DNA of 64,000 nucleotides. Source: Sphingobacteriaceae bacterium. Its GTDB lineage: Bacteria; Bacteroidota; Bacteroidia; Sphingobacteriales; Sphingobacteriaceae. Location: NCBI GenBank assembly GCA_903644075.1, contig CAHJXH010000001.1, positions 1 to 64,000 of the forward strand. The letters run 5' to 3'. Below are positions 1-64,000 of the stretch, in pieces. Made by a program: the position numbers and the translations under genes. Within the stretch, counting starts at the first letter, position 1. Each line of letters starts with the position of its first letter. The notes under the pieces are model-generated. The model did no database searches. It saw only the letters and a program-made list of their open reading frames with translations, and was not told the DNA's origin.

Positions 1-40
1 GCTCGGCATTAATGCCGAGCCTTTGCTTTATATTTTTTAT
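1..40 (+). terminator. Palindromic hairpin with T-rich tail
   Basis: The first 20 bases are a perfect palindrome (GCTCGGCAT/ATGCCGAGC). A T-rich stretch to about 40 follows, as in an intrinsic terminator for a plus-strand gene lying left of the window. It could also serve the minus-strand exopolysaccharide genes, but their side lacks the T tract inside the window. Confidence 0.5.
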
Positions 41-42
41 CT

Positions 43-70
43 GACAACAGACAACTGATAACCGACAACG
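43..70 (+). repeat. GAYAACN heptamer array (4 units)
   Basis: Four consecutive 7-nt units (GACAACA, GACAACT, GATAACC, GACAACG). The same array sits in front of seven permease genes between 26108 and 45279. Here it lies just beyond the stop codon of a minus-strand gene, so it is not tied to permease starts and behaves as a dispersed repeat. Confidence 0.8.
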
Positions 71-73
71 GAA

Positions 74-1330
74 TTACACGCTTTCCTTTTGCAATAAAGC
101 CGGTATGGTCTTAAATATCAATCTTAAATCGTTTTTAAGGCTGTGGTTTTTGGCATAAACGTTATCAAGCATTAAGCGTTCTTCTTCACTCATGTCACCT
201 TTGCCGCGTTTTTCTACCTGCCATAATCCGGTGATACCGGCAGGGGCATTAAAGCGCAGGGCATATTTGTCGGTGGTTAATTTTTCGGCTTCGTAGAGTG
301 GAAGCGGGCGGTTGCCAACAATGCTCATGTCGCCAATGAAAACGTTCCATAATTGTGGTAGTTCATCGATACTGGTATTGCGGATAAAATTACCAACCTT
401 GGTAATACGCGGGTCGTTTTTCAGTTTAAAGAAGGCCGAACCAGCAGCAGTCTTTTTATTGCTGGCGTAATCCTTTTCGCACCAGCTGTTTTTGTCAGCA
501 TAAACCGGGAACTGGCATTTACCTGCTTTCAAACAATCGTTACACAACATAGTGGTAACAGGGGTTGGCGAAACAGAACTTTGTGTTTCAGCAGGTGCTG
601 CATTGGTAACAGGGGCAGTTGTATCTGCGGGGGCATCCGCTCCGTTGGCAGAATATTGGTTTAAGTGTTTCAGATCCTTTAAACGCTGATCGGCATTTAC
701 AAACATCGACCTGAATTTATAGAACTTAAATACCCGGTAACCGGTACCTACACGTAATGAGTAATAAAATGCAGGGCCTTTAGATTCGAGCCTAACCAGT
801 AAATAAACAATTAGAAACACAGGCGAGAGCATCAGTAATGCTAAACCTGAGAAGAAAATATCGAATGCGCGTTTGCCACGTGGTACAATATAAGTGTCGT
901 TAACCTTTTCATGTACCTTGCTTTTAATATCCTTCCAGTGATTGATCAGGAAATTAACCCGTAACTGCACTTTATGCATTTTAGCCGGAGCCTTAAATAC
1001 ATCTACTACACCGGCTTGTAATGCCAGTTTACGAAGGTTGCTGTTATATTGATTGGCAATTAAAAAGAAAGGCACGTTAGGCAAGCCCTTATTTTTAAAT
1101 GCTTCCAACAGGGTTATGCCCGATGGAGCCAGTATCTCACTTTGTGAAATAATGCCTACAATATTTAGTTTTTTACTTTCCCATGCTGAGGCAAGCTCAA
1201 CACCGTTGTTAAAGTAAAGGATTTGCCTGTCTTCAAAGTCACAGCAATTAAGCATAGCTATCACATCTTCCGAGCCGTGTATTACAGCCAGGTAATTGAT
1301 GTTGCCGTCAGCCAAAGTAGAATCGCCCAT
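74..1330 (-). CDS. Sugar transferase (polyprenyl-phosphate glycosylphosphotransferase) with N-terminal pseudo-receiver
   Basis: Probably transfers a sugar-1-phosphate to undecaprenyl phosphate at the inner membrane, starting exopolysaccharide or O-antigen synthesis. Residues about 10-130 resemble a response-regulator receiver: the conserved lysine (K113, FKAP) is present, but the phospho-acceptor aspartate region reads ISQSE. One membrane segment covers about 155-180. The bacterial sugar transferase domain follows, with KFRSM (205-209), TSIDELPQLWNV (319-330) and GNRPLP (339-344). Residues 227-300 interrupt this domain with an Ala/Thr/Pro-rich linker and a cysteine cluster (C263, C266, C272, C284) that could bind metal. 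The gene starts 3 nt after a separate receiver gene, so the two are probably co-transcribed. Family assignment is firm; the sugar and any regulatory role of the pseudo-receiver are inferred. Confidence 0.9.
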   Translation of the reverse strand: MGDSTLADGNINYLAVIHGSEDVIAMLNCCDFEDRQILYFNNGVELASAWESKKLNIVGIISQSEILAPSGITLLEAFKNKGLPNVPFFLIANQYNSNLRKLALQAGVVDVFKAPAKMHKVQLRVNFLINHWKDIKSKVHEKVNDTYIVPRGKRAFDIFFSGLALLMLSPVFLIVYLLVRLESKGPAFYYSLRVGTGYRVFKFYKFRSMFVNADQRLKDLKHLNQYSANGADAPADTTAPVTNAAPAETQSSVSPTPVTTMLCNDCLKAGKCQFPVYADKNSWCEKDYASNKKTAAGSAFFKLKNDPRITKVGNFIRNTSIDELPQLWNVFIGDMSIVGNRPLPLYEAEKLTTDKYALRFNAPAGITGLWQVEKRGKGDMSEEERLMLDNVYAKNHSLKNDLRLIFKTIPALLQKESV

Positions 1331-1333
1331 AAA

Positions 1334-1738
1334 TTAATATGTTATTTTACCTATACGTCTTAAAATAGCTCTTACCCTTGCTTCAACCTCTGCGGGGTTA
1401 AATGGTTTTACAATAAAATCATCGGCACCGCTATCCAGGCATTTAATACGTGTTTCAGAGCTGTCTTCGCCCGAAAGTATAATTACCGGTATCGATTTAA
1501 AGAAGTCGCTTGCACTTAGCTGGGCCACCAGTTCCAATCCGCTTAGGTTTGGTGTGTTCAGATCCGAAATAATCAGATCGGGGATGTTGCCATTCTGCAA
1601 ATGCGAAAGGGCATCCATAGCGGTGGGCAAAATTTCAACATCATAAGTTTTGCTGAGAAACTTTTTGAGGATCAGTTGCATGTATGCATCATCCTCTACA
1701 GCAAGAATTTTGGTACGGTCAGAATCATTTAAACCCAT
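1334..1738 (-). CDS. Stand-alone response regulator receiver protein
   Basis: A 134-residue single-domain receiver (CheY-like) with no output domain. The acidic pair D16/D17, phospho-acceptor D59 (IISDLNTP), S89 and K111 (VKPF) are all present, so it should be phosphorylatable. It lies between a glycosyltransferase gene and the sugar transferase, 3 nt from the latter, whose own receiver-like domain appears inactive. A plausible but unproven role is phospho-dependent control of exopolysaccharide synthesis through protein contact. No partner kinase is adjacent. Confidence 0.9.
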   Translation of the reverse strand: MGLNDSDRTKILAVEDDAYMQLILKKFLSKTYDVEILPTAMDALSHLQNGNIPDLIISDLNTPNLSGLELVAQLSASDFFKSIPVIILSGEDSSETRIKCLDSGADDFIVKPFNPAEVEARVRAILRRIGKITY

Positions 1739-1853
1739 TTCGCGGAATATTACTTATGTGAATTATTGTACCGTTAAAGATACCTTAAAATATGTGATGT
1801 TGTTTTATAACTTTTACGTAAAAAATGCCCTTACAGTTTCGGTAATCACAATT

Positions 1854-2648
1854 TTATCCAAAAACTCGCTTCAGTCGCTTAAAGGTTGCCTTCCATAGTC
1901 CGCCATCAATTTGTATACGCCTGTCGGTAGTCCAAACAATAGCTTTTGGGCTGGTTACCCGGTATAAATTGCCGAAGCCTTTTTCTTTTAATTTTAAGGC
2001 AAGGTACCCATCTTCATTAGTGCCCGGAGGGTGGTTAAAATGATCAACCTGTAAACCCTGCTCACGGCGGAAACCCGAATTAAAGCCATAAACATTCACG
2101 GCTTCGTTTTTAAAGAATTTATTGTAGAGCCGTGTAAAATCGGCAATGTATTCGTAAAAGAAATAGGTACCCCGGCCTGTGCTGCCAACAGGTATAAAAG
2201 AGAAACGGCCGTAAGTAATAGCCACTTTGTCTGAATTAGCCAGCGGCTTCACCATTTCCTCAATCCAATCCTTCGGATAAATGGTATCGGCATCGGCATT
2301 TAAAATGTATTTGCCGGTTGCGGTATCTAAACCCATATTGCGCGATACAGTAATACCCTGTATACTTTGCAAAACGCAGGTAACACCGCAAGCCTTAACC
2401 AGCTCTTCGGTCTTATCTTTCGAGTTATTGTTAACCACTACAATTTCAACCGCACGGTCGGTAATATTATTACAAAGCGATGAAAGCGTTTGCACAATGG
2501 TAAGCTCCTCGTTGTAAGCCGGTATAGAAACGGTGACTTCGGCCGGGCCGGTTTTGCGCAGTTTTTGATATGCTGCGTTTACCTCAGCAGGTTCAATCTT
2601 GTCAATGATGTAGTGATTAATATAACCAGGTATTCCGATCGGCCTCAT
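1854..2648 (-). CDS. Family 2 glycosyltransferase
   Basis: A 264-residue GT-A fold glycosyltransferase, probably cytoplasmic. The nucleotide-sugar entry motif SIPAYNE is at 41-47, VVNNNSKD at about 71-78, and the metal-binding DxD at 119-121 (NADAD). Later NEDGYLALKLK resembles the ED acceptor-binding region. There is no C-terminal membrane segment. It is first in a minus-strand group with the receiver (115 nt downstream) and the sugar transferase, which supports a role in surface polysaccharide assembly. Donor and acceptor cannot be read from sequence. Confidence 0.88.
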   Translation of the reverse strand: MRPIGIPGYINHYIIDKIEPAEVNAAYQKLRKTGPAEVTVSIPAYNEELTIVQTLSSLCNNITDRAVEIVVVNNNSKDKTEELVKACGVTCVLQSIQGITVSRNMGLDTATGKYILNADADTIYPKDWIEEMVKPLANSDKVAITYGRFSFIPVGSTGRGTYFFYEYIADFTRLYNKFFKNEAVNVYGFNSGFRREQGLQVDHFNHPPGTNEDGYLALKLKEKGFGNLYRVTSPKAIVWTTDRRIQIDGGLWKATFKRLKRVFG

Positions 2649-2762
2649 ATAGCTGCAAATTAGTAAACTATTTTAATTGTAAAATAAAACCTTTTACATC
2701 AATCTTTATATTTAAGTTTCGTTATTATAAATTATTATTGAGGCAAGCCGTTTAACTAATAG

Positions 2763-5378
2763 ATGAATACCGAACAAACAAGACTCAAAGATGCCAGCTG
2801 GAAACACTGGGGCCCATATGTAAGCGACCGCCAGTGGGGCACTGTCCGCGAAGATTATAGCGCCAATGGAGATGCCTGGAACTACATAACCCACGATATG
2901 GCCCGCAGCAAGGCTTATCGTTGGAGCGAGGAAGGTATAGCGGGTATTTGCGACGATCAGCAGTATCTCTGTTTTTCTATAGCTTTATGGAATAAGAAAG
3001 ATCCTATCCTTAAAGAGCGCTATTTTGGCTTGAGTAACCCCGAAGGTAACCATGGCGAAGATGTAAAGGAGCTTTACTATTATTTAGATAGCACGCCCAC
3101 ACATTCATACATGAAAATGCTGTACAAATATCCGCAGCAGGCATATCCTTACGAGCAGTTAAAAACGGTAAATGCACAACGGTCGCGCAGCGAACCTGAG
3201 TTTGAACTGATTGATACAGGTATTTTTGAGCACGACGAATACTTTGATGTATTTGTTGAATACGCCAAAAACGCCTGCGATGATATATTGATAAAAATTA
3301 CTGTGCATAACCGTGCCGGTGTTGATGCACCAATTAATGTTTTACCAACTGTATGGTTCCGCAATACCTGGGCATGGGGCAGGCATGTAAGCGTGCCGAG
3401 TATTAGTGTAGATTCGGCAAAGGCAATTGGGTTGTACAGCAAAAATATAGGCGAATACTGGTTAATGGCTGATGGAAACCCTGAATGGTTATTCTGTGAT
3501 AACGAAACCAATACTAAACGTCTTTACAATTTCGACAATGGCAAACCCTATCCTAAAGACGGTATAAATGACCACTTGGTTCAAGGTGCGCCTACTGTAA
3601 ACCCACAGCAAAAAGGCACCAAAGCAGCAGCTAATTATGATCTGGTAGTACCTGCACGCAAAAGCGTGGAGCTGCATTTACGCCTCACCAAAAACCCCGC
3701 GAACAACTTCAGCGATTTTGATTCTATATTTAATGCAAGGATAAAAGAGGCCGACGACTTTTATGCCGATGTACAGCAAGGCATTGCTAACCCCGACATT
3801 ACCATGGTGCAACGCCAGGCTTTTGCCGGTATGTTATGGAGTAAGCAGTTTTATAATTATAACGTATTCCAGTGGCTCAATGGCGATCCAGATCAGCCTA
3901 AGCCGCCGGCAGAGCGTTTCAAAATGCGGAATTACGATTGGCAGCATTTAACGGCACGTGAAATTATTTCGATGCCCGATAAATGGGAGTACCCCTGGTT
4001 TGCCGCCTGGGACCTATCGTTCCATTGCCTGCCTTTGGCCAAAGTTGATCCCGATTTTGCCAAACAGCAACTGATATTACTTACCCGCGAATGGTATATG
4101 CACCCCAATGGCCAGTTACCTGCTTATGAGTGGGCTATGGGCGATACCAACCCCCCTGTACATGCCATGGCCACCTGGAATGTTTACAAGATTGATAAGC
4201 TGGCAAACGGCGGTAAAGGTGACTTGTTTTTCCTGGAAACCGTTTTCCATAAATTGATGCTCAACTTTACCTGGTGGGTTAACCGTAAGGATTCGGCAGG
4301 GAATAATATTTTCGAGGGCGGTTTTTTGGGGCTGGATAATATCGGCGTTTTCGACCGTAACGCACCGCTACCAACAGGCGGCTACATGGAACAAGCCGAC
4401 GGCACCAGCTGGATGGCCATGTACTCCTTAAACCTGATGCGTATTGCCATTGAACTTGCTACGGTTAATAAAACTTACGAAGAAATCGGTGTGAAATTCT
4501 TCGACCACTTTATGTATATCGCGGGTGCTATGTCGAGTATGGGGGATGGGAAAGACGGCTTGTGGGATGAGGAAGACGGCTTTTTCTACGACGGTCTGGA
4601 ACTGCCGGATGGTACCACCCAACGCTTAAAAGTACGCAGCGTGGTAGGTCTGATCCCAATGTTTGCGGTAGAAGTATTGGATGAGGCAGATGTAGTTAAC
4701 AGCCCAATTTTTAACCAACGTTTTAAATGGTTTTACGATAACCGCCCCGACCTGGCCGACCAGATTTCAAGGCTTAACGAAAGTAATGCCGATGGTAAAC
4801 GTTTGGTGAGCCTGCTCCGAGGACATCGTATGAAAATGCTGCTGAAATATATGCTGGACGAAGGTGAGTTTTTAGGTGATTACGGCATCCGTTCGGTATC
4901 AAAATATCACCTTGATAACCCGTTCCGTATTATGGCCGGCGGTAATGAGTTTAGTGTGAAATACCTGCCTGCCGAAAGCGACAGCGGTTTATTTGGCGGT
5001 AACAGCAACTGGCGCGGGCCTATCTGGCTGCCAATGAACTACCTCATTATAGAGAGTCTAGAACGTTTTTATCAATACTATGGCGATGAGTTTAAGGTAG
5101 AATGCCCAACAGGCTCGGGCATATTTATGAATCTCAAGGATATTGCCGATGAGATCCGTACGCGTTTATCAGGAATCTTCAGAAAAAATAAAGAGGGCCA
5201 ACGCCCTGTATTTGGCAACAATACCAAGATACAAACCGACCCTGCATTTGCAGATCATATCCTATTCCACGAATATTTTGATGGTGATACAGGTAAAGGC
5301 CTGGGTGCTTCGCACCAAACCGGGTGGACGGGATTGGTGATAAGTGCTTTAAGTTTGAGCCTGCACCCGGATGCTTAA
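2763..5378 (+). CDS. GH63-type glucosidase (MGH1-like)
   Basis: An 871-residue protein matching the large bacterial glucosidases of the GH63/MGH1-like group, related to processing alpha-glucosidase. It opens with KDASWKHWGPYVSDRQWGT, typical of the group. The C-terminal two thirds carry aromatic-rich (alpha/alpha)6 barrel motifs, including a WDLSFHCLP stretch around residues 416-424 and GNSNWRGPIWLP near the C-terminus. No signal peptide is visible, so it is probably cytoplasmic. Substrate is inferred to be an alpha-glucoside such as a trehalose- or glycogen-like oligosaccharide. It is a single gene, transcribed away from the exopolysaccharide group. Confidence 0.8.
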   Translation: MNTEQTRLKDASWKHWGPYVSDRQWGTVREDYSANGDAWNYITHDMARSKAYRWSEEGIAGICDDQQYLCFSIALWNKKDPILKERYFGLSNPEGNHGEDVKELYYYLDSTPTHSYMKMLYKYPQQAYPYEQLKTVNAQRSRSEPEFELIDTGIFEHDEYFDVFVEYAKNACDDILIKITVHNRAGVDAPINVLPTVWFRNTWAWGRHVSVPSISVDSAKAIGLYSKNIGEYWLMADGNPEWLFCDNETNTKRLYNFDNGKPYPKDGINDHLVQGAPTVNPQQKGTKAAANYDLVVPARKSVELHLRLTKNPANNFSDFDSIFNARIKEADDFYADVQQGIANPDITMVQRQAFAGMLWSKQFYNYNVFQWLNGDPDQPKPPAERFKMRNYDWQHLTAREIISMPDKWEYPWFAAWDLSFHCLPLAKVDPDFAKQQLILLTREWYMHPNGQLPAYEWAMGDTNPPVHAMATWNVYKIDKLANGGKGDLFFLETVFHKLMLNFTWWVNRKDSAGNNIFEGGFLGLDNIGVFDRNAPLPTGGYMEQADGTSWMAMYSLNLMRIAIELATVNKTYEEIGVKFFDHFMYIAGAMSSMGDGKDGLWDEEDGFFYDGLELPDGTTQRLKVRSVVGLIPMFAVEVLDEADVVNSPIFNQRFKWFYDNRPDLADQISRLNESNADGKRLVSLLRGHRMKMLLKYMLDEGEFLGDYGIRSVSKYHLDNPFRIMAGGNEFSVKYLPAESDSGLFGGNSNWRGPIWLPMNYLIIESLERFYQYYGDEFKVECPTGSGIFMNLKDIADEIRTRLSGIFRKNKEGQRPVFGNNTKIQTDPAFADHILFHEYFDGDTGKGLGASHQTGWTGLVISALSLSLHPDA

Positions 5379-5542
5379 TTTTTGATTAGGTAATTAGCTA
5401 ATTTGTCAATCCTTGTGACACAGTTGCGTCACGAAAAATGTCAAATCAGCCTCAGATATTTGTTGTGTTCCTTTTGGGTTGATGTAGCCTGAAGGGAATA
5501 TGCTGATAATAGGATCAGTAGAAATGGAAAGGATATAAGCTC

Positions 5543-5935
5543 GTCATGCCGAATTTATTTCACTGTTGTCCGGGGAAGTTAATTAGGCATTTATAATATG
5601 CCTTTAAATACTCGAAAAAGCCACTTTTTATCGTGTTTTAAAAGTAAGCCCCCTACTTTCTGCTCAAGTATTTTTGTTTTTGAAGACCGGCTGTCCGGTA
5701 AAAACTTTAGAATAGTAGTTGATTTCTTTCACTTAGACCCTTTATGGTTGCGATATAGGCTTTTAAGAAATCTTTTGTATAAAATATTGTGGCTATTTCG
5801 ATTCCGGCTGTCCGGTACTTTTTCGAAAAATCTTTTCCCGGACAACAGTGAATTTATTTCGGCAACCCACGTGCTTAGTATAAAGTAAGCAAAGTTCACC
5901 TGTCCTGTGGGGTGCCGAAACAAGTTCGGCATGAC
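5543..5935. repeat. Dispersed palindromic repeat, copy 1 (interrupted)
   Basis: The outer arms are GTCATGCCGAA and TTCGGCATGAC. Inner arms (TTTCGGCA..CCCAC / GTGGGGTGCCGAAA) form a second stem. A second, uninterrupted copy is at 9860-9955. Removing the 290-bp insert and one 9-bp target copy leaves about 94 bp, close to the 96 bp of copy 2. Confidence 0.85.
5561..5850. mobile_element. MITE-like insertion, 290 bp, with 9-bp target duplication
   Basis: Terminal inverted repeats begin CACTGTTGTCCGGG at both ends (5561-5574 and 5837-5850) and continue with similar A/G-rich sequence. The element is flanked by an identical 9-bp direct repeat AATTTATTT (5552-5560 and 5851-5859), the signature of a transposition event. 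A 14-bp internal direct repeat CCGGCTGTCCGGTA occurs at 5687-5700 and 5804-5817. No transposase reading frame is present, so it would need a full-length relative elsewhere to move. TIRs and target duplication are seen directly; family membership is unknown. Confidence 0.85.
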
Positions 5936-6065
5936 TGAAAGAGGCCTCACATCAGTTCAACAAATTCGTTTGAACTTACCAATTCATGGAGCATCCACAC
6001 TCCAATTATTCACTTTTAATTTATTATAATTTAGTTCGGGCCAGTGGATGTCTGGACTCAATAAG

Positions 6066-6160
6066 TTTGTCATTATTAACGATAGTGAAGAATCTTCTTC
6101 GCCATACATTGTGAACTTACAAAGCGAAGAAGATATTTCGCTGGCGCTCAATATGACAAA
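6066..6160. repeat. Diverged TTTGTCAT...ATGACAAA palindromic repeat
   Basis: Inverted arms TTTGTCAT and ATGACAAA enclose GAAGAATCTTCTTCGC and GCGAAGAAGAT-type inner stems. The layout matches the element at 10703-10793 but is more degenerate. It lies about 70 nt before fdhD. Confidence 0.65.
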
Positions 6161-6233
6161 TTCGTTAAAACCAACTTAATCAACAATTCAACTTCATCAA
6201 CACAATAAACCAAGACCATTTGTATATTTATAT

Positions 6234-7118
6234 ATGATTGCCGAATCCATCGCCATATTGCCCATCATCAAAGTAAACAGCCAGGGCCGCTTTGAGCAAA
6301 CTGATATGCTGGCTGCTGAAGAACCGCTGGAAATCAGGCTTGAATATGGCGAAACCGGTCACCGGAAAATTCAAAATGTATCGGTTACCATGCGCACACC
6401 GGGTAATGATGCAGAACTGGCTACCGGCTTTTTATTTACCGAAGGCATTATCAAAAACAGCAGCGATGTAGCCGAAGCATCACATTGTTTTATTGCCTGT
6501 GCCGAAAATAAGGAAAACGTTATACAGGTAAGCCTCAAAGCCGGCGTGATGCCTAATCTCCGCAATAGCGAACGAAATTTTTATACCACATCCAGTTGTG
6601 GGGTTTGCGGCAAAGGTTCTATTAATGCTATTCGCACGGTAAGTGAGCAAAGTTTAGCCGTGGATAATACTAACAGCATTGATACACAAATATTAATTAG
6701 CCTGCCGCAAATTTTAGAAAACAGCCAGGAAGTATTTGCTGATACAGGTGGGCTGCATGCTTCGGCATTATTTACTACCGACGGCGAATTATTGATAGTG
6801 CGAGAAGACGTTGGCAGACATAACGCATTGGACAAACTCATTGGTGCAGCATTAAACAACAATAAGTTACCGTTAAACCAGCAAGTATTGTTACTGAGCG
6901 GACGCGCCAGTTTCGAGCTGGTACAAAAAGCGGTAATGGCAGGTATCAATATTATTGCTGCTGTAGGCGCGCCATCAACGTTGGCCGTGCAACTGGCCGA
7001 AGAATTTAATGTAACCCTGGTTGGGTTTCTACGTAACCAGCGATTTAATATTTATACCGCAGCACATCGAATAACCAATACAAATAAAATACCCCAGAGT
7101 AATGAAGATCAGGATTAA
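6234..7118 (+). CDS. fdhD: Formate dehydrogenase accessory sulfurtransferase FdhD
   Basis: In the known family, FdhD passes sulfur from a cysteine desulfurase to the bis-MGD cofactor, which activates formate dehydrogenase. The protein has 294 residues, near the usual length, with the hallmark CxxC loop SSCGVCGKG (C122, C125). RTPGNDAELATGFLFTEGI and REDVGRHNALDKLIG are also family motifs. It is cytoplasmic. The stop codon overlaps the next gene by 17 nt, and that gene overlaps the oxidoreductase, so the three form one translationally coupled unit in which FdhD should serve the downstream enzyme. Confidence 0.95.
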   Translation: MIAESIAILPIIKVNSQGRFEQTDMLAAEEPLEIRLEYGETGHRKIQNVSVTMRTPGNDAELATGFLFTEGIIKNSSDVAEASHCFIACAENKENVIQVSLKAGVMPNLRNSERNFYTTSSCGVCGKGSINAIRTVSEQSLAVDNTNSIDTQILISLPQILENSQEVFADTGGLHASALFTTDGELLIVREDVGRHNALDKLIGAALNNNKLPLNQQVLLLSGRASFELVQKAVMAGINIIAAVGAPSTLAVQLAEEFNVTLVGFLRNQRFNIYTAAHRITNTNKIPQSNEDQD

Positions 7119-7461
7119 AGCTAACGCTGTACGTTTCAGGTTAACCAAAAGTGAAGTAGAACGCTTCGCCCATGAAGGTGTGATGAAGGAAGTTGTTGAT
7201 TTTGGCGATGATACGCTTACCTACGTTTTGCAGCGTACAATGCAGCAAAACCTGTTTGCCACCTTTAAAAATAACATTATCACCCTGTTTGTGCCTGAAG
7301 CTTTGGCTGATGACTGGACAGGTACCGATCGTGTGGGTATCCAGGGCAATGGCGGCCCGCTGCAATTATTAGTGGAAAAGGATTTTACCTGCCTTGATAA
7401 TGTAGAAGAAGACCAGAGCGATAATTATCCTAATCCATTAGCCGTAAAAAGCCATGAGTAA
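7102..7461 (+). CDS. Small conserved protein between fdhD and the oxidoreductase (DUF7009-like)
   Basis: A 119-residue protein overlapping fdhD by 17 nt and the oxidoreductase by 8 nt. It begins MKIRIKANAVRFRLTKSEV, has no signal peptide or membrane segment, and reads as a small mixed alpha/beta domain ending in an acidic stretch (DNVEEDQSDN). From memory it resembles the DUF7009 family found beside fdhD in Bacteroidota; that assignment is a recollection. The tight overlaps suggest it acts with the same enzyme, perhaps in assembly, but no function can be read from the sequence. Confidence 0.75.
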   Translation: MKIRIKANAVRFRLTKSEVERFAHEGVMKEVVDFGDDTLTYVLQRTMQQNLFATFKNNIITLFVPEALADDWTGTDRVGIQGNGGPLQLLVEKDFTCLDNVEEDQSDNYPNPLAVKSHE

Positions 7462-9787
7462 AACACAGCAATTGCCGCCAGAAGTGCCGCAGCCTAATGC
7501 CGAAAATCCGGAAGAGTTATCAGATAAACTAAAGGTAACCGAGCCTAAAAAATGGGCTGCGGGTATACCGGCTGTTCTACAAGCTTTTCAGGATATTCTA
7601 GAAGAAACCGGCCCTACTAGAGGTATGGGCGCATTGCTGAAAATGAACCAGAAACATGGTTTCGATTGCTCGAGCTGTGCCTGGCCTGATCCTGATGATG
7701 ACCGATCTCCAATTGCGGAGTATTGCGAAAACGGTGCTAAGGCACTGGCCGAAGAGGCTACTACTAAAAAATTAACTGCTGAGTTTTTTGCCGAGAATTC
7801 AATTGCCGATCTGGCCAAGCTGGATGATATGCACATTGGTAAAAAGGGACGTATTGCCCAGCCGGTTTATTTGCCGAAAGGGGGTACGCATTATCAACCT
7901 GTAAGTTGGAATTGGGCGTTTAAAAAAATAGCAGAGCATCTAAATGCGCTCGAATCTCCTAACGAGGCAGCCTTTTATACATCGGGCCGAACCAGCAATG
8001 AAGCTTCTTTTTTATACCAGTTATTTGTAAGAGAATATGGCACCAACAACATGCCCGATTGCTCTAACATGTGCCACGAATCAACCAGCGTTGGCCTTGC
8101 TGAATCTATCGGCATAGGTAAGGGAACGGTTACGCTCGAAGATATTCATGATACCGATCTGCTGATTATCATGGGGCAAAATCCCGGAACCAATCACCCG
8201 CGGATGCTTACCGCTTTACGTAAGGCTAAAGAGAAAGGTGCTAAGATCATCGCTGTAAACCCTTTGAAAGAGGCAGGGCTAATGGCTTTTAAAGATCCGC
8301 AAACGGTACGTGGTTTTATAGGCACAAGTGTACAATTGGCCGATCTTTATTTACAGGTAAAAATCAATGGCGATATGGCTTTGCTGAAAGCTATCGAACT
8401 GTTATTGTATCAGGCCGAAATGGAAACTCCGGATGAGGTGTTCGATCATAAATTCATCCAGGAAAGCACGGTTAATTACGAGCAATTTATTGAGCATATC
8501 CAGCAATATAATGTAGATGAATTGGCTGAGGCTGCCGGAGTTCCGATAGCTCAACTTCGCGAAGCTGCCGATATGATAGCGCATAAAAAACGCATTATAG
8601 TTTGCTGGGCAATGGGGATTACACAGCACAAGAATGGGGTAGACACGGTTAAAGAAATTGTTAACCTCGTATTGCTGAAAGGAAGTATCGGTAAACCTGG
8701 ATCAGGCTTATGCCCTGTGCGTGGACATAGCAATGTGCAGGGAAACCGTACGATGATGATCTACGATAAACCTTATGAAAAGCAATTGGCCGCACTTAAG
8801 GAAGTATACGGTTTCGATCCGCCAAAAGAACATGGATTTGATGTAGTGGATTCTATCAAAGCCATGCATGATGGCCGTTTGAAAGTCTTTTTTGCAATGG
8901 GTGGAAACTTCCTTTCGGCCACACCCGATACCACTTTTACGGCCGAGGCTATGCGGAAGACTAAACTTACCGTTAACATATCAACCAAATTAAATCGGGG
9001 GCATTTAATAACCGGCGAAGAGTCGATCATACTGCCAACCTTTGCACGAAGCGATAAAGATGTTATCAACGGCATCCCACAGATTGTAAGCTGCGAAAAC
9101 TCGATGGGGGTGGTGCAGCAATCCAAAGGTGTGCTCGATCCTGTTTCTGATGATTTGATGAGCGAATCTGTTATTGTATGTAATCTGGCCAAAGCGGTAT
9201 TGGGCAGCAGATCTGTAGTAAACTGGGGCCGCTACATGGAAAGCTATGATAATATCCGTGATGATATTGAAAAGGTGATACCGGGTTTCGAAGAATATAA
9301 TAAGCAAATCCGCAAGCCGGGTGGTTTTTACCTGCCTAATGCACCTCGCGCCGGTAAGTTTGAAACACCTGATTGGGGTGGTAAGGCGGCTTTCAACGTT
9401 GCAGGTTTACCTAAACATGAGCCAGAGGCCGACGAATATTACCTAACCACCATCCGCAGCCACGACCAGTTTAATACCACTATTTATGGCATGGAAGATC
9501 GTTATCGTGGTATCCACAATGAGCGCCGGGTAATATTTATGAACCCTGCGGATATTGCCAAAGCGGGCTTCAAAGCAGGCGACCAGGTTGATATATCCAG
9601 CCATTACGATGGGGTAGAGCGGATTGCCCGCCTGTTTATCATTGTTGCCTACGATATTCCAGAACGAAACACGGCTGTATATTATCCCGAAGGCAATGTA
9701 CTAGTACCGATAAGCAGCGTTGCTGATAAAAGCAATACCCCAACTACCAAGCTGGTTTTTGTGAAGATCAGGAAGCATGGGATGTAA
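7454..9787 (+). CDS. FdhF/YdeP-family molybdopterin oxidoreductase
   Basis: A 777-residue molybdenum enzyme of the FdhF/YdeP group (formate-dehydrogenase-H-like). The N-terminal cysteines C72 and C75 (FDCSSCAWPD) and C91 take the place of the usual iron-sulfur ligands. C207 in SNMCHEST is the probable molybdenum ligand. The bis-MGD binding segments LIIMGQNPGTNHPR and VRGHSNVQGNRTM follow, then a C-terminal molydopterin dinucleotide-binding domain. No Tat signal is seen, so it is cytoplasmic. Linkage to fdhD supports a sulfurated Mo cofactor. The physiological substrate of YdeP-type proteins is not established; formate is only one possibility. Confidence 0.9.
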   Translation: MSKTQQLPPEVPQPNAENPEELSDKLKVTEPKKWAAGIPAVLQAFQDILEETGPTRGMGALLKMNQKHGFDCSSCAWPDPDDDRSPIAEYCENGAKALAEEATTKKLTAEFFAENSIADLAKLDDMHIGKKGRIAQPVYLPKGGTHYQPVSWNWAFKKIAEHLNALESPNEAAFYTSGRTSNEASFLYQLFVREYGTNNMPDCSNMCHESTSVGLAESIGIGKGTVTLEDIHDTDLLIIMGQNPGTNHPRMLTALRKAKEKGAKIIAVNPLKEAGLMAFKDPQTVRGFIGTSVQLADLYLQVKINGDMALLKAIELLLYQAEMETPDEVFDHKFIQESTVNYEQFIEHIQQYNVDELAEAAGVPIAQLREAADMIAHKKRIIVCWAMGITQHKNGVDTVKEIVNLVLLKGSIGKPGSGLCPVRGHSNVQGNRTMMIYDKPYEKQLAALKEVYGFDPPKEHGFDVVDSIKAMHDGRLKVFFAMGGNFLSATPDTTFTAEAMRKTKLTVNISTKLNRGHLITGEESIILPTFARSDKDVINGIPQIVSCENSMGVVQQSKGVLDPVSDDLMSESVIVCNLAKAVLGSRSVVNWGRYMESYDNIRDDIEKVIPGFEEYNKQIRKPGGFYLPNAPRAGKFETPDWGGKAAFNVAGLPKHEPEADEYYLTTIRSHDQFNTTIYGMEDRYRGIHNERRVIFMNPADIAKAGFKAGDQVDISSHYDGVERIARLFIIVAYDIPERNTAVYYPEGNVLVPISSVADKSNTPTTKLVFVKIRKHGM

Positions 9788-9859
9788 TTAGGTAATTCGT
9801 CAATTTGCTGATTTGTCAATGCCTAGGAGGGCTATTTCTTCCGATATGCTCTCCAACCC

Positions 9860-9955
9860 GTCATGCCGAATTTATTTCCGTACCCCACATGCTAGGTGTA
9901 AAAATGCAAAGTGTGCTACCTGTCCCGTGGGGTGCTGAAACAAGTTCAGCATGAC
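9860..9955. repeat. Dispersed palindromic repeat, copy 2 (intact)
   Basis: GTCATGCCGAA ... TTCAGCATGAC, 96 bp, with inner arms ACCCCAC / GTGGGGT. Same family as the copy at 5543-5935 and uninterrupted. It lies between convergent genes (oxidoreductase and DUF4251 gene). It may fold as a transcript hairpin at both 3' ends, but it has no T tract. Confidence 0.85.
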
Positions 9956-9982
9956 GGCATAGAACAATAAAGGTTTGTGAAC

Positions 9983-10495
9983 TTATTTCTTCGTCGCCTT
10001 ATCTTTCAAAATACCATCAAATGAGATTGCGCTTTTGTTGGTGATGGTAAACTGTACATTGGTGTAGCCATCGGCAGAGATATACATGTTAATGGTGTCC
10101 ATATATTTTACGTCGGATGGTTTGATGATTACATCCCAGCCGCCTTTTTTCTTGGCGGTAATTTTATAAGTGAATTTGGTAGAGGTAAATTTTATACCCC
10201 CATCAGTGTTACCATAACCGGTGTCAAAGTAAGCACGGCCAAAATAAGGCAGATAAGCAATCAAAGAGTCTTTGCGCACCTTAAAATCATAATCGGAATT
10301 CAGGTAACGATGCCCGCCACCCAATGGATTAGCATATTGCGCTATAAAGGTATAATGTTGCGATTCAATCAAGGCTTTTACCGCATCTTGCTGGGCTTTC
10401 TTTTTATCGGCCTTGGTTGGTGTGGTTTGGGCAAAAGCAGTGGTGATGGTTGTAAGAGCGATGAATAGTACGAAGATGTGTTTTATGGATTTCAT
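9983..10495 (-). CDS. DUF4251 domain-containing exported protein
   Basis: A 170-residue protein with a signal peptide (residues 1-22, ending AFA before QTTPTKADKK). A lysine-rich stretch leads into a beta-rich domain with the FIAQYANPLGGGHRYLNSDY and YLPYFGRAYFDTGYG motifs that I associate with DUF4251 in Bacteroidota. It is probably periplasmic. It is a single gene with no functional clue from its neighbours; function unknown. Confidence 0.8.
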   Translation of the reverse strand: MKSIKHIFVLFIALTTITTAFAQTTPTKADKKKAQQDAVKALIESQHYTFIAQYANPLGGGHRYLNSDYDFKVRKDSLIAYLPYFGRAYFDTGYGNTDGGIKFTSTKFTYKITAKKKGGWDVIIKPSDVKYMDTINMYISADGYTNVQFTITNKSAISFDGILKDKATKK

Positions 10496-10527
10496 GGCGG
10501 TAGATTAATTGGTTATGCCGGCTTACA

Positions 10528-10609
10528 CGTCATTGTGAGATACGAAGCAATCCCCGATATGCAGAGCAGCTCTGTAAAGTTCGCGATTGCTTCGTTCCTC
10601 GCAATGACG
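10528..10609. repeat. CGTCATTG...CAATGACG palindromic repeat
   Basis: Outer arms CGTCATTG and CAATGACG enclose a second inverted pair ACGAAGCAATC / GATTGCTTCGT. This is the GTCATTGCGAG...GAAGCAATC type of dispersed repeat seen in many bacterial genomes. Confidence 0.8.
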
Positions 10610-10661
10610 TGCGTGGTTTTACCTTGTTGGTTTATAATTAAAGTTACTAAAAGTTTACTGC

Positions 10662-10688
10662 ATAAAAAAAGCTGCCCGAAAGCAGCTT
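10662..10688 (-). terminator. Probable htpG terminator
   Basis: Read on the minus strand, the stem AAGCTGC/GCAGCTT (10669-10675 with 10682-10688, 6-nt loop) is followed by seven T residues. It lies about 120 nt after the htpG stop codon, with the 10703-10793 palindromic repeat in between. Confidence 0.75.
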
Positions 10689-10702
10689 CTTCATATGTAC
10701 TA

Positions 10703-10793
10703 TTTGTCATTCAGAGCGCAGTGAAGTACCTTCTTCGCTTTGCATTAGCGTTAGCAAGGTGAAGAAGATTCTTCGCTACCTCTGAATGACAAA
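10703..10793. repeat. TTTGTCATTCAGAG...CTCTGAATGACAAA palindromic repeat
   Basis: The 14-nt outer arms are perfectly inverted, and the inner arms AGTGAAG...TTCTTCGC / GAAGAAGATTCTTCGCT pair further. It sits directly after the htpG stop codon, ahead of the terminator. A degenerate relative is at 6066-6160. Confidence 0.8.
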
Positions 10794-10806
10794 AAATGAA
10801 AAATGT

Positions 10807-12696
10807 TTAGATCAAACTAACGCTTCTATTCACAAACTCCGTTAACTCAGCACCGGTTAATAAACCTTGCGATAACAGTGCCAGGTCAAAGGCTTGTTTA
10901 GCCAGTTGTGCCTGGGTGTCTGCGTTTTCTTCGCCTAAAATGCGGGTAATTAATTTGTGGTTAGCGTTAACTACAACTTTATAATTATCAGGCATTTGGC
11001 CGTAGAAACTCATGCCACCGCCTCCGCCCATAGCAGCCATTTCTTTCATGCGGCGCATAAACTCGTCCATGGTTACAGTTACCGGTAACTCATCAGGGCT
11101 TAAGCTTTCAAGCTCTACTTTAAAAGCAGGTTTGTTAATAGCCGAATCGAATATGGTTTTTACAGCAGTGCTTTGCTCATCGGTTAAAATGTGAGCAGGC
11201 GCATCATCCTTTTTGATTAGTTTATCAGCTACGTCGGCATCAACACGTTTCATTGATGTTTTTTCCAGTTTTTGCTCCAGGTGGCTCACAAAATGATTAT
11301 CGATAGGAGAGTTCATCAACAATACATCGTAACCTTTACGGTTAGCAGATTGGATAAAAGCATCCTGCTTGTCAGGATCATTGGTGTAAATATATACCAG
11401 TTGGCCGTCTTTATCAGTTTGTTCAGCTTCTACTTTCTCTTTGTATTCGTTTAAGGTGAAAGTTTCTTTAGCAGTATTGGTTAACAATACAAAGTCTTTC
11501 GCTTTTTCGTAGAACTTATCATCGCTCAGGAAGCCGTATTTTACAAATAGGCCAATGTCGTTCCATTTATCTTCGTAAGCTTTGCGGTCGTTCTTAAATA
11601 GTTCAGCCAGTTTGTCAGCCACTTTTTTGGTGATATAACTGTTGATCTTTTTAACGTTGCTATCAGCTTGTAGGAAGCTGCGCGATACGTTCAACGGAAT
11701 ATCCGGTGAATCGATAACACCATGCAGTAACATTAAAAATTCAGGAACGATATCTTTAACCTCGTCGGTAATAAATACCTGGCGTGAGTATAATTTGATC
11801 TTATTACGCTGAAATTCGTAATCGTTTTTCAGCTTAGGGAAGTAAAGTACGCCGGTTAGATTAAACGGATAATCAACATTAAGATGGATCCAGAACAATG
11901 GGTCTTCAGAGAAGGGATAAAGTTCTTTGTAGAAGTTTAGGTAGTCTTCGTCCTTCAGTTCGTTAGGCGATTTAGTCCATATCGGGTTGGTATCATTAAT
12001 GATGTTATCAACCTCAACCGATTTGTATTTAGGCTTGCCTTCCTCGTCTTCGCCATCTGGTTCCTGCTCGTCGGTAACACCAAACTTAATAGGTACAGGT
12101 AAAAATTTAGCGTATTTATCCAAGATCTCCTGTATACGCGGACGGCTTAAAAACTCTTCCGATTCGTCATTGATGTGCAGTATAATATCTGTACCGCGGG
12201 TTGTGCGTGTGCCTTCGCTAATTTCGAACGAAGTACTGCCATCGCAAGTCCAGTGTGCAGGTTCTGCGCCATCCTGGTATGATAGGGTATTTATTTCAAC
12301 GATGTTAGCCACCATAAAGGCAGAATAGAAACCCAAGCCAAAACGACCGATAATTTCATTAGCATCTTTCGCTTCCTTAAATTTCTCAACGAATTCTGTA
12401 GCGCCTGAGAATGCGATCTGGTTGATGTATTTTTTGATCTCATCGGCAGTCATACCCAAACCATTATCAGAAATGGTGATGGTTTTATTTTCTATATCTA
12501 AAGCAACTTCTACCTGTAGTTTGCCCAGTTCGCCGTTGTACTGGCCCAGTGAAGCCAAACGTTTAATTTTTTGGGTAGCATCTACTGCGTTTGATACCAG
12601 CTCACGTAAAAATATCTCATTATCAGAATATAAAAACTTCTTGATAATGGGGAAAATGTTTTCGGTGTGGATTGATATTGTTCCTTTTTCTTGCAT
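10807..12696 (-). CDS. htpG: Molecular chaperone HtpG (Hsp90)
   Basis: Bacterial Hsp90, an ATP-dependent cytosolic chaperone. The start is placed at the ATG at 12696 (MQEKGTISIHTENIF) rather than the upstream in-frame codon, giving 629 residues, normal for Bacteroidota HtpG. The GHKL ATPase motifs are present: ELVSNAVDATQK, DNGLGMTADE and GRFGLGFYSAFMV. The middle domain carries SRSFLQADSNVKKI and the C-terminal dimerisation domain ends VNRSVSLI. A glycine run (GGGGGMSFYG) near the C-terminus is a small local feature. It is a single gene with its own terminator. Confidence 0.96.
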   Translation of the reverse strand: MQEKGTISIHTENIFPIIKKFLYSDNEIFLRELVSNAVDATQKIKRLASLGQYNGELGKLQVEVALDIENKTITISDNGLGMTADEIKKYINQIAFSGATEFVEKFKEAKDANEIIGRFGLGFYSAFMVANIVEINTLSYQDGAEPAHWTCDGSTSFEISEGTRTTRGTDIILHINDESEEFLSRPRIQEILDKYAKFLPVPIKFGVTDEQEPDGEDEEGKPKYKSVEVDNIINDTNPIWTKSPNELKDEDYLNFYKELYPFSEDPLFWIHLNVDYPFNLTGVLYFPKLKNDYEFQRNKIKLYSRQVFITDEVKDIVPEFLMLLHGVIDSPDIPLNVSRSFLQADSNVKKINSYITKKVADKLAELFKNDRKAYEDKWNDIGLFVKYGFLSDDKFYEKAKDFVLLTNTAKETFTLNEYKEKVEAEQTDKDGQLVYIYTNDPDKQDAFIQSANRKGYDVLLMNSPIDNHFVSHLEQKLEKTSMKRVDADVADKLIKKDDAPAHILTDEQSTAVKTIFDSAINKPAFKVELESLSPDELPVTVTMDEFMRRMKEMAAMGGGGGMSFYGQMPDNYKVVVNANHKLITRILGEENADTQAQLAKQAFDLALLSQGLLTGAELTEFVNRSVSLI

Positions 12697-12783
12697 AGTT
12701 GTATTATAAATATTGTGGTCGACAATCAATCATCAACTCATAGTCCAAAGTTGTGTTTGTTGTCAAATTGTCAGAATAATGAT

Positions 12784-13320
12784 TTAAGAGATAGCGGATA
12801 GCAATGCTTTCAGGACATTTTGAACATCCTGCTCTGTTTGTGCATCAGTGATCTGATTTTCCGAGTTCATTTTGGCACGGATGAATGGGACGAGCAGCGT
12901 TCCATTTTCTACAATGTTGGCTGTCAAAACTTCCAGTGTTTTTAAAAGCGAGGCATGTGCATTTTCGCCAACACTCGAGGCGGTGATCAGTGCTACAGGT
13001 TTATCAACCAAACTGCCGGAAGATACAGTCCAGTCGAGCATGTTTTTAAGCGAGCCCGGTACACCGAAAGCATATTCGGGTGTACAGATAATAATGCCAT
13101 CGGCTTCGGTAATTGCATTACGAAGATTTTGTACTTCAAGAGGTGCTTGCTCTGTATCAAGAACCGGGTTAAAATGAGGCAGCTTATCCACGCCATCGTA
13201 TAACCAAAAGTTATGTTGAGGGACTGTTGTTTGAAGTAATTTAAGGATAGAAGTATTGGATGAATCGGTACGCAGGCTACCGGAGATAGCCATAATGTTT
13301 AACCCTTTATCAACGCTCAT
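12784..13320 (-). CDS. NADPH-dependent FMN reductase
   Basis: A 178-residue flavodoxin-like protein. ISGSLRTDSSNTSIL (about 13-27) is the FMN-phosphate loop, and TPEYAFGVPGSLKNMLDW is the typical conserved core of NADPH:FMN/quinone/azo reductases. It is cytoplasmic. Its ATG overlaps the histidine-kinase stop codon by one base (TAATG), so it is the third gene of the sigma-54 regulator operon. A redox role alongside the two-component pair is possible; the substrate is unknown. Confidence 0.88.
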   Translation of the reverse strand: MSVDKGLNIMAISGSLRTDSSNTSILKLLQTTVPQHNFWLYDGVDKLPHFNPVLDTEQAPLEVQNLRNAITEADGIIICTPEYAFGVPGSLKNMLDWTVSSGSLVDKPVALITASSVGENAHASLLKTLEVLTANIVENGTLLVPFIRAKMNSENQITDAQTEQDVQNVLKALLSAIS

Positions 13321-14669
13321 TACTCGTTAAAAGTTAAGATAAACACCGAACCCTTGCCCTCTACGGATTGTACCTGGATATTGCCTTTGTGCAATAGCAT
13401 TATTTGCTTACACAAGCTCAGCCCGATACCACTGCCGCTTTTACGCGTACTGAAGAAAGGTATAAAAATCTTCTCGATAATCTCTGGTGGCATGCCGATA
13501 CCGTTATCCGCAATCTTTATAACAGTTTTATTATTAGGATGAAGTTCGGCAGATAATGTGATTTGCGGCTCGTCCTGATCTTTTACAGCTTCAATAGCGT
13601 TTACAAGCAGGTTAATTAGTACCTGTTCAATCAGGTTTAAATCAACATCAATAGCAAGCGACAGATCACGGATGATGATGTCTAGCTCAATGTATTTCTT
13701 TTCGAGCGTGGGCTGCATCAGGGTGTTGAGGTTCTCAAATAAATCGCAAACCAATACTTTTTCAAGGTCGAGTTTGGTTATCTTGTTGAGGTTACGGTAG
13801 CTTTCAGTAAACTTAAGCAAACCTTCGCTGCGGCGTTTAATGGTGTCGATGCCCAGTTCCAAATCTTCCAGATCGTCACTCCCAGACAAGCCTGTTTTGT
13901 CGATGTTCTGAAGTCGGTTTTTTAGCGTGTCGGCCAGTGAAGATATAGGAGCTACCGAGTTCATAATCTCGTGCGTCATCACATTCAGTAATTTCGACCA
14001 CGCCTTTGATTCGGTTTCATCTAAGGCCTCGCTCACATTCTGGAAAGCCAATAATTTATAAAGCTTATCATCGCTGCGTAATACGCTAGATGATATCAGA
14101 ACTTTGAAAATCTGCCTGTCGCGTGTAAATGATACCACCTTGCTATCGCCCGATTTTAGGCTAATTACCTCGTCGTAAAGTTTCTCTTCGCGCTTTTGTA
14201 ATGATCCAATCGTTTTAAGGTAGGGGATACCGAGCAGTTTTTTAAAAGATTCGTTGATCCATGCTACTTCGCCTGTTTCTTCTTCGTATGAAAGGATGCC
14301 GGTATCAACAAGTTCCAGTATTTTCTGCAGGTAATAATATTGGGTTTCCCGTTCGCGGCTGATGAGTTTAAAGGTGGAGTTGATCTCATTAAAACCCTTA
14401 CGCAATGGTTTCAGCTCATTCGGGGCGCGGCGTTCATCAAAATGACGGGAGAAATCGCGGTAATGGATCGATTCTACAAACTGCTCCACTTCATCCTGGG
14501 CTTTTTGATGGAAGCGGATCAGCTCAATTACCTCGTAAATTACAATCGGCACCAATACTGCTGAGTATAAATATTGGGTATTAATAAGCAGCCATGACAT
14601 GGCGGCCAGTGTGGCAAACATCAACAGTATCCGCAGCACCAGCCGCCATTCGTAACGATTAAATATCAT
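13320..14669 (-). CDS. NtrY-like membrane sensor histidine kinase
   Basis: A 449-residue inner-membrane kinase. Two membrane segments lie at about 11-29 and 33-50, with almost no periplasmic loop, so it probably senses an intramembrane or cytoplasmic signal. A PAS-like domain spans about 110-215. The phospho-acceptor is H233 in the unusual H box VMTHEIMNSVAP. The HATPase domain has NLLVNAIEAV, DNGIGMPPEI, FSTRKSGSGIGLSL. It overlaps the upstream regulator gene by 11 nt and the reductase by 1 nt, so the pair is co-translated. The short loop resembles kinases that watch transporter or envelope state; that comparison is inference. Confidence 0.92.
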   Translation of the reverse strand: MIFNRYEWRLVLRILLMFATLAAMSWLLINTQYLYSAVLVPIVIYEVIELIRFHQKAQDEVEQFVESIHYRDFSRHFDERRAPNELKPLRKGFNEINSTFKLISRERETQYYYLQKILELVDTGILSYEEETGEVAWINESFKKLLGIPYLKTIGSLQKREEKLYDEVISLKSGDSKVVSFTRDRQIFKVLISSSVLRSDDKLYKLLAFQNVSEALDETESKAWSKLLNVMTHEIMNSVAPISSLADTLKNRLQNIDKTGLSGSDDLEDLELGIDTIKRRSEGLLKFTESYRNLNKITKLDLEKVLVCDLFENLNTLMQPTLEKKYIELDIIIRDLSLAIDVDLNLIEQVLINLLVNAIEAVKDQDEPQITLSAELHPNNKTVIKIADNGIGMPPEIIEKIFIPFFSTRKSGSGIGLSLCKQIMLLHKGNIQVQSVEGKGSVFILTFNE

Positions 14670-16014
14670 ATTTGCTTAATCGGCGGTATAGGGCAGTACG
14701 GGTAAGGCCCAGTTCTTTGGCCGCACGGGTAATATTGCCGTTGTGTTTTTCAATCACACGTAAAATGGCGTTCTTTTCCAATTCGCTTAGCTGGATGTTT
14801 TCGTTCTCTAAAGAAACTTTCTCATCCATGCCCGACTCCAGCGCTGAGAATATTAAATCATCAGCTTTGAGGGTGGGATCATCGGCCATAATTACGGCAC
14901 GCTCAATGGTGTATTGCAGCTCGCGCACGTTGCCGGGGTAGTGATAGCTTTTGAGCTTGGTTACTGCCGAGGCATCAAAATCCATTGCGGGTTTTAAATA
15001 CTTGGTGGCGTATTGGGCTGCAAAGTGTTTGGCTATTAATACGATGTCGTTATTGCGCTTGCGCAAAGGGGGCATGGTAATTTCAACCGTATTGATGCGG
15101 TAAACCAAATCTTTACGGAAACGGTTTTCATTAGCCAATTCACTCAAGGGTACGTTGGTTGCACAGATGAGCCTGATGTCGATATCCATCGGCTTATTGG
15201 TTCCTAAACGGGTAACCTGCCTGTTTTGCAAAACGGTTAGTAGCTTAGCTTGCTGTTGCAAGGTGATGTTACCAATCTCATCTAAGAAAAGTGTACCACC
15301 ATGAGCATCTTCAAAACGCCCGGGGCGATCTTCGCGGGCATCGGTAAATGCACCTTTTTTGTGACCGAAGAGTTCGCTTTCAAATAAAGTATCAGTTAAT
15401 GCGCCTACATCCACTTTTACAAATGGTTTATCGGCACGTAACGAGCGTTCGTGAATAGCCTTCGCCATAAGGTCTTTGCCGGTGCCGTTCTCGCCCAGAA
15501 TTAAAATATTAGCATCGGTAGGGGCTATCTTATTTACTTTGTGGAAAATATCGTCCATGGCTTCAGATTCGCCCAGTATCATGGTAGAACCTTTGCTTTT
15601 AGCCGATTTTGTTGATTTGCCACCGTCTTTTTTCTCCAGCAGGTCGGTAACGGTTTCTAATAGTTTTTCGTTATGCCATGGTTTTACTACAAAATCATTA
15701 GCACCTTCTTTAAGCGAGCGTACAGCCAGGTCGATATCACCATAAGCAGTAATCATAATTACGCAAAGGTTTGGTTTCCATTCTTTTACCTTGCGCAGCC
15801 AGTATATACCTTCGTTACCGGTATTAATGGCGCTGTTAAAGTTCATATCGAGCAAAAGAATATCAACCTGGTTTTTTTGCAGTAACCAGTTTAAATTCTC
15901 GGGGTTTTTATCGGTTATAACTTCCTGAACTTCAGTTTTAAGCAGCAGCTTCACTGCCGTTAATACATCCGGGTCGTCATCTACAACAAGTACAGTCGCT
16001 TTTTTTAATATCAT
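14659..16014 (-). CDS. Sigma-54-dependent response regulator (NtrC type)
   Basis: A bacterial enhancer-binding protein. The start is put at the ATG at 16014 (MILKKATVLVVDDD), giving 451 residues; upstream in-frame codons would add 22 unrelated residues. Receiver domain: D12-D14, phospho-acceptor D56 (LLLDMNF), K111. AAA+ domain: Walker A GENGTGKD (174-181), sigma-54 contact loop GAFTDA (221-226, versus the common GAFTGA), Walker B TLFLDEIG (241-248). A Fis-type helix-turn-helix lies at about 410-451 (NITRAAKELGLTRTALYRRL). It should activate sigma-54 promoters from distant sites. The candidate targets are the three matching promoters at 22481, 42351 and 49062. Confidence 0.94.
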   Translation of the reverse strand: MILKKATVLVVDDDPDVLTAVKLLLKTEVQEVITDKNPENLNWLLQKNQVDILLLDMNFNSAINTGNEGIYWLRKVKEWKPNLCVIMITAYGDIDLAVRSLKEGANDFVVKPWHNEKLLETVTDLLEKKDGGKSTKSAKSKGSTMILGESEAMDDIFHKVNKIAPTDANILILGENGTGKDLMAKAIHERSLRADKPFVKVDVGALTDTLFESELFGHKKGAFTDAREDRPGRFEDAHGGTLFLDEIGNITLQQQAKLLTVLQNRQVTRLGTNKPMDIDIRLICATNVPLSELANENRFRKDLVYRINTVEITMPPLRKRNNDIVLIAKHFAAQYATKYLKPAMDFDASAVTKLKSYHYPGNVRELQYTIERAVIMADDPTLKADDLIFSALESGMDEKVSLENENIQLSELEKNAILRVIEKHNGNITRAAKELGLTRTALYRRLSKYDI

Positions 16015-16110
16015 TATAAGCTTATAATAAGGTAATGGGTTTAAAAATAGTAAAAAGACATCAATTGTACTAAAGGACAAGTTTAAACTAAAAACGTTAC
16101 AGTTAAATTT

Positions 16111-16145
16111 AAAATAAAAAAGGCCGCCCCTTGCGGGCGGCCTTT
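16111..16145 (-). terminator. Terminator of the SusC/SusD operon
   Basis: An 11-bp GC-rich perfect stem (AAAGGCCGCCC, 16119-16129, with 16135-16145, 5-nt loop). On the minus strand it runs into TTTTTATTTT, so it should end transcripts from the SusCD-lipoprotein operon, whose last stop codon is at 16200. Confidence 0.9.
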
Positions 16146-16199
16146 CACTTAACTATTAACTATTAACGCAAGGTAGATGCCATTGTTGAAGAGGATTTA

Positions 16200-17108
16200 T
16201 TATTGTTTTTTTAGTTGCAAGGTAATAGCACCCTGGTCAGCACCTCCATAGGTAAATTCCATGGTTAATGTTATATAACCTGTACATGAGAATACATAAC
16301 CTGCAGCGCCATTTGCCCCTGTGCCAACCGCAGTAGCCAGGCTTCCATAATCACCAAAAGTTACCTGTGGTACAGAAGCAGTGCCGCTGGCCGCGTCTAC
16401 ATTTACTAATAATGGTTTTACAACATTACCAAATGCAGGGTTAGGATATACCTGGCTTATGTTAACTACGTTTGTGCCTGGTCCATCGGTAACTTGTACA
16501 ATGTCTCCAACGCTCCAGTCATTCCAGTCATCTCTCACTACCTTGTAACTGCCTGCAACCGGGCCAACAAACGGGCAAACTATATAAGCAGTAAAGGTAA
16601 ATGCCGTATTGTAATACGGGCCTGTAATTAAACCGCTACCAGAGTTATTACCGGTGTTACTAACATCGAACGTTGCACCCGATTTTGTAGTAATGCGCGT
16701 ATAAAATGTATAATTGGTACCTGGCGCAAAGCCGGTGATGGGTATACCAAGTGCTGTAGCCAATTGAGCGCCGGTAACGCTAAGGGTTGTTTTAGGGCCG
16801 GCGTAGGGTACCGTTTTTATTTTTACCCAAGTGGTGGGGTCATAAGAAAGCGCAGGGGCGGTGAAGATATCGATGTGGTCAATATCCTGGCCTCCGGCAT
16901 ACTGTGTTACCTGTATACCTACGGTTGATGTAGCCAGGTTTGAGTTATCGAGGTTAAGATTGATATTTTTATCTAAAGTTAAATATGAACCTGTACCTAA
17001 ATTATCCACGCTTGATAAGGGGTTAACAGAGTCCCCGCTTTTTTTGCACGAGCTAAACGCCGTTAGCATTACGAGTGCAAAAAACAAATAAATTAATTTT
17101 TTCATCAT
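16200..17108 (-). CDS. Lipoprotein of the SusC/SusD locus, function unknown
   Basis: About 302 residues with a lipoprotein signal peptide (AFSSC, lipid-attached cysteine near residue 21), so surface or outer-membrane anchored. Tandem ATG codons at 17108 and 17105 are both possible starts; the next in-frame codon upstream is TTG. The rest is beta-rich, with Gly/Ser/Thr-rich segments (TNYTFYTRITTKSGATF) suggesting immunoglobulin-like folds. It follows susD by about 14 nt and precedes the operon terminator, the usual place for SusE/SusF-like binding proteins. I do not recognise a named family. Confidence 0.75.
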   Translation of the reverse strand: MMKKLIYLFFALVMLTAFSSCKKSGDSVNPLSSVDNLGTGSYLTLDKNINLNLDNSNLATSTVGIQVTQYAGGQDIDHIDIFTAPALSYDPTTWVKIKTVPYAGPKTTLSVTGAQLATALGIPITGFAPGTNYTFYTRITTKSGATFDVSNTGNNSGSGLITGPYYNTAFTFTAYIVCPFVGPVAGSYKVVRDDWNDWSVGDIVQVTDGPGTNVVNISQVYPNPAFGNVVKPLLVNVDAASGTASVPQVTFGDYGSLATAVGTGANGAAGYVFSCTGYITLTMEFTYGGADQGAITLQLKKQ

Positions 17109-17122
17109 CAATAATTTTATGA

Positions 17123-18829
17123 TTATTTAATAAATGTATCAGGGTTATTATCCCAAAAAACCTTGTTAACAGCATCGCCAGGAGTTTTCTGCGGTGCGGC
17201 GTTTAGGTTTCTGTTTATATAAACCGAGGGGTAATAGAATGAACGCATAAAGAAACCAGGGTTTGGTACTGTAACTGCAGGCTGCAGGTTTAATGGCATA
17301 CCTGTACGGCGTAAGTTATTATAAGCTTCTATACCATTGCCCCATAGTGCAATATAGTACTCGCTCATTACCACGTTTAATTTTGCGTTGGCTGTTGTGG
17401 CGGCATCATAATTACCTAACACCAGGTCTAAATAACCTTGAGTTTGCGCTGCTTTAGGGGCATAACTTGTATCAACAGCCACGTTTATTGTTGATGCGAA
17501 ACCAGTTACTTTGGTTATTGAGGTATTAATACCGCTTTGCAACAAGGTGCGGGCGTCGCCGGCATCAGTAATACCTAATGTAAGGTTTGCTTCGGCCTCT
17601 AAAAAGCTGGTGAATGATGATAGCCATATAGGGCTTATGCCGGCACCACCACCACCAAGTGTCATGGTTACTGGTTTGCCCTGGTTGGCATCAAACTGGC
17701 CACCTACAGGGTATACGCCATAAGCTGTACGGTAAGTATCATCAGGTGGGGCACCGCTATTATCGCCATGGTCGCGGCCGTAATAACCGCTGCCTACCAC
17801 GCAATAAGGAGTTTGCGATGGTACAGGAGGATACCATGCCGGGAAGTTCGAATTGTTGTACTGCGAGTTTATATAACATGGGCAGGTTTGTGAATTAAAT
17901 GCTGCATAATTGAGCACTTCACGGTAAAAATAAAAACGTAATCTTGGGTCGCCTTTAAGGTTTACAGCGCCTCCGTACTTTTGTGCAGCAACAGCCCACA
18001 TAAAATAGTTACTCAGGTAATTGCCACCGCCGCCGGTTGAAAGATAATCAGTAGCATATTTTGGATGGCGGCTATCAGGCGTGCTGTTATTTGTCGCGTA
18101 TTTAAATACGAAATCTTGTGCAGGGGTATTAATCAGGTTGTTTTCTGCAATCAGCGCTTTAATTTTGGCATTTGCCGTATTATCAACCAGGCGGGTCTGC
18201 ATGTAAAACTTTAATTTCAGCGTTTTTGCCAATGCAATCCAATTGGCTGCTTTGCCACCATAAAACAAGTCTGAAGCAACTGCTGCAGCACCGGGTTTCT
18301 GGAAATCTAAAATTGCATCATCAAGTAAAGCCTGTACGGTAACATACACAGTTGCACCGGCATCGGCTTTAGGGTTTGGATTGGCAACCCCCAATTCCGA
18401 CTCTGTGTTAGGAATATTGTTGAAGTTATCAACCAATGTACCCAAAGTGTAAGCCTTTAGGGTTTTGGCCATACCAGCCTGTATGAATTTGTTTTGAGAT
18501 TCTGCCAGTGGTATCAATGCATTCGCATTGTTAATTACATTTTGGTAGGCATCTGTCCATTGCTCATCAAAGCTTGATGGTGAATAGGCATTGCGGTACA
18601 GTGGGCCAATCCAGTTTTCCATACGGGCTAAAGGTCCCGAGTAGTTGTTGGTGTGCTCAAAGAATTTTTGAAAACTCAGTTGAACTTTATTGATATATAG
18701 ATCAACATCGGCAGAGGTTGGGGTTGGATAGTTGGGGTTGGTTAATAAACTATCCAAAGTTTTTTTACACGACACCAGGCTTATTATTGCCGTTAGCGCT
18801 ATAAATATTTTGAGGTTAAATTTTTTCAT
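17123..18829 (-). CDS. SusD/RagB-family nutrient-binding lipoprotein
   Basis: A 568-residue surface lipoprotein that caps the SusC channel and binds the incoming nutrient. The signal peptide ends LVSC with lipidation at about residue 21. The sequence shows SusD-type tetratricopeptide-like helices (DEQWTDAYQNVINNANALIPLAE; MAKTLKAYTLGTLVDNFNNIP), and near the C-terminus the conserved EYYIALWGNGIEAYNNLRRTG typical of the SusD_2 group. It lies 18 nt after the SusC gene. No glycosidase accompanies the pair, so the nutrient may be a peptide or small glycan rather than a complex polysaccharide. Confidence 0.92.
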   Translation of the reverse strand: MKKFNLKIFIALTAIISLVSCKKTLDSLLTNPNYPTPTSADVDLYINKVQLSFQKFFEHTNNYSGPLARMENWIGPLYRNAYSPSSFDEQWTDAYQNVINNANALIPLAESQNKFIQAGMAKTLKAYTLGTLVDNFNNIPNTESELGVANPNPKADAGATVYVTVQALLDDAILDFQKPGAAAVASDLFYGGKAANWIALAKTLKLKFYMQTRLVDNTANAKIKALIAENNLINTPAQDFVFKYATNNSTPDSRHPKYATDYLSTGGGGNYLSNYFMWAVAAQKYGGAVNLKGDPRLRFYFYREVLNYAAFNSQTCPCYINSQYNNSNFPAWYPPVPSQTPYCVVGSGYYGRDHGDNSGAPPDDTYRTAYGVYPVGGQFDANQGKPVTMTLGGGGAGISPIWLSSFTSFLEAEANLTLGITDAGDARTLLQSGINTSITKVTGFASTINVAVDTSYAPKAAQTQGYLDLVLGNYDAATTANAKLNVVMSEYYIALWGNGIEAYNNLRRTGMPLNLQPAVTVPNPGFFMRSFYYPSVYINRNLNAAPQKTPGDAVNKVFWDNNPDTFIK

Positions 18830-18847
18830 AATTTTTTAGATTAAGGG

Positions 18848-21800
18848 TTAAAAGGTTACTCTGATACTTCCGCCAAACCTTCTTGCCGATGGGCCTGATA
18901 AGAACTCCATACCCCGGCCGTTATTTACACCCAAACCAGATGCTTCCGGATCAAAGTGTGTGTACTTAGGTAAGTTTGGAGCATAATACCATAAGTTAGT
19001 TCCCGATGCCGAAATCGATATAGTACCGATAGGCGTATGGGTAAAGAACTTGGCCGGTAACACGTAGCTTATCGAAGCTTCTCTTAACCGTATATTGGTT
19101 GCATCATAAATAGCTGTTTCATCGGCAGCACCATTGGTAATGTTGTTGTCGTAATAAGCTTGTGTTGCAGAAATCTGAATGTTGTTGGGTTGGCCGTTTT
19201 CAAGCACGCCTGGTAAAATAAGTGGCTTGCTGCGGTCAAACTGGGTGTCTTTGGTTACACCACGGCCTAATAATGCGCCTACTGTACCCGAGTAAATATC
19301 ACCTCCGTAAGTGTAATCCCACTGCATTCTGAAGCTGAAGTTTTTGTAGCTCACAGTATTTATGCCCGTGGTTTTCCATTTAGCGTTAGGGTCACCAATA
19401 ATTTTGTCGTCGCTTGCGGTAATGTAATCGCCGGTAGTTGATACAACGCGTTTTCCATTAGCATCCCTCTCGATGTAACTTCCGTAGATAACGCCAAGCG
19501 GATGTCCGTTTTCTGCAATTGTACCCTGGTTGCTATAGCCGGCAATGGTAATAAAATTAATGCTTTCAGGTATGTTGGTTACCATGCTTCTGTTCAGGGT
19601 AAACTGTCCGTCTAATTGCCATTTCCATGATTTTGTACGTATAATGGCAACGCCTGCGGCTGCTTCAATGCCCTTGTTGGTTACCGTACCTGCGTTAATA
19701 TACTGGCGGGTGTAACCGGTAGATGGGTCTAATGATTCTGGCAGGATTTGGTTATTAGAAGTTCGTTTGTAAAAGGTGAGGTCTAATGATAATCTGTTAT
19801 TGAAGAATTTACCTTCAACCCCGGTTTCAACTTCTTTTGATAGCTCTGGTTTCAGGTCGGGGTTTGGAGCCTGGTAGTTGATGCCATTAGTATTTATTGG
19901 CGAACCGCTTGATGTTAAGAATGATTTGGTTTCAGTATCAAGCGTGGCCCTGGTTGAATAAGGATTAGGGAAGTTTGCACTTGTTGCATAGCCCAACCTT
20001 ACTTTAAGGTAATTGATGTTTTTATTGTTTTTTAGTGCTTCAAATGCCGATGTAGGGATAAAGGAGCCGCTTACGCTGGGATAAAAAATGCTTCGATTAT
20101 TATTTTCTACTGTTGACGACCAGCTGTTACGCGCACCGCCTGATAAATAGAAATAATCATGATATCCTAAAGTGGCTTGTGCAAATGCACCAAGACTGCG
20201 TGTGTGCTGATCATAATTTAATGCAGTTACACCATCTTCGGCATAAGTGCCGTGGTTTACAAAGTTGGCCTGGTTTAATAAGCCATATACCAGCTGATCG
20301 GTGCTGGTCATACCTGTTTGGCTGTAGTTAATGTCGCGCGAGTTTACACCGGCAACAGCGTTCAGGTTAAAGTCCTGATTAAAATCTTTATTGTAGTTTA
20401 ATGTAATGGTATTATCAGATATCTTATTGTTTCCTTCTGATGTACGCAGTATACCTGTAGGTGTAGATACACCTCCTTTGTTTTGTGCATATGTTTGAGA
20501 TTCAGCATAGCTGTCATAGCCATATCTGTATTGTATATTTAACTCTTTTAAAATATCATACTTTAATGAAAACTGGCCATAGACACGGCTGGTTTTATCC
20601 TCTGTAAATGAGTTATAAACTGTCCAGAAAGGGTTCTGGATATCATTACCTCCCCGGTAGTAAACAGACGAATGATCCAGCGGATTTTCGTACGGCAGGC
20701 CTATTAAGTCAACCGCTGTAGGGGTATACAAAACGTTACCAAAAACAGAAGTGTTGGTGGCATTGTTACCATAACTATTACTGGTTGGCGGCGATTTTAC
20801 GTCGTCATTCACATAGTTAATAGTACCGCTTGCTGTAAATTTATTGCTAAGCTTTGCAGTACCGCCCATACCAATACTATTTTTACCGAGGTTGTTTCCA
20901 ATTACGTAACCATTTTCATCGGTATGGCTATAGCTCAGGTTATAGTTAATGGCTGAGGCAGAACCTGCAACGTTAACGGCTGTATTGGCCGAATATCCTG
21001 TTCTGAAAAACCGGGGTACACTGTTGTAGTATTTATAGGCATAAGGCGCACCTTTAAATTGAGGGAAAACAGAGTTTAATGCAGCCCTGTCATAAGGGTG
21101 AGGTACATTAATAGGAGGGTCCTGGAATTTTGCGCCCCAGTTGCTAAAGAAAGCAATACCTGTACTTAAATCGAAACCACCACCATACTCGGTGTTGTAG
21201 TCGGCCAGGATGGCTTTGGTAGCAAATAATGATTGTGAAACCGAAATTTCTGTTTTGCTTCTTGTCTGCGAAGTTGATCCGTTTTTGGTTGTAATTACGA
21301 TAACCCCGTTTCTGCCTGCCTCGCCATAAAGCGTGGTTGCACTTAATCCCTTTAATACATTGACACTTTCGATGTTGTTAGGGTCGAGGTCTAAAAAGCG
21401 GCTGGAAGTTTGGGTGCCATAAGTAAAATCGCCCTGTGCATTGGTGCCGCCATCAAACGGAACACCATCTACAATAAACAGTGGTTGCGAAGAACCCAGA
21501 ATAGTACTGATACCGCGGATGTTAATATTGGTACCGCTACCACTTAGACCGCTGGTAGCTAAAATGTTTACACCGGGCGCCTTGCCATTTAAAATACGGG
21601 CAACATCTGTTTCGGGCCGCAGCTCAAGGTCTTTCTGGTTTACGGTTGATACCGCATAACCCAGGGCTTTTTTGTCCCTTTTTTGCCCGTAAGCAGTTAC
21701 TACTACTTCGCTAAGGTCTTTACTATTGCTTGTCATTTTTACGTTAACGGTGCTGCCAGTTATAGGTACTTCAGTGGGGGCGTACCCAATAAAGCTAAAT

Positions 21801-22024
21801 ACAATTGTGGTGGCACCTTCTGGTACCCTTAGGGTGTATTTACCGTCTTTAGAGGTTTGTGTACCAGTGCGGGTACCTTTTGCGGTAACGCTTACCCCTG
21901 GCATGGGTAAGCCATCGTCTTGTGCTGTTACAGTACCGGACACGGTACGGGTTTGTGACCAGGCCAAATTGCCAGTCAGTAACATCAAAACCCAAAGCAA
22001 GTTCTTGAGTAAGTGTTTTTTCAT
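18848..22024 (-). CDS. SusC/RagA-family TonB-linked outer-membrane transporter
   Basis: 1058 residues. A signal peptide (1-24, ending WSQ) is followed by a carboxypeptidase-regulatory-like domain (about 26-112), a plug domain (about 115-230, with VVVTAYGQKRDKKALGYAV at its start and VLKGLSATTLYGEAGRNGVI, the classic SusC signature) and a long beta-barrel. It imports a substrate through the outer membrane using TonB energy, together with the SusD lipoprotein encoded next. It is the first gene of a three-gene minus-strand operon and is divergent from the export cluster. Confidence 0.95.
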   Translation of the reverse strand: MKKHLLKNLLWVLMLLTGNLAWSQTRTVSGTVTAQDDGLPMPGVSVTAKGTRTGTQTSKDGKYTLRVPEGATTIVFSFIGYAPTEVPITGSTVNVKMTSNSKDLSEVVVTAYGQKRDKKALGYAVSTVNQKDLELRPETDVARILNGKAPGVNILATSGLSGSGTNINIRGISTILGSSQPLFIVDGVPFDGGTNAQGDFTYGTQTSSRFLDLDPNNIESVNVLKGLSATTLYGEAGRNGVIVITTKNGSTSQTRSKTEISVSQSLFATKAILADYNTEYGGGFDLSTGIAFFSNWGAKFQDPPINVPHPYDRAALNSVFPQFKGAPYAYKYYNSVPRFFRTGYSANTAVNVAGSASAINYNLSYSHTDENGYVIGNNLGKNSIGMGGTAKLSNKFTASGTINYVNDDVKSPPTSNSYGNNATNTSVFGNVLYTPTAVDLIGLPYENPLDHSSVYYRGGNDIQNPFWTVYNSFTEDKTSRVYGQFSLKYDILKELNIQYRYGYDSYAESQTYAQNKGGVSTPTGILRTSEGNNKISDNTITLNYNKDFNQDFNLNAVAGVNSRDINYSQTGMTSTDQLVYGLLNQANFVNHGTYAEDGVTALNYDQHTRSLGAFAQATLGYHDYFYLSGGARNSWSSTVENNNRSIFYPSVSGSFIPTSAFEALKNNKNINYLKVRLGYATSANFPNPYSTRATLDTETKSFLTSSGSPINTNGINYQAPNPDLKPELSKEVETGVEGKFFNNRLSLDLTFYKRTSNNQILPESLDPSTGYTRQYINAGTVTNKGIEAAAGVAIIRTKSWKWQLDGQFTLNRSMVTNIPESINFITIAGYSNQGTIAENGHPLGVIYGSYIERDANGKRVVSTTGDYITASDDKIIGDPNAKWKTTGINTVSYKNFSFRMQWDYTYGGDIYSGTVGALLGRGVTKDTQFDRSKPLILPGVLENGQPNNIQISATQAYYDNNITNGAADETAIYDATNIRLREASISYVLPAKFFTHTPIGTISISASGTNLWYYAPNLPKYTHFDPEASGLGVNNGRGMEFLSGPSARRFGGSIRVTF

Positions 22025-22480
22025 ACTTGAATCATTAAGGTCAGTTAGTTAGATTAACAATAACAAGATATGGCGTAACATTTTAATTACAATGTGGGCT
22101 ACAATTTTTAGGAATATGTTAAATACTTATAAGTCTGTTTATAATTATTTATGATTGTGTTAATATTAAATTTACTTAATTGTCATTATTACAAATAAAT
22201 ATAAATGTGTTTGGTTCATTATTGAATATTTTTTGATGTTTTTATTGATTATATATTAAGTAAAATCTCATTTATTTAAAATTATAGAATTATTTTTTGC
22301 GTTTTATTGAAACAAATGAGTTGATTTTTATTTTAAGTCAATATTAAATTGTGTTTTTTGATTTTTTAACAGCTTTTTTAAGATTTTTATTAAATAATAT
22401 AACTTAATGTGTAGTAAAAATGGATTTTAATACTGTCATTGCTGCCATTTTTAACGATACATTAAACCAGTGCAAAAGTT

Positions 22481-22519
22481 GTATCGATATCGTACACATG
22501 CTGTAACAGAAGCGTACGC
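22481..22519 (+). promoter_or_regulatory. Operator A: four GTA boxes at 11-bp spacing
   Basis: GTATC, GTACA, GTAAC and GTACG begin at positions 1, 12, 23 and 34 of the site. The core CTGTAACAG (22501-22509) is itself a dyad. The same layout, with no gaps, occurs at 42351 and 49062. It lies 133 nt before the HlyD start codon. The likely ligand is a regulator binding several faces of one helix side; the NtrC-type protein at 14659-16014 is the nearest candidate (inference). Confidence 0.75.
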
Positions 22520-22547
22520 TTAATTGCCATAAATCTATATTACTGTG

Positions 22548-22586
22548 TTGATATTCAGCATTTTATATTGTGGCATGCGTTTTTGA
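22548..22586 (+). promoter_or_regulatory. Promoter A: IHF-like block and sigma-54-like -24/-12
   Basis: TTGATATTCAGCA begins 67 bp after the first operator box, identical in position to promoter B. ATTCAGCATTTTA (22553-22565) matches the IHF consensus WATCARNNNNTTR with one mismatch. TGGCATG at 22571 and TTTGA at 22582-22586 resemble sigma-54 -24/-12 elements, but the spacing is 1 nt long and the usual GC of the -12 box is missing. Confidence 0.55.
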
Positions 22587-22613
22587 TAGTAGTTAGAAAA
22601 TATATTTATAGCT

Positions 22614-23867
22614 GTGGACAGAAAAATTGAAAAAAAGAAATGGAATACTAAACGTATTATGACGATTGCCGGTATAGCGGCTGTTGTAATACTTGTAGGA
22701 GGCAGTATTTTGTTTACTTCCGGAAAAAGTAAATTAAATGTTGATACAGAGCGTATTACAATAAGCGAAATAACTAAAGGCCCATTTCAGGAATTTATAC
22801 CGGTTAATGGTGTTGTGATGCCAATTACCACTATTTACCTTGATGCTATAGAGGGAGGACGTGTTGAACAAAAGTTTGTTGAAGACGGTGCCGAAATGAA
22901 AAAAGGCCAGCCGATTATGAAACTGGCCAATACAGATCTGGAACTAAGCCTGGCCAACCAGGAAACAGCCGTATTTAACGTGCTGACCCAAATGCAGATA
23001 TCGCGTGATAACGCACAACAAAACACCATTGGTAAATTAAACCAAATGGCCGACGTGGACAACGCCCTTAAAGAATCTGATAGGGTTTATAAACTGGATA
23101 AGCATTTGTACGAACAAAAAGCAATTGGTTTACAGGAGTTTCAAAAAGCACAAAACGATTATACTTACCAGGTTAGGCGTAAAAAATTAAACTTGCAGAT
23201 CCTGAGCCAGGATACGGCATCAACCAAAGTACAGTCGGCTCAAATGAAAGAGTCATACGCTCACATGAAATCGACCCTGGAACTGATGCGCAGAAAGGTT
23301 GGCGACCTGATTGTACGTTCGCCAATAGATGGACAATTAACTTCTATGGATGCTGAAGTTGGACAAAATAAAAAACAAGGGGAACGTTTGGGACAAATTG
23401 ACGTCTTATCTGGATATAAGGTAAGGGTTGATATTGACGAGCATTACATCACCCGTATTTTTAATGGCCTGATGGGCGATTTTATATTGGGTGATAAAAC
23501 TTATAAATTAAAAATCACCAAAATATTTACACAGGTAACCAACGGGCGTTTCCAGGTTGATATGCAGTTTGTTGGCCAGGTTCCAACTACTATCCGCCGT
23601 GGGCAAACCCTGCAGATCAGGCTGGCATTAAGCGATCAGATCCAGGCTGTGTTGGTACCTAAAGGTGGTTTCTATCAGCAAACCGGTGGTAACTGGATAT
23701 TTAAACTGAGCGAAGATGGTAAAACTGCTTATCGTGTTGATATACAATTAGGCCTTCAGAGCCCTGATTATTACCAGGTATTGCAAGGTTTAAAACCTGG
23801 CGACAAAGTAGTAACATCTGGTTACGATAACTACGGCGATATGCAGGAACTGGTGCTGAAGAAATAA
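22614..23867 (+). CDS. HlyD/MacA-family periplasmic adaptor
   Basis: A 417-residue membrane-fusion protein linking the inner-membrane ABC exporter to TolC. The start is GTG, giving a basic cytoplasmic end (MDRKIEKKKWNTKR), a membrane anchor at about 15-35, then a lipoyl/barrel-sandwich domain split by an alpha-helical hairpin (about 115-225) and a beta-barrel plus membrane-proximal domain. GDLIVRSPIDGQLTSMDAEVGQ is the second lipoyl half. It is the first gene of unit 1, just downstream of promoter A, with an ATPase gene 95 nt later. Confidence 0.92.
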   Translation: MDRKIEKKKWNTKRIMTIAGIAAVVILVGGSILFTSGKSKLNVDTERITISEITKGPFQEFIPVNGVVMPITTIYLDAIEGGRVEQKFVEDGAEMKKGQPIMKLANTDLELSLANQETAVFNVLTQMQISRDNAQQNTIGKLNQMADVDNALKESDRVYKLDKHLYEQKAIGLQEFQKAQNDYTYQVRRKKLNLQILSQDTASTKVQSAQMKESYAHMKSTLELMRRKVGDLIVRSPIDGQLTSMDAEVGQNKKQGERLGQIDVLSGYKVRVDIDEHYITRIFNGLMGDFILGDKTYKLKITKIFTQVTNGRFQVDMQFVGQVPTTIRRGQTLQIRLALSDQIQAVLVPKGGFYQQTGGNWIFKLSEDGKTAYRVDIQLGLQSPDYYQVLQGLKPGDKVVTSGYDNYGDMQELVLKK

Positions 23868-23952
23868 CACCTTGTATATAAGGTGTAAAAAACGAGATTT
23901 AATAATAAAGATATAATCACAATTAAACAAAAATAACCCTTACCCGGGGTTG

Positions 23953-23958
23953 AGGAGG
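23953..23958 (+). promoter_or_regulatory. Strong Shine-Dalgarno AGGAGG
   Basis: AGGAGG lies 4 nt before the ATPase ATG. Such a perfect site is unusual here, since the other genes in this cluster have A-rich leaders without it. It suggests high or differently controlled translation of the ATPase. Confidence 0.6.
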
Positions 23959-23962
23959 CCAA

Positions 23963-24640
23963 ATGATTAAAATTACAGATCTGGAAAAATTCTATCGCAC
24001 AGAAGAGGTAGAAACCATTGCACTTAACAAATTAAGCATGGAAGTGCGCAAAGGCGAGTTTGTTGCCATTATGGGCCCATCGGGCTGCGGCAAATCTACT
24101 TTGCTCAACATATTGGGCATGCTCGACGATCCGGATGCTGGTAGCTATGTATTTAACGACATAGAGGTTGCCCATTTTAACGAGCGTAAACGTGCCGACC
24201 TGCGTAAACATAACATTGGTTTCGTTTTCCAGAGCTTTAACTTAATTGATGAGCTTACCGTTTTCGAAAATGTAGAACTGCCTTTAATATATACCGGCGT
24301 AGCCGCTGCCGACCGCGTGAAAAGGGTAGAAGAGGTGCTGGATAAAATGCAGATTATGCAACGCCGCAACCACTATCCGCAACAGTTATCAGGTGGCCAG
24401 CAACAGCGTGTGGCCATTGCCCGTGCGGTGGTTAACAATCCTAAACTAATACTGGCCGATGAGCCTACCGGTAACCTGGATAGCAGCAACGGTAATGATG
24501 TAATGGAACTTTTAACAGACCTCAATGAGCAAGGCACCACTATTGTAATGGTAACCCACTCTGAGCACGATGCACGTTACAGCCACCGCATCATCCGCCT
24601 GTTAGATGGCCACACTGTTATGGAAAATATCATGATTTAA
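23963..24640 (+). CDS. ABC exporter ATP-binding protein (MacB/LolD type)
   Basis: A 225-residue nucleotide-binding subunit. Walker A GPSGCGKST at 38-46, Q loop (VFQSFNLIDELTV), signature LSGGQQQR, Walker B LILADEP, D loop TGNLDSS and H-switch histidine (VTHSEHD) are all canonical. It matches stand-alone ATPases that pair with MacB/FtsX-type permeases. It lies in unit 1 between the adaptor and the peptidase and probably powers several of the six permeases encoded downstream, none of which has its own ATPase domain. Confidence 0.95.
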   Translation: MIKITDLEKFYRTEEVETIALNKLSMEVRKGEFVAIMGPSGCGKSTLLNILGMLDDPDAGSYVFNDIEVAHFNERKRADLRKHNIGFVFQSFNLIDELTVFENVELPLIYTGVAAADRVKRVEEVLDKMQIMQRRNHYPQQLSGGQQQRVAIARAVVNNPKLILADEPTGNLDSSNGNDVMELLTDLNEQGTTIVMVTHSEHDARYSHRIIRLLDGHTVMENIMI

Positions 24641-24661
24641 ATCTCAAACCTAAACCTTGCC

Positions 24662-26071
24662 ATGTCATCACTCAAAAAATTAGTATTTACTCTTATTGCC
24701 GCCTGTACAGGTTTACACCTGCAGGCGCAAATGCCCAATACTCTTAAGCCCGAAGAAAAGGTATACGGCTTATCGAAGTTCTGGCAGGAGGTTAACTATA
24801 ATTTTGTGTACTTGGATAAGGTTGATCGCCATAAATGGGATAGCTTATATGTAGCCATGATCCCTGTGGTTGAAAAAACACCGGATGATTATACCTACTA
24901 TAAAGAGTTGATGCGCTTTTGTGCTTTTTTGAAAGACGGGCATACCAATGTTAACTTTCCTGCAAAAGTTCAGGATAAGTTAATGAATACCATGTTTGGT
25001 AAGTACCGTTTTTTTATCGAGAACATAGATGGCAAGGCTGTTATCACGCATACCAACCTTAGCATCAAAGATGAAGTACCCACTGGCAGCGAGGTAACCG
25101 AAGTAAACGGTTTAAGCACCGCCGATTATTTGGCGCAGGACGTAAAACCATATATAGCCTCTTCAACAGATTATGTGCGCGACGATCAGGCTATTTCAAA
25201 CTTACTGCGTGGTATGGATGGGCAGGAGTTTGCTATTACCATTAAAACACCTAAAGGTATTGTTAAGAAATTTAAGCTAAGCCATGCCCGTACAGAGGAA
25301 AAAGAGATCTATCCAGAATATGTAGACCATAAACTGCTCGATTTTAAATGGTACCCTAATGATGTTGCCTATGTTGCTTTAAATTCATTTGGTAACCAGA
25401 AGATAGACACCCTGTTTATTCAGCAATTACCCGAACTATATAAGGCAAAATCACTCATCATCGACCTGCGGAATAATGGCGGAGGCAGTACAAGCATAGG
25501 CACTAAGATTTTCGAATACCTTACCAACGACAAATTGATGTATGGATCGAAAAGCATAACCCGTGTAAATGTATCGGCCTATAAGGCATGGGGTTATTAC
25601 ACCAAGCCGGCAGATACACTATTAAATAAATGGAGCGCTAATAACCTGTTAACCTTTCAGGATAAACGTTATCAGCTTTTATCGGATGATAAACAGGATA
25701 CTAATGATGTAAAGGATCAAAAGGTAGTTGTACCAACCGTGTTGCTTATCGGCCATAACACAGCATCCGCAGCAGAAGATTTTTTAATCTATGCCGATAA
25801 ACAACGCCACATGACCAAAATTGGCGAAAATACTTATGGCAGTACAGGGCAACCCTTCCCGATAGATTTACCCGGTGGAGGCAGCGCCAGGATCTGCACT
25901 AAGAAAGATACTTACCCCGATGGCCGCGAGTTTGTAGGCTATGGTGTAAAACCTGATATAGAAGTTAAGCCAACCGTAAAAGATTTTATACAAAATAACG
26001 ACCCGGCCTTAAAAAAGGCATTAAGGTATTTGAAAGATTATCAGGCACCTGAAATTGCCAGTGGAAAATAA
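24662..26071 (+). CDS. S41-family serine peptidase, exported
   Basis: A 469-residue protein with a signal peptide (about 1-22, ending LQA). The C-terminal half matches tail-specific (tricorn/CtpA-like) peptidase S41: SLIIDLRNNGGGS, then GHNTASAAEDF with predicted nucleophile S369, followed by GENTYGSTGQPF. The central residues (about 110-180) are PDZ-like (GSEVTEVNGLSTADYL). It is probably periplasmic. It starts 21 nt after the ATPase gene inside the export operon, so it may process an exported substrate or clear damaged periplasmic parts; both ideas are inference. Confidence 0.9.
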   Translation: MSSLKKLVFTLIAACTGLHLQAQMPNTLKPEEKVYGLSKFWQEVNYNFVYLDKVDRHKWDSLYVAMIPVVEKTPDDYTYYKELMRFCAFLKDGHTNVNFPAKVQDKLMNTMFGKYRFFIENIDGKAVITHTNLSIKDEVPTGSEVTEVNGLSTADYLAQDVKPYIASSTDYVRDDQAISNLLRGMDGQEFAITIKTPKGIVKKFKLSHARTEEKEIYPEYVDHKLLDFKWYPNDVAYVALNSFGNQKIDTLFIQQLPELYKAKSLIIDLRNNGGGSTSIGTKIFEYLTNDKLMYGSKSITRVNVSAYKAWGYYTKPADTLLNKWSANNLLTFQDKRYQLLSDDKQDTNDVKDQKVVVPTVLLIGHNTASAAEDFLIYADKQRHMTKIGENTYGSTGQPFPIDLPGGGSARICTKKDTYPDGREFVGYGVKPDIEVKPTVKDFIQNNDPALKKALRYLKDYQAPEIASGK

Positions 26072-26107
26072 AGTGACAAATAAAAAAAGATTTGAGGATC
26101 AAGGCCT

Positions 26108-26142
26108 GACAACAGACAACCGATAACAGACAACCGATAAAA
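26108..26142 (+). repeat. GAYAACN heptamer array before permease 1 (5 units)
   Basis: Five 7-nt units (GACAACA, GACAACC, GATAACA, GACAACC, GATAAAA) end 2 nt before the ATG. The run has no strong pairing potential and contains no Shine-Dalgarno sequence. Confidence 0.9.
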
Positions 26143-26144
26143 CC

Positions 26145-28506
26145 ATGCTCAGAAACCATATAAAAATTGTTTGGCGTAATTTATGGAAGAATAAGTTATA
26201 CAGCTTTATAAATATTGGCGGCCTGGCCATTGGTATGGCCGTAAGTTTTATCCTGTTATTATATGTATATAATGAGTATAGTTTTGATAAGTACCATGTT
26301 AATGATGCACGCTTATATAAGGTTCTGAAAAATCAGCCGGCAGGGGGTGAAATTTCGACCGGCGATGGCGGCCCTGTACAGTTGGCGGGTATTTTACAAA
26401 AGGACTATCCGGGTATCGAAAAAGTTGCCCGTGTATTTGACGAAGGCAAAACACTTTTGGATTATAATCATAACCCACTTAAATTTCAATTATCGGCTGT
26501 TGATCCTTCTTTTCTGGACATGTTTACGCTCGTTTTTGTAAAAGGTAGCAGGGAACATGTTTTCGATGATCCATCAACAATTGTTATATCCGAATCAGCA
26601 GCCAAAACAATGTTCGGCGATAATGATCCAATTGGACATGTTATCAAGTTCAATAATCAACAGCTACTGAAAGTTACCGGTATTATAAAAGATCAGTCTG
26701 CAAATTCTTCATTTAAATTTAAGGCGCTTGTATCATGGAGCTTTTTGGAAATAGCCCAGCCATGGATCAAAACTTCAAGTTGGGGCAATTACAATTTCCT
26801 AACTTATGCCTTAGTAAAGCCGGGGGTAGATTTAGCTGCATTAAACCGCGAATTAAAAGGGGTAATCGGGCGTTATGATCCAACTAATAAAGAAAATCAA
26901 ATTTTCTTGTTCCCATACTCAGCCTGGCATTTGCACAGCCAGTTTAAAAATGGGGTAAGTGTTGGAGGTAGTATTGAATATGTAAGGCTGTTTTTGTTTT
27001 TGGCACTTGGTATATTGGCTATCGCCTGTATTAACTTCATGAACTTATCCACTGCCCGGTCTGAGAAAAGAGCACGTGAAGTAGGTGTACGTAAGGTAGT
27101 AGGCGCAAGCAGGTTCGCTATTATCAGGCAATTTTTGGGCGAATCTGTAATCATGGCTTTATTCTCGCTGGCAATTGCATTAATATTAGTTGCCCTGGCA
27201 TTGCCTTATTTTAACACGCTTGTACATCAAAACTTAGAGTTCCCATTCCGCCAGCCGGTTATGTGGGCTGCGGTATTGGTGTTAACACTTGGCACCGGTA
27301 TTATAGCGGGTAGCTACCCTGCGTTGTTTCTATCCTCATTTAAGCCTGTTAAAGTTTTAAAGGGCGTAACCAATGCTGGTAAAAGCACATTACGCCCAAG
27401 GCAGATATTAGTAATTACGCAATTTACATTTGCCAGCTGCCTTATTCTTTGCAGTATATTAATCTATAAGCAGATCAGTTTTATTAAAGACAAGCCCGTT
27501 GGATATAACCAAAAAGGCTTAATTGAAATGGAGGAAGAGGGTGCGCTCGAAAAAAGTTTTGAAAATTTCAGACAGGATGCGATCAATGCCGGTGCTATAA
27601 CCGACGGTGCACAAACCTCCGGAAGTCTTGTTAATAATGGTGGTAATACCTGGGGCGTAGAATGGCGGGGGCAAATTGCCGGTGAAGAAAAGCTACCGTT
27701 TGACCAAATGGTAGGCACCTATAAGCGGCACTTATGGGTTTAAAGTATTGCAGGGTCGTGATTTCTCCATAGCCAGGCCCGCAGATTCAACAGCTATCCT
27801 ATTAAATGAGGCTGCTGTTAAAGTGATGAGGCTTAAAGAACCAATAGGACAGGTAGTGAAGTGGCAAGGCACTAACAGAACAGTAGTAGGCGTGATTAAC
27901 AATTTTGTTTGGGGCAGCCCATATGACCCGGTTAAGCCAGCCATCATAGGCTTTATGAAAGGGTGGACTGGCGGCATCGGGCTGAGATTAAATCCCAACA
28001 AATCAATATCTGAAGACCTCGCCATCTTACAAAAAGTATATAAAAAATATAATCCCGATTACCCCTTTGAGTACAAGTTTGCTGACGAAGTTTTTGCAAG
28101 TAAGTTTCAAACGGAAAGGTTGTTAGGGGCACTATCCAGCTGGTTTACAGGTTTAGCCATATTCATATCATGCCTTGGTTTGTTTGGCTTGGCCTCATTT
28201 TCAGCCGAGCAGCGTAAAAAGGAAATTGGTATACGTAAAGTATTGGGCGCCAGCATGGGCCGACTATGGTTTAACCTTTCGAAAGAATTTATTGTATTGG
28301 TGCTCATCTCGTTTTTAATTGGTGCAAGTATCAGCTTTTATTACATGACCGGCTGGCTCCAGAAATACACTTATCATACTTCTATAAGCATATGGGTATT
28401 CGTAATAACTATTTCAATTAGTATGATACTCTGCCTGGTAACTGTAAGCTTTCAGGCCATTAAAGCAGCAATATCAAACCCGGTTAATAGCTTGCGAAGC
28501 GAGTAA
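26145..28506 (+). pseudogene. Permease 1 of the MacB/FtsX type, split by a +1-base frameshift
   Basis: Two open frames (26145-27743 and from about 27736 to 28506) together cover one full permease of about 786 residues. The first ends abnormally (GTYKRHLWV). The next frame resumes the family pattern with FKVLQGRDFS. Removing the T at 27735 gives H-L-G-F-K-V-L-Q-G-R, which aligns residue for residue with the L-G-M-K-M-A-A-G-R of permease 2. The N-terminal half keeps RAREVGVRKVVGAS; the C-terminal half keeps KKEIGIRKVLGAS and the family end NPVNSLRSE. It may be a real pseudogene or a base error; the rest is intact and undecayed, which favours a recent change or an error. Confidence 0.85.
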
Positions 28507-28590
28507 GCTTAGGTGTGAATGAGTGAGTGGTGAGTTAATGATTTTAGGCCAGGACAGGGGACGAAAAGATAAACGACAAGGGAGCCTGCT

Positions 28591-28618
28591 GATAACAGAC
28601 AACCGATAACAGATAACA
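28591..28618 (+). repeat. GAYAACN heptamer array before permease 2 (4 units)
   Basis: GATAACA, GACAACC, GATAACA, GATAACA, ending 4 nt before the ATG at 28623. A purine-rich stretch with related 7-nt spacing (28555-28587) precedes it. Confidence 0.9.
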
Positions 28619-28622
28619 AAAA

Positions 28623-31043
28623 ATGTTTAGGAACTATATTAAAACTGCGTGGCGAAGCCTCAAGAAAAACAAAACTTTTACAGCTATTAATGTTTTAGGG
28701 TTGGCATTAGGGCTTACGGCCTGTTTGTTGATAGTGCTTTACGTGGTTGATGAATTAAGTTTCGATCGTTATAACAACAAGGCCGATCGTATTTACCGGG
28801 TTAATGAAGATCTTAAACTGGGCAATAACAGTGTTAATTATGCGGTTTGCATGGCTCCGCTGGCTCAAACATTAAAGACAGATTTTCCTGATGTGGAAGA
28901 TGCAGTCAGAATTAAGAGAGCAGCTTTCCATGTTAAAAAAGGCACAGAAAACATCCTCGAATATAATGTAGCCTTTGCAGATCCTTCTATCTTTAATGTG
29001 TTTACACTGCCCATGGTTAATGGTAATGCGACAACTGCATTGGCAGAACCCAACAGCATTGTAATTACCGAAACCACGGCTAAAAAATATTTTAACAGCA
29101 CCAATGTAGTAGGCCGTGATTTACGTATTGATGACCAGGCAGGTTATAAAGTTACCGGCGTAATTAAGGACATGCCGAAGACGTCGCACTTCAATTTCGA
29201 TTTTTTGGTGTCGATGTCGACCTATCCGGATAGTAAATCTGATAAATGGTTACGAAGCGATTATAATACCTACGTACTGTTCCGAAAAGGTGCCGACCCT
29301 AAAAAACTGGAAGTTCAGTTGCCCGCTTTCCTGCGCAAATATGCTGCCGGTGAAATGCAGAACGAGCTCAATACTAGTATAGATGCCTTCGAAAAAAGCG
29401 GCAGTTATTTTCGCATGAACCTAACGCCATTAACAGATATACATTTACACTCGGACAGAAGCGGAGAACTTGGTACCAATTCAACGGTAGAATATATTTA
29501 CATTTTCTCGGCAATAGCCCTATTCATCCTATTTATAGCCTGTGTAAACTTTATGAACTTAAGCACAGCCCGTTCATCAAGCCGGGCGCGCGAGGTTGGG
29601 GTACGTAAAGTGTTAGGGTCGTCACGGGGGTATTTGGTTATCCAGTTTTTAACAGAATCTACACTAGTTACCCTGGGTGCCACACTAATTGCATTGGCTG
29701 CAGCTACCGCGTTGCTGCCTGCATTTAACCAGTTGGCGGGTAAAGAAATTCTGATCAATTCGCATACCTATGTGTGGCTATTGCCGGTTTCATTAATTAT
29801 TGTGCTGGTTATCGGCTTTTTGGCAGGCTCATATCCGGCTTTTTTCCTGTCGGCATTTCAACCTGCTGATGTTTTGAAGGGTAAGCTGGCAACCGGTTTT
29901 AAAGGTGGCTGGCTGCGCAGTTTTTTGGTGGTATTTCAGTTTGGGATTTCTATTTTTCTCATTATCGGTACGCTGGTTATTTACAATCAGCTTAATTATA
30001 TCCAAACCAAAAATCTGGGCTATAACCGCAACCAGGTATTAGTAGTTAAAAATGCTTTTGAGTTAGGGAAACATGCCCAAAGCTTTAAGCAGGAAGTAAA
30101 ACAGTTACCGGGCGTTGCCAGTGCAACGCTTACAGGCTTTTTACCCACCACACAAGCGCGTAGCACGTCTATCTTTTTCAAGGATGCCAGTATGACCGAC
30201 CAAAAAAGCTCCATCTTTCCGCAAACCTGGCAGGTTGATGATGACTATATTAAAACACTGGGTATGAAAATGGCAGCAGGGCGAAACTTCTCATCCCAAA
30301 TGGCTACCGATTCATCGGGTGTAATTATTAACGAAACTGCAGCTAGATTTTTAGGCTTCGCAAACCCGATAGATAAGCAGCTTTACCAGTCATTAGATGG
30401 CAGCCGTACTCATTTTAAAGTATATCATATTGTAGGCGTGGTTAAAGATTTTCATTTTAACTCGCTGCGCGAAAACATCAGCCCGGTTGTTATGCGCCTT
30501 GGCGAAGATACCGGCGACCTGAGCTTGCGTGTAAGTACCACAAATCTGCCCGCACTTATTGCGCAGCTTAAAGAAAAGTGGAGCGGTTTAAGTTCCAGCC
30601 ATTTCGAGTATTCATTTATGGATCAGGATTTTGAGGCTAGTTACCGCTCTGAGCAACGCATCGGGAAAATATTTGTGGTATTTACTTCGCTCGCTATTTT
30701 AATTGCCTGTTTAGGGCTATTCGGCCTGGCTGCTTATGCTGCCGAGCAACGCACCAAAGAAATTGGTATCCGTAAAGTATTGGGCGCTAATGTAACCGCA
30801 ATTGTGGGCTTGTTGTCTAAAGATTTTATAAAGCTTATCCTCATTGCTATTACTATATCATCGCCATTGGCCTGGTACCTGATGCACAAATGGTTGCAGG
30901 ATTTTGCTTACCGGGTGAATATTGAATGGTATACTATTGTAATTGCCGGCCTTGGTGCTATGATAATTGCAGTGGCAACTATCAGCTTTCAATCTATTAA
31001 AGCTGCGCTGGCAAACCCGGTTAAGAGTTTAAAGAGCGAGTAA
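28623..31043 (+). CDS. Permease 2, MacB/FtsX-type ABC exporter subunit
   Basis: 806 residues of inner-membrane permease in duplicated form: membrane helix about 20-42, periplasmic core domain, three-helix FtsX domain about 290-405, a further helix (about 430-450), a second periplasmic core and a second FtsX domain about 680-795. The cytoplasmic coupling motifs are RAREVGVRKVLGSS and RTKEIGIRKVLGAN. The protein ends NPVKSLKSE. It is closest to permease 3 by eye, so the two look like a recent tandem duplication. It has no ATPase domain and must use a separate one. The substrate is unknown; MacB relatives export peptides, lipoproteins, toxins or macrolides. Confidence 0.93.
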   Translation: MFRNYIKTAWRSLKKNKTFTAINVLGLALGLTACLLIVLYVVDELSFDRYNNKADRIYRVNEDLKLGNNSVNYAVCMAPLAQTLKTDFPDVEDAVRIKRAAFHVKKGTENILEYNVAFADPSIFNVFTLPMVNGNATTALAEPNSIVITETTAKKYFNSTNVVGRDLRIDDQAGYKVTGVIKDMPKTSHFNFDFLVSMSTYPDSKSDKWLRSDYNTYVLFRKGADPKKLEVQLPAFLRKYAAGEMQNELNTSIDAFEKSGSYFRMNLTPLTDIHLHSDRSGELGTNSTVEYIYIFSAIALFILFIACVNFMNLSTARSSSRAREVGVRKVLGSSRGYLVIQFLTESTLVTLGATLIALAAATALLPAFNQLAGKEILINSHTYVWLLPVSLIIVLVIGFLAGSYPAFFLSAFQPADVLKGKLATGFKGGWLRSFLVVFQFGISIFLIIGTLVIYNQLNYIQTKNLGYNRNQVLVVKNAFELGKHAQSFKQEVKQLPGVASATLTGFLPTTQARSTSIFFKDASMTDQKSSIFPQTWQVDDDYIKTLGMKMAAGRNFSSQMATDSSGVIINETAARFLGFANPIDKQLYQSLDGSRTHFKVYHIVGVVKDFHFNSLRENISPVVMRLGEDTGDLSLRVSTTNLPALIAQLKEKWSGLSSSHFEYSFMDQDFEASYRSEQRIGKIFVVFTSLAILIACLGLFGLAAYAAEQRTKEIGIRKVLGANVTAIVGLLSKDFIKLILIAITISSPLAWYLMHKWLQDFAYRVNIEWYTIVIAGLGAMIIAVATISFQSIKAALANPVKSLKSE

Positions 31044-31049
31044 GGTATT

Positions 31050-31091
31050 GGACGCAGGACGAAAAGATTAAGGATAAAAGACAATAAGACG
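31050..31091 (+). repeat. Purine-rich heptad stretch (RRGAYRA type)
   Basis: Six 7-nt units (GGACGCA, GGACGAA, AAGATTA, AGGATAA, AAGACAA, TAAGACG) follow the permease 2 stop codon. Similar stretches are at 28555-28587, 33579-33627, 36069-36142 and 38638-38708, each between a permease stop codon and the GAYAACN array of the next gene. Confidence 0.7.
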
Positions 31092-31109
31092 GTTGAAAAT
31101 GCTAATACT

Positions 31110-31137
31110 AACAACCGGCAACCGGCAACCGACAACT
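31110..31137 (+). repeat. GAYAACN-type heptamer array before permease 3 (4 units)
   Basis: AACAACC, GGCAACC, GGCAACC, GACAACT, then 12 nt to the ATG at 31150. This variant has G in place of A at unit position 2. Confidence 0.85.
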
Positions 31138-31149
31138 AAATTTAGAGTT

Positions 31150-33573
31150 ATGTTTAGAAATTACATTAAAACTGCGTTTCGCAGTCTGAAAAAAAATAAA
31201 GGCTTTACTACCATTAATGTGTTAGGCCTGGCTTTAGGTTTAGCCGTTTGCTTATTGATCGTTTTTTACGTTATCGATGAGCTAAGTTACGATCGTTATA
31301 ACATTAAGGCCGATCGCATTTACCGCGTTAATAATGAAATTAAGTTTGGCGGTGCCGATGCCACTTACGCTACAGCCCCCGCGCCTTTTGCAGCAGCAGC
31401 AGAACGTGAGTTTCCGGATATAGAGCATGCCGTTAGGTTTAGGCAAAATGGAGGCCTTAGCATTAAAAAGGACGGCCAAAACATCCAGGAGCACCATGTA
31501 ATTTATGCTGATCCCGGAATTTTTTCGGTGTTTACATTCCCGATGATCAGTGGCAACCCCATTAGCGCATTAAAGGAACCGTATACTGTAGTAATAACAG
31601 AAAGTATAGCCAAAAAATATTTTGGAAGTACCAATGTGGTGGGTAAAACTTTGGTAAACAATGAGAATGTTAATTACAAAATAACCGGCGTAATTAAAGA
31701 TCTGCCAAAACAATCACATATACAGGAAGATATATTTGTTTCGATGATTTCCCTCGCCGATAGCAAGGACCCAAGCTGGCTGAACAATAATTTCCAGACT
31801 TATATTTTGCTTAAACAGGGTACTGATATTAATGCATTTGAAAAACGGCTAAAGCAGATGGTGAAAGCGCACATAGACCCGCAAATGCAAAACGTGGTAC
31901 ATATGAGCTATGACGATTTCGAAAAAGCAGGAAACTACATCCGCATGAACACGATACCACTTAAGGATATCCACTTAAAATCTAACTTTCAGGCCGAATT
32001 GGGGCAGAACGGCAATATCCAGTTTGTATATATATTCTCGGCCATTGCCTTATTTATTTTGCTGATAGCCTGTGTTAACTTTATGAACCTTAGTACAGCA
32101 CGCTCGGCAAACCGGGCGCGTGAGGTGGGGGTGCGTAAAGTATTGGGTTCGGCACGTAAACATTTAATTGCTCAGTTTTTGGCAGAGTCTATTATGGTTA
32201 CCATGGTAGCTACCGTATTGGCGCTTATTACAGCCTGGGCTTTGTTGCCTTTATTTAACCAAATGTCGGGCAAGGAGTTAACTTTTACGGTACATTCATT
32301 AACCTGGCTAATCCCAACCGTACTTATTATTATCCTGGTAATCGGCTGTTTGGCGGGTTCGTATCCGGCGTTTTTCTTATCTGGGTTTCAACCTATCGAG
32401 GTTTTGAAGGGCAAGCTGGCTGCCGGGTTTAAAGGCGGCACATTGCGTAGTTTCCTGGTCGTGTTTCAATTTTCTATATCTATATTCCTGATCATCGGCA
32501 CACTGGTTATTTATAATCAGCTGAAGTATATCCAAAATAAAGACTTAGGTTATAGCCGCAACCATGTATTGGTTGTAAAAAATTTATATGGGTTGGGTAA
32601 GCAAGCCAAAACCTTTAAAGATGAAATTAAGCAAATGCCCGATGTTGCAAATGCTACGTTAACAGGTTATACGCCAACAAGCGACTATAAGAACAGTAAC
32701 ACCATATTCCAGACCCCAACACTGGATACTAAAAATGCATTGAACAGCCAGATGTGGGCTGTTGATGAAGATTATATTAAAACGCTGGGGATAAAACTGA
32801 TTGTGGGCCGTGATTTTTCTAAGCAGATGCTTACAGATTCATCGTCGATTATTATAAATGAAACAGCCGCCAAACGTCTTGGCTATAAAGATCCTTTAAA
32901 CAGAATGTTGTACGTGCCGATGGATCAGCAAGCCAAAGTTGTAAAAGCCTATCGCGTTATTGGCGTGATGAAAGATTTTAACTTCAATTCGCTACGCGAA
33001 AATGTTACGCAGTTAACACTGATACTCGGCGAAGAACGTGGTGCATTAAATATTAACGTAAAAACGGGCAATATGCCTGCTTTTATTAGCCAGGTTGAGA
33101 ATAAGTGGAAAGAAATGAGCCCGAACCAACAGTTCGATTACTCCTTTATGGATCAGGATTTTGATGCCACATATCGTACCGAACAACGCAGGGGTAAAAT
33201 ATTTGTATCGTTTACCTCGCTAGCTATCATTATTGCCTGTTTAGGGTTATTCGGCCTGGCTGCTTACGCTGCCGAACAACGCACCAAAGAGATTGGTATC
33301 CGTAAAGTGCTGGGTGCCGGCGTATCAACCATTGTGGCTATGCTTTCAATAGATTTTATTAAGCTGGTTATCATATCTATCGTAATAGCTGCGCCGTTAG
33401 CCTGGTTTGCTATGCAATACTGGCTGCAGGGATTTGCTTACAGGCAAAATATACAATGGTGGGTAATTGCCGTTGCAGGCTTGGGAGCTATCGTTATCGC
33501 TTTCGCAACCATCAGCTTTCAATCCGTTAAAGCTGCGCTGATTAACCCGATTAAGAGCCTGAGAAGCGAATAA
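31150..33573 (+). CDS. Permease 3, MacB/FtsX-type ABC exporter subunit
   Basis: 807 residues from the ATG at 31150 (MFRNYIKTAFRSLKKNKGF), chosen because all paralogues begin M-[FIL]-[KR]-N-Y or a close variant; the upstream in-frame codon would add 19 residues encoded by repeat sequence. Same duplicated helix/periplasmic-core/FtsX layout as permease 2, with coupling motifs RAREVGVRKVLGSA and RTKEIGIRKVLGAG. It ends NPIKSLRSE. Long shared blocks with permease 2, such as SLTRLSxAFGL-like helices and the shared QRTKEIGIRKVLGA region, support duplication. Differences concentrate in the periplasmic domains, which is where substrate or adaptor contact would occur. Confidence 0.92.
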   Translation: MFRNYIKTAFRSLKKNKGFTTINVLGLALGLAVCLLIVFYVIDELSYDRYNIKADRIYRVNNEIKFGGADATYATAPAPFAAAAEREFPDIEHAVRFRQNGGLSIKKDGQNIQEHHVIYADPGIFSVFTFPMISGNPISALKEPYTVVITESIAKKYFGSTNVVGKTLVNNENVNYKITGVIKDLPKQSHIQEDIFVSMISLADSKDPSWLNNNFQTYILLKQGTDINAFEKRLKQMVKAHIDPQMQNVVHMSYDDFEKAGNYIRMNTIPLKDIHLKSNFQAELGQNGNIQFVYIFSAIALFILLIACVNFMNLSTARSANRAREVGVRKVLGSARKHLIAQFLAESIMVTMVATVLALITAWALLPLFNQMSGKELTFTVHSLTWLIPTVLIIILVIGCLAGSYPAFFLSGFQPIEVLKGKLAAGFKGGTLRSFLVVFQFSISIFLIIGTLVIYNQLKYIQNKDLGYSRNHVLVVKNLYGLGKQAKTFKDEIKQMPDVANATLTGYTPTSDYKNSNTIFQTPTLDTKNALNSQMWAVDEDYIKTLGIKLIVGRDFSKQMLTDSSSIIINETAAKRLGYKDPLNRMLYVPMDQQAKVVKAYRVIGVMKDFNFNSLRENVTQLTLILGEERGALNINVKTGNMPAFISQVENKWKEMSPNQQFDYSFMDQDFDATYRTEQRRGKIFVSFTSLAIIIACLGLFGLAAYAAEQRTKEIGIRKVLGAGVSTIVAMLSIDFIKLVIISIVIAAPLAWFAMQYWLQGFAYRQNIQWWVIAVAGLGAIVIAFATISFQSVKAALINPIKSLRSE

Positions 33574-33578
33574 TTTTT

Positions 33579-33627
33579 GGACGAAAGATTTTGAGATAAA
33601 AGACGAAGGACAAGAAAAAGATTAGAC
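33579..33627 (+). repeat. Purine-rich heptad stretch
   Basis: Units GGACGAA, AGATTTT, GAGATAA, AAGACGA, AGGACAA, GAAAAAG and ATTAGAC follow the permease 3 stop codon; the 7-nt period is degenerate. Confidence 0.6.
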
Positions 33628-33638
33628 CGAACAGGGCT

Positions 33639-33666
33639 AACAACAGACAACTGATAACCGACAACT
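33639..33666 (+). repeat. GAYAACN heptamer array before permease 4 (4 units)
   Basis: AACAACA, GACAACT, GATAACC, GACAACT, ending 9 nt before the ATG at 33676. The last three units equal those at 50-63 plus a GACAAC unit, showing how similar unlinked copies are. Confidence 0.9.
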
Positions 33667-33675
33667 GAACCAACA

Positions 33676-36063
33676 ATGATTAAAAACTATATAAAAATAG
33701 CCTGGAGAAACCTGGTTAAGCAAAAGCTTTATAGCCTTATTAATATTGGCGGGCTTGCTGTTGGTTTGGCTGTTTGTATGACGATAATGTTGTACGTAGC
33801 CCATGAAATGAGCTATGATACCTTTCATAAGAATGCGAACCGTATTTTTATACCGCACGCCAAATTCACAATTGCCGGTAATACCATGAATATGGATAAT
33901 ATGAGTTATGTATCGGCTCCTATTATCAAACAAAACCAGCCAACGGTAGAAAGCTATATGCGCACATTGGGATATCCACGCCCAGTAATTGTAAGCCCTG
34001 CTGCATCACCGACACATAAATTCTCTGAGAATAACCTGTTGTTTGCTGATCCCAATTTTTTTAAATTCTTTTCTTTTAAGCTTATTTCGGGTAGTGTTAC
34101 AGATGCCCTTAAGAATCCATTCTCTGTGGTTTTATCGCAAGATATGGCTAAAAAATATTTTGGCTCAGAGAATCCTATGGGTAAAACCATTAGTATCAGA
34201 ACAGATACTGTTTGTAATTATATGGTAACAGGTGTTGCCGAAAATAATCCTTCTAACTCGTCAATCAAGTTCAATTTCGTTACGCCCAACTCAAGTTTAC
34301 TAGCCATGAAAGAGGCTCGGGAATATAAAGGCGAACCGCGTTTGGCGCTGGGGTCTTTTAATATCTACCTGCTTTTAAAACATACAGCAGATACTACGGC
34401 TTTAAGAAAAGGACTGCAATTAATGGCCACGAAGGCTAAAGATTTTGATAAGGAGACTTATTCCCTTTCATCAATCACAGACACGCATTTGAAAAATAAT
34501 TTTGACGATCAATCTAAAATAAAATATCTCAAAATATTTCCACTTGTTGCGTTGCTTATATTGGTGTTGGCCCTGGTAAACTACATGAGCCTGTCTACCG
34601 CGCGGGCAACTTTACGAGCCAAAGAGGTTGGAGTACGCAAAGTATCCGGCGCCAGCCGTAAAACTATTGCCACGCAATTTTATGTCGAATCGGCATTGTT
34701 TGCTGTCATCTCCTTTGTATTGGGATACCTGCTTTGTTATGCATTTAAGCCATGGTTTTTAAATGCATTGGAGCTTAAAATTGATAACACATTTTTATAT
34801 AGTCCATTGGTGTTAACCATGCTTGCAGCACTGCTGTTTATTACCGTGTTGGTTGCAGGTAGCTATCCATCATTAGTGTTATCGGCATTTAAACCTGTTG
34901 TTACCTTGAAAGGAAAAATGAGTAAACAAGCGGGTGGGGTAGTTGTGAGAAAAGTTTTTACCACACTACAGTTTACCATTTCGGTTGCGTTAATTATTTG
35001 CGGAATAGTGATTGACCGGCAGCTTTATTATTTAAGGCATGCTGACACAGGTGTAAAGCATGACAATGTGGTTATGATACCAGTTGCCAAAAGTTTCGGG
35101 AAAAACTATCCCTCATTTAAAAGAGATGTTGAGGCATTAGCCGGTATTAGCAGTGTTGCAACAGCACATTATGCTTTGTTTAAAGGCTATGATATGTATT
35201 TTATCAACGGAAAAACTAAAGATGAGAGCTTCGTTTTACCCGCAATGGATGTTGATGAGCATTTTGCAAGTACACTTGGATTAAAGTGGAAATTTAAACC
35301 GATATCTGCAACCGGCAATATCCAAACTGTTATTATTAATGAAGCAGCCATTAAAGGGTTGCATCTTCCGGCCAATCCTGTGGGTACGTATATTACTTCT
35401 GGTCCCGGTAAAAATGAAATAACAGGGGTAGTAAAGAATTTCAATTTCAAATCAATGGAGTTTGCGATAGAGCCATTGGGTTTATACGTAGTGCGCGATA
35501 CGTCATCTTTTTGGCGTATGGCCGGTTGTAATTTGTTTGCCAAAATTAAACCGCATACCAATTTACCTACTATGATCAATACCCTCGAAGGTATTTATAA
35601 AAAGTATGATAAAGACACTCCCTTTAGCTACTCATTTGCCGACGATACTTTTAACGAACAATATAAAGCCGAAGACAGGCTGGCATCTATCTTTAGTATT
35701 TTTACCTGTATAACCGTTATTTTGGCCATTCTTGGTTTGTTTGGGCTTGCTGCCTTTACCATAGAACAGCGCACCAAAGAGATAGGTATCCGCAAGGTTT
35801 TAGGTGCTAGTGTTACCGCCATAACCACATTACTTTCTAAAGATTTCTTAAAACTGGTACTGTTGGCCATTGTAGTTGCTTCGCCCATTGCATGGTGGTG
35901 TATGAACAACTGGCTGCAAGGGTTTGCTTATCGTATTACCATATCGTGGTGGCTGTTTGTGTTGGTAGGGGTGGTAATTGTGCTGCTTACCCAAATTACG
36001 GTTTGCTTAAATGCCATCCGATCGGCAGTGGCCAACCCGGTAAAGAGCCTGAGAAGTGAATGA
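33676..36063 (+). CDS. Permease 4, MacB/FtsX-type ABC exporter subunit
   Basis: 795 residues with the duplicated core/FtsX layout. Coupling motifs are RAKEVGVRKVSGAS (note S for L) and RTKEIGIRKVLGAS; the end is NPVKSLRSE. It is clearly more distant from permeases 2 and 3: the first periplasmic domain has its own sequence (AKFTIAGNTMNMDNMSYVSA) and the second helix pair is Ala/Val/Leu-rich (FTTLQFTISVALIICGIVID). It lies 102 nt after permease 3 in unit 1, again with heptad repeats between. The start is an ATG directly after a heptamer array. Confidence 0.92.
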   Translation: MIKNYIKIAWRNLVKQKLYSLINIGGLAVGLAVCMTIMLYVAHEMSYDTFHKNANRIFIPHAKFTIAGNTMNMDNMSYVSAPIIKQNQPTVESYMRTLGYPRPVIVSPAASPTHKFSENNLLFADPNFFKFFSFKLISGSVTDALKNPFSVVLSQDMAKKYFGSENPMGKTISIRTDTVCNYMVTGVAENNPSNSSIKFNFVTPNSSLLAMKEAREYKGEPRLALGSFNIYLLLKHTADTTALRKGLQLMATKAKDFDKETYSLSSITDTHLKNNFDDQSKIKYLKIFPLVALLILVLALVNYMSLSTARATLRAKEVGVRKVSGASRKTIATQFYVESALFAVISFVLGYLLCYAFKPWFLNALELKIDNTFLYSPLVLTMLAALLFITVLVAGSYPSLVLSAFKPVVTLKGKMSKQAGGVVVRKVFTTLQFTISVALIICGIVIDRQLYYLRHADTGVKHDNVVMIPVAKSFGKNYPSFKRDVEALAGISSVATAHYALFKGYDMYFINGKTKDESFVLPAMDVDEHFASTLGLKWKFKPISATGNIQTVIINEAAIKGLHLPANPVGTYITSGPGKNEITGVVKNFNFKSMEFAIEPLGLYVVRDTSSFWRMAGCNLFAKIKPHTNLPTMINTLEGIYKKYDKDTPFSYSFADDTFNEQYKAEDRLASIFSIFTCITVILAILGLFGLAAFTIEQRTKEIGIRKVLGASVTAITTLLSKDFLKLVLLAIVVASPIAWWCMNNWLQGFAYRITISWWLFVLVGVVIVLLTQITVCLNAIRSAVANPVKSLRSE

Positions 36064-36148
36064 AATTTTAGAAGAAGGATAAAAGATTGAATACGAAAGA
36101 CCAATAACAGATAAAGACCAAAAGATATAAGATAATAAGACTGGCCCC

Positions 36149-36169
36149 CGAAAACTGATAACGGACACC
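36149..36169 (+). repeat. Degenerate heptamer array before permease 5 (3 units)
   Basis: GAAAACT, GATAACG, GACACCC, followed by AAAACTA and then 6 nt to the ATG at 36183. This is the most decayed array of the set. Confidence 0.7.
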
Positions 36170-36182
36170 CAAAACTAAAACG

Positions 36183-38633
36183 ATGTTTAAAAATTATCTA
36201 AAAGTAGCTTTACGAAGCTTGTTGAAGCGCAAAGCTTTTAGCCTGATCAACATTTTGGGCCTGGCCACAGGTATGGCTGTTTGTTTACTCATCGTTTTGT
36301 TTATACAGGACGAGCTGAGTTATGATAAGTTTCAGGACAAAGGTGATCGTATTTATCGAATAGCGCTCGACCGTATTTATCCCGGCAGATCAACTTCATA
36401 TGCTATTATCCCATCTTCAATTGGTGATGCGGCAAAGCGTGAATTCCCGGAGGTTGAGCAATTTACAAGAATGTTTGATGCCGTTGGTAATGGTACCTTC
36501 CCCCTTAAATATGGCGACAAGATTTTTGAGGAAAGAAAAGTGTTATTTGTCGATTCTAACTTTTTCAATGTATTTAGTTACAAAGCACTTGCCGGTAACC
36601 CACTCAGTGCTTTAACTAAAGCCAATAATGTGGTTATTACCGAGAGTACGGCGAAACGTATTTTTGGTTCTGCAGATCAGGCTATAGGCAAACAGTTTTT
36701 GGTTGACCAGAATAATGGTAACCCCAACTTTGTAATCAGCGCTGTTGTACAGGATTGGCCTCAAAACTCACACTTTAAATTTAATATGCTGATATCTGCT
36801 ATCAGCTTTCCGTTTGTCAATCAGCCCAATTATACCGGGTTTTCATGTTACACTTATTTGTTGCTTAAACCAGGTGTTTCGCCTCAGGCAGTGGATGCCA
36901 GAATGCCGCTAATTATCAAGAAATATGTATCGGGTGAAATAGGCCGCGCTTTTGGCGAAACTTATGAGCAGTTTACCGCTGCGGGCAATGGCTACCATTA
37001 CTATCTACAGCCGCTTACTAAGATCCACCTGATCTCAGACCTCGAATCAGAACTCAGCGTAAACGGCAGCATGACTACCATTTACATGTTTAGTGCAATT
37101 GCCATATTTATACTGGTACTGGCTTGTATCAATTTTATCAACTTGTCTACTTCATTATCGGTCGAGCGTGCCAAAGAAGTAGGCATCCGCAAAACCTTTG
37201 GTTCTGATAAGCAATCAATCATTTACCAGTTTTTAACCGAATCTGTTATCATCAGTTTAATGAGTTTGGTTATAGCCTTTGGGATGATACTGCTGCTGTT
37301 GCCGCTGTTTAATCAAATTGCAGATAAAAATCTTTCGGCATTATATTTTATTACGCCGTTACATTTGCTGCTACTCATTGCGTTCGCTATCGTATTGGGC
37401 GGCATCGCGGGCGTGTATCCGGCATTTATTCTGTCGTCATTTAATCCTATCACGGTTTTAAAAGGCAGGTTTAAATCCAATAAATACGGTTTATTTCTGC
37501 GGAATGGCTTAGTGATCTTCCAGTTCAGTATATCTATCGTGCTCATCATAGCTACGATTATTGTAAACCAGCAAATCAATTTTATGCAGGGTGATAAGCT
37601 GGGCTTTAAGAAAGACCATATAATTGTGGTGAATAATGCTGTTGTACTTAATAAACAAACCAGGGCTTTTAAAACTGAATTACTGAAGATACCCGGTGTT
37701 GAGTCGGTAAGCGGCACATCAACTATGCCCGGCGACCAGGGCTTTTTTGGGGTAAGCTTTACGCCCGAAGGTTCTAAACAATCTATAACGGGCCGCGGCA
37801 TTGTGGTTGATGAAAATTTCGCCAAAGTACTGGGCCTGCAAATTAATAAGGGCAGGTTTTTTTCAGAATCGTATCCCACAGATTCGCTCGGGGTAGTACT
37901 TAACGAAAAAGCTGTAAGCGAGATGGGGCTTAAAAACCCAATAGGTGCGCGGCTAACCAGCCCCGGCGATACGCTTAAAAATGGTACTAATGTTATTAAT
38001 ACTGTGATAGGCGTGGTTAAAGATTTCCATTACCAATCCCTGCATCAAAAAATTACGCCGCTGATATTCATCAACAGTAAGCGCAATAATAACATCTATG
38101 GCGCTATAGCTGTAAAAGTAAAGTCTGACCATTTCCAAAACACATTGAACAGCATTCAGCATACCTGGGATAGTTTCGTAAAGGATCATCCCTATCACTA
38201 TAGTTTCCTAGACCAAACCGTGGCCGAGCAATACCATGCCGAGCAAACCACACAAAAAGTATTCAGTGTGTTTACGGTACTGGCTATTTTTATTGCCTGT
38301 ATTGGTTTAATGGGGTTGGCGGCTTATGCAACCCAGCAACGCATCAGGGAGATCGGCATCCGTAAAGTATTGGGCGCATCTATAAGTGGCATTGTAAGCA
38401 TGCTTTCGGTAGATTTCCTGAAACTGATCCTGTTTGCAAGCCTGGTAGCTTTCCCAATAGCTTGGTTTGCTATGTACAGCTGGCTGCAAAACTTTGCTTA
38501 CCGTATTACCATCAACTGGCTGGTATTTATACTGGCAGCAGGTATTTCGATACTGATAGCCATGCTTACTATTAGTTTCCAGGCTATTAAAGCGGCACTA
38601 ATGAACCCGATTAAGAGTTTGAGAAGCGAATAG
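36183..38633 (+). CDS. Permease 5, MacB/FtsX-type ABC exporter subunit
   Basis: 816 residues in the duplicated layout. The first coupling motif is altered to RAKEVGIRKTFGSD, while the second is standard (RIREIGIRKVLGAS, with RIR for RTK). It ends NPIKSLRSE. The first FtsX core reads NLSTSLSVERAKE where the others have ARS/AQS, so this copy has diverged at the ATPase-facing side. It could still work with the common ATPase. Neighbours: permease 4 (119 nt before) and permease 6 (108 nt after). Confidence 0.92.
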   Translation: MFKNYLKVALRSLLKRKAFSLINILGLATGMAVCLLIVLFIQDELSYDKFQDKGDRIYRIALDRIYPGRSTSYAIIPSSIGDAAKREFPEVEQFTRMFDAVGNGTFPLKYGDKIFEERKVLFVDSNFFNVFSYKALAGNPLSALTKANNVVITESTAKRIFGSADQAIGKQFLVDQNNGNPNFVISAVVQDWPQNSHFKFNMLISAISFPFVNQPNYTGFSCYTYLLLKPGVSPQAVDARMPLIIKKYVSGEIGRAFGETYEQFTAAGNGYHYYLQPLTKIHLISDLESELSVNGSMTTIYMFSAIAIFILVLACINFINLSTSLSVERAKEVGIRKTFGSDKQSIIYQFLTESVIISLMSLVIAFGMILLLLPLFNQIADKNLSALYFITPLHLLLLIAFAIVLGGIAGVYPAFILSSFNPITVLKGRFKSNKYGLFLRNGLVIFQFSISIVLIIATIIVNQQINFMQGDKLGFKKDHIIVVNNAVVLNKQTRAFKTELLKIPGVESVSGTSTMPGDQGFFGVSFTPEGSKQSITGRGIVVDENFAKVLGLQINKGRFFSESYPTDSLGVVLNEKAVSEMGLKNPIGARLTSPGDTLKNGTNVINTVIGVVKDFHYQSLHQKITPLIFINSKRNNNIYGAIAVKVKSDHFQNTLNSIQHTWDSFVKDHPYHYSFLDQTVAEQYHAEQTTQKVFSVFTVLAIFIACIGLMGLAAYATQQRIREIGIRKVLGASISGIVSMLSVDFLKLILFASLVAFPIAWFAMYSWLQNFAYRITINWLVFILAAGISILIAMLTISFQAIKAALMNPIKSLRSE

Positions 38634-38710
38634 TTTTTGGAAGAAGGATTGAGGGACAAAAGATAAAGGACTTTACAGGAAGCTGAAAAGAAAAGATAAA
38701 GGACAGGGCT

Positions 38711-38738
38711 GACAACCGACAACTGAAAACTGACAACC
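38711..38738 (+). repeat. GAYAACN heptamer array before permease 6 (4 units)
   Basis: GACAACC, GACAACT, GAAAACT, GACAACC, ending 3 nt before the ATG at 38742. A purine-rich heptad stretch (38638-38708) precedes it. Confidence 0.9.
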
Positions 38739-38741
38739 AAT

Positions 38742-41120
38742 ATGATAAAGAACTATTTTAAAATTGCATGGCGTAAGCTTAAAAAGAACAGACTGTATTC
38801 GTTTGTAAATATATTGGGTTTAACTGCCGGTTTGGCCAGTTGCCTGTTGATAGGTTTATATTTATATAACGAGTTAAGCTACGATAACTTCCATCAGAAT
38901 GCCGACCGTATTGCAAGGCTGACGATGGAGTATAATCATGGTAGTACCACTAAAACTGCCGTTACCGGAACTAAAGAAGGCCCGCAACTGAAAAGAATGT
39001 TCCCCGAGGTTGAAGATTATGTAAGGACTGTAAAGTACGGAGGCATTTTCAATAAGGATGGCAAGATCTTCCGCGAAGCGAACGTATTGTATACCGATCA
39101 GCCTTTCTTTAAGATGTTCTCATTTAACTTGTTAAAAGGCAGCCCGGCAAATGCGCTTTCGGCGCCCGATCGTATTGTGATTACATCGGCCATGGCCAAA
39201 AAATATTTCGGCGATGCAGAACCGATGGGCCAAACATTGAAATTAGATAACAAGGCTTACGTAGTAAGCGGGGTGACCGGAGATCTGCCTCCCAATTCAC
39301 AGATCCGCTTTGATTTTGTGGTACCTTTTACTGTGCTTTCTGCGGCTAAAAACGAAGAATGGTTTACAGCTAATTATGTTACTTATCTGTTGCTGAAAAA
39401 CTCTGGCAATATAAAACCATTGCAAAAGCAAATTAGCACTTATATGCAGCAAGTGAGTGCCGGCGAGCTTAAAATGACCGGTAAAGAGTACCTCACTTTA
39501 AATCTCGAACCATTGAAAAGTGTCCATCTGCATTCGCAATTAGCAGGCCTGGAGCCGAATGGAAACCTCACTTATATTTACATTCTCTTTAGTATTGCGC
39601 TGCTTATCCTTTTTATTGCTGCGGTTAACTATACCAACCTGGCAGTAGCACAATCAGCCGGGCGCAGTGCCGAAATCAGTATCCGCAAAGTGTTGGGTGC
39701 AAGTAGCATGCAATTGTTCAGGCAGTTTATTGGCGAGTCGGTATTTTTTACAACTGTGGCTACTGTGCTTGCCGTATTGGTAGCTTATGCTTTGTTGCCT
39801 CAATTTAATGCCATGGCCGGCAAAAGTTTTACAACCAAAGATTTGCTGAACCCTGTTGTATTAATACTGCTAATGGTTTTGAGTATCGTTATCAGCTTTA
39901 TTGCCGGGGCGTATCCATCGCTATTATTATCTAATGTAAATATCATCAAACTCTTAAAGTCAGGCTTTTCATTTACAGGTAATACATCGTTACGCCAAGC
40001 GCTTATTATTTTTCAGTTTGTTATTTCCTTCTTCCTCATTATATCTACAAGCGTTATTATTCGTCAGCTTAATTATATCCAGACTAAGGATGTAGGCTAT
40101 AACCGTAAAAATGTAATTGTTTTGCCGCTCGATTATACTTTGTATCCAGCCGTTAGTACCCTGAAAACGCAAATGGCTGCCGTACCAAATGTAGAGCAGG
40201 TGAGCGTGGCTAACTCTTCACCGGTTAATGTAGGCTGGGGCGATGGCATTACTACCCACGACGGCAAAAAGGTAATGGTAAACTGTATACCTGCCGATGA
40301 AAACTTTGTATCAATGTTTAAGCTGAAGGTTTTAGCCGGTGCTAATTTTACCCATGCCGATCTGTTGCAAATGGACACCACTAACAACGGTAAAAACTTT
40401 AGGCATACATTTATTATTAACGAATCGACAGCCAAAGCTTTGGGTTGGACACCGGAGGAAGCCATTGGCAAAACCATTAATAAGGGGAATGATGGCATAG
40501 TAAAGGCTGTGGTAAAGGATTTCAATTTTAGATCACTTCACGACCCGATAACACCTTTGGTTATCTTTTTAGACAATAGCAATACCAACGAACTTTTCTT
40601 AAAAGTGGCCGATAAAAATATCCCGCAGGTATTGCGTGATCTGGAAGTGATCTGGAAACATGAGGCTATTAATAACCCATTCTCATACCATTTTCTGGAT
40701 GATGACTACAATGCCATATACGTTTCAGAACAACGTACAGCAGCCATATTTAAAACCTTCGCTATACTTGCCGTTTTATTAGGTTGTTTAGGCTTGTTTG
40801 CGCTTACGGCTTATTCTGTGCTTAACCGCACTAAAGAAATAGGCATCCGTAAGGTATTGGGCGCATCGGTTAGCAGCATCACCTTAATGCTTTCTAAAAA
40901 CTTTATGAAGCTGGTTTTGATAGCTATTATTATAGCTTCGCCAATTGCGTGGTACGCCATGAACAAGTGGTTGCAGGACTTTACTTACCGCATAGATATT
41001 CAATGGTACCTGTTTGTATTGGCCGGTTTGGTAACCATAATTATTGCCTTTGTAACGGTAAGCTTTCAGTCAATTAAGGCTGCGCTGGGCACTCCGGTTA
41101 AGAGTTTGCGAAGTGAATGA
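38742..41120 (+). CDS. Permease 6, MacB/FtsX-type ABC exporter subunit
   Basis: 792 residues, last permease of unit 1. The first coupling motif is the most changed of the set: RSAEISIRKVLGAS with AQSAG before it. The second is RTKEIGIRKVLGAS in the context SVLNRTKE, not the usual AEQRTKE. It ends TPVKSLRSE instead of NP. The helix order and length match the other copies. 112 nt separate it from the DUF4097-like gene, a gap holding a 32-nt near-palindrome rather than heptamers. Confidence 0.92.
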   Translation: MIKNYFKIAWRKLKKNRLYSFVNILGLTAGLASCLLIGLYLYNELSYDNFHQNADRIARLTMEYNHGSTTKTAVTGTKEGPQLKRMFPEVEDYVRTVKYGGIFNKDGKIFREANVLYTDQPFFKMFSFNLLKGSPANALSAPDRIVITSAMAKKYFGDAEPMGQTLKLDNKAYVVSGVTGDLPPNSQIRFDFVVPFTVLSAAKNEEWFTANYVTYLLLKNSGNIKPLQKQISTYMQQVSAGELKMTGKEYLTLNLEPLKSVHLHSQLAGLEPNGNLTYIYILFSIALLILFIAAVNYTNLAVAQSAGRSAEISIRKVLGASSMQLFRQFIGESVFFTTVATVLAVLVAYALLPQFNAMAGKSFTTKDLLNPVVLILLMVLSIVISFIAGAYPSLLLSNVNIIKLLKSGFSFTGNTSLRQALIIFQFVISFFLIISTSVIIRQLNYIQTKDVGYNRKNVIVLPLDYTLYPAVSTLKTQMAAVPNVEQVSVANSSPVNVGWGDGITTHDGKKVMVNCIPADENFVSMFKLKVLAGANFTHADLLQMDTTNNGKNFRHTFIINESTAKALGWTPEEAIGKTINKGNDGIVKAVVKDFNFRSLHDPITPLVIFLDNSNTNELFLKVADKNIPQVLRDLEVIWKHEAINNPFSYHFLDDDYNAIYVSEQRTAAIFKTFAILAVLLGCLGLFALTAYSVLNRTKEIGIRKVLGASVSSITLMLSKNFMKLVLIAIIIASPIAWYAMNKWLQDFTYRIDIQWYLFVLAGLVTIIIAFVTVSFQSIKAALGTPVKSLRSE

Positions 41121-41202
41121 TTATAACTTTATGTAAATCAATAATTTATTAAATAATTAAAACTTTTTATTAACGATTTACGTATGGAATAACCAAAAAA
41201 AT

Positions 41203-41234
41203 ATGTGATATTTGACTTAAGCCAAATATCACAT
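41203..41234 (+). promoter_or_regulatory. Near-perfect 32-nt palindrome covering the start codon
   Basis: Arms ATGTGATATTTG (41203-41214) and CAAATATCACAT (41223-41234) are perfectly complementary, and the spacer continues the pairing around CTTAAG with one mismatch. The right arm contains the AT of the ATG at 41233. As RNA it would bury the start codon; as DNA it could be an operator. Either way it gives this gene control separate from the permeases. Confidence 0.75.
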
Positions 41235-42261
41235 GAAAACTTTAGGCCTCACACTCGTTCTACTATTTATATGCGGCATTTCATTTGCCCAGGTAAACTG
41301 GACTAATGAACCGCTTATACAAAAGAAAATTAAAGGCACTATACGTAATGTTAGTGTTAAAACCTTGTGTGGCAATATATCTGTAATTGGCACTAATGCC
41401 GAGCCCAGTATAGAGGTATATGTTGATGCCATTAACGAGGCTACTTCATCAAAAGCCGAGCTGAAACGTTTTGTTGAACAGGATTACGCCATTGATATGG
41501 TAGTGCGCGATCACCAATTGATGGTTTCTGCCACCTGTAAGTACGGCGATAGCAACTGGAAAAAGGCCGTAAGCATCTCTTTTAAAATATTTGTTCCGCG
41601 TTCTGTTATTTGTGATCTTACTTCAAAAACAGGAAGTGTAAGCCTGGTGAATTTAGATGGTAACCAAACCTTTAACACAAGTGGCTCTGTAAACCTGGAA
41701 AAGATAACCGGGGTAATTAAAGGGCATACCACAAGTGGAGATATTAACGTTTCTAATTCCGGCCCGGATATTGATTTATCGACCATCAGTGGTGATATCA
41801 TAGCCGTAAATTGCCAGGGCAAGGTTAAACTGAAAACCGACCAGGGAGGCATTAACCTAAGCCGCTTAAAAGGGACTATTGATGCCGAAACATTGGCTGG
41901 TAATATCCTATCTGACGAAATAGATGGTACATTTAACACCCAAACCACAGCGGGTGATATTACGCTAAAGCGGATGACGTGCCATTTAACAGCAACTACT
42001 GCATCGGGCACCATTAATGCCGAATTATCAAAAGCTTGTAAATCAATCAAGCTTAATGCCACCGAGGGCGATGCCAATATTATCCTGACATCAAAAGACG
42101 GCTTTAATTTAAACTGCGAGGGCAAATCCATTAGCGGTGATATGCCTAAAAAGTTTTCGGGGACTAATGATGGTAAAAAACTATCAGGAGCCGTGTTTGG
42201 AGGAGGCATACCGGTAGAGGTGCACGCAGCGTCGGGAGAGGTTAAATTTCAATTTATTTAA
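41233..42261 (+). CDS. DUF4097-like exported beta-strand repeat protein (first copy)
   Basis: 342 residues with a signal peptide (1-19, ending SFA). The body is a series of short beta repeats (KTGSVSLVNLDGNQTFNTSGSVNLEKI, then TTSGDINVSNSG and TISGDIIAVNCQG) typical of DUF4097/adhesin-type beta-solenoids. It is probably periplasmic or surface-attached. It ends unit 1 and is followed by a terminator. A second member closes unit 2 (47917-48960) in the equivalent place. A role in binding or sensing near the exporter is inferred from position only. Confidence 0.82.
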   Translation: MKTLGLTLVLLFICGISFAQVNWTNEPLIQKKIKGTIRNVSVKTLCGNISVIGTNAEPSIEVYVDAINEATSSKAELKRFVEQDYAIDMVVRDHQLMVSATCKYGDSNWKKAVSISFKIFVPRSVICDLTSKTGSVSLVNLDGNQTFNTSGSVNLEKITGVIKGHTTSGDINVSNSGPDIDLSTISGDIIAVNCQGKVKLKTDQGGINLSRLKGTIDAETLAGNILSDEIDGTFNTQTTAGDITLKRMTCHLTATTASGTINAELSKACKSIKLNATEGDANIILTSKDGFNLNCEGKSISGDMPKKFSGTNDGKKLSGAVFGGGIPVEVHAASGEVKFQFI

Positions 42262-42283
42262 ACAATCGGTTTGTTTGATATAG

Positions 42284-42315
42284 AAGAGCGGTACTGGTGT
42301 ACGGCTCTTTTTTTA
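42284..42315 (+). terminator. Unit 1 terminator
   Basis: Stem AAGAGC/GCTCTT with an inner GTAC/GTAC stem, followed by TTTTTTT. It lies 23 nt after the stop codon of the first DUF4097-like gene and 36 nt before operator B, so transcription of units 1 and 2 is separated. Confidence 0.85.
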
Positions 42316-42350
42316 TGCCTTGATTTCTATAAATCAATAGCTTACATAGT

Positions 42351-42389
42351 GTATCGAAACCGTACGCACCTTGTTACACAACCGAACAC
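42351..42389 (+). promoter_or_regulatory. Operator B: four GTA-type boxes at 11-bp spacing
   Basis: GTATC, GTACG, GTTAC and GAACA start at 1, 12, 23 and 34 of the site, with CC before boxes 2 and 4. It aligns with operators A and C without gaps. It lies 140 nt upstream of the 88-residue secreted protein gene. Extra GTAC boxes at 42444, 42454 and 42465 continue at 10-11 bp spacing over the promoter itself. Confidence 0.75.
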
Positions 42390-42417
42390 TATTTGATGTT
42401 TTATTGATTTTAATTAT

Positions 42418-42455
42418 TTGATATTCAGCAACTTAATTGTTTGGTACGAATTTGT
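42418..42455 (+). promoter_or_regulatory. Promoter B: IHF-like block and sigma-54-like -24/-12
   Basis: TTGATATTCAGCA starts 67 bp after the first operator box, exactly as in promoter A. ATTCAGCAACTTA (42423-42435) is one mismatch from the IHF consensus. TTGGTACG (42441-42448) and TTTGT (42451-42455) are the candidate -24/-12 elements; the spacing is 1 nt short of the standard. Confidence 0.55.
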
Positions 42456-42490
42456 ACTTAAAATGTACGGTTCAACAAACTTATCGGTAA

Positions 42491-42757
42491 ATGAAAGCAC
42501 TCAAAAATATATTAGCTATTGGCATTTTAGGAATTGCGCTGGTGGCTTCGGCACAAACAACAACCCGTAAAATAGAAAAAGTTAACATCGATAAGCTGAT
42601 TGGCGATGACGGCAAAAGCCTGCATATCAAAATATCGGGCACAAAAGGTGATAAACCCATTAATTTCGAACGGGTATATAACATAAAAGGAATGAGCAAG
42701 CCGCAGGTTGAGGCCATTAAGAAACATGTGTTAGATTCATTGGGGGTTAACAACTAA
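42491..42757 (+). CDS. 88-residue secreted protein, function unknown
   Basis: A signal peptide (residues 1-21, ending VASA before QTTTRK) and a mature part of about 67 residues, lysine-rich and without cysteine (KIEKVNIDKLIGDDGKSLHIKISGTKGDKP). The C-terminal part is helical (SKPQVEAIKKHVLDSL). It is not a lipoprotein. It is the first gene under promoter B and ends 14 nt before permease 7. Position suggests an exporter cofactor, a sensor or a small exported substrate. I do not recognise the family. Confidence 0.75.
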   Translation: MKALKNILAIGILGIALVASAQTTTRKIEKVNIDKLIGDDGKSLHIKISGTKGDKPINFERVYNIKGMSKPQVEAIKKHVLDSLGVNN

Positions 42758-42771
42758 TATAAAACCGAGTT

Positions 42772-45195
42772 ATGTTTAAAAACTATATTAAAACCGCCTG
42801 GCGTAATTTGTGGAAAGGCCGCGTATTTAACGGGATGAACATTGTGGGGCTATCAGTTGCCATAGCTAGTTCTACGCTACTGCTACTTACCGTTTTTTTC
42901 GAATCATCGTACGATGGTTTCCATAAAAACATTGATAATATTTACCAGGTATATTTTACCGTAAGCAGGCAAGGTGCGCCGCAGAAAACAGGGTCGATGC
43001 CTGTGCCGCTGGCTCCAACTTTGAAAGCTGATTACCCCGATGTAAAGTACATCACACGTGTAGCAGGCGGTCCTCCAGCAACCATAACTTACGGCGATAA
43101 GCAAATTCAGCAAGAGGTTTCGTTTGTTGATCCAGATTATTTTAACATATTCACGTTCCCGATCATCAAAGGAAGTAAAACGGCATTATCGGGCCTTAAT
43201 GATGTAGTATTAACCAATGCTTCGGCCAAAGCTATTTTTGGTGATGCCGACCCGATTGGTAAAACTATTGTTGTAAAATACGACGACCAGCCAAAGAGTT
43301 TTATTGTAAGCGGAATTACGGAGGATTATCCGGCCAATTCAAGTTTAGGCTCTGATCTCACAGTCCGCTTTGAGAATTCAGAAAGCTATAATCAATTGCT
43401 AAAAGTTTGGGATTCGCGTACGCATATTGTATATGTGCAATTGAACGCTAATGCCAATCCGGCCAGGTTTGAGCAGGGCTTAAAACCTTTTGTAAAAAAA
43501 TACCTGAAACAAGACCTGGAAGATTTAAAACGCGATGGCGCCAAACCACTGGCCGATGGTGAGCGCGAATCATTAGGCATATTTCCATTTAAAAATAATC
43601 ACTTTAATACTGATATGGGGGCTGTTTACGGTTCGTCAATCAGTAAAACTTATGTAGGTGCTTTGCTGGTAATTGCCATATTTATTCTCATCATTGCCTG
43701 TATTAACTTCGTTAACCTATCTGTAGCACGCTCATTTACACGGGCCCGCGAAATTGGTGTGCGCAAAACATTAGGCGCAGGCAAATGGCAGCTTTTAACA
43801 CAGTTCTGGACAGAAACTGTAATGATTTGCCTGATTGCCCTGGTAGCAGGTATTGGCATCGCTGCATTGGTAATGCCGGGTTTTAAAGCAGCTTTTCAGA
43901 GTGGTATAAAGTTGAGTATGCTTTTACAGCCGCTGCAGTTATTTACCATTATTGGCCTGTTCTTTTTTATCACCATAGCAGCCGGATTTTATCCTGCACT
44001 GCTAATGCTGCGCTATAAAACTACCCAGGTTTTAAAAGGGTCTGTAAATACGCAGAAACCTGGCAAGGTGCGTAATATATTATTGGTGGTACAATTCTCG
44101 CTGGCTACTATATTAACTATTTGTACACTTATTACCTGGCAGCAAATTAGTTACCTGCAAACCAAGCCATTGGGATATAATAAAAATGAGGTAATCAGTA
44201 TCCCGATTGGGAATAGTATAAATGGTTTGCAGGCCTTACAGTTGTTCCGTAACCAAATGGCCGGCGAACCGGGTGTGGTAGGCATTAGTGGCTCTTATAT
44301 TAATTTGGGGAGGGGTAAAGACGGCTCGAGCAGTAACTCTGTCCGTGGGTTTAACTACAAAGGGCATGAGATCCGCACGCATGAACAAACAGTCGATTTT
44401 GATTTTATGAAAACACTGGATATTAAGCTGGCAGTCGGTCGCGATTTTTCGAGAGATTACGTAGCCGATAGCAACAATGTGGTAATAAATGAAAAAATGG
44501 CATCATTGATTGGCAAAGGTAACGTGGTGGGTACCTATCTGCCAATGCGCGATAATGAGCCGCCAATGCAAATAGTAGGTGTGTTTAAAAATTATAACTT
44601 TCAATCGCTGCATGAAGAGGTTGAACCATTGACCTTGACCATGAAAAAGGATTTCCCGATCAGCTATATATTTGTCAGGCTTAAATCAAACAATCTGTTA
44701 AATGATTTCGACAGGGTAAAAGCAAAATGGCATGCGGCTTTCCCTACTATAGAATTTACCGGTTCGTGGCTTACCGAAAATACAGAGAAGCAATACCGGG
44801 CCGAAAAGCGCTTATCTACCATATTTATCAGCGCAGCTATCATTGCTATTATTATTTCTTGTATTGGTTTGCTGGCTATCTCTATTATGGTAATTGTACA
44901 GCGTACCAAGGAGATAGGTATCCGTAAAGTGCTGGGATCGAGTGTATCGAGTATTGTGATACTATTATCTCGCGAATTCGCCAAACTGGTGCTGATTGCA
45001 TCAATAATTGCTTTCCCGGTTGCTTGGTGGGTAATGCATAAGTGGCTGGAAGGTTTTGCGTATCGCATTACTATACAGTGGTGGATTTTTGCCTTATCTG
45101 CTTTAATAGCGTTAACCATTGCTTTACTTACTATCAGTATTCAGGCCGTGAGGGCAGCATTAGCCAACCCGGTTAAGAGCCTGAAAAGCGAATGA
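42772..45195 (+). CDS. Permease 7, MacB/FtsX-type ABC exporter subunit
   Basis: 807 residues in the duplicated layout. Coupling motifs are RAREIGVRKTLGAG and RTKEIGIRKVLGSS, and the end is NPVKSLKSE. Unlike the other seven permeases it has no heptamer array: it starts 14 nt after the 88-residue gene, probably by translational coupling. The N-terminal helix reads NGMNIVGLSVAIASSTLLLL and the periplasmic part has its own sequence. It is the first permease of unit 2. Confidence 0.92.
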   Translation: MFKNYIKTAWRNLWKGRVFNGMNIVGLSVAIASSTLLLLTVFFESSYDGFHKNIDNIYQVYFTVSRQGAPQKTGSMPVPLAPTLKADYPDVKYITRVAGGPPATITYGDKQIQQEVSFVDPDYFNIFTFPIIKGSKTALSGLNDVVLTNASAKAIFGDADPIGKTIVVKYDDQPKSFIVSGITEDYPANSSLGSDLTVRFENSESYNQLLKVWDSRTHIVYVQLNANANPARFEQGLKPFVKKYLKQDLEDLKRDGAKPLADGERESLGIFPFKNNHFNTDMGAVYGSSISKTYVGALLVIAIFILIIACINFVNLSVARSFTRAREIGVRKTLGAGKWQLLTQFWTETVMICLIALVAGIGIAALVMPGFKAAFQSGIKLSMLLQPLQLFTIIGLFFFITIAAGFYPALLMLRYKTTQVLKGSVNTQKPGKVRNILLVVQFSLATILTICTLITWQQISYLQTKPLGYNKNEVISIPIGNSINGLQALQLFRNQMAGEPGVVGISGSYINLGRGKDGSSSNSVRGFNYKGHEIRTHEQTVDFDFMKTLDIKLAVGRDFSRDYVADSNNVVINEKMASLIGKGNVVGTYLPMRDNEPPMQIVGVFKNYNFQSLHEEVEPLTLTMKKDFPISYIFVRLKSNNLLNDFDRVKAKWHAAFPTIEFTGSWLTENTEKQYRAEKRLSTIFISAAIIAIIISCIGLLAISIMVIVQRTKEIGIRKVLGSSVSSIVILLSREFAKLVLIASIIAFPVAWWVMHKWLEGFAYRITIQWWIFALSALIALTIALLTISIQAVRAALANPVKSLKSE

Positions 45196-45204
45196 CGCTA
45201 ATTT

Positions 45205-45230
45205 TGAATGAGTGAGTTGTGAATGAGTGA
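45205..45230 (+). repeat. GAATGAGTGA direct repeats
   Basis: TGAATGAGTGA occurs twice (45205-45215 and 45220-45230). Related tracts are at 28514-28530 and 47793-47806, each shortly after a permease stop codon. Confidence 0.65.
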
Positions 45231-45251
45231 ATTAACCGAGGTGAAAAAACT

Positions 45252-45279
45252 GACAACCGATAACTGACAACCGACAACA
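45252..45279 (+). repeat. GAYAACN heptamer array before permease 8 (4 units)
   Basis: GACAACC, GATAACT, GACAACC, GACAACA, ending 4 nt before the ATG at 45284. Confidence 0.9.
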
Positions 45280-45283
45280 GAAT

Positions 45284-47758
45284 ATGATTAAGAATTACTT
45301 TAAAATAGCCTGGCGTAACCTTACTCGCAATAAGGTAAGCAGCATCATTAATATTAGTGGTTTGGCCATTGGTTTGGCCTGCGTGCTATTCATTGGCATG
45401 TATGTAAAAGACGAGCTGAGCTACGACCGCTTTTTTAAAGATAACGACCATATTTTTCGCGTTAACCTTGACGGTAAAATGGGGAATGAAGAATTTCTGC
45501 TTGGCCATACGCCACCGCCGGTAGGTGCTGCGTTAAAAAGTAATTTTTCTGAGGTTGAAAGTTATGCACGAATCTACAAGCCTAACAACGAGATAATTTA
45601 TTTCGAAAGTAACGGTCAGAAGAAATCGCTGACTGAGAAGAATCTGCTGGCGGTTGATTCTAATTTTCTGCAGGTATTGAATTATCCATTAGTAGCTGGC
45701 GACGCTGCAACATGTTTAAGCGGAGTAAATTCGGTGGTTTTGACTGAACGTGCGGCTAAAAAATATTTTGGTGATGCATCGCCAATCGGCAAGACTTTGG
45801 TGTTTGATGAATATGCAAAACCGTTTACCGTTACTGCGGTATTAAAAGATATTCCGGCGCAGTCATCATTACAGTTCGATATGCTTCAGTCTACCGAAAG
45901 TATCCCGCCTGTAAAGCATTTTAACTGGAGCTGGGTATGGCTGCAAATGGGTACTTATGTAAAACTCAAGCCCAACGTTGCTGTAGATGTCGCCAGCATG
46001 AAACGATTAGAAAGTAAGTTCCCTGCTATGGTAAACCAACAGGCTGCCAGTGCATTTAAACGCATTGGCCAACCTTGGGACGAGTTTAAAAAGAAAGGCG
46101 GCCATTGGGATTTGCACCTGCAACCTATTGCAGATTTGCACCTGCGCTCTGTTAACGTTGGCACCCGTTATTTCAACCAGAGCGATATTAAGTATGTGTA
46201 CATATTTTCGGCTATTGCTTTGTTTATTATTTTGCTGGCCTGTATCAACTTCATGAACCTGTCTACCGCACAGGCCGCGCGCAGGGCTAAAGAAGTGGGC
46301 ATCCGGAAGGTGCTGGGTTCGGCACGTAAACAGTTGATTGGTCAGTTTATGGCTGAGGCTTTTTTATATTGCTTGTTTTCCGCTTTTGTTGCCGTAGTTA
46401 TCGTGGCTTTGGCCTTGCCTGCGTTTAATCAACTGTCTGAAAAATGCCTGAGCATAAATGTGTTGTTCAGTATTGAAGCAATTGCAGGCATCGGCGCTTT
46501 GGTTGTGATTACTGCCTTATTGGCCGGTAGCTACCCCGCGTTTTTCCTCACTTCGTTAAAACCGGTGAGCATTTTAAAAGGCAGTGGGATTTTTAAAGAT
46601 TCGAGCGGGTTTTTAATGCGGAATGCTTTGGTTATATTTCAATTTACGGTTTCAACAGTGCTTATTATTTGTACGCTTATTGTATACAAGCAACTGAATT
46701 ATACCCAAACTAAAGACCTTGGCTTTAATAAAGAAAACGTATTAATTATCCAGAATGCAGAGCGTTTGGGCCAGAGCGAAGAAAGCCTTCGCCAGGAGTT
46801 GCTGCGTTTACCCGAAATAAGCAATGCCACAATTGCAACCGGCATACCTACCCAAAACAAATTTGCCGATACCTATATCCCCGAACTGGAACCCGGTAAT
46901 ACTAAAAGCGGCGAGAATAACATACTGCTTGCTTCATTTATTGTAGACGAAGCCTTTGCACCAACCCTGGGACTGAAAATGGCGAACGGCCGTAATTTCT
47001 CCAAAGAATTTGCCGACTCTGCTTCGGTTGTTATCAACGAAGCAGCTGCTAAGCAGATTGGCTGGAAAAATCCAATCGGTAAAACCATGACCTATCCGGG
47101 AGGCAACAACCAGCAATTTAAAGTGGTGGGTGTGGTGAAAGATTTTAACGTAGAATCGCTGCATCAGTCTGTACCTCCGTTTGCTTTATTTTATAAAACA
47201 TCCAAAACTTATAGCTCATATACCTCATACATTACAGTGAGGATAAAACCCGGCGATTATGCCGCTACCATTGCAGCCATACAAACCAAATGGAAATCGT
47301 TTATGCCCGATACGCCGTTCGAGTACAGTTTTCTCGATGCCGAATTTGATTCGCTTTATCGTGCCGATCAAACGATAGGGAAGGTGTTCAGCGTGTTTAC
47401 CTTCCTATCGTTAACCGTGGCTTGTTTAGGCTTATTAGGATTGGCTATTTATACCGCGCAACGCCGTACCAAAGAGATTGGCATCCGCAAGGTACTGGGC
47501 GCATCTATTGAAAACGTAGTGACCATGCTTTCTAAAGATTTCCTGAAACTGGTTATTGCAGCCTCCATAATTTCATTCCCAATAGCCTGGTATGCCATGG
47601 ACAAATGGCTGCAGGATTTTGCCTACCGCACGCCGGTAAGCTGGTGGATATTTTCATTGGCAGCTGGTATAACGCTTGTTATAGCGTTGGCAACAATTAG
47701 TTTTCAATCTATTAAAGCAGCGCTAACAAATCCAATTAATAGCCTGAGAAATGAATGA
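45284..47758 (+). CDS. Permease 8, MacB/FtsX-type ABC exporter subunit
   Basis: 824 residues, the longest copy. Coupling motifs are RAKEVGIRKVLGSA and RTKEIGIRKVLGAS in the context TAQRRTKE; the end is NPINSLRNE. Its first FtsX region (NLSTAQAARRAKEVGI) and the DTIPELEPGNTKSGENN-like periplasmic insert set it apart. It completes the permease pair of unit 2 and is followed by the second DUF4097-like gene after 158 nt. Confidence 0.92.
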   Translation: MIKNYFKIAWRNLTRNKVSSIINISGLAIGLACVLFIGMYVKDELSYDRFFKDNDHIFRVNLDGKMGNEEFLLGHTPPPVGAALKSNFSEVESYARIYKPNNEIIYFESNGQKKSLTEKNLLAVDSNFLQVLNYPLVAGDAATCLSGVNSVVLTERAAKKYFGDASPIGKTLVFDEYAKPFTVTAVLKDIPAQSSLQFDMLQSTESIPPVKHFNWSWVWLQMGTYVKLKPNVAVDVASMKRLESKFPAMVNQQAASAFKRIGQPWDEFKKKGGHWDLHLQPIADLHLRSVNVGTRYFNQSDIKYVYIFSAIALFIILLACINFMNLSTAQAARRAKEVGIRKVLGSARKQLIGQFMAEAFLYCLFSAFVAVVIVALALPAFNQLSEKCLSINVLFSIEAIAGIGALVVITALLAGSYPAFFLTSLKPVSILKGSGIFKDSSGFLMRNALVIFQFTVSTVLIICTLIVYKQLNYTQTKDLGFNKENVLIIQNAERLGQSEESLRQELLRLPEISNATIATGIPTQNKFADTYIPELEPGNTKSGENNILLASFIVDEAFAPTLGLKMANGRNFSKEFADSASVVINEAAAKQIGWKNPIGKTMTYPGGNNQQFKVVGVVKDFNVESLHQSVPPFALFYKTSKTYSSYTSYITVRIKPGDYAATIAAIQTKWKSFMPDTPFEYSFLDAEFDSLYRADQTIGKVFSVFTFLSLTVACLGLLGLAIYTAQRRTKEIGIRKVLGASIENVVTMLSKDFLKLVIAASIISFPIAWYAMDKWLQDFAYRTPVSWWIFSLAAGITLVIALATISFQSIKAALTNPINSLRNE

Positions 47759-47916
47759 TAGTTTCGAGTTGGTGAGTAGCTAGTCTCGGGTTTGAATGAG
47801 TGAGTTCTGAATTTTATCTCACACTCACTAACACATTCAAAACTTAAAATTATTTTCCTCCCGATGCAACTATTCTAAAAATAAGTGCGTCTCATTAAAT
47901 AACAAACTCAACATTT

Positions 47917-48960
47917 ATGAAAATTAACCTTATTTTAACAATGCTTTGCCTGGGCAGTAGTGTTGCAATGGCCCAAAATGATAATAAAACTCCCTTTTTA
48001 ACTAAGTCGCTGTCAAGCTATGGTATTAAACAAGCCTTTGTAAATACTTCTGGCGGTAGTATTGAGGTAAGCGGGGTTACCGATGGTTCGGCACGTGTAG
48101 AGGTTTACGTAACAAATAATCATGGTGAGACCTTAAGCAAAGAGGAAGCTCAAAAACGTATTGAAAAAGATTATACCCTTGATGTTGATGTACACGATGG
48201 AGAAGTACACGCCACTGCAAAATCTAAAAGACAAAGTAATTGGAGCTGGAATGGCAACAATAACATCAGTATATCTTTTAAAGTATATGTGCCTGTAAAA
48301 ACAGGAACCAATTTAAATACCAGTGGCGGCAGCATCCACTTAGATAATTTATCGGGCAACGAAAAATTTGAAACCAGCGGCGGTAGCCTGCACGTTGACC
48401 ACTTAGCCGGCGTTATTAAAGGCGAAACCAGTGGCGGCAGTATCCACGTTTCAAATTCAAAAGATAATATTGACCTGCAAACCAGCGGTGGCAGTATTTC
48501 GGCAGATAATTGCCAGGGCACTATCCGTTTAGAAACCAGCGGCGGCTCTTTAAATCTAACCCGTCTAAGTGGTAGCATTAAAGCCAATACCAGCGGTGGC
48601 AGCATTCATGGCGACGATATAGGCGGCGAGTTGATTACCGGTACATCGGGCGGCAGCATTAACCTAACCGGTATTAACGGTAGCCTTGATGCATCAACAA
48701 GCGCGGGCAGCTTACATGCACAATTTAAACAAGTTGGTAAATATGTTAAGTTGGATGTAAGCTCGGGCCATATCGATTTGATATTGCCGGAGAAACAAGC
48801 GCTTAACCTCGACATTAGGGCAGGTAGTATTACAAAAAGCCAGTTAAATAATTTTAATGGTGATGTAGATAAAGAACACATCCGTGGTTCTATCAACGGT
48901 GGTGGTGCCGTAGTACGTGCCGATGCAGGCAGCGGCCGTGTAAACCTCTCGTTCAATTAA
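47917..48960 (+). CDS. DUF4097-like beta-solenoid protein with TSGGS repeats (second copy)
   Basis: 347 residues with a signal peptide (1-19, ending AMA). Residues about 38-270 contain about ten repeats of some 20 residues built on TSGGSI or TSGGSL (for example ETSGGSLHVDHLAG, QTSGGSISADNCQG, NTSGGSIHGDDIGG), a very regular right-handed beta-solenoid pattern. The last repeats lose the motif (STSAGS, VSSGH). It is probably periplasmic or on the cell surface. It ends unit 2, next to a strong terminator. Repeats match the DUF4097 adhesin-like family; the binding partner is unknown. Confidence 0.87.
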   Translation: MKINLILTMLCLGSSVAMAQNDNKTPFLTKSLSSYGIKQAFVNTSGGSIEVSGVTDGSARVEVYVTNNHGETLSKEEAQKRIEKDYTLDVDVHDGEVHATAKSKRQSNWSWNGNNNISISFKVYVPVKTGTNLNTSGGSIHLDNLSGNEKFETSGGSLHVDHLAGVIKGETSGGSIHVSNSKDNIDLQTSGGSISADNCQGTIRLETSGGSLNLTRLSGSIKANTSGGSIHGDDIGGELITGTSGGSINLTGINGSLDASTSAGSLHAQFKQVGKYVKLDVSSGHIDLILPEKQALNLDIRAGSITKSQLNNFNGDVDKEHIRGSINGGGAVVRADAGSGRVNLSFN

Positions 48961-48990
48961 TAAGTATAATATAAGTGTGATTGATAGTGG

Positions 48991-49025
48991 AAGCAGGCCG
49001 GGTATTTACCCGGCCTGCTTTTTTT
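48991..49025 (+). terminator. Unit 2 terminator
   Basis: A perfect 12-bp stem AAGCAGGCCGGG / CCCGGCCTGCTT with a 6-nt loop and a T tract. It is 30 nt after the DUF4097-like stop codon and 36 nt before operator C. Confidence 0.95.
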
Positions 49026-49061
49026 GTGCAATTAGCTGTAAGCATATTTCTACCGAAAATT

Positions 49062-49100
49062 GTATCATTACCGTACGCACCGTGTTACGCTACCGTACAG
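49062..49100 (+). promoter_or_regulatory. Operator C: four GTA-type boxes at 11-bp spacing
   Basis: GTATC, GTACG, GTTAC and GTACA start at 1, 12, 23 and 34. Boxes 2 and 4 read ACCGTAC. It aligns ungapped with operators A and B; 20 consecutive positions from the second box differ from B at only a few bases. It lies 161 nt upstream of the second ATPase start. Confidence 0.75.
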
Positions 49101-49129
49101 TTTTAATACTTAAACTAAATATTAAATAA

Positions 49130-49167
49130 TTGATAATCAGTATTTTAAATGTTTGGTATGTTATTGA
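49130..49167 (+). promoter_or_regulatory. Promoter C: IHF consensus and sigma-54-like -24/-12
   Basis: TTGATAATCAG begins 68 bp after the first operator box. AATCAGTATTTTA (49135-49147) fits the IHF consensus WATCARNNNNTTR exactly. TTGGTATG (49153-49160) and ATTGA (49163-49167) are candidate -24/-12 elements with 1 nt less spacing than standard. Confidence 0.6.
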
Positions 49168-49222
49168 TACTTTAGTGTTCGGTTAAGCAACCAAAAAACA
49201 ACAGATCACAAACAATTTGTAT

Positions 49223-49900
49223 ATGTTATCCTTAAAAAATATCTCTAAATACTACCAGGCCGGGGGCAATAAAACTTATGTGTTAAACAACGTAAGCCTT
49301 GATGTTGATGCCGGCGAATTTGTATCTATTATGGGCCCATCGGGTTCTGGTAAATCAACTTTATTGAATATCATCGGTATGCTTGATGAACCTTCTGAAG
49401 GTTACCATTATTTCATGAAAGAGCCTGTACACCAACTAAAAGAGAAAGCGCGTTCGGCTCTATATAAACAATACATCGGTTTTGTTTTCCAGGCTTACCA
49501 TTTGATTGATGAGCTTACCGTTTACGAAAACATCGAAACCCCGTTAATTTACCAGGATATTAAAAGCAGCGAACGCAAAGCACTGGTTGCCGATATGCTT
49601 GATCGTTTCCAGATTGTGGGTAAGAAAGATCTTTTCCCGGCGCAGTTATCAGGCGGTCAGCAGCAATTGGTGGGCATTGCCCGTGCACTGATCACCAAGC
49701 CCCGTTTAATTTTAGCTGATGAGCCTACCGGTAACCTCAACTCAAAACAAGGGGAGGAGATTATGGAGCTTTTCCGCAAGCTGAATAAAGAGGATAAGGT
49801 TACCATTATCCAGGTAACCCACAGCGAAAAAAATGCCGAGTACGGTTCGCGCATTATCAATGTGCTGGATGGAAAAATTGATTCATCAAGAAACCTTTAA
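49223..49900 (+). CDS. ABC exporter ATP-binding protein (second copy)
   Basis: 225 residues from the ATG at 49223 (MLSLKNISKYYQAGGN); the TTG 6 nt upstream is a less likely start. Walker A GPSGSGKST and Walker B LILADEP are intact, but the signature is LSGGQQQL (usual R replaced by L) and the D loop is TGNLNSK (D replaced by N). The H switch VTHSEKN is present. It is the first gene of unit 3, 7 nt before tolC. It may power the unit 2 permeases; the changes suggest altered activity or partnering with the first ATPase, which is canonical. Confidence 0.93.
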   Translation: MLSLKNISKYYQAGGNKTYVLNNVSLDVDAGEFVSIMGPSGSGKSTLLNIIGMLDEPSEGYHYFMKEPVHQLKEKARSALYKQYIGFVFQAYHLIDELTVYENIETPLIYQDIKSSERKALVADMLDRFQIVGKKDLFPAQLSGGQQQLVGIARALITKPRLILADEPTGNLNSKQGEEIMELFRKLNKEDKVTIIQVTHSEKNAEYGSRIINVLDGKIDSSRNL

Positions 49901-49907
49901 TACTGTA

Positions 49908-51227
49908 ATGAGATACCTTAAATACATATTATTTGCGCTCATCCTATGTTCGTCTGTTCCGGCTTTTAGTCAGGTAGATAGTCTGTACACTTTACAGCAA
50001 TGTATCGACATCGCCATCAAAAACAATCTTACTGTTAAGCAAAGCGAGTTGCAAATGGACCGCGACCGCATATACTGGAACCAGGCACGCGAAAACCTGC
50101 TGCCCCAGGTTTATGGCGATGCTTCGCGAAGCATTAACAACGGACGGACATTAGACCCTGCATCTTATACTTACTCAAATCAGCAACTAACCAACGATAA
50201 TTATAGCTTAAGCAGTAGTTTGATATTATTAAAAGGCTTAAGCCTCATTAATAGCATTAAGCAAACATCATTGGCTTACCAAGCCGGTAAACTCGATTTT
50301 CAACAGGCTAAAAATGATATTACTTTAAATGTAATTACCACCTATTTACAAGCGTTGGAGAATGAAGACCAGATCTCGTTGACACAAACGCAAATTGAAC
50401 TTTCGCAACAATCGTTAGACAGGTTGAATATCCTGAATAAAGATGGCAGTATTTCGCCATCCGACGTTACAGATGCCCGCGGACAACTAGCCACTAATAA
50501 ATTGTCGCTGATTGATGCCCGTAACTCTATGTATGCACAGAAATTAAACCTGTTGCAGTTAATGAATGTGCCTTATAACAGAAACGTCAAATTACAACGA
50601 CTATCAGCAGATGAACTACCCGCGCAATATAAATTAACGGTTGACGAAGTTTATAACAATGCGTTAAATGATTACCCGATGGTTAAGGCTGCCGACCTGC
50701 GTTTAAAAAGCACGGAGAAAGAAGTAGCGGCAGCAAAGGGTATTTATTATCCAACATTAAGTGTCGGTGGTGCTTTATCGAGCTATTATTCGAGTGTGGA
50801 TAACACAGGCTATCATTCGCAAATAAATAATAACTACACCTATGGGTTTAATATTGGTTTGCATGTGCCGATCCTTAACTTTTTCCAAACCCGTAACAAC
50901 GTAGCGCTGGCTAAGATTGACAGGCTGAATGCCCAATATACTACCCAAACCACAAAACTAACTTTGAAGAAAAATGTTGACCAGGCCTATGTAAACATGT
51001 CTTTAGCCTATGAGCGTTACCAGACACTGGTTGAACAGGTTGATGCGTATACCCAATCATTTAAAGTAGCAGAAACTAAGTTTAACGCAGGGGTAATAAC
51101 CTCGGTTGATTATATCACCATCAGAGGCTTTATGGATCGTGCAAATCTGAGCCTCATCAGTGCGCGGTACGATTACTTTATCCGTATTAAAATATTAGAT
51201 TACTACCAGGGCAAATTGGCGTTGTAA
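49908..51227 (+). CDS. TolC-family outer-membrane efflux protein
   Basis: 439 residues from the ATG at 49908 (MRYLKYILFALILCSSVPAFSQ), chosen because it begins a proper signal peptide; the upstream frame overlaps the ATPase gene. Two repeated outer-membrane-efflux domains follow, with long coiled helices (SLTQTQIELSQQSLDRLNIL; LKSTEKEVAAAKGIYYPTLSV) and the TolC-like NARNNLP-type region replaced by QARENLLPQVYGDASR. It forms the outer channel for the exporter. It is the last gene of unit 3, before a bidirectional terminator. Confidence 0.93.
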   Translation: MRYLKYILFALILCSSVPAFSQVDSLYTLQQCIDIAIKNNLTVKQSELQMDRDRIYWNQARENLLPQVYGDASRSINNGRTLDPASYTYSNQQLTNDNYSLSSSLILLKGLSLINSIKQTSLAYQAGKLDFQQAKNDITLNVITTYLQALENEDQISLTQTQIELSQQSLDRLNILNKDGSISPSDVTDARGQLATNKLSLIDARNSMYAQKLNLLQLMNVPYNRNVKLQRLSADELPAQYKLTVDEVYNNALNDYPMVKAADLRLKSTEKEVAAAKGIYYPTLSVGGALSSYYSSVDNTGYHSQINNNYTYGFNIGLHVPILNFFQTRNNVALAKIDRLNAQYTTQTTKLTLKKNVDQAYVNMSLAYERYQTLVEQVDAYTQSFKVAETKFNAGVITSVDYITIRGFMDRANLSLISARYDYFIRIKILDYYQGKLAL

Positions 51228-51252
51228 TAGTCTGCAATTATCTTAATCATAT

Positions 51253-51286
51253 AAAATGGCGAAGGATTCAGATCCCTCGCCATTTT
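51253..51286. terminator. Bidirectional terminator between tolC and the VOC gene
   Basis: Arms AAAATGGCGA and TCGCCATTTT with an inner GGAT/ATCC stem. A/T tracts on both sides serve the convergent genes ending at 51227 and 51290. Confidence 0.9.
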
Positions 51287-51289
51287 AGT

Positions 51290-51694
51290 TTATCCTGCCG
51301 TGTTCTCTGCGTCCGGCTCATCTGCGGGTTCCCAAAGCTCAATCATATTCCCTTCCGGATCTAGGATATGAACGAACTTGCCATATTCATATTCCGCAAT
51401 CTCATCAACAATAGTTACGTTGTCTTTTTTTAGTTCCTCTAACAGTTCAACCAGATTTTCCACACGGTAATTGATCATAAAGGGTTTGGTTGACGGACTG
51501 AAATGCTTGGTATCCTGCGGAAAAGTGCTCCATGTTGTAGAACCTTTTTTCGACGGGTCTTCGTCTTCTCGCCAATCAAATGTTGCTCCATATCCTTTAT
51601 TATCCAATCCAAGGTTTTTTGTATACCACTCGTTCATCGCTTTCGGATCATCACATTTAAAAAATATGCCGCCTATGCCTGTTACTTTTTTCAT
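51290..51694 (-). CDS. VOC-superfamily (glyoxalase-like) protein
   Basis: 134 residues with two beta-alpha-beta-beta-beta motifs. GIGGIFFKCDDPKAMNEWYTKNLGL is the typical start and FVHILDPEGNMIELWEP the typical end, where the glutamate is a metal ligand in the family. It is cytoplasmic. Substrates of such proteins range from glyoxal adducts to antibiotics; none can be assigned. It lies 43 nt downstream of the DUF4199 gene on the same strand. Confidence 0.85.
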   Translation of the reverse strand: MKKVTGIGGIFFKCDDPKAMNEWYTKNLGLDNKGYGATFDWREDEDPSKKGSTTWSTFPQDTKHFSPSTKPFMINYRVENLVELLEELKKDNVTIVDEIAEYEYGKFVHILDPEGNMIELWEPADEPDAENTAG

Positions 51695-51737
51695 ATTTTA
51701 ATTTATTGTTGGGTTAAAATTGATGTTAAACAAAATG

Positions 51738-52274
51738 TTATGCTATAATTGGTTCTTGCTTAGTATTAGCGCGTTTTAGTATTAATGAGGCAATCAGTGT
51801 TATTACTAAGCCCACCGGTAAAACTTCGAGGTAGGTAAGCACAATAACCCCGAACGGGCTTTTATACATTTGAACGTAGTTTGCCATTGATGCTTTTTGC
51901 TTATTAAGTTCTGCGGCACTTGCGCCGTGGCTTTTTGCCTGCGCAAGGGCATGGGCAACGTACTTATCCATAAAATCCGGCATAAATACGTAATAGTCAA
52001 TTAACCAGCCCAATACGTAAATTGTTGATGCAATGAGCGTGATATATAACCCCACCTGAAATGCTTTTCCGAAAGAGATATACCTATCGTGATATTTATC
52101 TCTAAAGGTCCTTATCCCAACAAACACAAACGAGAAGGCTACAATCATGGAGCCGTATCCAAGCCAGTAATTTTCCTCGCGGTTGGTATTATAGTAAAAG
52201 GCGTAAATAGCAATCATCCACACCATAAAAATAAGCCCGGCTATTGATCCAAAAATAAATACAACCTTTTTCAT
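51738..52274 (-). CDS. DUF4199 integral membrane protein
   Basis: 178 residues with about four membrane segments (about 6-28, 36-56, 72-94 and 148-170) and a hydrophilic loop at about 105-140 rich in K, Q and A (ALAQAKSHGASAAELNKQ). The arrangement and length match DUF4199 proteins, widespread in Bacteroidota and of unknown function. It lies between the VOC gene and a LuxR-type regulator, all on the minus strand; co-transcription with the VOC gene is likely. Confidence 0.82.
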   Translation of the reverse strand: MKKVVFIFGSIAGLIFMVWMIAIYAFYYNTNREENYWLGYGSMIVAFSFVFVGIRTFRDKYHDRYISFGKAFQVGLYITLIASTIYVLGWLIDYYVFMPDFMDKYVAHALAQAKSHGASAAELNKQKASMANYVQMYKSPFGVIVLTYLEVLPVGLVITLIASLILKRANTKQEPIIA

Positions 52275-52395
52275 ATCGGTTTAACTAATTATTAGTTTGA
52301 TGGTACAAACTTGGCTACTTTAAATTTCATCAGGCTCATACTTTAGGGTGATTTTGCTAATCGAGCTACAATTTAATACTAAAGTATGATTAATG

Positions 52396-52872
52396 TTAGG
52401 GTATAAGGCACAGCCTTTTGGCCATTTCAACAGCTTGAGTGCGGCGTTTTACTTCCATCTTTTCAAACAACTTTGCCGAATGCGTTTTAATGGTATTTAA
52501 TGACACAAATAAGCGGTCGGATATTTCCTGATTGCTTAAGCCATCGGCCATTAATTGTAAAACCTCTAGTTCACGCTTGCTTAGATTTAGCCGGTCTAGT
52601 TCATTTTTGTTGACGGAAAATTCATCCAAAGTATTTCCAATGTAAACCTGCTTTTCAACCACTACGGTTTTTACTTTAGGTTTGGTAAGTTTAAGTGCCA
52701 GCCATATGCCCAATGCGGTGAAAAATATAGCTATGGCACCTGCATAAGCTTCGAAAGCATAATCAACCAATATCAATCGGTACTCCAGCCATTTTAATAG
52801 CAGTAATAGCACAGCCAATGCCGTTCCATACAGTAAGAGGTGTTTATTTTTTACCAATATATTGGCGGGCAT
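52396..52872 (-). CDS. Membrane-anchored LuxR-type helix-turn-helix regulator
   Basis: 158 residues. Two membrane helices (about 10-30 and 34-62) are followed by a linker and a LuxR DNA-binding domain (about 95-158) with the canonical KRELEVLQLMADGLSNQEIS and VSLNTIKTHSAKLFEKM. There is no receiver. Such membrane-tethered LuxR proteins are seen in Bacteroidota and may act on the nearby membrane gene 121 nt away. The target is unknown. Confidence 0.88.
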   Translation of the reverse strand: MPANILVKNKHLLLYGTALAVLLLLLKWLEYRLILVDYAFEAYAGAIAIFFTALGIWLALKLTKPKVKTVVVEKQVYIGNTLDEFSVNKNELDRLNLSKRELEVLQLMADGLSNQEISDRLFVSLNTIKTHSAKLFEKMEVKRRTQAVEMAKRLCLIP

Positions 52873-52962
52873 TTTAATGGGGGTTTATCCAGTTAAAAAT
52901 AATATATTTTAGATATAAATTGAATGCCTGTAAATGAGCTGTCGCTCTTTTTTGAGTTATTA

Positions 52963-52970
52963 TATATTTG
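52963..52970 (+). promoter_or_regulatory. Bacteroidota -7 element (TAnnTTTG) for the porin gene
   Basis: TATATTTG at 52963 matches the Bacteroidota -7 consensus exactly and sits 48 nt before the ATG at 53018. A TTTG at 52951 is too close to be a proper -33 box, so the call rests on the -7 element. Confidence 0.4.
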
Positions 52971-53017
52971 CAACACAAATAATACCGTTTACAGTTATAA
53001 CATTTTAAACTATCACT

Positions 53018-53629
53018 ATGAAAAAAATTACTTTACTATTAATAGTATTTATAGGCATTGCGGGCAGTGCTTCTGCACAATTGTTACCTACGTTTCAGTT
53101 TGGTGTTAAAGGAGGGGTAAATCTTTCTAATATCTCAACATCGGGCAATGTGTTCAATAATTTAAATACTGATAACCGCGCAGGCTTTTTAGGTGGTGTG
53201 TGGGCACGTATAGGTGGGGCGGGGTTGCACTTCCAGCCCGAACTTTATTACACCAGCAAAAACGTAACCTTTACCGATGCCGGAATTCAAAATAAAGCCG
53301 AATTTAAAAGCATTGATGTGCCATTATTAATAGGCACACGTTTTGGCGTACCTGCTTTAGGCGTGCGTATAAACACAGGTCCGCTGGTATCGTTCGCTGT
53401 TGATAAAACTCAGGATATATCTGGAATAATTAGTAACGATGTTTACAATTTGCATTACAAAGACCAGAATTATGCATGGCAGTTCGGTGCGGGTTTAGAT
53501 ATTAAAAGTATCTCTTTTGATCTGCGTTACGAACTAGGGCTTAGCAAAGTGGATAATTACGCCGACAATGGCCACGCTAAAATCAACATGTTTAACCTTA
53601 CTGTGGCTTACCGCCTGTTTGGTTTATAG
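53018..53629 (+). CDS. Outer-membrane beta-barrel protein (PorT/OmpW-like)
   Basis: 203 residues with a signal peptide (1-20, ending ASA before QLLPTFQFG). Alternating beta strands fit an eight-stranded outer-membrane barrel of the PorT-like family (GVKGGVNLSNIS; AWQFGAGLDIKSISFDLRYELGLSKV), and the protein ends in an aromatic strand (TVAYRLFGL), the usual outer-membrane sorting end. Function and ligand are not predictable. It is a single gene with its own -7 element. Confidence 0.88.
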   Translation: MKKITLLLIVFIGIAGSASAQLLPTFQFGVKGGVNLSNISTSGNVFNNLNTDNRAGFLGGVWARIGGAGLHFQPELYYTSKNVTFTDAGIQNKAEFKSIDVPLLIGTRFGVPALGVRINTGPLVSFAVDKTQDISGIISNDVYNLHYKDQNYAWQFGAGLDIKSISFDLRYELGLSKVDNYADNGHAKINMFNLTVAYRLFGL

Positions 53630-53788
53630 TAAGATAGGGTAACACAGAAACATTTATATTACCCATGCTTTACATTTGTGCTATTGTGCTTGTTGTAGTA
53701 ATTACACTATATTTATCAACCAATTACACCCGAACTGATAATTAGTATTTGGTTGCCTTCGGCATCATAATAACAGGTACAATAGCTC

Positions 53789-55558
53789 ATGAAATTTAAA
53801 GGCAAGTTTTCGCTTATAACTGCTTGTTTAGTATCCGTTCTGGTATTAAGCCAGGCCAAGGCACAAAATGCCGATAGTATCCGTTTAAACCAGATTGGTT
53901 TTTATCCCAACGCGCCCAAAAAAGCTATTATTTTAAATACCGATCACGGTGTTTTTTATATAGAAACCGAAAGTGGTAAAAAGGTATTTACGGGTACAAT
54001 CAGCAGGTCGGTAAGTAAAGCTTTTAATGGCAGATATACTGGTATTGCCAATTTCTCTTCATTAACTACGTCTGGTGTTTATAAACTCGTTATTCCCCAA
54101 AAGGACGAATCCTATACTTTTTCCATTGCCAATAGTGCACTTAAAAGTGTAGCAGATGGCTCTATCAAAGGTTTCTATTACATCAGGGCTTCTACCGAAC
54201 TTAAAGAACAATATGCAGGTAAATGGCACCGTGCTGCAGGCCATCCTGATGATCAGGTGCTGATCCATTCCTCAGCAGTTAGTAAAGACCGTAAGGAGGG
54301 AACGGTAATATCATCACCAGGTGGCTGGTACGATGCCGGCGATTATAACAAGTATATTGTAAACAGCGGGATATCTACAGCAACGCTATTGTCGTTGTAT
54401 GAGGATTTCCCTACCTACATGCAAACGGTAAAGCTGAACATCCCGGAAAGTAACGACAAACTACCTGATGTTTTAAACGAAGTGCTTTGGAACCTGCGTT
54501 GGATGCTCACCATGCAAGACCCTGCCGATGGCGGTGTTTACCACAAACTAACCAACGCCGCATTTGATGGCATGGTTACGCCCGATCAGACTGGCACGCC
54601 ACGCTATGTTGTACAAAAAGGCACAGCTGCCACTTTAGATTTTGCAGCTGTTATGGCACAGGCCAGTCGCATCTTCGCCAAATATCCTCAGCAATTACCC
54701 GGTTTGGCCGATTCATGCCAGAAATCCGCTATCCATGCCTGGGATTGGGCTGTGAAAAATCCGGCGGTAATGTACAACCAGGATAAAATGAATAAAACCA
54801 AGAAGCCGCCGATTACAACCGGGGCTTATGGAGATAATAAGGTAGATGACGAATTTGTATGGGCAGCCTGCGAGTTATTGGTAACCACCCAGAACAATGC
54901 TTACGTGCCCTATATTAAATTAGTACCGGTAGAAGCGCTAACCGTACCCACCTGGAGCGATGTGCGTACTATGGGGTATTATACTTTATTAAAACACCAG
55001 GATGTAGTATTAACTACATCGTTTAACGAATTGCCGGGTCTACAAACCGATTTCCTGAAGTTTGCTGATAATTTGATTGCCAATGCCAGTGATGATGCCT
55101 ATCAAACAGTAATGAATAAAAACATCAAGAACTTTGGATGGGGAAGCAATTCGGTTGCAGCCAATCAGGGTATGGCTTTAATACTGGCCTATAAACTAAC
55201 GAATGATCAAAAGTATTTAGATAATGCGTTGGCCAATCTTGATTATATTTTGGGTCGTAACGGCACAGGCTATTGTTATTTAACAGGTTTTGGCCATAAA
55301 CAAGTAATGCACCCGCACCACAGGCCGTCCGTTGCCGATGGGATAGAAGAGCCGGTACCGGGCTTGCTGGCAGGTGGCCCCAATCCGGGTATGCAGGATA
55401 AAATTGCTACATCATCAAAAGTACCTGATGAAGCTTATATAGATGACGACCGCGCTTATGCGGTAAATGAAATCGCCATCAACTGGAATGCACCCTTTGC
55501 ATACCTGGCCAATGCCATACAGGCTGTAGAAACTGCAGCAAAAAAAGGGAAGAAATAA
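53789..55558 (+). CDS. GH9 endoglucanase (cellulase) with N-terminal Ig-like domain
   Basis: 589 residues. A signal peptide (1-25, ending AKA) is followed by a CelD-type immunoglobulin-like domain (about 28-125) and the (alpha/alpha)6 GH9 catalytic domain (about 130-585). GGWYDAGDYNKY gives the catalytic base pair D182 and D185, and the acid is E561 in VNEIAINWNAPF. HKQVMHPHHRPS supplies the substrate histidine/arginine. It cleaves beta-1,4-glucan or related beta-glucans. Together with the following GH3 gene (44 nt later) it forms a beta-glucan degradation pair. Confidence 0.94.
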   Translation: MKFKGKFSLITACLVSVLVLSQAKAQNADSIRLNQIGFYPNAPKKAIILNTDHGVFYIETESGKKVFTGTISRSVSKAFNGRYTGIANFSSLTTSGVYKLVIPQKDESYTFSIANSALKSVADGSIKGFYYIRASTELKEQYAGKWHRAAGHPDDQVLIHSSAVSKDRKEGTVISSPGGWYDAGDYNKYIVNSGISTATLLSLYEDFPTYMQTVKLNIPESNDKLPDVLNEVLWNLRWMLTMQDPADGGVYHKLTNAAFDGMVTPDQTGTPRYVVQKGTAATLDFAAVMAQASRIFAKYPQQLPGLADSCQKSAIHAWDWAVKNPAVMYNQDKMNKTKKPPITTGAYGDNKVDDEFVWAACELLVTTQNNAYVPYIKLVPVEALTVPTWSDVRTMGYYTLLKHQDVVLTTSFNELPGLQTDFLKFADNLIANASDDAYQTVMNKNIKNFGWGSNSVAANQGMALILAYKLTNDQKYLDNALANLDYILGRNGTGYCYLTGFGHKQVMHPHHRPSVADGIEEPVPGLLAGGPNPGMQDKIATSSKVPDEAYIDDDRAYAVNEIAINWNAPFAYLANAIQAVETAAKKGKK

Positions 55559-55602
55559 GTCAATAGAAACTCAAATCAACAATCTCAATAAAAACCAAAC
55601 AA

Positions 55603-57888
55603 ATGACAAGATTTACTAAAATCTGCAGCTTGATGTTATTCGGCTCGGTCAGCCTGATGGCCCAGTCAAAAAAAGCTGCAGTGGCACCGGTAAGCGCACT
55701 CGATAAAAAGGTAGACGCTCTAATTGCCGGTATGACCCTTGAGGAAAAAGTAGGCCAGATGACCGAAGTAACCCTCGATGTGATATCAAAAACCGGAACT
55801 AGCACTCATCAGCTAGATGTTTTTAAGCTGAAGGAGGCTATTGAAAAATACCATGTAGGTTCTATATTAAACGTTAGCGGTACGGCTTACACCCGCGAAC
55901 ATTGGCACGATGTTATAGTATCCATACAAGCTGAAGCTGCTAAAGACAGGTTGAAAATACCGGTAATTTATGGTATCGATGCTATTCACGGTGTAACATA
56001 TACTGTGGGTAGTACACTGTTCCCGCATGAGATTGCGATGGCTGCTACTTTCAATAAAGACTTAGCTTTCAAAGCAGGCGAAATTACGGCATACGAAACC
56101 CGTGCAAGTTACATCCCCTGGAACTATTCGCCGGTATTAGACTTAGGTAAAAACGCCTTATGGCCACGTATTTACGAAACTTTTGGCGAAGACCCGTTTG
56201 TGGTTAAAACCATGGGGGCATCAATTATTAAAGGTTACCAGGGTAATGATATTGGCGATAAATATCACGTTGCTGCCTGTATGAAACACTACCTGGGTTA
56301 CAGCGCGCCACTAAGCGGTAAAGACCGTACCCCGGCCTGGATACCTGACCGTTATATGCGCGAATATTTCCTGCCATCATTTGCCGATGCTGTTAAAGCA
56401 GGTGCAAAAACTCTGATGATCAACTCTGGCGAGATCAACGGCATTCCGGTTCACAGCAGCAAATATTTGCTAACTGACGTTTTACGCGGAGAACTGAAAT
56501 TTGATGGTATTGCCGTAAGCGATTGGAGAGATATTCAATACCTGTACACCCGTCACCACGTTGCAGCCTCACAAAAAGAAGCGGTTATGATTGCCGTAAA
56601 CGCCGGTGTGGATATGAGCATGGTGCCTTATGAATATACTTTCTTCGATTATCTGGTACAATTGGTGCACGAAGGCAAGGTGCCGATGTGGCGCGTTAAC
56701 CAGGCTGTACACCGTATCCTGAAAGTGAAATATGAGTTAGGTTTGTTTGAGCGCCCGGTAGGTAACCCGGATGATTATCCAAAATTTGGATCAGAAGAAT
56801 TCCGTGCATCAAGCGTACAAGCTGCCCGCGAAGCCATTACATTGTTAAAGAACAACAACAATGTATTGCCACTTAAAAAAGACATGAAAGTTTTGGTAAC
56901 CGGCCCAACGGCTAATACCATGCGCTCATTAAACGGAGGCTGGAGCTACACCTGGCAAGGCGATGTAAGCGATAAATTTGCCGCCAATAAAAACACGATA
57001 CTGGAAGCAATCCAGAAAAAAGTGGGCAGTGATAATGTGACTTACCAGGAAGGTTCGAAGTTTGATACTTTAACCAACGTGGAGCAAACCATCAAAGCTG
57101 CTAAAAAATCGGATGTGATTGTACTTTGCTTAGGCGAGCTATCATACACCGAGAACGTAGGTAACATTGACGATCTGAATTTACCTGATGCGCAAATTGA
57201 ATTGGCTACCGAGTTGGCTAAAACCGGCAAACCTGTAATATTGGTACTGGCCGAAGGCCGTCCGCGCATTATGACGAAAGCTGATAACTTATCTGCAGCA
57301 ACCGTAATGACTTACCTTTCTGGTAATGAAGGCGGCGATGCTTTAGCCGATATTTTGTTTGGCGATGTAAACCCGTCTGGCAGGTTACCTATTACTTATC
57401 CAAGGTATGCTAATGCGCTGGTTAACTACTACCGCAAGAATTTAGAAAATGGTAACTCGGACGATAGCCACGGTTATAATCCACTGTATGAATTTGGTTA
57501 TGGTTTAAGCTATACCACTTTCCGTTATAAAAATATCCATCTGAACAGCCCTGATTTAAAAGATGGCCAGGCATTAAAGATCTCTGTCGATGTAACCAAT
57601 AGCGGCCAGCGCGAAGGCAAAGAATCGGTATTACTTTTCATCAGCCAGCTGTATGCCAGTGTATCGCCTGATACTAAACGTTTGCGCGGCTTCGATAAAA
57701 TCAGCCTTAAGCCAGGCGAAACTAAAACCGTGAGCTTTAGCATCACCCCAACCGATCTGGCTTTTATTAACGACGAAAGCAAATCGGTAACCGAGCCGGG
57801 CGAATTTAAGATCCAGCTTGGTGATCAATCGCAAAGCTTTAACTACGTATCGGCAAAACCGGTTGCACCGCGTACCGGTAAATTGTAA
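55603..57888 (+). CDS. bglX: GH3 beta-glucosidase
   Basis: 761 residues with a signal peptide (about 1-22). The nucleophile is D307 in AVSDWRDI. KHYLGYS carries the conserved substrate lysine-histidine, and IYGIDAIHG and EKVGQMTEV are hallmarks of bacterial periplasmic BglX-type enzymes. A GH3 C-terminal domain (about 410-620) and a fibronectin III-like domain (about 660-755) follow. It releases glucose from short beta-glucosides, probably the products of the GH9 enzyme next to it. The symbol rests on similarity to BglX; specificity is not proven. Confidence 0.94.
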   Translation: MTRFTKICSLMLFGSVSLMAQSKKAAVAPVSALDKKVDALIAGMTLEEKVGQMTEVTLDVISKTGTSTHQLDVFKLKEAIEKYHVGSILNVSGTAYTREHWHDVIVSIQAEAAKDRLKIPVIYGIDAIHGVTYTVGSTLFPHEIAMAATFNKDLAFKAGEITAYETRASYIPWNYSPVLDLGKNALWPRIYETFGEDPFVVKTMGASIIKGYQGNDIGDKYHVAACMKHYLGYSAPLSGKDRTPAWIPDRYMREYFLPSFADAVKAGAKTLMINSGEINGIPVHSSKYLLTDVLRGELKFDGIAVSDWRDIQYLYTRHHVAASQKEAVMIAVNAGVDMSMVPYEYTFFDYLVQLVHEGKVPMWRVNQAVHRILKVKYELGLFERPVGNPDDYPKFGSEEFRASSVQAAREAITLLKNNNNVLPLKKDMKVLVTGPTANTMRSLNGGWSYTWQGDVSDKFAANKNTILEAIQKKVGSDNVTYQEGSKFDTLTNVEQTIKAAKKSDVIVLCLGELSYTENVGNIDDLNLPDAQIELATELAKTGKPVILVLAEGRPRIMTKADNLSAATVMTYLSGNEGGDALADILFGDVNPSGRLPITYPRYANALVNYYRKNLENGNSDDSHGYNPLYEFGYGLSYTTFRYKNIHLNSPDLKDGQALKISVDVTNSGQREGKESVLLFISQLYASVSPDTKRLRGFDKISLKPGETKTVSFSITPTDLAFINDESKSVTEPGEFKIQLGDQSQSFNYVSAKPVAPRTGKL

Positions 57889-57911
57889 ATCAATCACTCT
57901 AATATTCCTTG

Positions 57912-57943
57912 AGGCTATCCTGAAAACAGGATAGCCTTTTTAT
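57912..57943 (+). terminator. Terminator after the GH9-GH3 pair
   Basis: A perfect 11-bp stem AGGCTATCCTG / CAGGATAGCCT with an AAAA loop, followed by TTTTTATTT, 24 nt after the GH3 stop codon. Confidence 0.93.
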
Positions 57944-58028
57944 TTATAAATTATCGTTTTAATTAAATAATGTAAACTATAGTTTGCTATTGCTGTTGTA
58001 TTCATACAAAAACTAAACAAAACTATCT

Positions 58029-59192
58029 ATGAAAGCAGCAGTATTTCACAAGCCGGGTGATATCAGTTATACCACGGTGCCAGACCCAACTATTGAAGAT
58101 GCAGGAGATGTAATCTTAAAAGTGACGGCTACGGCCATTTGCGGATCTGACCTTCACATTTTGGATGGCGGTATCCCACAGGCAAAAGACATGGTAATGG
58201 GCCATGAATTTATGGGTATTGTAGAAGAAGTTGGCCCTTCGGTAAAAAACCTGAAACGTGGCGATAGGGTAGTAGTACCATTTCCAATTGCTTGTGGGCA
58301 TTGTTTCTTTTGTACCCATGGCGCTTCGCCTAATTGCGAAAACTCTAACCACGAGCACTACGGTCCCGAAGGCGGTTTGTTAGATCAAAAGGGTGGCGCA
58401 TTATTTGGCTATACCGATCTTTATGGAGGCTACAGCGGTGGCCAGGCTGAGTATGTACGTGTACCTTATGCTGACGTGAGCCCGCGTATTGTACCTGATA
58501 ATATGACTGATGAGCAGGTTTTGTTCCTAACAGATATTTTCCCAACCGGGTATTCTGCAATTGACTGGGCGCAAATGAAAGGCGGCGAAGTGGTTGCAAT
58601 ATTTGGAGCAGGACCGGTGGGCTTAATGGCACAAAAAGCAGCCTGGTTGCATGGTGCAAGCCGTGTAATCGCTATCGATCCGTTAAATTATAGGTTACAA
58701 AAAGCTAAAGATGCCAACAAGGTAGAAACCTTAAACCCGCATGAAGTTGATGTGGTGCAAGCAATTCGCGAAATGACAGGCGGCCGTGGTGCCGACGTTT
58801 GCGTTGATGCGGTTGGTTTCGAAGCAGAAAGAACTTTCCTTGATAAAGTAAAAGCAACTTTAAACTTTGAAAAAGGAACTATTAAGGTGCTTGAAATGTG
58901 CTTTAGTGCCGTAAGACGTAGTGGTACCGTTACCATTGTTGGTGTATATGGTACGCCTTTCGATAATTTCCCTTTACACCAAATGTTTGATAAAGGCTTA
59001 ACCATTAAACAAGGCCAAGCACCTGTATTAAACCATATCGACAAATTGATTGAACTGGTTAAACAAGAGAAAGTGATTCTGGATGATATTATATCGCATC
59101 GCTTACCCCTTAGCCAGGTATCGCATGCCTACGACATCTTCAAAAACAAACAGGAAGACTGTGTTAAGGTGGTGCTTAACCCCTGGGCATAA
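58029..59192 (+). CDS. Zinc-dependent alcohol dehydrogenase (formaldehyde-dehydrogenase-like)
   Basis: 387 residues of the medium-chain zinc dehydrogenase family. Catalytic zinc ligands C38, H59 and E60; structural zinc cysteines C89, C92, C95 and C103; NAD(P)-binding GAGPVGLMAQKAA. The sequence GHEFMGIVEEVG is the usual catalytic-site signature. It resembles glutathione-independent formaldehyde dehydrogenases, but the actual alcohol or aldehyde is uncertain. It is a single gene with its own terminator. Confidence 0.92.
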   Translation: MKAAVFHKPGDISYTTVPDPTIEDAGDVILKVTATAICGSDLHILDGGIPQAKDMVMGHEFMGIVEEVGPSVKNLKRGDRVVVPFPIACGHCFFCTHGASPNCENSNHEHYGPEGGLLDQKGGALFGYTDLYGGYSGGQAEYVRVPYADVSPRIVPDNMTDEQVLFLTDIFPTGYSAIDWAQMKGGEVVAIFGAGPVGLMAQKAAWLHGASRVIAIDPLNYRLQKAKDANKVETLNPHEVDVVQAIREMTGGRGADVCVDAVGFEAERTFLDKVKATLNFEKGTIKVLEMCFSAVRRSGTVTIVGVYGTPFDNFPLHQMFDKGLTIKQGQAPVLNHIDKLIELVKQEKVILDDIISHRLPLSQVSHAYDIFKNKQEDCVKVVLNPWA

Positions 59193-59206
59193 ATAACCCA
59201 TAAAGT

Positions 59207-59243
59207 AAAACGCCCCGACTAATCACCAGGGCGTTTTGCTTTT
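59207..59243. terminator. Bidirectional terminator after the alcohol dehydrogenase
   Basis: Arms AAAACGCCC and GGGCGTTTT with a 13-nt loop and T-rich sequence downstream. It lies between convergent genes. Confidence 0.85.
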
Positions 59244-59278
59244 ATCTCAAATCTAATATCTCATATCTCATATCCCAA
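59244..59278. repeat. ATCTCAW heptamer array (5 units)
   Basis: Units ATCTCAA, ATCTAAT, ATCTCAT, ATCTCAT, ATCCCAA. A third type of 7-nt tandem repeat in this window, next to the terminator and close to the stop codon at 59291. Confidence 0.8.
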
Positions 59279-59290
59279 ATCTGCCGCAGA

Positions 59291-60592
59291 CTAAACTGCC
59301 GTCACTGCTGTAATTAATACGAGTACCATCATACAAAATGAAAATGCAAACAGGTAGACAAATGAGATACCTATCATTTTACTTAAAGTTCTCCACCGGC
59401 TGCGATGATATACTGCCCTTAGGGCCTTATAAATATAAACAATGATACCTATGGTGCAGGCAAACTGAATCCATCCTTGCAGATGTACAATGCCTGGTAT
59501 CATATTTAGCAGCATTACAATAATCAGGAACAGAAATGCAAAACAATGCAGGTGAAATGAGAAGATCAAGTGCTCAACATAATATTTTTTATCTCTCCAG
59601 AAAGCAAACCTTAAGATAAGTGCAAACAAGGGTAACAATACAAACATCATTTTGGGTACGTTATGATCCAGCTGCTCTATAAAAACCTCCCTTGCGCGGC
59701 TACCGTATTGTTTATAGTCATATACCTTATGCATAGCCATACGCTGAAAAAAACCATCACGCTCAGCTACAGGCAGCTTCTGTTGCGATACTAAATAATC
59801 TGCGTAGGTAGAGTCTGGCGTGCTGCCTGTTAACCTCGAAAAAAAAGTATCATCATCTTTATCTACATCCAGGTCGCCGTCGTAATCCAGCTTTTTATGT
59901 TTGTTTTTTAACTTAGCCTTATCCAGGTCCGCTTGTGTCGTTGTATCAGGGTTTGTAGCTATAGTTTTGGCTACGGCAGTGGCTTTATGATTCTGTACTT
60001 TTGCTATTGTATCCTTATTAAAAGTTAATGCGGTTGTGCTGGTATAGGTTTTAGCAACCTTTTTGATCTTTTTATCATCTGAATCACCCGTAATATCAAT
60101 CATTGGCCTCGTACCAACTGCTTTAGTATCAATATTCATACCTTCGGGCGCATGGACTGCAATAGACTCTAAGGTTTTTTTCTGAAAATCTGTAAGGTTA
60201 GGGTTGGCTTCCAGTTTCCTTTTTAAAATAGCGCCCTTTTCTTTATTGCTGAGCTTTTTAAAGTCCTCTTTTTTTTCTTCCTGGCCATGTTTAAATACCA
60301 GGATAAAGAAGATCAAACTTATAAAAATGTACATTTTTATAGGGTGCAGGTATTGTACCCTGCGGCCAGCCATGTACTCGTTGGTAAGTTTACCCGGTTG
60401 AAATAATAGTGGTTTTAAGGTATGAAAAAACTGGTGGTCGAAGTGAAAGTAATCGCTGATGGCATGGTTCATCAGGTGGCCAAAGTTTTCCTTAAGCTGC
60501 AAGTTTTCCTGGCCGCAGTGATGGCAAAATTTACCTTCTAATTCTGTTCCGCAGTTTAAACAATCGTTCTCATGGCGGTAGTGTTTTTTCAT
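59291..60592 (-). CDS. DUF3667 membrane protein with zinc-ribbon N-terminus
   Basis: 433 residues. The N-terminus holds a zinc ribbon (CLNCGTEL and CHHCGQENL, four cysteines at about 10-27), then the conserved NFGHLMNHAISDYFHFDHQFFHTL and KPLLFQPGKLTNEYMAGRRVQYLHP segments that define DUF3667. About four to five membrane helices lie at about 90-110 and in the C-terminal third. A long charged insert (about 115-260) rich in K, D and T is unusually long for the family. Function unknown. Confidence 0.85.
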   Translation of the reverse strand: MKKHYRHENDCLNCGTELEGKFCHHCGQENLQLKENFGHLMNHAISDYFHFDHQFFHTLKPLLFQPGKLTNEYMAGRRVQYLHPIKMYIFISLIFFILVFKHGQEEKKEDFKKLSNKEKGAILKRKLEANPNLTDFQKKTLESIAVHAPEGMNIDTKAVGTRPMIDITGDSDDKKIKKVAKTYTSTTALTFNKDTIAKVQNHKATAVAKTIATNPDTTTQADLDKAKLKNKHKKLDYDGDLDVDKDDDTFFSRLTGSTPDSTYADYLVSQQKLPVAERDGFFQRMAMHKVYDYKQYGSRAREVFIEQLDHNVPKMMFVLLPLFALILRFAFWRDKKYYVEHLIFSFHLHCFAFLFLIIVMLLNMIPGIVHLQGWIQFACTIGIIVYIYKALRAVYHRSRWRTLSKMIGISFVYLFAFSFCMMVLVLITAVTAV

Positions 60593-60741
60593 AATTAAAA
60601 TTGTTTCCCACTAAATGGGGATAAGGTACTTATGTTTATCAGAAAGTGTGTGTCACTAAAAATAGCAAAAATGCCTGCCTCTTTTATAAACAACACAAAA
60701 TAATAAGTTAAACATTGCAATTATGATGTTATTAAACATAG

Positions 60742-60771
60742 CAGCCCGTTCGAAAGTAGTCGAACGGGCTG
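60742..60771. repeat. 12-bp perfect inverted repeat (hairpin)
   Basis: CAGCCCGTTCGA, 6-nt loop, TCGAACGGGCTG. It is GC-rich in an AT-rich setting. It might stabilise the 3' end of the transcript from the small gene or the transporter, both on the minus strand. Confidence 0.7.
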
Positions 60772-60798
60772 TGTATATCTACATATGCGTATGAATAA

Positions 60799-60989
60799 CT
60801 ATATATCGGTTTTCTGTTTCGGCTTTCTAATGCCTAAGCATATAATAACTCCACCTAAAATAGTTAAGAAAATAATAAGATAACTGTTATCATTTTTAGC
60901 GTTTGAAAAAAAAGATGCCGAAAAAAATATTAAGCTCCTGTATAAAATAAAAACTTATTCCGAACGGTAAATCTGTCAATAATGTCCAT
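60799..60989 (-). pseudogene. Small two-helix membrane protein, broken by a 1-base deletion
   Basis: From the ATG at 60989 the minus strand reads MDIIDRFTVRNKFLFYTGA then stop at 60930. In the -1 frame the reading continues LIFFSASFFSN, then SYLIIFLTILGGVIICLGI and a basic tail KPKQKTDI ending at 60799. Adding one T at the GCT-TAA junction joins them into a 63-residue protein with two membrane helices. The joined reading is protein-like in composition, but I recognise no family. It starts 32 nt after the nucleoside transporter stop codon. Confidence 0.45.
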
Positions 60990-61020
60990 AAACCGAAGTA
61001 ATAAAAATTACTTTATACTT

Positions 61021-62280
61021 TTAAGCATGTTGTATAGCACGCTCAAGCGCCATGTTGTGTTTATACCTAAACACAAACGGAAATATAACAGCAATAACTA
61101 AAGCATACGCAGCAAAAGTAAGCCAGATGCCGTGCCAGTCTTTACTTTGATCGGCATGGGTAAAAAACTTATCTATAATTACACCGCTGCTAAAACTGCC
61201 GAACAATGCGCCGAAGCCATTTACCATCATCATAAATAATCCTTGTGCACTACCTCTAATTTCGGGCGTGGTCTGCGTTTCAACAAACAGGGAACCCGAG
61301 ATGTTGAAGAAATCGAAAGCCATACCATAAACTATACAAGATAAAATGATCATCCATAAACCATCAGCCGGGTTGCCAAAAGCAAATAAACCGAAACGTA
61401 ACACCCAGGCCAGCATGCTGAACAGCATTACATACTTAATACCAAACTTGCGTAAGAAGAACGGAATAGCCAGTATAAACAGCGTTTCTGAAACCTGCGA
61501 TATCGACATGATAATGGCCGGATATTTAACCGCAATTAAATCTTTATAAGCCGGTACATTTTGAAAATCGTGAATATAAGTATCGCCATAAGCATTGGTT
61601 AACTGTAAGGCAGCACCTAATAGCATAGAGAAGGCAAAGAAGATAGCAAACTTCGGTGTCTTAAATAAAGTGAAGGCGTTTAAACCCAGTGAATCAACAA
61701 ATGATTTATTGCTTTTACCCTTCATTAAAGGTGGGCATTTCGGCAATGTAAAGGAGTAAATACCCAATGCCAACGCAACTGCCGAAGCAATGTAAAATTG
61801 GTTAACAGAAATTTCATTATGCGTAAGGCTCACTGTCCACAGAGCCGCGATAAAACCAATAGTTCCCCAGATACGGATAGGAGGGTAGTCTTTCACTACA
61901 TCTAAATTACTTTTCTTTAGTGCCGAGTATGCAACAGTAATCGAAAGCGATAAAGTTGGCATATAGCAAATCATGTTGAGCAATATAACCCAGAAAAACG
62001 TAGTTGGGTTGGTAACCAGTGGAAGACTGAATAGTACCAATGAACCTAAAATATGCAGTATACCGTATAGTTTTTCGGCGTTAACAAACCTGTCTGAAAT
62101 AATACCGGTAAGGGCAGGCATAAAAATAGCCGAAATACCCATAGTAGAAAAGATAGCTCCGAACTGCGCACCCGACCAATGCTTATTTTGAAACCAGTAT
62201 GCCCCAATGGTAAGCAACCAAGCCCCCCAAATAAAAAATTGCATAAAGTTCATCAGTATTAAGCGAAACTTAATATTCAT
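61021..62280 (-). CDS. MFS nucleoside transporter (NupG-like)
   Basis: 419 residues with about 12 membrane helices. It begins MNIKFRLILMNFMQFFIWGAW, typical of the nucleoside:proton symporter branch of the major facilitator superfamily, with the family-specific ALTGIISDRFVNAEKLYGILH. It should import nucleosides across the inner membrane. Members of this branch in Bacteroidota are sometimes reassigned to other sugars; nucleoside is the best guess. The gene is not grouped with nucleoside catabolism genes here. Confidence 0.88.
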   Translation of the reverse strand: MNIKFRLILMNFMQFFIWGAWLLTIGAYWFQNKHWSGAQFGAIFSTMGISAIFMPALTGIISDRFVNAEKLYGILHILGSLVLFSLPLVTNPTTFFWVILLNMICYMPTLSLSITVAYSALKKSNLDVVKDYPPIRIWGTIGFIAALWTVSLTHNEISVNQFYIASAVALALGIYSFTLPKCPPLMKGKSNKSFVDSLGLNAFTLFKTPKFAIFFAFSMLLGAALQLTNAYGDTYIHDFQNVPAYKDLIAVKYPAIIMSISQVSETLFILAIPFFLRKFGIKYVMLFSMLAWVLRFGLFAFGNPADGLWMIILSCIVYGMAFDFFNISGSLFVETQTTPEIRGSAQGLFMMMVNGFGALFGSFSSGVIIDKFFTHADQSKDWHGIWLTFAAYALVIAVIFPFVFRYKHNMALERAIQHA

Positions 62281-62681
62281 AGAGCACGGGTTTAAAGCAA
62301 ATTATTACAGTGTAAATTAATGGTGAAAAGTACTGAAATATTGCGAAATGCGAAAGTGATGTGGATAGATTACAGTAGAATGGCATGAAACGCAGAATAT
62401 TGTTGCGTTAAGGATCATGATTTGCAGAATTTGTGAATTATCAGAATGGTTGGAAAGGGTTTGAACTAGAATTTCTACATGCAGTCGCTCGGCTCTTGCC
62501 GAGTGACAAATATTTAGCAGCCTCTGGTCGTGCTTACCAAGTTATTTTGAATAAATTAAGAAAGGCCAGAGGCCTAATGATAGTCGTCACTCGGCAAGAG
62601 CCGAGCGACTGCGTTGCGCCGTTGTTAGAGTTGTCGCCAACAACTTAAAATTAAAGTCTTGATTCCCGATTCCTGCCTCTC
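62281..62681. other. 401-bp intergenic region with a BIME-like element
   Basis: It holds the inverted element at 62481-62612. The 71-codon frame at 62433-62648 runs straight through this element and is not a gene. Nothing else is seen. Confidence 0.75.
62481..62612. repeat. BIME-like inverted repeat, 27-bp perfect arms
   Basis: Arms 62481-62507 and 62586-62612 are perfectly inverted over 27 bp (key block CTCGGCTCTTGCCGAG, itself a palindrome). A second inverted pair CCTCTGG/CCAGAGG (62521-62527 with 62566-62572) lies in the 78-nt spacer. This nested layout resembles two opposed REP units. No RAYT transposase is present in the window. Confidence 0.85.
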
Positions 62682-63302
62682 TTACAAATACATTTCCAGA
62701 TCGCCTTTACCTTCACGTAACACTTCAAACTCGCCAGAAGTACAATCAACTACAGTTGAAGCAATGTTGCCGCCATATCCGCCATCAATCACCAGGTCAA
62801 CCAAGTCTTCATATTTTTCGTGAATTAGTTCCGGATCGGTAGAGTACTCGATAATATCATCATCATCGTGGATGGAAGCCGATACAATCGGGTTGCCTAA
62901 AACTTTTACAATTTCGCGGGCAATAGCATTATCAGGCACACGGATACCTACTGTTTTTTTGTTACTGCTTAACAGCTTGGGCACGTTATGGCTGGCGTTG
63001 AATATAAAAGTGAAGGGGCCGGGCAAGGCTTTTTTAAGCACCCGGAAACAGGTGTTATCAATAGGCTTGGTATAATCGGCAATATTGCTCAGGTCATAAC
63101 ACACGAATGAAAAATTTGCCTTCTCAGGTTTGATATTACGGATGCGGCAAATTTTTTCGATAGCACGATGGTTGGTTATATCGCAGCCCAAACCATAAAC
63201 AGTATCAGTAGGGTATATAATTACGCCTCCCTTGCGCAATACATCAACAACCTGTTCAATGGCTTTAGGGTTAGGGTTTTCGGGGTAGATTTTAATCAGC
63301 AT
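62682..63302 (-). CDS. YrdC/Sua5-family protein, YciO-like
   Basis: 206 residues, the length of E. coli YciO. It starts MLIKIYPENPNPKAIEQVV, with GVIIYPTDTVYGLGCD and RIRNIKPEKANFSFVCYDLS. The last two match YciO more closely than YrdC or Sua5, which have a KxR...PL pattern here. Sua5/YrdC make threonylcarbamoyl-AMP for tRNA t6A; the role of YciO is not established. It is a single gene, minus strand. Confidence 0.88.
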   Translation of the reverse strand: MLIKIYPENPNPKAIEQVVDVLRKGGVIIYPTDTVYGLGCDITNHRAIEKICRIRNIKPEKANFSFVCYDLSNIADYTKPIDNTCFRVLKKALPGPFTFIFNASHNVPKLLSSNKKTVGIRVPDNAIAREIVKVLGNPIVSASIHDDDDIIEYSTDPELIHEKYEDLVDLVIDGGYGGNIASTVVDCTSGEFEVLREGKGDLEMYL

Positions 63303-63494
63303 AATAATTAAGCAAACATAAAAACAATTGGTTTTAAAAAGTATGCGGTCTCAAAATAAAGCATTCTGCTCATTTTTGTATTTATGCCAGCAATCAACAC
63401 ATAGTTTGTTAATAGTTGTTTAATAATATGCTTACATTGTAGTAGCCTAATACAATTCTATAACCAATTATAAACCCGTAATAATACCTCAGGA

Positions 63495-64000
63495 ATGAAG
63501 TTTGGCGCCCTGCGTATTTGCATTATTTATATTGCATTAAGTGTTTTATGGATAACACTTAGCGATAAGGCGCTTTTTTTACTGGAGGCAGATGTGCCTA
63601 AATCAACACTTTTAATTTTAAGCACTTGTAAGGGATATTTTTTTGTTGTGATGACAGGCCTGCTATTCTATAAACTAATTAAGGTTGATGAAGTGCGCCT
63701 TAAAGAAAGCGAAAAAAAATACCGTACCATGTATGAAGGTAACCCCTTGCCCATGTGGATATACGATTTAACCACTTTGAAATTTGTATCGGTTAATTCG
63801 GCCGCAGTTAAAATTTACGGTTATCCGGAAGAAGAGTTTCTGCAGAAAACCACGCTGGACATTCGCCCCGCCGAGGATATTCCTAAAGCATTAGAAGCTA
63901 TTAATAAGATCCGTACAGATAGCCTTACCTCATCAGAATGGACCCATATTAAAGCCGATGGTACCCGAATGCATGTAAATGTTAATTCGCAAAAACTAAT
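63495..64000 (+). CDS. PAS-domain sensor protein (partial, runs off the end)
   Basis: The ATG at 63495 opens 168 codons to the window edge with no stop. Two membrane helices (about 5-28 and 44-62) with a short loop are followed by a PAS domain from about residue 75 (KYRTMYEGNPLPMWIYDL, FVSVNSAAVKIYGYPEEEFL). This fits the N-terminal part of a sensor histidine kinase or diguanylate cyclase; the output domain lies outside the window. Confidence 0.8.
   Translation, partial: MKFGALRICIIYIALSVLWITLSDKALFLLEADVPKSTLLILSTCKGYFFVVMTGLLFYKLIKVDEVRLKESEKKYRTMYEGNPLPMWIYDLTTLKFVSVNSAAVKIYGYPEEEFLQKTTLDIRPAEDIPKALEAINKIRTDSLTSSEWTHIKADGTRMHVNVNSQKL

Follow-up and report, generated by a model that had tools for sequence, protein, structure and literature searches.

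The DUF4097 gene D41 and the palindrome over its start codon

The stretch of DNA analysed here (the window, 64,000 nucleotides) belongs to a genome of 4.67 Mb in 346 contigs, estimated as 86% complete, and carries on its + strand a DUF4097 (Toastrack) gene, D41, at positions 41233–42261 (342 amino acids; Pfam PF13349, E 1.4e-16). Its N-terminus looks by eye like a signal peptide and an ATG at this position is shared by all five orthologues in the alignment, so the start of D41 appears secure. Toastrack proteins have been described near ABC transporters (PMC11237479), and D41 likewise lies in an ABC transporter neighbourhood; an intracellular domain is predicted there, in contrast to the signal-peptide-like N-terminus of D41. 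Directly upstream lies an FtsX/MacB-type ABC permease gene (38742–41120, + strand; Pfam MacB_PCD and FtsX), a possible source of read-through, and a coarse scan reported no + strand terminator-like site in 41050–41350, between the two genes. A long + strand row of permease genes, of FtsX/MacB type where scanned, precedes D41. Behind the gene, a terminator-like hairpin followed by a T run is located at 42282–42311 on the + strand (−16.5 kcal/mol, z −5.07 for 42276–42318; absent from the list of a simple terminator scan), and D41 therefore probably closes its unit, as a preliminary description of this DNA had proposed. Farther downstream are a second DUF4097 gene, D47 (47917), an ABC ATPase gene (49217) and an outer membrane efflux gene (49833). 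Over 26145–47758 the row of FtsX/MacB-type permease genes is broken up by DUF4097 genes, and a perfect 14-bp G+C-rich hairpin with a T run, by eye a typical terminator, stands right after D47 at 48991–49020. The literature listed for DUF4097 with FtsX or Bacteroidetes, or with ECF motifs, showed nothing on this locus.

The start of D41 is spanned by a near-perfect palindrome of 32 bases at 41203–41234, ATGTGATATTTG-ACTTAAGC-CAAATATCACAT. Its left arm (41203–41214) and right arm (41223–41234) pair at all 12 positions and enclose an 8-nucleotide spacer (41215–41222), to which CTT and AAG contribute further pairs, giving a full symmetry of 15/16 with a single mismatched pair. The start codon (41233–41235) sits at the outer edge of the right arm, with its A and T inside the arm, and its G could form a G–U wobble with U41202. 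The perfect 12-nucleotide arms, the extra pairing in the spacer, the ATG in the right arm and the AT-rich DNA ahead of the palindrome, all given in the preliminary description, are thus visible in the sequence. The left arm also holds a start-stop, ATG-TGA (41203–41208), which follows an A-tract and is in frame with the D41 start, 30 nucleotides upstream of it; none of the other five D41 leaders shows ATG-TGA at that place in the alignment. A ribosome at this start-stop might melt the stem.

The palindrome is beyond what shuffled sequence gives (32-bp palindromes of at least 15/16: one in the window, none in 200 dinucleotide-shuffled windows; hairpins with arms of at least 12 and loops of 0–10: three in the window, against an average of 0.035 over 200 shuffled windows, of which 7 had at least one). 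Unlike the shuffles, however, the genome itself is not short of such hairpins: a sample of 464 kb, made up of the window and 20 stretches of 20 kb, contained 26 hairpins with arms of at least 12 and five 32-bp palindromes of at least 15/16, that of D41 included. The hairpin is ordinary in kind. As to position, 31 of the 39 perfect hairpins with arms of at least 11 in the 464 kb were intergenic, many of them resembling terminators by eye, 5 lay within ORFs and 2 over stops, and the D41 hairpin was the only one over a start (347 predicted ORFs). A repeat or mobile origin was rejected, since the 131-nucleotide region matched nothing else in the genome at E ≤ 0.001 (both matches were the region itself and its own reverse strand) and matches to the arm in the window were at chance level (11, counting both own arms, against 9.96 expected).

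The left half of the palindrome is conserved and resembles a promoter

Orthologues of D41 were searched in 149 Mucilaginibacter genomes at E ≤ 1e-75 and in a family sample of 399 genomes, drawn from a larger group, at E ≤ 1e-70. The gene is present in 6 of the 149 genus genomes, source included, with identities of 62–91% for the five orthologues (G100 91%, G127 83%, G016 76%, G227 62%, G218 62%). The family sample returned the same six genes and only two additional matches at 42–43%, both of which have ahead of them the promoter-like element common to most other DUF4097 genes. Permease genes were seen around all five orthologues (20 kb read around each), and D47 and the ABC ATPase lie downstream in four of the five loci, the stretch from G127 ending before that point. 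Which permease lies immediately upstream varies among the orthologous loci; the set of permeases changes from one locus to another around a DUF4097 gene that remains in place.

Alignment of the six leaders revealed a conserved element consisting of an A-tract and ATnnGATATTTG (41193–41214, + strand), whose mean pairwise identity was 0.69 (columns 24–45), compared with 0.42 upstream of it and 0.47 onward to the ATG. It is kept although the adjoining permease differs (G016, G227). The 3′ part of this element, GATATTTG (41207–41214, in the left arm), is exact in G000, G100, G127 and G016, and reads TGTATTTTG in G227 and GATATTTA in G218. It resembles the Bacteroidota −7 box, for which the consensus TAnnTTTG with a nearly invariant T-12 is given for F. 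johnsoniae (PMC6847099) and a location at −12 to −5 is reported (PMC9723704). A-11, the spacing and TTTG agree with a sigma-A promoter of this kind, whereas position −12 is G in the source genome and in four of the five relatives, so that TAnnTTTG itself is not matched, and the −33 element of D41 is not convincing. If the −7-like box is used, transcription would be expected to start at about 41219, in the spacer, and the predicted leader of about 14 nucleotides would be shorter than the median of 24 reported for F. psychrophilum (PMC9723704). Upstream of genes in the genus sample, TAnnTTTG was strand-biased (78 vs 46 of 287 regions) whereas GAnnTTTG was not (27 vs 28 of 287 regions); exact GATATTTG occurred in 6 vs 2 regions by strand, a set that includes the D41 leaders themselves. 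Because of the deviation at T-12 and the lack of strand bias of GAnnTTTG, we call GATATTTG only a candidate promoter, a role suggested by the A-tract and left arm, which look more like promoter sequence. A scan of 41050–41350 for E. coli-type promoters gave no site, and the extended left element at up to 3 mismatches had 5 sites in its own genome vs 3 control sites, with no sign of a regulon.

Most of the other DUF4097 genes read in the genus have a different upstream element. TGCAAC (or TGTAAC)-N17-18-GTC was observed about 50–150 nucleotides before the matched stretch in 23 of 30 other DUF4097 loci, and on the reverse strand in none of the 30. It looks like an ECF-sigma promoter, is present before D47 in the window (47865–47895) and is absent before D41; genome-wide at 1 mismatch it was not above control (17 vs 22). 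The promoter-like element of D41 is thus separate from that before most of the paralogues examined.

The right arm was found in one genome only and overlaps an exact reverse complement of the left element of two relatives

Neither the right arm nor the pairing is kept in any of the five orthologues. The exact palindrome core was found in 1 of 199 genomes, the source genome alone, and the core with spacings of 2–16 in 1 of the 6 genomes having D41. Local alignment of the left element with the reverse complement of the stretch that follows it scored 12 in the source genome (p 0.001) and 3 to 5 in the orthologues (p 0.22 to 0.99, n = 5), and a search for the best dyad in each leader gave p 0.003 in the source genome and 0.13 to 0.79 in three other leaders. 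The leaders of G100 and G127 contain, upstream of the start and in the region matching 41187–41213, a different stem of 9 pairs, AAATAACCRA/TYGGATATTT, with one paired difference between the two (G-C to A-T); it is broken in the source genome. The best-dyad p for this stem was 0.01 in G100 and 0.07 in G127, and as a conserved RNA stem it was rejected, not being above shuffles (219/500).

Comparison with the relatives points to how the right arm may have arisen. AAGCC-AAATA-TCACATG in the source genome corresponds to AAGCC-CACAG-TCACATG in G100, the two differing in a patch of 5 nucleotides, and AGCCAAATATC (41220–41230) is the exact 11-nucleotide reverse complement of GATATTTGGCT in G100 and G016; only 1 of the 1024 possible fillings of the 5-nucleotide gap yields this 11/11 match. 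The left arm is followed by ACT in the source genome vs GCT in G100 and G016, and the one mismatch of the palindrome would be accounted for by copying from the left element in its older form. Template switching during replication is reported to create RNA hairpins, with perfect stems made in one event (PMC8794818). The D41 hairpin shares with these an arm that is the reverse complement of neighbouring sequence and a clustering of changes, with G100 and G016 standing in for the ancestor. It differs in that this ancestor is represented by living relatives instead of a reconstruction on a tree, and in that two changes in the left arm, TCGGA to TGTGA (CG to GT), fall outside a single switch and need another event. 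G127 has CCAATTCAC, and few relatives inform the ancestral state; given CCAATTCAC, it is possible that a partly symmetric ancestor decayed elsewhere. Taking the direction of mutation that we infer from these relatives, the right arm most likely stems from a replication template switch that copied the left element.

Predicted folding and access to the start codon

The minimum free energy predicted for the RNA of 41190–41250 is −14.4 kcal/mol (z −4.6), a value that none of 200 shuffles reached, and the same hairpin folded as DNA gives −9.5 (z −4.45). In a read-through RNA with 100 nucleotides of upstream sequence, opening of −12 to +9 costs 12.4 kcal/mol, which ranks D41 tenth among 342 predicted starts (mean 5.5, sd 3.0, nine exceeding D41), while with a transcript starting at −14 the cost is 2.1 kcal/mol. 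For the other five orthologues, the cost is 2.9 to 10.7 in the read-through form and 1.5 to 5.5 kcal/mol in the short form. The start regions of G218 (10.7) and G227 (8.4) are costly in read-through RNA without the hairpin of D41, and G127 is reversed, its short form (5.5) costing more than its long form (2.9). By plain fold energy, the D41 start ranks 13th of 345 predicted starts, 12 of which fold more stably, and a paired AUG as such is not rare, being fully paired to upstream sequence in 64 of the 345; each of these starts was taken as the first ATG of a long ORF, so that some are wrong. In F. johnsoniae, translation is reported to be tuned by the structure of the start region, in messages without Shine-Dalgarno sequences (PMC6847099), so a stem at the start codon should matter.

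The block of translation by RNA that the preliminary description had suggested is energetically sound for read-through RNA from the FtsX gene, given the opening cost above and the result of the terminator scan between the genes. As a control device it is not established for D41, since the pairing is conserved in 0 of 5 orthologues. Start-sequestering hairpins are described for the T4 genes e (lysozyme), soc, 49 and I-TevI (PMC3014915). In the T4 work, a long early RNA of gene e hides the start, a short late RNA without the 5′ stem strand does not, and the promoter lies in the 5′ strand of the structure, where the D41 counterpart would be the conserved −7-like GATATTTG with its one deviation. 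The D41 start codon is similarly predicted to lie in a stable helix of read-through RNA; D41 differs in having a promoter that is a candidate and a stem that is not conserved in relatives. By analogy, the D41 hairpin would follow the logic of T4 gene e, as a putative member of that group.

Interpretation of the hairpin

The palindrome is real, is found in one genome and probably has a mutational origin, and for its consequence a damper of read-through and a neutral by-product are both plausible. The account that we tentatively prefer is that of a genome-private hairpin, born by template switching on a conserved promoter-like element, which acts as a passive damper of read-through. Replication would briefly have copied the neighbouring left element as its reverse complement, replacing about 5 bases and leaving a near-perfect stem whose end falls, by chance, on the start codon. 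In putative read-through RNA from the FtsX gene, this stem would hide the start codon and damp translation of DUF4097. In RNA from the element itself, if it is a promoter, the left arm would lie upstream of the start point, no stem would form and translation would be free. The expected effect of the hairpin is passive in both cases.

It may instead be that the palindrome left by the template switch has no regulatory role, the cell tolerating it either because D41 mRNA mostly begins within it or because the gene is hardly required, and we regard this as a serious possibility. The presence of the palindrome in a single genome and the exact match of the patch agree with it, as does the reported ability of template switching to make perfect stems in one event (PMC8794818), and fixation would require no selection. 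Against this, access to the start in read-through RNA is predicted to change strongly, and some effect is expected if such RNA exists.

A DNA operator, with the 32-bp palindrome spanning promoter and start codon as the binding site of a dimeric repressor, is improbable. The long and nearly perfect two-fold symmetry overlapping the promoter-like element would suit the operator for a local promoter that the preliminary description had offered as an alternative, but the symmetry is absent in the five orthologues though the left half is conserved, and the source genome has no second exact core site at spacings of 2–16. At spacing 8 with up to 2 mismatches, it has 6 sites (that of D41 included) vs 4 in the control, and a palindrome regulon was rejected from the same search in six genomes (sites/controls 6/4, 3/4, 6/4, 10/7, 1/5 and 6/6). 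Half-sites are thus neither both conserved nor repeated elsewhere. No DNA-binding domain was found in the scanned genes of the permease row (the permease-like ORFs at 31093, 33676, 36183 and 45284 lay outside the scan), and the nearest DNA-binding gene seen, of LuxR/GerE type, is about 11 kb downstream on the minus strand (52396–52869). The operator proposal therefore finds no support.

An intrinsic terminator on the minus strand (the stem followed by ATTTTTTT) for antisense DUF4097 RNA, or a bidirectional terminator of the FtsX unit, is very improbable. A terminator scan does report the palindrome on the minus strand, as the strongest stem in 30500–49100; however, G-C pairs make up only 3 of the 12 in the arms, the stem is followed on the + strand by GAAAAC and a T run is found on the minus strand only, the whole scan yields 20 sites vs 19.1 in shuffles, the only putative minus-strand ORFs there lie opposite D41, and relatives that lack the hairpin still have the A-tract from which the T run derives. 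Equally remote is a conserved, regulated hairpin of riboswitch or thermosensor type controlling DUF4097: the AUG is paired in a moderately stable stem, but the window has no Rfam match at gathering scores, the orthologues are predicted to fold differently from one another (a weaker stem that likewise reaches the start codon, −8.0 kcal/mol, z −0.84, is seen in G227 alone), and counting the pairs of the D41 hairpin across the six orthologues gave 64.3% of cells paired, with 317 of 500 shuffles as high and no covariation above shuffles, the excess over slid versions (31–48%) being expected for a structure taken from one alignment row.

Returning to the passive damper, a bolder form of it, which we consider unlikely, is a read-through filter born in essentially one mutation, in which a template switch copied the gene's own promoter element onto its start codon, transcripts begun at that promoter would be the only ones open to translation, and RNA entering from the operon upstream would be silenced. 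If this were true, a single step could suffice for many genes to acquire translation tied to one promoter. If the more modest inference holds, D41 would be a small example of how one lineage can gain a translation-blocking hairpin out of a promoter-like element already present, and of why start-codon hairpins need comparative checks before being called regulatory.
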